A stretch of DNA of 23,665 nt from Nitrospira sp. (lineage in GTDB: Bacteria > Nitrospirota > Nitrospiria > Nitrospirales > Nitrospiraceae), in the NCBI GenBank assembly GCA_015904055.1, contig JABMDE010000081.1:6269-29933 (forward strand), given 5' to 3'. The stretch's first letter is position 1. Each line of letters starts with the position of its first letter. Shown here piece after piece: positions 1-23,665 of this stretch. Below the pieces are notes generated by a model. That model worked only from the letters and a program-made list of their open reading frames with translations, did not search any database and was not told where the DNA came from. A program made the translations under genes and the position numbers.

Positions 1-1322
1 GTGTTGTACTGCCAGTTGACTTTGAATACGGTGTCTTCGATCGGGCGAAAATTGAGGCCCACAGTCAGCCGGTCCAGTTCACGCCGATTCCCGGCGCTAA
101 GGGCCAGCGTGCGGTTATCCGTATCGGTGTCGACTTGCTCCCAACGTAGGGTAAACGTGAAGGTCGACGCTTCAGAGAAGTGGCTGGGGGCCAGTCTTCT
201 CAGTAGTTCCGGCATGAAGTGATAGTTGCCCTGAACATAGTACCCGAACATGCCGGCTGGACCAATGACTGGTGCGGCGGCGGATCGGTTGTTGCTGATT
301 CTTGACAGGGCTGCTTCCCCGATAAGTTCAAAGGGGCCACGCTGAAGAGTCCAGTCCAGTGCATAGATGCTGATCCATCCGGATCCTAATAGTCCTCCCG
401 CCGGTCTGTACTGTCCATGATAGGCGGATCCACCGACTTCAATGCCTAGCATGGGACTGATGGCTACTCGTCCAACGACTGCCTTATTGTCATCCCGGTC
501 TCTGGACACACTTCCACGGGCACCACGAACCCCCAAATCGGTAATAGTGCCGGCTGTCTGGGTCATGCCGTTGACGGCATAGACTTCATAGTCAATCTTT
601 GAAAGCGATGTCGGGTAGATCGTTCCGTAGATGCCGGCGCCGGCTTCGAACCAGGTGCTAGGGATGATAATTCTGGAGACCATCGGCCGATCGACCAGGT
701 CGTTCAAGGGTGAGTCGTGCAGCAAGTTGAACTTGCCGACCGGCATCAGCAAGATACCGCCACGGAGGTTGATGGTTTCATTGACGAGATAGTCCATTTG
801 GGCGAATTCAACCTGGATTGTGCCATCTCCGTGTGGAGAATTTGTCCCTCCGCGTTCAATCTCGATTTCGGTCGCGAATTTCACACGGTCAGTAATATCC
901 GCATAAAGGAACGGTACTAACCGTTGTTGCCCAAAGCTGTTGCGGCTCGGGTTGTCGAGATTCTGGCGGGAGAGGATGTTGTACATGACGTCGGCATAGC
1001 CTCCGACCGTCGCTTTAGGCATGCTGAGAAACGGTTTGGCATAGATCAGTTTGCCAGACCCAGTTGAGCCGAACCCGAGAGGAACCTTCTCTTCTCCCTT
1101 TCGCTCAACCTTGATGTCAGTCATCGGACCAGCCGGCATCGGATATTGGGGAGCCGGCGGCGATGATCGTTCCTGCTGAATTTCACGGGACTCGCGCTCC
1201 TGCGCTTTTCTCAACGCTTCCTCAAGTTTTTTGACTCGTTCCTCCAGGCTCTCCTCTGCGAAGACCGGTGTAACCGACAGCGCAATGATCGAAAGAGCCC
1301 CGAGGAGTAACCGCGTAATCAA
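1..1322 (-). CDS. Outer-membrane beta-barrel (porin-like) protein, copy A, partial at left edge
   Basis: The minus frame is open from a TTG at 1322 to the left edge, so only the last roughly 30 codons are missing by comparison with copy B at 19752-21226. It begins MITRLLLGALSIIALS and has a signal peptide ending near VFA/EE. A short charged coiled-coil follows (EERVKKLEEALRKAQERES), then a long region of alternating strands typical of porins. Conserved blocks shared with copy B include GSTGSGKLIYAKPF, LLHDSPLNDL, DRPMVSR and QGNYHFMP. TTG is chosen because the ATG at 1326 lies in another frame that stops after about 34 codons; GGAGGG precedes both. It lies downstream of a Com-like gene and a Fur-type promoter, so iron-regulated expression is likely. 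The substrate is unknown. No TonB-dependent receptor plug is visible, so a passive or specialised porin is favoured over a siderophore receptor. Confidence 0.75.
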   Translation of the reverse strand, partial: MITRLLLGALSIIALSVTPVFAEESLEERVKKLEEALRKAQERESREIQQERSSPPAPQYPMPAGPMTDIKVERKGEEKVPLGFGSTGSGKLIYAKPFLSMPKATVGGYADVMYNILSRQNLDNPSRNSFGQQRLVPFLYADITDRVKFATEIEIERGGTNSPHGDGTIQVEFAQMDYLVNETINLRGGILLMPVGKFNLLHDSPLNDLVDRPMVSRIIIPSTWFEAGAGIYGTIYPTSLSKIDYEVYAVNGMTQTAGTITDLGVRGARGSVSRDRDDNKAVVGRVAISPMLGIEVGGSAYHGQYRPAGGLLGSGWISIYALDWTLQRGPFELIGEAALSRISNNRSAAAPVIGPAGMFGYYVQGNYHFMPELLRRLAPSHFSEASTFTFTLRWEQVDTDTDNRTLALSAGNRRELDRLTVGLNFRPIEDTVFKVNWQYN

Positions 1323-1348
1323 TCATCGGTACCCTCCCTGGCAAAGTG

Positions 1349-1384
1349 AGATAGTGGTCTGACTCGGGACTCGGCGGTCTCTGG
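1349..1384 (-). promoter_or_regulatory. Conserved leader element between com-like gene and barrel gene, copy A
   Basis: A 36-nt block upstream of the barrel start matches 34 of 36 positions in copy B (21248-21283), although the surrounding leader has diverged. It carries a repeated GAGTC (CGAGTCCCGAGTC on the minus strand) flanked by two AGACC units. A strong AAAGGAGGT lies further upstream, just after the com-like stop. It may be an mRNA regulatory site; the role is not known. Confidence 0.45.
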
Positions 1385-1447
1385 CCTGTGGTTGGTGTAG
1401 AACGAAAGAGAAGGAATGAACCGGGTGTAGTGTTGGCAGACCTCCTT

Positions 1448-1639
1448 TCATGAAGCGACTCCCGCAGTGAGATTGTTCCATCCTTGAATCGAAGAGAAGG
1501 GGATTAAGACGATGCGTTTGCAACGTTTGCATTTGAGTTCTAGTCCTTCGCCGACAACTTTGGCGATCAATTGGCCGCACTCGCAGCGGGTTTCGCCATT
1601 CTGACAGCAGTTTGAGCCCGGGGCATTTGCAGTGACCAT
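1448..1639 (-). CDS. Com-like zinc-ribbon protein, copy A
   Basis: A 63-residue protein with the core RCECGQLIAKVVGEGLELK followed by CKRCKR. This resembles the phage Mu Com family, small zinc-finger proteins that bind mRNA and activate translation of mom. Four cysteines can hold zinc, though the first pair is CxC rather than the usual CxxC in both copies here. The ATG at 1639 is chosen because copy B starts at the same place. It is the first gene after the Fur-box promoter and is followed 125 nt later by the barrel start. By analogy with com-mom it may regulate translation of the downstream barrel mRNA, which is inference. It could equally be a general small zinc-ribbon protein. Confidence 0.7.
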   Translation of the reverse strand: MVTANAPGSNCCQNGETRCECGQLIAKVVGEGLELKCKRCKRIVLIPFSSIQGWNNLTAGVAS

Positions 1640-1665
1640 CTGGCGAAATACTTTTCCAAGTGAAA

Positions 1666-1708
1666 TTGAGAACGATTATTAATATCTCATGAAATCATCC
1701 ATTGTCAA
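1666..1708 (-). promoter_or_regulatory. Fur-type box over a sigma70-like promoter, copy A
   Basis: Positions 1667-1689 form an imperfect AT-rich palindrome (TGAGA...TCTCA) matching 14 of 19 bases of the classical Fur consensus. On the minus strand a perfect TTGACA (1703-1708) stands 18 bp from TATTAA, which falls inside the palindrome. Bound repressor would cover the -10 of the com-barrel transcript. The 29 bp at 1661-1689 are identical at 21561-21589, with the same spacing to TTGACA, while neighbouring bases differ. Confidence 0.75.
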
Positions 1709-1756
1709 GTGCGTGGTCGCTGCTTGCTGATTGATGCAATCCTCCGTGCGGGGCTC

Positions 1757-1762
1757 TATAAT
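1757..1762 (+). promoter_or_regulatory. Probable -10 box of apbE, copy A
   Basis: A perfect TATAAT lies about 40 bp before the preferred apbE start, inside a conserved CTCTATAATTTCCTTC stretch also found before apbE copy B. No good -35 is visible at 17 bp. Transcription from here would begin after the longest possible apbE start codon at 1709, which argues for a later start. Confidence 0.5.
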
Positions 1763-1801
1763 TTCCTTCCATCGATGAGTGAATGGGGGCACCGTACAAG
1801 T

Positions 1802-2842
1802 ATGTGCAAGTTAGTCATCGTGGCAGGCAAGTTTTTTCATGCAGGTACACTTTTTCTTCTTCTTATTAGTGTGGTGATGACAGGCTGTGCCGGAGCAATG
1901 TCTCTTTCTCGCAATGCGGTGGTAAAGCGAGCCCAAGTGCAAATGGGGACGCTGGTGACGATTACAGCCGTGGCCCCTGATCTGGAAGCAGGACACAAGG
2001 CAATCCAGGCAGGGTTCAATGAGATCAAGAGGCTTGAACGATTATTGAGTACGTGGATTCCAGAGAGCGAGCTGTCGCAGGTGAATGCTGAAGCCGGTCG
2101 CCGGCCGGTGACCGTGAGCCGGGAGACCGTGGATCTGGTGGCTCGATCGATGGGGATGGCGAGACTGACGGAGGGAGGATTCAATATCGCAGTGGGGCCC
2201 GCGGTTGAAGCCTGGAGTGTAACTGAACGGCAACATATTCCTAGCGATGACGAGCTGCAACGGTTGAAAGTACTCGTTGATATGGACGCTATTCAGATCG
2301 ATATGGCACGACAGACTATTTCCCTTTTGCATAAGGGGATGAAGATCGATGTGGGCGGGATTGGAAAAGGGTACGCGGCGGATCGGGCTGTAGAGGAAAT
2401 GAAAAAGGCCGGTGCACAGGGAGGCGTTGTTGCGTTGTCGGGAGATATCAAAACCTTCGGGGTGTTTCCGGATGCTGCCGGTTTTCCTGTCGGGATCAAG
2501 CATCCACGGAAAGAAGGCGCGGTCATTGCCGTGATTGATTTGCAGGATGAAGCCATCTCAACGGCGGGGGATTATGAACGGTTTTTTGAACGAGATGGAG
2601 TCCGCTATCATCATATTCTTGACCCACAGACCTTACGGCCTGCGCGTGCGTGCCAGAGTGTGACGGTGATCGGAAGAGAGGGCGTGCTTGTGGATGGCCT
2701 TGATACCGGGATCTTCGTCTTAGGGCCTGAACGAGGGATGGCGCTGATCGAACGGCTTGCGGGGGTTGAAGCGATCATCATCGACAATCAGGGCACCATG
2801 ACCCTGTCGTCTGGGCTTCGGTCCAGACTGCGTGCGCCATGA
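1802..2842 (+). CDS. apbE: FAD:protein FMN transferase, ApbE family lipoprotein, copy A
   Basis: ApbE enzymes take FMN from FAD and attach it covalently to Ser/Thr in extracytoplasmic proteins such as NqrC, RnfG and FMN-binding-domain proteins. The protein has a lipoprotein signal ending LISVVMTGC. The family blocks are MGTLVTITAV, LLSTWIPESELSQVN, IDVGGIGKGYAADRA, VVALSGDIKTFG, HHILDPQTLRPA and the metal-site region VDGLDTGIFVLG. That last block reads DGLDTG where many family members have DALATA. At about 346 residues the length is normal. The start at 1802 (MCKLVIVAGK) is preferred because ATG is conserved there in copy B and it lies after the TATAAT; ATGs at 1709 and 1775 are possible. It is divergent from the com-barrel genes and convergent with tonB. 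A substrate candidate lies at 18555-19229. Confidence 0.93.
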   Translation: MCKLVIVAGKFFHAGTLFLLLISVVMTGCAGAMSLSRNAVVKRAQVQMGTLVTITAVAPDLEAGHKAIQAGFNEIKRLERLLSTWIPESELSQVNAEAGRRPVTVSRETVDLVARSMGMARLTEGGFNIAVGPAVEAWSVTERQHIPSDDELQRLKVLVDMDAIQIDMARQTISLLHKGMKIDVGGIGKGYAADRAVEEMKKAGAQGGVVALSGDIKTFGVFPDAAGFPVGIKHPRKEGAVIAVIDLQDEAISTAGDYERFFERDGVRYHHILDPQTLRPARACQSVTVIGREGVLVDGLDTGIFVLGPERGMALIERLAGVEAIIIDNQGTMTLSSGLRSRLRAP

Positions 2843-2863
2843 GCCGTCGCGCGACGACGGTGG

Positions 2864-3709
2864 CTACCGCGCTGTTTTAAGATCGTAGATGATTGAGAAC
2901 TTCACCGGCATGTGAGGCCGTTCCAGCGGGTGTGAGAGCATAATGGGCGGGCCTTTTCTGACGTCTTCCACAGCGACTTGATCGAGCATCGCGTTCCCGG
3001 AGCTCTTGGCGACACGCACGTCGCTCAAGACGCCATCCTCATGCAGCACTGCCGTTAACGTAACTTTCCCCTGAATCCCCTCGGTTCGCAACATGGCCGG
3101 ATAGCGTTTGTCGAGATCCTCGATCCATTTGGCCATAAGTTCCGAGAGCCATCCGTAATCGGGCTTGATGGGCTTGAACTGTTCGGCGTGAGAGTTGGTA
3201 GCGAGTTGTGGTCCGGGAGAGGGGTCCACTTGTTGATGTGTCGGTATGTCTGGAGTGATGGGTGGTGAATCAAGTTGAGTGGGAGATACCGGGTGAGTAG
3301 GTGCTGCAGCCGTGTGCTGAGTCGATGGGACGGTATACGATGATGCGGTGGACACAGGCGGTGGCGGTTCAATCGAAGGGGCGAGTGTCGTCGCGGTCTC
3401 TCCCGGCTCCGGCTTTGGTAGAGCCGGTTGTGCAGGAGGGAGGTCTGTCGCCGGGTGTGTGGGTGTCGGCGGTACGGAAGGTGACACCCGCCGTGCCATG
3501 GCTGTTTCATGCGGTGATGGAGTGGTCATCGGCGAGGAGGCGGTCATCGCCACATCCCATGTGAATGGTTCTGCCTGGGGTGCCAATCGCAAGCTCTGTA
3601 AGAAAAAGACGACGCCGATGGCCACACCGCCATGCAGCAGACAGGAAACAACCCAGCCTGTAGTTTCAGGGGTTGTTCGATCGATCGGATGCCGTCGAGT
3701 CGCGATCAT
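2864..3709 (-). CDS. tonB: TonB energy-transducing protein, copy A
   Basis: TonB spans the periplasm and passes proton-motive energy from ExbB/ExbD to outer-membrane transporters. This 281-residue protein has one N-terminal membrane segment (about residues 18-40) with the SxxxH motif (S22, H26). A long Pro/Thr-rich periplasmic spacer follows (about 55-170). The C-terminal TonB domain runs from about 190 to 281, with ELMAKWIEDLDKRYP, GKVTLTAVLHEDG and SSGNAMLDQVAVEDVRK. The start ATG overlaps the exbD stop as ATGA, so the order is exbB-exbD-tonB with coupled translation. Its stop lies 21 bp from the convergent apbE stop. The C-terminal third is almost identical to copy B, while the spacer and membrane segment differ more. 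Confidence 0.92.
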   Translation of the reverse strand: MIATRRHPIDRTTPETTGWVVSCLLHGGVAIGVVFFLQSLRLAPQAEPFTWDVAMTASSPMTTPSPHETAMARRVSPSVPPTPTHPATDLPPAQPALPKPEPGETATTLAPSIEPPPPVSTASSYTVPSTQHTAAAPTHPVSPTQLDSPPITPDIPTHQQVDPSPGPQLATNSHAEQFKPIKPDYGWLSELMAKWIEDLDKRYPAMLRTEGIQGKVTLTAVLHEDGVLSDVRVAKSSGNAMLDQVAVEDVRKGPPIMLSHPLERPHMPVKFSIIYDLKTAR

Positions 3710-4083
3710 GGCAGACGGATTACCTCAAGACTGACTTGCTGAAACCCAAGGCCGCGGATGTCATCGACCAGGGCGACGAACTTTTCCAGCAATGTGACTT
3801 TGTCCGCACGGACGACCACGGCGGACTCACGAGATTCAGCCATCAGTGTAGAGGGGAGCCCTCCGTCGGGGATGGGTTTGTCGTTGACGAACAGGTTGCC
3901 CTCCGATGTGAGCGTAATGATGATGGGAACGTCCTTCCGGTCGCTGACGGTTTTGGCCTTCGCCAAATTCACGGGAATCTGCCCCGTACTGATGAATGTG
4001 GCCGTCGTCAGGACGATGACCAGCAAGACGAGCATCACATCCACGAGCGGAATGACATTGATCTGATCAATGTCCTGTTTCAT
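3706..4083 (-). CDS. exbD: Biopolymer transport protein ExbD, copy A
   Basis: A 125-residue inner-membrane protein of the TonB energising complex. A single membrane segment (about residues 9-30, INVIPLVDVMLVLLVIVLT) carries the essential proton-path Asp at D15. The periplasmic domain follows, with IPVNLAKAK, DVPIIITLTSEGNLFVNDKP and VVVRADK typical of ExbD. It overlaps the exbB 3' end by 17 bp and tonB by 4 bp, showing a tightly coupled operon. The C-terminal residues match the copy cut off at the right edge. Confidence 0.93.
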   Translation of the reverse strand: MKQDIDQINVIPLVDVMLVLLVIVLTTATFISTGQIPVNLAKAKTVSDRKDVPIIITLTSEGNLFVNDKPIPDGGLPSTLMAESRESAVVVRADKVTLLEKFVALVDDIRGLGFQQVSLEVIRLP

Positions 4084-4498
4084 GTTGTGCCTTGTATTGG
4101 GTCAAAAGTTCAGCAACACGACGCCGAAGCACATTGTTCATGACGACGCAGGGAATGGCGACCATCAAGCCAACGGCTGTGGCTTTCAATGCCAGGCTCA
4201 AGCCGATCATAATGGTATTGACGGCCATCGTACCGGACGTCCCCATCGTGTGAAAGGTTAACATGATACCAAGGACAGTGCCGAGGAGGCCAATGTAGGG
4301 CGCATTGGCGGCGACGGTCCCAATGATCACAAGACGTCTAGTGAGCGTGATCTCCAGCAGTTGCGCGTTGGGGTACTGGCTCAGGTCCACCCGTCGATAG
4401 AAAAGCCAGCGTTCCACGGCGACCGCGACCGACCAGAGGCTCAGAACCAGGAGGAGGCCAATCACCCCGTAATCAACCGCGTGTTTCAGCGCGTCCAT
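4067..4498 (-). CDS. exbB: Biopolymer transport protein ExbB/TolQ-like
   Basis: A 143-residue MotA/TolQ/ExbB proton-channel protein. It has an N-terminal membrane segment (GVIGLLLVLSLWSVAVAVE) and two more in the conserved core: ANAPYIGLLGTVLGIMLTFH and LSLALKATAVGLMVAIPCVVMNN. It is short compared with E. coli ExbB but normal for compact forms. The start has an AAGGAG ribosome site five bases upstream. It opens the exbB-exbD-tonB operon; the 117 bp upstream before the ABC ATPase stop show no clear promoter or Fur box. Confidence 0.9.
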   Translation of the reverse strand: MDALKHAVDYGVIGLLLVLSLWSVAVAVERWLFYRRVDLSQYPNAQLLEITLTRRLVIIGTVAANAPYIGLLGTVLGIMLTFHTMGTSGTMAVNTIMIGLSLALKATAVGLMVAIPCVVMNNVLRRRVAELLTQYKAQHETGH

Positions 4499-4615
4499 TG
4501 TGACTCCTTACATTCCTATTCTGGAGGTGTGACCCATGCTGGCGAGAAAGCCGGAGATTGGTTCATCAATGCCAGATTGCAGGGAATCCTGTCAATCCGT
4601 CAGCGCACGGGCACG

Positions 4616-5746
4616 TTATGCTCGATCAGGGAATTGGCCGGCTCGAAACAATACGGTATGTGTCGCGGATACACGAAGCTCAACGGCCGTTCCTTCCTGA
4701 TAAACACTGGTTGAGCTTTCGCTGCTGTGGACGATTTGGCCGGAGCTCAGCCGGACCGTATACAGATTTTCTGAGCCTCGAAACTGCCGGGCGACGATAC
4801 GGGGCCCAGCCGAGTTGTTCGGGAGAAGGTGAATATCGTCGGGACGAATCATCACGACCACGGGGGTGTTGTCTTCTGCAGCCAGTGTGTTGGGAAAAGT
4901 TCCCAATTCGGTATGGACCATGCCTTGTTGGACATGTCCAGTGATAAAGTCGGCCTGCCCGACGAAGTCGGCGACGAACGGCGTCGAAGGGAGGTGGTAG
5001 ATGATTTCCGGCGAATCCATCTGTTCAAGCACACCATGGTTTAGCACGGCAATCCGGTCGGCCATGGCAAAGGCCTCGTCATGGTCGTGGGTGACCAAGA
5101 TGGTCGTCGTTTTCATCCGGCGCAACAGCGTATGGAGTTCTTGGCGCATGCGGCCGGCCATATCGGGGTCGAGGTTACTGAACGGTTCATCCAGCAACAG
5201 CACGACCGGATTTTGTGCCAACGCCCGAGCCAACGCTACGCGCTGCTGCTGCCCGCCTGATAGCTCGTGCGGATAGCGCCGCTCGAATCCCTCCAAGCCA
5301 GTCAGCCGCAACATCTCGTGAACCCGGTTGTCCCGATCCGATCGGGACAGGTGGCTAAGTCCGAAGGCGATGTTGCCGACGACGCGGAGGTGGGGGAACA
5401 GGGCATATTCCTGGAAGACCATGCCGACATGCCGATCTTCAGTAGGGACCGTGTCTGAGGGAGTAGAGACTTGCCGGCCTGACAGGAAGATTTCTCCGGA
5501 CCTCACCGGCTCAAAGCCCGCGATGGCCCGTAGCACGGTGGTTTTGCCGCAGCCCGATGGCCCGAGCAGGCAGAGGATTTCCCCTTCCTGCGCGGAAAAT
5601 GAAATATCGCGAATAGCCGGGCGGTGCGGATCGTAGGCACAGGACACCGAGCGCAGTTCTAAAATAGGAGTTGCCGGTGCGCACAGATCGACTTGACGGT
5701 CGAGCCGGTTGGTTTCTGCAGGGGGCAGATGTGATTCAGTCGTCAT
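4616..5746 (-). CDS. fbpC: Ferric iron ABC transporter ATP-binding protein (FbpC-like)
   Basis: The cytoplasmic ATPase of the importer encoded with the next two genes. It has Walker A GPSGCGKT (about 62-69), a Q-loop in VFQEYALFP, signature LSGGQQQR (about 162-169), Walker B LLLDEPFSNLDP (about 183-194), the H-loop His in VTHDHDEA (H220), and a C-terminal TOBE-like regulatory domain to residue 376. The 25-30 residue N-terminal extension before the ATPase fold is unusual. The gene follows the permease by 8 bp and is the last gene of the operon. FbpC, AfuC, PotA and CysA ATPases are similar; ferric iron is preferred because of the partner binding protein and the Fur box. Confidence 0.88.
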   Translation of the reverse strand: MTTESHLPPAETNRLDRQVDLCAPATPILELRSVSCAYDPHRPAIRDISFSAQEGEILCLLGPSGCGKTTVLRAIAGFEPVRSGEIFLSGRQVSTPSDTVPTEDRHVGMVFQEYALFPHLRVVGNIAFGLSHLSRSDRDNRVHEMLRLTGLEGFERRYPHELSGGQQQRVALARALAQNPVVLLLDEPFSNLDPDMAGRMRQELHTLLRRMKTTTILVTHDHDEAFAMADRIAVLNHGVLEQMDSPEIIYHLPSTPFVADFVGQADFITGHVQQGMVHTELGTFPNTLAAEDNTPVVVMIRPDDIHLLPNNSAGPRIVARQFRGSENLYTVRLSSGQIVHSSESSTSVYQEGTAVELRVSATHTVLFRAGQFPDRA

Positions 5747-5754
5747 CGTTCACC

Positions 5755-7338
5755 CTAGGCCGCCCGCCAATCTCGCGACAACAAGAGTGCTAATGCAGGT
5801 AAACCCACCAACACGATCAGCAGTGCGGAGGGAGCCGCCAGTTGATAGTATTCTTCGCTCGCTTCCAGCCACACACGGATTGCCAGTGTGTCAAAACCTA
5901 CGGGACGCAGGAGCAGTGTAGCTGGCAACTCCTTCATCGTTTGCAGAAACATCAGGACCCAGGCGGCAATAAAGCCATTGCGGATGAGCGGAAGCGTCAC
6001 ACGGCGCCAGGTTGTCTGAACACCGAGCCCCAATGTGCGGGCCGCCTCTTCAAGATTGGGCGTAATCTGCTGGAGTGCTGGTTCGAGCGATTGAAGCCCG
6101 GCAGGGAGAAAATGCAGTACATAGGCGACGATCAAGACGACCGCCGTACCATAAACGAACGGCATCAGTTTGAGGCACAGCACTAAGACGGCCAGGGCTG
6201 CAACTGGTCCGGGGAGTACATATCCGGCGTACGCCGCCTGCAGGCAGCCCAGATTGAGCCAGGTCGGCTTCCGGCTCGCGAGATAGGCCAGCGGAAGGCC
6301 GATCAGGACGCCTGCCGTAGCGGCAAGGGCTGAAAGGAATGCGCTATTCCAGACAAAGCCGACGAAGCGGGCATCCAAAATTGCCAGCGCTTCCGGAGAC
6401 AGGCTCCATTGCACGAGCAAGTAGAAAGGAACACCGAAGGCTGCACCGAGGATGGCGGAAAGATATGCGGTAAAGGCCGCAGTCTTGAGCCAGTCGCACT
6501 CGATACGCAGTGGTGCGCGGTAGCGGCCCGTGGTTTGGTGGAATCGGCTCTTATGGCGAAACCAACGCTCGGTTAGCAAGAAGACCAGGGCGAGTATCAC
6601 CAGCAGGATACTCAGAATGCTGGCGGCGGTGTTGTCGGATCGTCCGGTCATTTGCTGGAAGACGGCATAGGTCAGCGTTTGGTAGCGTAAGAGAGAGACG
6701 GCGCCGAAATCAGAAACTACGTAGAGAATCACTAACGCCGTTCCCGCTACGATTGAAGGGCGAAGCAGCGGCAGGGTGACACGGAGCATTGTGCGCACGC
6801 GGGAAGCGCCGCATGTACGGGCCACTTCTTCGAACGACACGTTTAAACTCAAGAGCGCGCTGCGGGTCAGGAGATAGACGAACGGGAAGGTATCAAGTGC
6901 CATCACCAGCGTGGCGCCCCAGAAACTCTGTGGCGAGAAGATTCTGGACTGAGGTCCGGCTAAGACTTGCCAGAGGTGTTCCACCGGCCCGCCAAATCCC
7001 AACAGATAGTTGTACACGTAGGCCAACACATAGGTCGGCATCGCCAGCGGCAGCACGAGGGCGATTTCCCAAAGCCGGCGCCCATGAAAATCGAATCGTG
7101 TGACGATCCAGGCAGTCGAGACTCCTAACAGGAGGGTTAGAACGGCTACGGTTCCAGCCAGGGCTACGGTGTTGGTCAATAGCTCCGGGATGCGCGTGGT
7201 CCACAGGCGTTGCCACACCGCGAGGTCGGCCGATATGGCCAGCCCAGTGACATAGCCCAGCGGCAGAAGAATAAGTATCGCACTGCCCAGCACGGCCAAC
7301 TGGAGAGGGACTGTCGCATGGAGCCGTAGATTGGTCAC
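5755..7338 (-). CDS. fbpB: Ferric iron ABC transporter permease (FbpB-like, fused two-domain)
   Basis: A 527-residue inner-membrane permease made of two tandem binding-protein-dependent transport domains, as in FbpB/SfuB. Each half has about six membrane helices and an EAA-type loop that contacts the ATPase. The loops are EEVARTCGASRVRTMLRVTLP in the first half and EEAARTLGLGVQTTWRRVTLP in the second, near the C-terminus. The start is GTG at 7338 (MTNLRLHATVP), 15 bp after the binding-protein stop. Spacing on both sides fits a single transcript: binding protein, permease, ATPase. Confidence 0.9.
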   Translation of the reverse strand: MTNLRLHATVPLQLAVLGSAILILLPLGYVTGLAISADLAVWQRLWTTRIPELLTNTVALAGTVAVLTLLLGVSTAWIVTRFDFHGRRLWEIALVLPLAMPTYVLAYVYNYLLGFGGPVEHLWQVLAGPQSRIFSPQSFWGATLVMALDTFPFVYLLTRSALLSLNVSFEEVARTCGASRVRTMLRVTLPLLRPSIVAGTALVILYVVSDFGAVSLLRYQTLTYAVFQQMTGRSDNTAASILSILLVILALVFLLTERWFRHKSRFHQTTGRYRAPLRIECDWLKTAAFTAYLSAILGAAFGVPFYLLVQWSLSPEALAILDARFVGFVWNSAFLSALAATAGVLIGLPLAYLASRKPTWLNLGCLQAAYAGYVLPGPVAALAVLVLCLKLMPFVYGTAVVLIVAYVLHFLPAGLQSLEPALQQITPNLEEAARTLGLGVQTTWRRVTLPLIRNGFIAAWVLMFLQTMKELPATLLLRPVGFDTLAIRVWLEASEEYYQLAAPSALLIVLVGLPALALLLSRDWRAA

Positions 7339-7353
7339 AAGCAGGCTCGTGTG

Positions 7354-8424
7354 TTACCGGAGGCCTACTTGTTCGATGAGCAATTGCGTCGGCTCGCGCA
7401 ACTCGGCCAGCTTGGTGAGTGGCACCAGGGCTGCGCGAAAGCTCTTGCGCTCGACAAGGGCAGGATCGGCCTTGACCTCCGGATGAAGCGGATACTCCTT
7501 GTCGAGATCGGCAAACATCTTCTGGCCTGCCTGTGCGACCAGGAATTCGACGAGCAGTTTGGCGCTGTCGAGCCGCGGGGTATGTTTGAGGATTCCGACG
7601 CCCGCCACATTCATGATTGCGCCCATGCCGCCCTCATGTTGGTCCGGCATCAAGACGGCGAGCGGTGCAGTCGGTTGCGCAGCAAGATGTCGATACACGT
7701 AATAATGATTCACAATGCCGATGGCGACCTGGCCTTTGGCCACGGCCTCCACGATTTGAGAGCTTTTCTGATAGACCTGGCTTCCGGCATTATCTCGCAG
7801 TCCCTGGAGAAAGCTCTTTGTCCGTTCGTCTCCCACACTCGCGCGAATGACGGAGACCCCCGCCTGTAAGTATTCACTGCCGGAATTTGGAATCGCGATT
7901 TTGTCTTTCCATTCGGTATTGGCCAGATCGAGCAACGATTTGACCTGATCGGGTTTCACCAGGGTTGTGTTGTAGACGATGATCCAGAAGCGTCCGGACA
8001 AACCGATCCAGCTATTGTCCGAGGCGCGGAATTGCGAAGGGATTGCGCGGTCGATTTCCCGCATATTCAGCGGGCGAAGAAGTCCCGCAGTTCGGGCTAG
8101 CTCCAGGCTGCCGGCGTCATTGGTAATGAACAGATCCGCCGGGCTGCGGTCTCCCTCTATCTTCAACCGGTTGACCAGTTCGGTGGTGCCGGAGGAGAGC
8201 AGGTCGATTTGAATGCCGGTCTTCGCGGTGAAGGAATCCAGCACCGGCTTGATCAGCCGTTCAGCGCGCCCTGAATAGACGGTCAACTTCTCCTCGGCCC
8301 AGACTGGTGTTGCGGCATTCGGCCATGCGGAGAGGAACAAGCTGAAGAACACCAGGGTGATCGAAGCGAATCGGAGCCGGAAAGAACAAGCAGAAGAGTG
8401 CCGATGCTGTAGGATGTTCCACAC
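7354..8424 (-). CDS. fbpA: Periplasmic Fe(III)-binding protein of ABC transporter (FbpA/FutA-like)
   Basis: The substrate-binding protein that captures ferric iron in the periplasm. A secretion signal ends near PVWA/EE, followed by the mature start EEKLTVYSGRAERL, the usual opening of this family. The adjacent tyrosines in NHYYVYRH match the YY pair that binds iron in FbpA/FutA, and VYSGR supplies another possible Tyr ligand. GTG at 8424 is chosen because AAAGG lies eight bases upstream; an in-frame GTG at 8433 is an alternative. A Fur-type box lies 20 bp upstream, so iron repression is likely. It opens the fbpA-fbpB-fbpC operon. Confidence 0.9.
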   Translation of the reverse strand: MWNILQHRHSSACSFRLRFASITLVFFSLFLSAWPNAATPVWAEEKLTVYSGRAERLIKPVLDSFTAKTGIQIDLLSSGTTELVNRLKIEGDRSPADLFITNDAGSLELARTAGLLRPLNMREIDRAIPSQFRASDNSWIGLSGRFWIIVYNTTLVKPDQVKSLLDLANTEWKDKIAIPNSGSEYLQAGVSVIRASVGDERTKSFLQGLRDNAGSQVYQKSSQIVEAVAKGQVAIGIVNHYYVYRHLAAQPTAPLAVLMPDQHEGGMGAIMNVAGVGILKHTPRLDSAKLLVEFLVAQAGQKMFADLDKEYPLHPEVKADPALVERKSFRAALVPLTKLAELREPTQLLIEQVGLR

Positions 8425-8444
8425 AGGCCACACCTTTCATTGAA

Positions 8445-8467
8445 TTGAAATTGATAAATCGTCTCAA
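8445..8467. promoter_or_regulatory. Fur-type box before the ferric importer operon
   Basis: A palindrome-like AT-rich site with TTGAAATTGATAAATC followed by GTCTCAA; its ends TTGA and TCAA are inverted. It resembles the Fur sites at 1666 and 21566 (TTGAGA-CGATT on the opposite strand). It lies between fur and fbpA, just upstream of the fbpA start. The match to the 19-bp consensus is moderate, about 12 of 19. Confidence 0.55.
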
Positions 8468-8494
8468 AAAGAATACCAAAAAAACAGGCGGGGG

Positions 8495-8926
8495 TCAATG
8501 ACGACAGCGAGAACAGAGGCCGTAGAGTTCCAGGCGGTGGGTTTTGATGGTGAAGCCGTTGCGAGCGGCGACCTCTTCCTGAAGACGTTCAATATCGCAG
8601 TTTTCAAACTCCACGATCTTTCCGCAGTCTGTGCAGATGAGATGGTCGTGATGGCCTTTATGGGAGACGTTGTCGTATTGGGTCTGCGTGCCAAAGTGCC
8701 GGGCCTGTGCCAGGCCGGCTTCGCAAAAGAGATTGAGCGTGCGATAGATCGTGGCCAGCCCCAAATGAGGATCTTTCTTCGCCAGCTGGTGATACATCGC
8801 CTCCGCAGTGATGTGCTCTTGCTTGAGAAAGGCATCAAGAATTAGCTCGCGTTGGCGGGTGCATTTCAGCTGATGCTTCCCGAGATGCTCTTTCAGCGCC
8901 GTAATTTCTTTTTGATGCTTCGACAT
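8495..8926 (-). CDS. fur: Ferric uptake regulator family protein (Fur)
   Basis: A 143-residue metal-sensing repressor. The N-terminal winged helix carries CTRQRELILDAFL and the recognition segment GLATIYRTLNLFCEAGL. The C-terminal dimerisation and metal domain has the hallmark GHHDHLICTDCGKIVEFEN. Structural zinc cysteine pairs are at about C98/C101 (CTDC) and C138/C141 (CSRC). The gene lies immediately upstream of the ferric importer and shares its direction. Candidate target sites occur at 1666, 8445 and 21566. Fur proper is favoured over Zur or PerR because of its iron-gene neighbours; sequence alone cannot settle the metal. Confidence 0.92.
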   Translation of the reverse strand: MSKHQKEITALKEHLGKHQLKCTRQRELILDAFLKQEHITAEAMYHQLAKKDPHLGLATIYRTLNLFCEAGLAQARHFGTQTQYDNVSHKGHHDHLICTDCGKIVEFENCDIERLQEEVAARNGFTIKTHRLELYGLCSRCRH

Positions 8927-8956
8927 GGTGCCGCCGGACTCCTAGTGAGAAGAGCC

Positions 8957-8986
8957 ATTAAAGACGAAACCAGCTATACGGGTCAA
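8957..8986 (-). promoter_or_regulatory. Promoter of fur
   Basis: On the minus strand TTGACC (8981-8986) and TTTAAT (8957-8962) are separated by 18 bp, giving a good sigma70-type promoter about 30 bp before the fur start. An AGGAG lies between. Confidence 0.55.
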
Positions 8987-9010
8987 GGGCATAGGGCGGG
9001 ACAAGCAGGT

Positions 9011-9039
9011 TTGACGATCACCGATCGCCTATTTATAGT
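9011..9039 (+). promoter_or_regulatory. Promoter of the small gene at 9072
   Basis: TTGACG (9011-9016) and TATAGT (9034-9039) are separated by exactly 17 bp, a near-consensus sigma70 promoter. AGGA lies seven bases before the ATG at 9072. Confidence 0.65.
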
Positions 9040-9071
9040 AAGAATCCGTATGTTGCTATCAGGATAACAGC

Positions 9072-9668
9072 ATGAGAACACCGAATCAGATTACCGTTGA
9101 TCGTGCGCTCCTCTCCTATGTACTGCATCTGGCGGAGCCGTACGGGTTATTGAGCGATGTCAAACTCCAGCAGTTGTGCTTTCTATGCGAACTCCAGACA
9201 TTCGGCAAGGGATTCAAGGGGTTACACTTTGAATTCTTCCGATTTGCCTATGGTGCGTTCAGTAAAGATCTTGATAACGATCTTACCTCGCTTCGCCGCA
9301 AAGGACGGATCGAGAATTTCACCTTGTCCGACCAGGCCAAGGAGGAGGTAATTTCACTATTGTTGACCTCGATCGAAGGGGTGGAGACCAATGAGAAGAT
9401 CAAAGAGATTATTGATGCCGTCGTCGCGGTCTATGGACCGCAGGACAGCGGGGCGATCACCTATTCTGTCGAGGCGGTGGAGCTGAGCACCCCGCAGCAA
9501 CCGGAATTCAAAATTCCGATTCGGGATATTACATTCCACACCACGCTCCTTGTGCCCGATCGGATCGACGTGCAGGCGGAATTTACCTGCGCTCCTGCGT
9601 TGCTGGCCAAGCTGAATGCGGCCATGGGCTACGACAGCAAGGCAGTGTCGAGCATTCAGAGCTGGTAG
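9072..9668 (+). CDS. Hypothetical protein, possible Panacea/SocA-like domain
   Basis: A 198-residue soluble protein with its own strong promoter and ribosome site. Residues about 15-85 (LLSDVKLQQLCFLCELQTFG, then FEFFRFAYGAFSKDLDNDL and LRRKGRIENF) follow the pattern of Panacea/SocA-type domains: a KLQKL-like helix, a GPYS-like turn and a final L..KG.I. Panacea domains often act as antitoxins beside a toxin. No toxin-like partner is adjacent here; the neighbours are fur and a carboxypeptidase fragment. The C-terminal part (about 120-198) is not recognised. The gene runs on the plus strand against its neighbours and overlaps the converging fragment by 13 bp. The domain call is by pattern only. 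Confidence 0.5.
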   Translation: MRTPNQITVDRALLSYVLHLAEPYGLLSDVKLQQLCFLCELQTFGKGFKGLHFEFFRFAYGAFSKDLDNDLTSLRRKGRIENFTLSDQAKEEVISLLLTSIEGVETNEKIKEIIDAVVAVYGPQDSGAITYSVEAVELSTPQQPEFKIPIRDITFHTTLLVPDRIDVQAEFTCAPALLAKLNAAMGYDSKAVSSIQSW

Positions 9669-10258
9669 ATCTCGCCGTATTTCTTTTCCACATACGATAA
9701 AAACGGATCGGGACTGATCGTGGTGCCGGTGACGCGTCGGGCCAGATGGTCCGGGGTAAACATACGGCCCCAGCGGTGAATCTTCTGTTCCAACCAGCGG
9801 CGTAATTCCAGTAATTGTCCTGCGGCGATGCCCTCTTCAAGACGGGGAATCTCCAGTTTGGCTTGTTCGAAGAATTGCACGGAGTACAGGTTGCCCAGCG
9901 TATAGGTTGGAAAGTAGCCGAAGGCGCCGAACGACCAATGAACGTCCTGCAGCACGCCCTCCGCATCTGATGTCGGGGTGATCCCCAAATATTCCTCCAT
10001 CTTTTGGTTCCACAAGGCGGGTAAGTCTTCGGGCTGCACCTTGCTTTCGATGAGGTCCTGTTCGATTTCGAATCGCAGCATGATGTGGAGGTTATAGGTC
10101 AACTCGTCGGCTTCCACGCGGATGAACGAGGGTTTCACGCAGTTGATCGCGGCGTAAAATCGCTCGACGTCCACGCCCTGCAGCTGGTGATGGAAGGTCT
10201 GTTGCAGAATCGGATAGAAGAAGCGCCAAAAGGCGCGGGAGCGCCCGACGCAATTTTC
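9656..10258 (-). pseudogene. C-terminal fragment of M32 (Taq-type) carboxypeptidase
   Basis: From ENCVGRSRAFWRFFYP to the stop this matches the C-terminal part of M32 metallocarboxypeptidases. It includes ADELTYNLHIMLRFEIEQDL, LWNQKMEEYLGI, DVHWSFGAFGYFPTYTLGN and an FLSYVEKKYGEIY tail. The family is about 500 residues; only about 200 remain. The HExxH zinc site and the HESQSR segment that normally stand just before this point are absent. Upstream, the open frame continues through unrelated transposon-like sequence to an ATG at 10513, giving a chimeric 285-codon reading frame. It is almost certainly inactive as a peptidase. Confidence 0.8.
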
Positions 10259-10359
10259 CCGCGGGGTTGATGCGACTGGACGAAACGGCAACAACCCCCT
10301 AACCCGGGTGGGGAATTTTCGATGACCCGAACTGGGGAGATTTGGATGACCCTTGACAC
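10259..10359. mobile_element. Probable insertion-sequence end remnant (IS21-like)
   Basis: Two tandem imperfect repeats, GGGGAATTTTCGATGACCC at 10310-10328 and GGGGAGATTTGGATGACCC at 10334-10352, share 16 of 19 bases with a 24-bp period and are followed by TTGACA. Multiple short terminal repeats of this type are found at IS21-family ends. No transposase gene remains. It lies exactly between the carboxypeptidase fragment and an unrelated N-terminal coding fragment. Confidence 0.4.
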
Positions 10360-10513
10360 TGGCCACGACCTCGGGATCCGGCGGGATGATTTCGGCGGGT
10401 TGCAGTGAAGCGGCATCGACCGGGGACTCGTCCCTGGGCCTCGCCGTTGTCCGGCGAGCGCCGGCAACGCCTCGATTCTCGCGCTTCTTCTCAGCATGCA
10501 TGATGGGGTGCAT
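10360..10513 (-). pseudogene. N-terminal remnant resembling an IS3-type transposase OrfA
   Basis: The frame starting at 10513 encodes MHAEKKRENRG, a Pro/Ala-rich stretch, then IPPDPEVVAS. The PDPEVV segment typically precedes the RRRFTAEYKLRIL helix of one group of IS3-family OrfA proteins. Here the frame is cut immediately after it by the IS-end sequence. The identification rests on a short motif. Confidence 0.35.
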
Positions 10514-10774
10514 CTCCTCCGCCCGCTACTCTAATTGAAGAGAGGCGAAGTGTCCCACTCATATTGGCACAGAGGGAACGGGCGTAAAGATGTCCACAAA
10601 AGTCTGGGAAGTCTTTCTCCGTCATATTGATATTTAAAGTTAAAGAGGCTATCGTCCGCCTAGGCTTTGGCAAAGAACTCGGGCAGGTCAGCATACGGCA
10701 GTATCGAGTGCCAAGCTAGGAGAGGAGTGGATGCAGTGACATTGTGCCGATGCGACTTGATGCACGAGCCCCGT

Positions 10775-11662
10775 CTATGGTTTCTTGGTGCCTAGCATTT
10801 GACTCTCGATCTCAGAAAGTCTTCGCTGGAGCGCGTGCATCTGTTCCTTTAACTGCTCCACTTCTGCGGCGTTTTCCCTAATAGCCTCCTGGTCTGGTCT
10901 GGTTTCCTCTGGAGTGGCCGTTTGCATGTCATCAGTGGCTGCCGTCTCGTCAGTTTGAAGAGTTGCCCTATTCTGTTGTTGGATGACAGGCTGTTGATCG
11001 ATACGAACAGGACGAGCCTGACGCAATGTTGGTTGCAGCCCAGACCCTGTTAACAGTTCCTCATAGTCGATCACGAGGGAGGCTAGGGAAGGTGTGCCGA
11101 TTACATCCGGCTGCTCGTTCCGACTCGACCTTCGTGCAGCTTCCGGAACAAAATTGACTTGATATTTGTCTGGCTCGGTTGGGTTGGGGGCAAAATGGCG
11201 TGACGTATTGGTCAGGGCTGATGGTCCATGCTGTGCGCGGTAGTGCGTGAACGTAAGGTGCAACAACCGACCCTGAACATACAGAATTCCTCCCGTGATT
11301 TCACGTCCGACAGCTCTGTCGTGAATGATGTGGAAACCAATCACCTGATGCTTGGTCGCCTTGGAGAGAGCGGTACGGATTGGTGGGCTGAGAAACTCAA
11401 TGTCTTCTTTGGAAAAGACACGCTCCTGGGTCGCCCTTTCTGTCGAAGATCTCATGACGCGGACGCCTTTCAGCATCGATTCCAGTATGTGAGGACTTAA
11501 CAAGAGGGGATGGGCGGTTCTGAACCACACATCCTCAGCGTGCTGAAGGAATACGGTCCCACGAGGGCTCTCGATCAACACCTTATCCGTTACCTTCGAG
11601 GTCGTGAAGGCGCAAGCACTCATCGCCACACACATCACACCGATTAGGATGTTCGCAAGCAA
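10775..11662 (-). CDS. Hypothetical lipoprotein with C-terminal coiled coil
   Basis: About 295 residues starting at TTG 11662, with a short lipoprotein signal ending CVAMSAC. The N-terminal half (about 20-150) is a globular region with no family I recognise. A low-complexity Gln/Thr/Glu linker follows at about 200-255. A coiled coil (EVEQLKEQMHALQRRLSEIE) closes the protein. It stands alone on the minus strand, 96 bp after the cytochrome-porin stop. No ribosome site is convincing, so the start is uncertain. It is probably an envelope protein; its role is not predictable. Confidence 0.65.
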   Translation of the reverse strand: MLANILIGVMCVAMSACAFTTSKVTDKVLIESPRGTVFLQHAEDVWFRTAHPLLLSPHILESMLKGVRVMRSSTERATQERVFSKEDIEFLSPPIRTALSKATKHQVIGFHIIHDRAVGREITGGILYVQGRLLHLTFTHYRAQHGPSALTNTSRHFAPNPTEPDKYQVNFVPEAARRSSRNEQPDVIGTPSLASLVIDYEELLTGSGLQPTLRQARPVRIDQQPVIQQQNRATLQTDETAATDDMQTATPEETRPDQEAIRENAAEVEQLKEQMHALQRRLSEIESQMLGTKKP

Positions 11663-11758
11663 CGATGTACGTATGGCTTGTACCCCATGTCAGGAAAGTG
11701 AAGGTCAGTGTAAGAACTCATCACATCTTATGAAACGCTCGTCTTTATCATAACGAAA

Positions 11759-12958
11759 TCAAAACGCGGCATTGACGAACAATCTACCCTGCAATGAATC
11801 AGGCTCGAACTGAGCGGTGTTGAACGCATCCGTCACTCTCCATTCCCCTTGTACATAGACACTGGAGGTAAAGTGATACCGGATCATCGCGGTGGTGCGC
11901 GAGCCTGATTGAGCTCCTTGCTGCATCAGATGATCCCATCGTGCTCCTACGACCCATGTTTTGCTCGGAATGAAAAAGCCTTCTACCATCACATTCTGAA
12001 AGTCGCGGTGATCGAGTGACTCGGATCTGAAATACCCCGCGGTGGCAATAAACGGTCCCCATTTGCCTTCACCGGCCACTCCCCATTTATTGAGGGCCTT
12101 CCTCCCATCGGGGATGGCGGCTGAGGGGTTGTTCACGACATCTCGTTTATAGATGGCACCGAGCTGGTAGTTATCAAACAGTGTGAGCGCGTAGGTGGCA
12201 TAGATGCCGGGATTCTCGAGTCGGTTCACCTCCGTCAACTGTTGCGGTTGAAACACACCCACCATGTAGCGATGCGTGAGTGTGTCGCCCACCCATTGTC
12301 CGTTGAGCTCTACCGCCGTGTTATAGAATTCCACGGCTTCATCTGCCACTGGAACACCTGGTGGTGTGACGGTCTGCGCACGTGCCCCGAGCACGCCGAG
12401 AGCGCTCTGAGCAAAGTAGCGTTGCCGCATGACTCGTTGCGAATGCGACAGAAACGGAAGTGCAATGTCGAACTGGCCCGCTCTGATGTTGAGCAACCCA
12501 TGTCCCGTCGGCCCGAGAAGGTCGTTTACTTGCCCATAGACTTGATTGACGGCAACCGTCCGATTCGCATACCCGATGTCAAGGTAGGGAGAAAACACGC
12601 CGGTTTTGCCCAAGGGCGCTCCGGCCATCAGCTCAATCGTGGCGACACTCAGTTTTGATGTCGGTTTGCTGTTCTCCGCATTGTTGTATTCCGCCTCCAC
12701 GATAAGGCGGGTCGAGACCGGCACGTGCTTCAGGTCTTGAACATCCGTCCACTCCTTATCCTCCGGAAAGCGGAACCCATTCATCCGAAAACTTTGCCCG
12801 GTTTGGTTGAGTTTCGGCAAGGCTTGATGACAGGTGGAACAGGATTTTTCTGTTTGTCGGCTGAACGCGGGAATAGCCTCCGCCTCTTGTGGCGAGAGAG
12901 CAGCTACCATACCCAACCCCACGAGACCCAGCACCGCCGCACATACGAACCTTCTCAT
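11759..12958 (-). CDS. Cytochrome-porin fusion, Cyc2-like N-terminus
   Basis: A 399-residue outer-membrane protein. A signal peptide (about 1-28) is followed by AIPAFSRQTEKSCSTCHQALPKLNQTGQSFRMNGF, with a haem c site CSTCH at 40-44. The rest is beta-barrel-like, ending in VNAAF with the C-terminal Phe recognised by the BAM machinery. Cyc2 iron oxidases share this plan (PAFARQT...CxxCH...P.LN.FGR.FK) and a fused porin of about 400 residues. Haem at the N-terminus of a barrel would allow electron transfer across the outer membrane. The barrel has diverged from proven Cyc2, so the electron donor or acceptor is not established. It follows a monohaem cytochrome gene by 36 bp and is probably co-transcribed. 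Confidence 0.72.
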   Translation of the reverse strand: MRRFVCAAVLGLVGLGMVAALSPQEAEAIPAFSRQTEKSCSTCHQALPKLNQTGQSFRMNGFRFPEDKEWTDVQDLKHVPVSTRLIVEAEYNNAENSKPTSKLSVATIELMAGAPLGKTGVFSPYLDIGYANRTVAVNQVYGQVNDLLGPTGHGLLNIRAGQFDIALPFLSHSQRVMRQRYFAQSALGVLGARAQTVTPPGVPVADEAVEFYNTAVELNGQWVGDTLTHRYMVGVFQPQQLTEVNRLENPGIYATYALTLFDNYQLGAIYKRDVVNNPSAAIPDGRKALNKWGVAGEGKWGPFIATAGYFRSESLDHRDFQNVMVEGFFIPSKTWVVGARWDHLMQQGAQSGSRTTAMIRYHFTSSVYVQGEWRVTDAFNTAQFEPDSLQGRLFVNAAF

Positions 12959-12994
12959 TGGTCTTCTGGTTCCTTTCTTGTTCCAGCCTCAGGG

Positions 12995-13417
12995 TTATTG
13001 CTGCGTGAAGGTGCGGATATAGTGGACGAGCGCCCACATCTGCTCCTCTGACAGTTTCTTCTTGTAGGACCCCATCTCCGTTGCTTCCGGATCGCTTCCG
13101 TTCGCAATAATCCAGAAGAGCTGCCCATCCGGAAGTTTTCCCATCACGTCTTTGTCGCGATAATTCCGTGGTTTTACGTCCAACCCCTTCGTGGCGGACC
13201 CTTTCCCATCGCCCTTGTCGCCATGACATTTGCTGCACTTGTTTTCATACACACTCGGCGCTCCCTTGACGACCTCGGACGTCAAGGGAATCGGATTCGC
13301 CATCTTGAGAACTGCCTCCGGGGCTACCGGGGTCTTAAAGTCTCCGCCAGATGCCACTAGGGGCAAGGCCAGGCTCGCGATGCCCAATACTGCAAGACTC
13401 TTTTGTAATGCGCTCAC
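12995..13417 (-). CDS. Periplasmic monohaem cytochrome c (class I)
   Basis: A 140-residue cytochrome c with a signal peptide (about 1-23), haem site CSKCHGDKGDGKG at 61-65 onward, and a likely axial Met in ATEMGSYKKKLSEEQ (M115). A final helix MWALVHYIRTF is typical of small class I cytochromes. GTG at 13417 is chosen because AAGGAG lies a few bases upstream; the longer ATG reading from 13453 adds an unlikely non-signal extension. It is directly upstream of the cytochrome-porin and probably its periplasmic electron partner. Confidence 0.88.
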   Translation of the reverse strand: MSALQKSLAVLGIASLALPLVASGGDFKTPVAPEAVLKMANPIPLTSEVVKGAPSVYENKCSKCHGDKGDGKGSATKGLDVKPRNYRDKDVMGKLPDGQLFWIIANGSDPEATEMGSYKKKLSEEQMWALVHYIRTFTQQ

Positions 13418-13539
13418 GGTATTCTCCTTCTGTTGATGTGGATATGCCGCCAATCTTGTGTATAAGGTGAGGATGTGGATACCTGACGAGGTTCCCGCTC
13501 CACACTGACTGCCACTTCTTGATCGGTGCTGCGCTGTCC

Positions 13540-13560
13540 AACCGGTTCATGGACCGGTTC
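13540..13560. promoter_or_regulatory. ACCGGTTC direct repeats upstream of cytochrome operon
   Basis: ACCGGTTC occurs twice (13541-13548 and 13553-13560) with 12-bp periodicity and also forms an inverted pair AACCGGT/ACCGGTT. It lies about 125 bp upstream of the cytochrome c start and close to an AraC-type gene, so it may be an operator. Confidence 0.3.
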
Positions 13561-13568
13561 GTTTTATA

Positions 13569-13583
13569 TGAGAATGCGTCTCA
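13569..13583. promoter_or_regulatory. Possible Fur-type 7-1-7 box upstream of cytochrome operon
   Basis: TGAGAATGCGTCTCA is a near palindrome matching 11 of 15 positions of TGATAATGATTATCA. It lies about 150 bp before the cytochrome c start, beside the repeats at 13540. It is weaker than the apbE-linked boxes. Confidence 0.3.
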
Positions 13584-13933
13584 AAGTCATATGTAAGCTA
13601 TCTACACGATCGGACTGAACGAAGGCCATGTTCAAGGGCCGGATAGATATGTTTGGTTTCTATATGCTTCGGTGTTCGGAAGTGAGAGGAGAGTTGACAG
13701 CAACTCGTACAGAGGACGTGGTGGTCACACAGATATGGGCTCTCGAAAAGAGGAGGGCCTTTGAGCCAGGGGTAGGGTGGGGAACCTCCGGGTTTTCTAG
13801 TTCAGGTAGATCTAGTAGCGCGAGGAAAGCCGGTGATAGCTGTTAATCGTTTGTCAGTAGTCCAGATGAACATCCTGTCAGCAGTAGGGCAGTAAACTAC
13901 GCCGCTCCTACTCAGGACTGGGTATTCCTATCT
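13584..13933. other. Gene-free stretch between cytochrome operon and regulator
   Basis: No convincing gene, RNA or repeat was seen. A 72-codon plus-strand frame at 13628 has no ribosome site and no recognisable content. Confidence 0.5.
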
Positions 13934-14599
13934 CTATTCGGATGGGGAGCAGTCAGTCGATTGGAGCAGTGGGGATTGGGTTCGGAATGGGCTTCGCCGA
14001 GTCCAAGTGGTTCGAAAAGCATGTGGAGATTGGCCCGTTGATCGTTTAAAGAAATGACTGAACGTAAATTGGTCACTGAATCCAAGGACGGAGGCGATTT
14101 CTGCGACAGATTTGTCGGTGGTTCTCAGCAATGTGGTAGCCCTTTCAGTTCTTCGGCGCTTGAGATAACACGAGAACGATTCTCCCATGGTGGAACGAAA
14201 GAGCTCGGAACAATATTTTTCCGAATACCCTAACACTTGTGCCAATGTCTTGAGCGTCGGACCTGTGTGGAGGTTCCGACTCATAAAGTGGGCAATCGCA
14301 TCAGTCAAAGCTGTCCGATCAGGTGATGAATGATAGGAAAAGGTGAGTGCTCGTGACAGGTTGAAGAGTTGACAGACCGATACAAGAAAGTCCTGTTCCG
14401 TTCTCGCATTGGAGAGTTGATCGGCAGAATGGGGATCGTGCTGGCACAGTTCTTCGATGAGGCATCGCAGGCGGTCGGTAACCATCGGGCTATTCGTGGG
14501 ACGGTCCATCCAAGCGAGCGGTTGCCTACGGCTCTGTGAAGTGTCCTCACTATCTAGGTTGGGATGAAGCGGACTGTGTATGAAATCATCGTTCAGCAT
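13934..14599 (-). CDS. AraC-family transcriptional regulator
   Basis: The C-terminal DNA-binding region shows two helix-turn-helices: LAQVLGYSEKYCSELFRSTMGESFSCYLKRRR, then the AraC signature SVAEIASVLGFSDQFTFSHFFKRSTGQSPHAFR. The N-terminal part (about 100 residues) is short and has no recognised sugar-binding cupin, so any effector is unknown. The ATG at 14599 is preferred because AGGA precedes it; an upstream ATG at 14689 adds 30 very basic residues. It is encoded upstream of, and in the same direction as, the cytochrome c/cytochrome-porin pair, a possible target. Confidence 0.85.
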   Translation of the reverse strand: MLNDDFIHSPLHPNLDSEDTSQSRRQPLAWMDRPTNSPMVTDRLRCLIEELCQHDPHSADQLSNARTEQDFLVSVCQLFNLSRALTFSYHSSPDRTALTDAIAHFMSRNLHTGPTLKTLAQVLGYSEKYCSELFRSTMGESFSCYLKRRRTERATTLLRTTDKSVAEIASVLGFSDQFTFSHFFKRSTGQSPHAFRTTWTRRSPFRTQSPLLQSTDCSPSE

Positions 14600-14699
14600 C
14601 GTATTCCTGCGCTCAGGCGCTTCCTGGCCAAAGCGTGACGTTGTATCCAGGCGTTTCTTACGGTTGTCCACGGATCTCTTACGCAACATCGTCCACTTT

Positions 14700-15330
14700 C
14701 TAGGAGTTGTAGCCAGAGCCCCCGCTTTGGGTTTTCACATGACCCCGAATTAATGAGAGCGTGAATTCTAACTTCAAGTGCAACACAAACGGCCCGGATG
14801 CGCTAAGGCGTTACCATGCCCTGCGGATGATGTCCCGCCTGTCGGGGGCAATCCCCCCAGCACCCTCAACTGCGAGGTGGCTGGAAACGCTGTGCTGGGC
14901 TGCCACTATCGGGCCTGCATTGCTCAAACCGAGGCCGCGACCCACGTATCGAATCGAGCTTCCCTTGGGATCGTTGCCAGAGCGTAGGACTTAATTCCAA
15001 GATCGTGAAATGTTTCGCAACCAGGCCTGAAGTCTACGTGTCCAGACCGATTGCATCCGTCCTTTGGCTTGCCGACGTCGGTGTTGTATCGTTACGCGAC
15101 ATTTTCGGCACCAAGGGGTGAGACTTTGACGAGGCTTTGGCTTTTTACAGTGACGACGATCGTGGGACCCTGTCGAATGTCAGGCTGACTGGTTACCCGC
15201 AATTTCTCCATCATGCTCTCGTTCCTCCAGCAACACGGCAGGCGATGACTTCAGCACACAACCTTGGGTCCTTGACCGTGGTCGCCTCTGGCGTTATCTG
15301 GGTCGACCAGGGCAGCTAGTATTGTCTACG
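14700..15330. other. Gene-free stretch of about 630 bp
   Basis: Short plus-strand frames here lack ribosome sites and recognisable domains. A small GC hairpin (GGGGG CAAT CCCCC) is at 14844-14857. No riboswitch, tRNA or transposase was recognised; it may be a decayed gene or a long regulatory leader. Confidence 0.45.
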
Positions 15331-15378
15331 ATACAAAAAGGTGGGCGGAGCCCTCGGGAGGCTTTGAGGGCCCCGCCC
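15331..15378 (-). terminator. Rho-independent terminator after the di-haem peroxidase gene
   Basis: A 13-bp inverted repeat (15343-15355 with 15366-15378, one mismatch) forms a very GC-rich hairpin. On the minus strand it is followed by a T5 run (15335-15339). It lies about 90 bp downstream of the peroxidase stop. Confidence 0.75.
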
Positions 15379-15470
15379 GCGAAGTGGGAGGCACAGTCCC
15401 ACTCCGATGCCGGTGTGATCAGCACCGACTCCTGTGCCCTGATCGTCCACCGCGCAAGATGCAAATCATG

Positions 15471-17210
15471 CTACTCATAGTCCTCGTTTAGTGACTTCAG
15501 AAATGCGGTCAGACTGGCAATATCTTGTTGAGTGAGGATGATCCCCGTCAGTGCGCGCGCACTGTTGCGAAGTCTCCCCTGTCGTGCCAAATTCGCAGAG
15601 TCAATGTAGAAGGCCACCACATCTTCGAGCCTATCGAACTGGCCGTTGTGCATGTATGGCGCGGAGTGCCCGAGATCTCGGAGGCCAGGGGTCTTGAATG
15701 TCGCGATCGAAACGGGGAGCAAGATATTATCGGCAGGGCACGGCGCAGGATGGCTTTCGCATAACAAGGCGCGGATTGCAGCCTGTGTGGCCGGCATGTC
15801 CGGATTGGCAAAGACATTCCAGACGCCGAGATCTGTCAGCCTCGGATCGGTTGCAGATGGGATGGACCGAAAGGGCTCCTGATAGTTCGGGTGTTCATGG
15901 GTGGTGGAGAGATATTGCTCAGGATGCGCGTTGCGCTCATTGAGGTCCGGTATCGGAAGGCTGGCGAATTGACCTTGACCGTGGATAGTGTCGTACTCGG
16001 TTTGTGCCGTGCCGGTGTTATGCACCTTGAAGTCGGTGAAGGTTGGGGCTGCGTGGCAGGCCAGGCAATTTCCGACTCCTCCGCGGGCCAAGTCTTCCGG
16101 TGACGGCGATGCGGAAGCCGGCTCGGCGAGAAAGAGCTTCAATCCCAAGAGCTCCTCTGAGCCGAACCGAAATTTCTGATCGTGGAACTGGAACTTCCTG
16201 TCCGTTGTGTTCGGATTGCCGAACACGAATTGCAGGGTGCTGGCCTGTTCGCGGGCGGTGATGAGCGAGCGAAGGCGTCGGCTATAGTCGAGGTCGGACT
16301 CATTCTGGTCCGGCTTCCGCGGGAACCCGTTACGGATCAGGAAGACATCATAGGGCGACAAATTGAACGCCCCGGTGTCGTCTTGGGAAAAGACCAGCTG
16401 TTCGACGTAGGCGGAGACGAGACGCACGACGCCGTCGAAAATTTCTTGATCGGTCGCCCTGGCCACATTGACTCGGAAGGCGGGAGGAATACGGAACTCA
16501 TTCGGAATGGCTTGGCTGCTGCCAGTGAGCATCACGGCCAGTGGGAGGCCGCCGAATTCCTGTGCCAGCGCGCCGGTGCCGTCGTCCTCCCGCACGATGC
16601 GCGCGACATGGGCGACGGCCTGCTCACGTTCGCCGGGCAGCCAGCCGAAATTCCTACCGGTGAAGGTTGCGGTCGTCAGTCCGGCCATTGTCGAAAACTC
16701 TCCGTCGAAGTGGAACAGGGTCCCGACGGATCGGGGAAGCGACGCATTGACCAGGGGCGGGGAATTGCGGGGCGCGGTGGTCTTCCCATCGGCACGAGCG
16801 GGGATCGGACTGCGACGGGCGAAGTCCCCATAGGTCCGCATGCCGCCGCCCGGCGTGCCGACATGCTCATCCACCAGGTGGCAGGCGCGGCAATTCATAG
16901 AGAGGCCGGCGAAGGGGCCTGGCAGTCCGGTCCCTGTCGTCACGATGAGGCTCATGACAGGATCGCCTGCGCGTAGCGGCGTGTTGACGGTTCCGCCCGC
17001 CTCAATATAGGCCTTGAAGAACTGGGCGAAGCGCGTTTCCAGGAACAACCGCTCGCCGTTGGTCACTTCGGGAGGATCGGAGGCCGGCCGGGCAGATGTC
17101 ATAGTTGCGCCGGAATTGCTGCGTTCGCCGGAGCATCCGGCAACGGCGAGCGTCATGCAGAGAAGAGCCGACAGGGTGATATGAGTTGATACATCAAAAA
17201 TTCGTCTCAT
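15471..17210 (-). CDS. Di-haem cytochrome c peroxidase/MauG-family lipoprotein
   Basis: A 579-residue protein with a lipoprotein signal (LAVAGC, C26) and two haem c sites: CRACH at 107-111 and CLACH at 382-386. The C-terminal block KTPGLRDLGHSAPYMHNGQFDRLEDVV is characteristic of the CCP/MauG family. CCP enzymes reduce peroxide with electrons from cytochromes; MauG-type members modify proteins. The N-terminal part is longer than in classical CCP (about 340 residues). The ATG at 17210 is chosen for its lipoprotein signal, GAGG site and ATGA overlap with the preceding gene stop; an upstream in-frame start at 17264 is not needed. It is followed by a strong terminator. Confidence 0.85.
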   Translation of the reverse strand: MRRIFDVSTHITLSALLCMTLAVAGCSGERSNSGATMTSARPASDPPEVTNGERLFLETRFAQFFKAYIEAGGTVNTPLRAGDPVMSLIVTTGTGLPGPFAGLSMNCRACHLVDEHVGTPGGGMRTYGDFARRSPIPARADGKTTAPRNSPPLVNASLPRSVGTLFHFDGEFSTMAGLTTATFTGRNFGWLPGEREQAVAHVARIVREDDGTGALAQEFGGLPLAVMLTGSSQAIPNEFRIPPAFRVNVARATDQEIFDGVVRLVSAYVEQLVFSQDDTGAFNLSPYDVFLIRNGFPRKPDQNESDLDYSRRLRSLITAREQASTLQFVFGNPNTTDRKFQFHDQKFRFGSEELLGLKLFLAEPASASPSPEDLARGGVGNCLACHAAPTFTDFKVHNTGTAQTEYDTIHGQGQFASLPIPDLNERNAHPEQYLSTTHEHPNYQEPFRSIPSATDPRLTDLGVWNVFANPDMPATQAAIRALLCESHPAPCPADNILLPVSIATFKTPGLRDLGHSAPYMHNGQFDRLEDVVAFYIDSANLARQGRLRNSARALTGIILTQQDIASLTAFLKSLNEDYE

Positions 17211-17914
17211 GGGTGAACCTCTAATAGTAAAGGTGAAACAGCGTGGAACGGTAATGACGAACACTGAGCGCTAGTGCACAACACGTCGACGATTGCGGGG
17301 TCGAATTGGGTTCCTGACGCTACTCGCAGGATTCTGAGTGCAATGCGATCGCGCAAAGCACGATCCGGCACATTGGGGACTTGAATCGCTTCGAACGCGT
17401 CGGCCACGGCCAGAATTCTTGCGCCGAACGGAATGAATTCGCCCCGAATGCCGTACGGATAGCCGGATCCGTCCCACCATTCATGATGGTGGGCGATCAG
17501 AAGCGACGCCTCCCTCAAAAACGTGAACGGCTCCAACAGGCTTGCCCCGACCCGAGAATGATTCTGGACGGCGACGTAGGATTCCGGAGCAAGCATCCTG
17601 TTGCCGGCTTGGAGATGAGTCGGCAGCATCAAGAGTCCGATGTCGTGAAGCAAGGCAGCAAGCCTGAGATGGTGAAGCGCAGCGATATCAAGACCCACCT
17701 CTAGCCCGATCCGGCAAGCGATCAAGGCGGTCCTGGTTGAGTGTCCCGCCTGCCAGGGCAGAGCACGGTCAAGTTCCCTGGCGACCTGACGGACCAGAAT
17801 GCTTTCGACATCTCGGCGGGAAGCCATTGGAAGTCGAAGGTGGTCGATCTTCTGGAGTAGAGCTTGAATTTTCAAAACTGCGGGATTGATTTGTTCTAAG
17901 CTTTCGATACGCAT
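17207..17914 (-). CDS. HD-GYP domain protein (probable cyclic-di-nucleotide phosphodiesterase)
   Basis: A 235-residue stand-alone HD-GYP domain with no receiver or PAS domain. Metal and catalytic signatures are visible: H58, HD in LLHDIG (90-91), H119 in VQNHSRVG, HHEWWDGSGYP (143-153) with the GYP motif, and D172 in ARILAVADAFEA. TQFDP near the C-terminus is also typical. The usual Lys after HDIG is Leu here. HD-GYP enzymes degrade cyclic di-GMP. The stop overlaps the start of the peroxidase gene (ATGA), so the two are translationally coupled, an unusual pairing. A GGAG site precedes the ATG. Confidence 0.83.
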   Translation of the reverse strand: MRIESLEQINPAVLKIQALLQKIDHLRLPMASRRDVESILVRQVARELDRALPWQAGHSTRTALIACRIGLEVGLDIAALHHLRLAALLHDIGLLMLPTHLQAGNRMLAPESYVAVQNHSRVGASLLEPFTFLREASLLIAHHHEWWDGSGYPYGIRGEFIPFGARILAVADAFEAIQVPNVPDRALRDRIALRILRVASGTQFDPAIVDVLCTSAQCSSLPFHAVSPLLLEVHP

Positions 17915-17924
17915 ATATTCTTCT

Positions 17925-17972
17925 CCACGAAACGAACAGAGCCCAGGACCATCGAAATGATCCTGGGCTCTG
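17925..17972 (-). terminator. Strong hairpin, probable terminator after the membrane-protein gene
   Basis: CAGAGCCCAGGA (17937-17948) and its exact complement (17961-17972) make a 12-bp perfect stem with a 12-nt loop. On the minus strand a T-rich TTCGTTTCGT follows. It lies between the membrane-protein stop at 18020 and the HD-GYP start at 17914. Confidence 0.65.
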
Positions 17973-18019
17973 GGTGAAAACCTCTGGCCGCTCTAGATGT
18001 TAGAAACAGGGTGCAACAA

Positions 18020-18529
18020 TTACGAATTCGACGGCTGTTTCCCCCCCATCAGCGGTTGTCCTAATACCCACATTTCATAAAGTGGCACAGTCATCATGAC
18101 GAGAAAGCTGACCGTCATGAGTGTGTCCCCGGTCAGCATGGTGACCACAAAAATCGGCGAGACGTAGCTGATGAGCCACGGCGAGAGGAGGTCAAGGATG
18201 ACCCCGCCTAAGCCTCCCCATGTGACGGCGGCTTTGAGGCCATGACTTGCGCTCGTCAGGTACATAACATGGATCAAAATCATAAAGACGACCGGCATAG
18301 TGAATAGGTGAAAATGTGTGATTTCGGCCAGTTCTCGAAACGACATTGGCTCGCCGTCGGACCCTCGGTAGTGATCGGCAATGCCCTGCGGAGATAAGCT
18401 GGTCATGCTGTGAGCCCAAAAAAACGAGAATACAAATCCTGCCAACATCAAGAGAAGAAACAACGTATAGAGCAACCGAATGTGGCGATCCGAATCTCGC
18501 AGTTTGAATTTTTGATTGAAGTTTCGCAT
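18020..18529 (-). CDS. Four-helix integral membrane protein, possible electron-transfer partner
   Basis: A 169-residue protein with about four membrane helices: LLYTLFLLLMLAGFVFSFFW, FTMPVVFMILIHVMYL, WGGLGGVILDLLSPWLI and a final one near LMTVSFLVMMTV. Several histidines lie in or near the second helix (ITHFHLF...LIHVM), which could hold b-type haem, but no family is recognised with certainty. It is encoded 25 bp after the FMN-binding protein gene, and a terminator follows. Membrane proteins beside ApbE substrates often pass electrons to the flavin; that is inference here. Confidence 0.65.
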   Translation of the reverse strand: MRNFNQKFKLRDSDRHIRLLYTLFLLLMLAGFVFSFFWAHSMTSLSPQGIADHYRGSDGEPMSFRELAEITHFHLFTMPVVFMILIHVMYLTSASHGLKAAVTWGGLGGVILDLLSPWLISYVSPIFVVTMLTGDTLMTVSFLVMMTVPLYEMWVLGQPLMGGKQPSNS

Positions 18530-18554
18530 GTCGGGGACGCTCGGTCCGCTTCGA

Positions 18555-19229
18555 TTAGTTCCCTAGAAATGTGCCGAACAATCCTTTGTCCGACTTGCGC
18601 ACGGCGACGGTGTCGCTTCCGATTCCGGCCGGCTTCAAATAAAATTCATCGACCAGCACCAATACGCGCTTGATTCCGGCGCTCATGGAACGGACCGACA
18701 TGGTCGCTCCGCTGATATTGATGATATCTTTGTTGATGCGCACGGGATCCAGCACCGTTTTCCCTTCATATTGGGCGTTGAATCGCTTTTGGCGGATTTC
18801 GCTGCCGCGCGATTCACGGAAGATCAACAGCTCAATGTCTGACACGTGGCCTTTGCTATCGACGCCGACCATGTAGGTCATCGGCTTGTGCTTGCCGATC
18901 GTATTCTGGACCAACGCATAGCCATCGACCTCTGTGCCCGTTTCACCGATATAGACCTCGAAGGATTGTTCCGGAAATTTCCAGCCGATGCGCTCCTCGA
19001 TTTGAGCCTTCTTTTCCGGGCTGAGCTTGATCACATCCTTGCGGATACGCTCGGATTTTGGGAGCATGATCTTGACCCCTTCTTCCTCGCTCATGAAGGC
19101 TTCGGCGATGGCCAGTTCCTGATCCGTCAGAAAACGCTTGAGGTCGTTATCCCAAATGCGTTCGGCCCTGGCAGGGATGGATGATGCGATGAGCAGGACG
19201 ACTGAAAAAAAGAACAAACGCATTGTCAT
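18555..19229 (-). CDS. Exported FMN-binding-domain protein (ApbE substrate)
   Basis: A 224-residue secreted protein with a signal peptide to about residue 22 (SSIPARA/ER). The C-terminal part is an FMN-binding domain like those of NqrC and RnfG, with VDGYALVQNTIGKHKPMTYMVGVD and the flavinylation motif SGATMS at 173-178, where T176 would carry FMN. The first half (about 25-90) is helical and unassigned. It overlaps the lipoprotein gene by 4 bp (ATGA) and precedes a membrane protein, forming a small redox operon. Two apbE genes in the window provide the modifying enzyme. It probably shuttles electrons across the envelope. Confidence 0.87.
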   Translation of the reverse strand: MTMRLFFFSVVLLIASSIPARAERIWDNDLKRFLTDQELAIAEAFMSEEEGVKIMLPKSERIRKDVIKLSPEKKAQIEERIGWKFPEQSFEVYIGETGTEVDGYALVQNTIGKHKPMTYMVGVDSKGHVSDIELLIFRESRGSEIRQKRFNAQYEGKTVLDPVRINKDIINISGATMSVRSMSAGIKRVLVLVDEFYLKPAGIGSDTVAVRKSDKGLFGTFLGN

Positions 19230-19711
19230 GGCGCAGGCTGACAGCCTTTTTCTTTGAGCCGGCCATTGAGCGTCCCTGTCACTTCGTTCATTGCCTCTTC
19301 GGAAGGCTCAATGGGCCACCATCTGGTCGCTCGCGAGGTCGCGCCTCCTCGGGCGTGCCATCGTTCGCGAATCTCCAGCACGCTGAAGCCAGTGCCGCCG
19401 TCGATTTTCTTGACGGATATCGACATGCGAGCACGCTCGCGGTTGCCGAAGCCTTCTCGAGCAAAAATTCCATAGGTGCGTGTCTTGCCCTCCATCTCAA
19501 GCCATGCGGTTTCGATTGACCCGCTGCTCTTATCTTGTGAGGTAATGGAGTAACCGTTCATCGTCTCCATGGCAGCGTCCCACACCGTGTCGTACGAGCA
19601 CGCGAAGGTGGTATCTCGGCTGCCACTGAGCGAGGCACAAGCCGTCAGTGTGATAAGCGGAAGGATCAAGACGAGATGCTGTAATTGTTTCCTATGTTTC
19701 ATCGATGTCAT
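19226..19711 (-). CDS. Hypothetical lipoprotein in the flavin operon
   Basis: About 160 residues with a lipoprotein signal ending LPLITLTAC. The mature part begins with SLSGSRDTTFACSYDTVWDAAMETM and contains SITSQDKSSGSIETAW, a pattern seen in small outer-membrane lipoproteins of the BamC/NlpB-like or DUF799-like type. No family is certain. The start is uncertain: ATGs at 19711 and 19702 both give a good signal, and neither has a clear ribosome site. A hairpin lies directly upstream. Its stop overlaps the FMN-binding gene start as ATGA, so translation is coupled. Confidence 0.7.
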   Translation of the reverse strand: MTSMKHRKQLQHLVLILPLITLTACASLSGSRDTTFACSYDTVWDAAMETMNGYSITSQDKSSGSIETAWLEMEGKTRTYGIFAREGFGNRERARMSISVKKIDGGTGFSVLEIRERWHARGGATSRATRWWPIEPSEEAMNEVTGTLNGRLKEKGCQPAP

Positions 19712-19717
19712 CAGCGC

Positions 19718-19742
19718 GGGGACTTCCCTATGGGAAGCCCCC
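19718..19742 (-). other. Intercistronic hairpin between barrel gene copy B and lipoprotein gene
   Basis: An 11-bp stem with one non-Watson-Crick pair and a 3-nt loop (19718-19728 with 19732-19742). No T-run follows, so it looks more like an mRNA stability or translation-control element than a terminator. It occupies the expected ribosome-site area of the lipoprotein gene. Confidence 0.5.
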
Positions 19743-19751
19743 GCACACCTC

Positions 19752-19910
19752 CTAGAAATAGGTTGCCACTGACATAACAAAGGCACTGTCGTGAATTCGT
19801 TGTCCAGAAACAGGGTTAAATGCCTTGGGCAAATATTGATAACTCATCTTGATGACCGCATCTTCAATCGGGCGATAATTCAAGCCTCCCATTCGCCCGC
19901 GTTTTCCCCC
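19752..19910 (-). pseudogene. Out-of-frame C-terminal part of barrel gene copy B
   Basis: In the frame next to the main reading frame, the minus strand encodes GLNYRPIEDAVIKMSYQYL and then ends DSAFVMSVATYF with TAG at 19752. This aligns with GLNFRPIEDTVFKVNWQYN of copy A and supplies the C-terminal Phe expected of an outer-membrane barrel. The frames meet at a C5/T4 run on the plus strand (19902-19910); one extra base there would join them. Confidence 0.85.
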
Positions 19911-21226
19911 TTATTGTCCATATTCAAATTAACCCGATCGTATCGAAACACTGCTGTAAACGTTGATCCCTCGCCGAAGCGTTTGGGAGCGAGCTTCGTT
20001 AAGAAGGACGGCATGAAGTGATAGTTGCCTTGAACGTAGAACCCCCAGAGCCGTTGAGGGGGGCCAGACAATGGGTTGAGTGTGTTCATGCCGGAAAGTA
20101 TGGAGCCAGGGGTAAATCCGGTGATCGAGCTGCCAGGAATCGCCCGAGAGTTGCCTCTCGCATAGGCCCAGGCTGCTTCGCCGATGATTTCAAACGGCCC
20201 CTTTTGAAGGGTCCAGTCTATTGCATAGATGCTGAGGGGATTGTAGCTGGTCGCTGATTGATTGCCGAAGTAGCCGGATCCGGCAACTTCCACTCCCAGC
20301 AAGGGGCTATAGGCCAGACGTCCGGACACGGCTTTCCCGTTGTTGATGTCAAGTCCATCATCTGAAGAGCATTTTCGCTGGCGTGAACTTCTCGTGCCAT
20401 TTTCCTCTGAGACCCGCGGCCTACCATTAGTCGTATAACCGCAGGGGCCGGTCGTATAATACACTTCGTAATCGACCTTCCCGGTTCGTCCCGGATAAAA
20501 AGTGCCGTAAAGGCCTGCGCCCGTTTCTGACATTGTTGAGGGAATGACCAATCGGCTGACCATTGGTCGATCGGTCAAATCGTTCAATGGCGAGTCATGC
20601 AGCAAATTGAATTTGCCGAGCGGGATGAGCACGATGCCGGCTCGAACATTCAGGAGCTCATGAACAAGATAATCGACGTGGGCGAATTCGAGACTAATTT
20701 CATTTTGACCGGCATTTCCTCTGATCCCATGTTCGATTTCAATTTCTGAGGCGAACTTCAGATGCTCGGTGATATCCGCGTAGATGAAGGGGACAAACCG
20801 CTGCTGATCATAGCCATTGGTCGTCCCCCCGCTGCCGTAACCACCGGTTTCAAGCACCGCGTTACGGTGGGTGCGGTATTGGAGGTCCATATATCCGCCG
20901 ACGATCGCCTTGGGAAACGCCACAAACGGCTTGGCGTAGACCAAGCGGCCGGAACCGCTCGATCCGAATGACAGGGGCGCCTGCTTATCCGCTCGGCGCT
21001 CTTTCCCAACTTCCGGCAGGGCGCCGATTCCTGGCTGGGCTGCTTCTTCCGCCTGACCTTCCTTCGGTTCACGAGCGCCCTCTCGACGCTCATGCTCTTG
21101 CAGGCGTTTCTCCACTGCTTCATCAACTAACTTCTTGATTTCCTCTGGGGTTATGTCTGCGGCCATGACCGGCATGACCGGCAAACTGGCGATAACAAGA
21201 GCCCCGAGGAGTGACCGCATAATCAT
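19880..21226 (-). CDS. Outer-membrane beta-barrel (porin-like) protein, copy B, frameshifted near C-terminus
   Basis: A 448-residue reading frame starting MIMRSLLGALVIASLPV with a signal peptide. A coiled-coil-like acidic/basic segment (EEIKKLVDEAVEKRLQEHERREG) is followed by a porin-like barrel homologous to copy A (GSSGSGRLVYAKPF, LLHDSPLNDLTDRPMVSRLV, QGNYHFMPSFL). GGAGGA lies five bases before the ATG. The frame ends with EWEA at 19880. That is premature, because the homologous last 40-odd residues and the terminal Phe lie in the next frame (see 19752-19910). Whether this is a real mutation, slippage or a sequence error is open. It opens the operon for the lipoprotein, FMN-binding protein and membrane protein. 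Confidence 0.8.
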   Translation of the reverse strand: MIMRSLLGALVIASLPVMPVMAADITPEEIKKLVDEAVEKRLQEHERREGAREPKEGQAEEAAQPGIGALPEVGKERRADKQAPLSFGSSGSGRLVYAKPFVAFPKAIVGGYMDLQYRTHRNAVLETGGYGSGGTTNGYDQQRFVPFIYADITEHLKFASEIEIEHGIRGNAGQNEISLEFAHVDYLVHELLNVRAGIVLIPLGKFNLLHDSPLNDLTDRPMVSRLVIPSTMSETGAGLYGTFYPGRTGKVDYEVYYTTGPCGYTTNGRPRVSEENGTRSSRQRKCSSDDGLDINNGKAVSGRLAYSPLLGVEVAGSGYFGNQSATSYNPLSIYAIDWTLQKGPFEIIGEAAWAYARGNSRAIPGSSITGFTPGSILSGMNTLNPLSGPPQRLWGFYVQGNYHFMPSFLTKLAPKRFGEGSTFTAVFRYDRVNLNMDNKGENAGEWEA

Positions 21227-21247
21227 CGGTATCCTCCCTGGTAAGTA

Positions 21248-21283
21248 AGATGGTGGTCTGACTCGGGACTCGACGGTCTCTGG
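21248..21283 (-). promoter_or_regulatory. Conserved leader element, copy B
   Basis: Matches 1349-1384 at 34 of 36 positions and lies at the same distance from the barrel start, with the repeated GAGTC and AGACC units retained. Confidence 0.45.
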
Positions 21284-21359
21284 TCTGGGGTTTGTAGACG
21301 AATAGACGGAATGAACGAATGGTGGATGATCTGTGACAAACCTCCTTTCATGGGGCGAT

Positions 21360-21539
21360 TCATGATGTGAACGTGTTCCATCCCTGAATCGAGGAAAAGG
21401 GGATCATGACGATCCGCTTGCAGCGCTTGCATTTGAGTTCCAGCCCTTCCTCGGACACTTTGGCGATCAATTGGCCGCATTCGCAGCGGGTTTCGCCATT
21501 CTGGCAGCGATCCGAGTCAGAAGCCTTTGTGATGACCAT
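21360..21539 (-). CDS. Com-like zinc-ribbon protein, copy B
   Basis: A 59-residue protein starting at ATG 21539 and ending at TGA 21360. Its core is RCECGQLIAKVSEEGLELK followed by CKRCKRIVMIPFSSIQGW, nearly the same as copy A at 1448-1639. The ends differ: the N-terminus is VITKASDSDR and the C-terminus is NTFTS. Conservation of the core with divergent ends shows selection on the zinc-ribbon. GAGGAAGAG lies about nine bases before the start. The gene is first after the Fur-box promoter and precedes the barrel gene by about 130 bp. Confidence 0.7.
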   Translation of the reverse strand: MVITKASDSDRCQNGETRCECGQLIAKVSEEGLELKCKRCKRIVMIPFSSIQGWNTFTS

Positions 21540-21565
21540 AAGTGCGATCTCTTCCTCAACTGAAA

Positions 21566-21608
21566 TTGAGAACGATTATTAATATCTCACAAACTCGTCT
21601 CTTGTCAA
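21566..21608 (-). promoter_or_regulatory. Fur-type box over a sigma70-like promoter, copy B
   Basis: The Fur-like palindrome is identical to that at 1667-1689. The minus-strand TTGACA (21603-21608) stands at the same spacing, with the -10 inside the palindrome. The 14 intervening bases differ from copy A, so the box and -35 have been selectively kept. Confidence 0.75.
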
Positions 21609-21677
21609 GAGCGTCATGGCCGTTAAAATCAGGCGCGGTTTTCGCTTGCCATAGATGCAATCCTCTTCGCCGGTCTC

Positions 21678-21683
21678 TATAAT
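21678..21683 (+). promoter_or_regulatory. Probable -10 box of apbE, copy B
   Basis: TATAAT within CTCTATAATTTCCTTC, in the same position relative to apbE as in copy A. Confidence 0.5.
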
Positions 21684-21722
21684 TTCCTTCTATCTATGGG
21701 TGAACGGAGTTGCCGTACAGGT

Positions 21723-22760
21723 ATGTGCGAATCAGTCATCATGGCAGGCAAGATTCTCTATGCCGGCACACTCTTCCTCTTTCTTAGCATCGTGATGACA
21801 GGCTGTGGGGGAATGACGCCTCATTCTCGCGATGTGGTGGTGAAGCGAGCCCAAATGCACATGGGGACGCTGGTGACGATTACAGCTGTGGCGGCTGATC
21901 TGGAAGCAGGGCACAAGGCAATCCAGGCAGGGTTCAATGAGATCAAACGACTTGAACGATTATTGAGTACCTGGATTCCAGAGAGTGAGCTGTCGCAGGT
22001 AAATTCAGAAGCCGGTCGCCAGCCGGTGACCGTGAGTCGGGAGACCTTGGATCTGGTGGCCCGATCGATGGAGATAGCGAGACTGACGGGGGGAGGATTC
22101 AATATCGCGGTGGGTCCTGCGATTGACGCATGGAGTGTAACTGAACGGCAACATATTCCTAGCGATGAAGAGCTGCAACGGTTGAAAGTACTCGTTGATG
22201 TGGCCGCTATTCAGATCGATATGACACGACAGACCATTTTTCTTCCGCATAAGGGGATGAAGATCGATGTGGGTGGGATCGGAAAAGGGTATGCGGCGGA
22301 TCGGGCTGCAGAGGAAATGAAAAAGGCCGGTGCACAGGGAGGGGTTGTTGCGTTGTCGGGAGATATCAAAACATTCGGGGCGCTTCCCGATGCTGCCGGT
22401 TTTCCCGTCGGCATCAAGCATCCACGGAAAGAAGGCGCTGTCATTGCCGTCATTGATTTACAGGATGAAGCCATCTCAACGGCGGGGGATTATGAACGGT
22501 TTTTTGAACGGGATGGAGTCCGCTACCATCATATTCTTGACCCGCAGACCTTGCAGCCTGCGCGTTCTTGCCAGAGCGTGACTGTGGTCGGAAAAGAAGG
22601 AGTGCTTGTGGATGGCCTCGACACTGGGATCTTTGTCTTGGGGCCTGAGCGAGGAATGGCACTGATCGAACGGCTTGCAGGGGTTGAAGCGGTCATCATC
22701 GACGATCAGGGCACAATGATCCTGTCGTCGGGGCTTCGGTCCCGATTGCGCGCTCCATGA
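21723..22760 (+). CDS. apbE: FAD:protein FMN transferase, ApbE family lipoprotein, copy B
   Basis: A 345-residue paralogue of the gene at 1802-2842, with over 90 percent identical residues in the catalytic part by eye. It has the lipoprotein signal LFLSIVMTGC and blocks MGTLVTITAV, DVGGIGKGYAADRA, ALSGDIKTFG, HHILDPQTLQPA and VDGLDTGIFVLG, all as in copy A. Differences concentrate in the signal peptide and first mature residues. The start at 21723 (MCESVIMAGK) is preferred; the ATGs at 21696 and 21741 are alternatives. It is divergent from com copy B across the Fur box. It probably flavinylates the SGATMS protein of the neighbouring operon. Confidence 0.93.
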   Translation: MCESVIMAGKILYAGTLFLFLSIVMTGCGGMTPHSRDVVVKRAQMHMGTLVTITAVAADLEAGHKAIQAGFNEIKRLERLLSTWIPESELSQVNSEAGRQPVTVSRETLDLVARSMEIARLTGGGFNIAVGPAIDAWSVTERQHIPSDEELQRLKVLVDVAAIQIDMTRQTIFLPHKGMKIDVGGIGKGYAADRAAEEMKKAGAQGGVVALSGDIKTFGALPDAAGFPVGIKHPRKEGAVIAVIDLQDEAISTAGDYERFFERDGVRYHHILDPQTLQPARSCQSVTVVGKEGVLVDGLDTGIFVLGPERGMALIERLAGVEAVIIDDQGTMILSSGLRSRLRAP

Positions 22761-22783
22761 GCCGTCGTGAGTACTTATGGTGG

Positions 22784-23629
22784 CTACCGAGCTGTTTTCA
22801 GGTCGTAGATGATCGAGAACTTTACCGGCATGTGAGGCCGCTCCAGCGGGTGTGATAGCGTGATGGGCGGGCCTTTCCTGACGTCTTCCACAGCGACTTG
22901 ATCGAGCATCGCGTTACCGGAACTCTTGGCTACACGCACATCGCTCAAGACTCCATCTTCATGCAGCACTGCCGTCAACGTAACTTTCCCCTGAATTCCC
23001 TCAGTTCGCAACATCACCGGATAACGTTTGTCCAGATCCTCGATCCATTTGGCCATGAGCTCCGAGAGCCATCCGTAATCGGGCTTGATGGGCTTGAATT
23101 GTTCAGCGTGAGAGTTGGTAGCGATTTGTGGTCCAGGAGAGGGGTCCATCTGTTGATGTGTCGACAATTCTGGAGTGCTGGGTGGTGAATCAAGCTGAGT
23201 GGGAGATACTGGGTGAGTGGGTGCTGCAGTCGTGTGCTGCGGCGATGGGGCGGCATACGATGATGCGGTGGATGCAGGCAGTGGCGGTTCAATCAAAGGA
23301 GACAGTGTTGTAGCCGCCTCGCCCGGGTCCGGCTTTGGCAGAGCCGGTTGCGCAGGAGCAAGGTTTGCTGTTGATCGCATGGGTGTCGGCGGTGTAGGAG
23401 GCGACACCCGCCGTGCCATGGCTGGTTCATGTGGTGATGGCGTGGTCCTCAGTGAGGAGGCGGTCATAGCCACATCCCAAGTGAATGGTTCAGCCTGGGG
23501 TGCCAATCGTAAGTTCTGTAAGAAAAAGGCGGCGCCGATGGCCAACCCGCCATGCAACAGGCAGGATACAATCCAGCCCGCGGTTTCAGGGTGTGTTCGA
23601 TCGATCGGATGCCGTTGAGTATCGATCAT
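22784..23629 (-). CDS. tonB: TonB energy-transducing protein, copy B
   Basis: A 281-residue TonB with the same plan as copy A: a membrane segment with SCLLH near residue 22, a Pro-rich spacer and a C-terminal TonB domain. The last 95 or so residues differ from copy A at only about two positions. The spacer and N-terminus carry dozens of changes but the length is identical. It overlaps the exbD stop by ATGA. A separate TonB may serve a different outer-membrane partner, or the pair may simply be redundant. Confidence 0.92.
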   Translation of the reverse strand: MIDTQRHPIDRTHPETAGWIVSCLLHGGLAIGAAFFLQNLRLAPQAEPFTWDVAMTASSLRTTPSPHEPAMARRVSPPTPPTPMRSTANLAPAQPALPKPDPGEAATTLSPLIEPPLPASTASSYAAPSPQHTTAAPTHPVSPTQLDSPPSTPELSTHQQMDPSPGPQIATNSHAEQFKPIKPDYGWLSELMAKWIEDLDKRYPVMLRTEGIQGKVTLTAVLHEDGVLSDVRVAKSSGNAMLDQVAVEDVRKGPPITLSHPLERPHMPVKFSIIYDLKTAR

Positions 23630-23665
23630 GGCAGACGGATCACCTCAAGACTGACTTGCTGAAAT
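23626..23665 (-). CDS. exbD: ExbD, copy B, C-terminal end only
   Basis: The last 12 codons (FQQVSLEVIRLP and stop) are identical in protein to the exbD copy at 3706. The rest lies beyond the right edge. Confidence 0.8.
   Translation of the reverse strand, partial: FQQVSLEVIRLP

Follow-up and report, generated by a model that had tools for sequence, protein, structure and literature searches.

Some clusters that encode PepSY-like or DUF2271 proteins are, in the account given by Meheust et al. (2021, PMC8238504), repressed by Fur and linked to iron reduction. In the description of Huang et al. (2024, PMC10979944, PMC11334425), FezC was modeled with heme sites that form when the protein homodimerizes. 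The cyanobacterial model of reductive iron uptake, as outlined in PMC7676907, has the reduced iron either passing to FeoB or being re-oxidized.

Here, we analyzed a 23,665-nucleotide stretch of a Nitrospira contig (hereafter, the window). Nitrospira are major nitrite oxidizers and, as comammox organisms, ammonia oxidizers. The window holds a conserved cluster that appears to deliver electrons to a flavin-tagged protein located beyond the inner membrane.

Organization and conservation of the locus

A minus-strand set encoding a barrel, a lipoprotein, an FMN_bind protein and a membrane protein (Mem) faces apbE across a Fur-like box. The positions and strands that the initial annotation gave for these five genes were all reproduced in the sequence. 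The features of the window are as follows.

mem, 18020..18529, minus: four-helix membrane protein, 169 aa; H72, H74 and H87 invariant in a 62-sequence alignment
fmn, 18555..19229, minus: exported FMN_bind (RnfG-like) protein; SGATMS with T176; Sec-type signal judged by eye
lip, 19226..19786, minus: lipoprotein, LTAC lipobox
bar2, 19880..21226, minus: outer-membrane barrel of porin type that has a helix at its N-terminus; compared with related barrels, frameshifted at the 3' end
Fur-like box GAGAACGATTATTAATATC, 21568..21586, unstranded: between bar2 and apbE2
apbE2, 21696..22760, plus: FAD:protein FMN transferase; hydrophobic N-terminus ending in MTGC
tonB2, 22784..23629, minus: TonB C-terminal protein
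bar1, 3..1322, minus: second barrel, truncated at the edge of the window; Porin_O_P match with E 1.6e-5
second Fur-like box, identical, 1668..1686, unstranded: between bar1 and apbE1
apbE1, 1709..2842, plus: 86% identical to apbE2
tonB1, 2864..3709, minus: 86% identical to tonB2
exbD, 3706..4083, minus: TIGR02804 below its cut-off
exbB, 4067..4498, minus: TIGR02805 above its cut-off
fbpC, 4616..5746, minus: ABC transporter ATPase
fbpB, 5755..7338, minus: ABC permease
fbpA, 7354..8433, minus: ferric-binding protein
fur family regulator, 8495..8926, minus: Pfam FUR above cut-off; none of the NCBIfam subtypes reached its cut-off

The barrel/apbE/tonB set is thus present twice, with the second copy at 1-3.7 kb; compared as proteins, the copies are 86% (apbE), 86% (tonB) and 46% (barrel) identical. 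The fbpABC and fur genes lie ~9-13 kb from the operon, beside the second copy, whereas in most other loci they adjoin the operon. The start of lip is probably 19711 or 19702 rather than 19786, and its product gave a weak DUF3576 match, below cut-off.

The initial annotation had called for a check on whether this gene order extends beyond one strain. It does: fmn adjoins mem in all 80 Nitrospira-group loci, the barrel lies upstream in 69 of 70, and a divergent apbE is found in 54 of 55 with sufficient flank. The ApbE-FMN-Mem core is also kept in distant Nitrospiria, including Ca. Manganitrophus. The cluster is conserved in nitrite- and ammonia-oxidizing Nitrospira and is not strain-specific.

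Fur-like control and iron genes

The 19-mer at 21568-21586 matches the Fur consensus at 15 of 19 positions; none of 300 single-base shuffles scored as well. The window has one further copy of these 19 bases (1668-1686), and a search for such a second copy at up to 3 mismatches found no match in 100 shuffles. Boxes scoring 14/19 or better are present in 58 of 61 loci, supporting the earlier suggestion of iron control through a Fur box. As judged from these sites, the cluster is probably iron-controlled via Fur.

The best matches of fbpA, 7li0 and 2pt1, are ferric-binding proteins, and in the alignment with solved members of this group their YY falls on its HYY stretch. With this tyrosine pair in its SBP, the transporter fits the FbpABC/FutABC ferric type. 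FeoB was found in none of 21 genomes, and no ferrous importer is present among the identified cluster genes. PepSY_TM proteins, for which published work describes a link to iron reduction, occur in 16 of the 21 genomes; Mem is therefore not the sole candidate reductase.

The absence of FeoB from the 21 genomes, together with the Fe(III) binding known for FbpA-type proteins, would also suit a ferroxidase, in which ferrous iron admitted by the porin is oxidized for FbpA and the electrons pass through FMN and Mem to quinone. However, the potentials of covalent FMN domains are typically low and unsuited to Fe(II) oxidation, and we consider this reading very unlikely.

The FMN protein and ApbE

The 18555-19229 product carries FMN_bind (PF04205) at residues 112-190 (E 8e-8; 33.2 bits vs. 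a cut-off of 22) and SGATMS at 173-178, with T176 as the motif's threonine. Both features agree with its annotation as an exported FMN-binding protein with this motif; the form S/T-GA-T-x-S recurs in 79 of 80 loci. The window ApbE matches PF02424 with an E of 4e-82. A strict lipobox pattern found no match at the N-terminus of apbE2; its orthologues have a cysteine at the same place as that of MTGC, and ApbE is likely a lipoprotein outside the inner membrane.

In distant Nitrospiria, ApbE and the FMN domain form one polypeptide, encoded just before mem, in 15 of 17 loci, and an internal Tat-like motif lies between the two domains. For the fusion, the database count is 92 of 93 hits with both Pfams. 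Because the two are fused in relatives, ApbE can be tied to this FMN protein, as had been surmised. The fmn-apbE pair is thus supported, at the level of sequence, as an ApbE-flavinylated FMN_bind system, with T176 as the predicted FMN site. The usual picture is that ApbE is extracytoplasmic; contrary to it, ApbE-Tat-FMN fusions would mean that flavin attachment precedes export instead of taking place beyond the membrane.

The four-helix membrane protein

A structure model of the 18020-18529 product has four long helices, bearing out the four-helix membrane protein first proposed. Its three histidines, invariant down to about 27% identity, are on helix 2, with H72 15 residues and H74 13 residues before H87; E69 is likewise invariant over the 62 sequences. 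The window protein lacks three residues present in the 21 other rows of a separate alignment.

Against Pfam, the window Mem gave nothing above cut-off, its sole match being BrkB, far below cut-off. A scan of all 62 aligned sequences (E up to 0.5) returned 16 families, none of them PepSY-like, MsrQ-like, NapH-like, DsbD, NQR/RNF-like or DUF4405, and no known cytochrome family was matched by sequence. Relatives of Mem carry the precomputed label PF27139; our local Pfam copy gave no such match. PDB sequence matches were weak (E 0.001-0.002; a subunit of a photosynthetic NDH, and a construct of cytochrome c555), a fold search returned helical bundles at noise level only, and no description of Mem was found in the literature searched. 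A family related to Mem has a c-heme motif. We regard Mem as a candidate transmembrane electron carrier, with a putative heme or other center on H72, H74 and H87.

Mem might instead be an assembly or anchoring factor, with no transmembrane electron transfer and the FMN protein receiving its electrons elsewhere. The noise-level fold matches would accommodate such a role, as would the fact that Mem's redox cofactor is a prediction only. Given the invariant histidines and E69, and the relative with the heme c motif, we give it little credence. The in silico support for the cluster as an electron-transfer module is good, and we hold this reading to be very probable.

The barrel and the direction of electron flow

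The barrel claimed for the operon is present and of porin type, but its reading frame is disturbed at the 3' end: the bar2 ORF has 448 aa vs. 472-507 aa in related barrels (71 complete barrels of > 400 aa from related loci). Sequence resembling the last strand of those barrels was found there in another frame; therefore, bar2 is frameshifted or the sequence record is in error. The model of the N. defluvii orthologue has 16 strands in a porin fold, and on this basis the barrel is predicted to be an OprO/OprP-like 16-strand porin. Two other assignments were rejected. A TonB-dependent receptor was dismissed on the lack of a Plug match in both window barrels (E up to 1) and the orthologue's porin fold, and an MtrAB-type conduit on the lack of an MtrB_PioB match in either window barrel and of a multiheme cytochrome among the four operon genes.

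Two functions had been proposed for the system, namely ferric reduction and outward electron flow, and the former fits better. In the latter, Mem and the FMN protein would move electrons to the cell surface for mineral reduction or electron disposal; at one locus (L167), a c-heme Mem relative does stand beside a DmsE decaheme cytochrome and an MtrB/PioB barrel. However, this neighborhood occurs in only 1 of 7 c-heme Mem loci, and the linkage of the genes is to fur and fbpABC. An ordinary porin fold in the orthologous barrel and the lack of a multiheme cytochrome in the four-gene operon make outward flow a poor fit, although a protein with two CxxCH motifs is encoded two genes downstream; we judge it highly improbable.

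The flavin protein could also spare iron by replacing an iron-rich periplasmic cytochrome, relaying Mem's electrons to another periplasmic enzyme with no direct ferric reduction. Fur-like control, the c-type heme motif of the Mem relative and a protein with two CxxCH motifs encoded two genes downstream of the operon (15471-17264) are consistent with this role, as is the suggestion in Meheust et al. (PMC8238504) that flavin systems may suit iron-poor settings. Nevertheless, the conserved neighbors are iron-uptake genes, and a heme-binding Mem would itself cost iron, leaving this explanation unlikely.

Proposed mechanism and significance

We favor the reading that the cluster is a Fur-controlled, porin-fed assimilatory periplasmic flavin ferric reductase that feeds FbpABC (probability roughly 0.5). 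Under iron shortage, Fur would release barrel-lip-fmn-mem and the divergent apbE. ApbE would flavinylate the Sec-exported FMN protein at T176, as the fusion in relatives suggests, and the 16-strand barrel would admit small, probably anionic ferric chelates to the periplasm. Mem would take electrons, most likely from quinol, and hand them to the FMN protein via a heme or other center held, possibly within a homodimer, by the three invariant histidines. The flavin would then reduce the chelated iron and so free it, after which FbpA would bind it and FbpBC import it. In Nitrospira, TonB-ExbBD is encoded along with these genes and would power TonB-dependent receptors encoded elsewhere.

FbpA-type transporters import Fe(III); an upstream reductase therefore looks redundant unless it serves to free chelated iron. 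That the module's job is ferric reduction for uptake stands at even odds. Tentative, and somewhat doubtful, is the wider proposal that Mem represents a new class of transmembrane carrier, probably a homodimer with two hemes between the H74/H87-bearing helices, which with the FMN protein makes up the common Feo-independent reductive ferric uptake of Nitrospiria; in it, the Manganitrophus-type fusion would flavinylate itself, a cytoplasmic ApbE domain loading FMN on the folded domain before export by its own internal Tat signal. If the favored reading is right, a conserved iron-reduction step can be named for Nitrospira, the known flavinylation classes gain one more membrane partner, and the reductase function is open to a clean biochemical test.

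Comparison with known systems

Like this locus, the PepSY-like/DUF2271 clusters described by Meheust et al. (2021, PMC8238504) combine ApbE with a small protein that is flavinylated (here by prediction) and a membrane protein of heme type (here putatively). In Nitrospira, however, the substrate is FMN_bind and Mem has no PepSY_TM match; 16 of the 21 genomes have separate PepSY_TM proteins. The P19-associated FMN_bind clusters outlined in the same paper also tie an FMN_bind protein to iron uptake, but they carry P19 and FTR1, neither of which was matched among the window proteins scanned.

DUF4405 and FezC, in the account of Huang et al. (2024, PMC10979944, PMC11334425), are likewise membrane proteins that have conserved histidines and were identified through their apbE or iron linkage. 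DUF4405 has six helices vs. four in Mem, which has no Pfam match to it, and Mem differs from both in its linkage to fur and fbpABC. RnfG and NqrC share the FMN_bind domain with its flavinylated-threonine motif, and RnfG is the closest solved relative of the fmn product; nevertheless, that product scores far below the rnfG cut-offs, and no other Rnf or Nqr genes were found among the window proteins scanned.

The trypanosomatid fumarate reductase reported in PMC12052999 also has ApbE fused before the domain that it flavinylates; that fusion is eukaryotic, whereas in the Nitrospiria fusions a Tat-like motif separates the two domains. Cyanobacterial reductive iron uptake (porins, TonB-ExbBD, ARTO and FutABC), as presented in PMC7676907, resembles the proposed scheme in porin entry, ExbBD-TonB, periplasmic ferric reduction and FutA/FbpA import. 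There, ARTO is an oxidase; in Nitrospira, by contrast, the flavin protein and Mem would carry out the reduction, and they are encoded with the transporter.

Gene set and conservation

The initial annotation described genes for a barrel, a lipoprotein, an exported FMN-binding protein and a four-helix membrane protein, with apbE divergent from them and a Fur box assigned to the operon. The genes are present in the window in this arrangement, and a Fur-like box was located. The proposed flavinylation motif, SGATMS, was likewise found by motif search in the FMN_bind protein, its threonine being residue 176.

Features of the window
18020-18529, minus strand: mem, four-helix membrane protein (Mem; no Pfam match above cut-off)
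18555-19229, minus strand: fmn, FMN_bind protein (clear match to Pfam FMN_bind)
19226-19786, minus strand: lip, lipoprotein
19880-21226, minus strand: bar2, barrel (no Pfam match)
21568-21586: Fur-like box (identical copy at 1668-1686)
21696-22760, divergent from the minus-strand set: apbE (clear match to Pfam ApbE)
3-1322: bar1, second barrel (scores on Pfam Porin_O_P)

The protein closest to Mem in a database search is 99% identical and is named Nitrospira sp., which places the source of the window in Nitrospira. From one scan of a species-level genome collection, which yielded 93 relatives, the 80 best loci were carried forward; their titles read Nitrospira, Nitrospiraceae, Nitrospirae or Nitrospirota, apart from L015 and L069 (uncultured Nitrosospira). 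The gene order, which the initial annotation had suggested seeking in other genomes, recurs among these best 80 of 93: fmn adjoins mem in 80/80, and, where sufficient upstream sequence was available, lip is present in 71/76, the barrel in 69/70 and a divergent apbE in 54/55, as are TonB, ExbD and ExbB (51/53 each), FbpC (50/53) and FbpB (47/53). Boxes with at least 14 of 19 matches to a Fur consensus occupy 58 of the 61 apbE-barrel gaps that could be extracted from the 80 loci; in 52 of the 61, the box is the same 19 bases.

Most other loci carry a single run, fur-fbpABC-exbBD-tonB / apbE / barrel-lip-fmn-mem, with fur in view in only a few. In the window, bar1-apbE1-tonB1 occupy 1-3.7 kb and exbD, exbB, fbpC, fbpB, fbpA and fur come next; the two barrel/Fur box/apbE/tonB copies (1-4500 and 19880-23665) stand on either side of about 15 kb. 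This arrangement is either a duplication or an assembly effect. Because the two barrels are mutually 46% identical, vs. 86% for the apbE and tonB stretches (2,482 aligned bases), they look like two paralogous types; both types also occur in L004, L028, L031 and L033.

The bar2 frame stops early, and the adjoining downstream stretch encodes, in a different reading frame, sequence resembling the last strand of related barrels; this reflects either a real frameshift or a sequencing error. Beyond mem, on the same strand, lie genes for an HD-domain protein (17207-17914) and a long protein with two CxxCH motifs (15471-17264), which may be co-transcribed with mem. Relatives of one or both are also found downstream of mem in many of the 80 loci. 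Elsewhere, 9656-10513 matches only the C-terminal part of M32 carboxypeptidase (profile positions 296-489 of 489) and is probably a gene fragment.

The membrane protein

The predicted structure of Mem (pLDDT 88.8) has helices at 15-43, 64-89, 96-123 and 125-154. Nine residues are invariant in a 62-sequence alignment: F4, Y21, Y54, G56, E69, H72, F73, H74 and H87. The charge distribution (residues 1-18: K+R 6 vs. D+E 2; residues 44-72: K+R 2, D+E 5) favors an N-terminus inside. A second family aligns with Mem residues 62-161 (98.8% probability, E 4e-17). In the four members aligned, a CxxCH motif precedes the HxH helix and the position of H87 lacks a histidine, suggesting that the first Mem loop lies outside, with H72 and H74 closer to the outside than H87. 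For Mem, the obvious model, rather than a result, would be bis-histidine heme sites within a homodimer, of the kind modeled for FezC (PMC11334425).

The Mem profile matches 203 of 269 genomes of the class, whose completeness was not given; this count includes some genomes with only the c-heme relative, because three of the 28 re-inspected (G021, G253 and G254) are of that kind. At L167 (8199-12152), the CxxCH-bearing relative adjoins a DmsE-family decaheme cytochrome and an MtrB/PioB barrel, neither of which was matched in the other six examined loci of this family.

An ApbE-FMN fusion in distant relatives

In 16 of 17 distant loci (L121-L136 and L138; ~30–40% identity), ApbE, FMN and Mem follow one another on one strand, and in 15 of 17 ApbE and the FMN domain share a single open frame. 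The exceptions are L127, where the ApbE part is divided between two frames, and L131, which shows FMN and Mem only and lies on a contig that runs out just upstream of the FMN frame. Hmmscan placed ApbE at 12-285 and FMN_bind at 416-494 of the L143 fusion; in this protein, the one fusion scanned with it, a TAT signal model matched between the domains (314-344; 20 bits vs. a cut-off of 16.7). Searching with the second half of the fusion returned 93 proteins, 92 of which have both Pfams, including those of Ca. Manganitrophus noduliformans and SA1. Among the 74 of at least 460 aa with a flavinylation motif (P0320, lacking it, was excluded), an RRx followed by a hydrophobic residue lies 120–190 residues ahead of the motif in 67; by a threshold, 66 of these 67 proteins lack a hydrophobic N-terminus, P0264 falling just above it. 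The other seven (P0319 and P0321-P0326) look like fusions in reverse order because the motif is early (147–196) and the hydrophobic N-terminus signal-like; P0324 is named as a planctomycete protein. In G275, G284 and G292, ApbE matches fall within open frames of 612–699 aa, possibly other ApbE fusions.

The Nitrospira ApbE is lipoprotein-like, and a Sec-type signal can be recognized by eye in the FMN protein. Given these features vs. the internal Tat-like motifs of the fusions, the pair appears to function outside the membrane in Nitrospira and intracellularly, before Tat export, in the fusion branch. Known proteins that depend on both Sec and Tat have their Tat signals inside the chain. There is precedent for this joint requirement (PMC5449189) and, in trypanosomatids, for ApbE fused to its own target (PMC12052999). 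Alternatively, there may be internal translation starts, or the fusion may be cleaved.

Iron context

A set of 15 longer distant loci (L143-L157) includes 12 with fur, nine with fbpB or fbpC and 11 with a related barrel; none of them has a frame labeled TonB, ExbB or ExbD. Of the 20 loci L143-L162, 14 contain Fur-like boxes (14–17 of 19), some of which lie upstream of fbpA or the barrel and others within called frames; the chance gauge, 0.2 per 23.7 kb, derives from shuffling the window itself. The matches of FbpA are to ferric-binding proteins, 7li0 and 2pt1 scoring best, and the tyrosine pair aligns. The FeoB_C model had no match in 21 genomes and was positive in 7 of 14 controls; Nramp was found in 3 of the 21 and PepSY_TM in 16 (15 above cut-off).

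Proposed function and known systems

The sequence analysis shows that the cluster is conserved and establishes its Fur-like box, the link between ApbE and the FMN protein, the ferric-binding protein and the porin fold. We propose, with a probability of about 0.5, that the module is a Fur-controlled periplasmic flavin ferric reductase feeding FbpABC. Quinol would donate electrons, which would pass by way of heme in Mem and FMN attached at T176 to a ferric chelate, in that direction. The weak point is that FbpABC imports Fe(III); the reductase would therefore serve to strip iron from chelates.

Iron-linked flavinylation clusters, some Fur-repressed, are already described (PMC8238504). In the literature searched, including a word search of main texts, we found no account of the Mem family as the membrane partner of a flavinylation cluster, no match to the Nitrospira barrel-lip-fmn-mem/apbE order and no description of the ApbE-Tat-FMN fusion. 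The parallel to cyanobacterial reductive uptake is only partial, because the model described there sends reduced iron to FeoB or to re-oxidation (PMC7676907).
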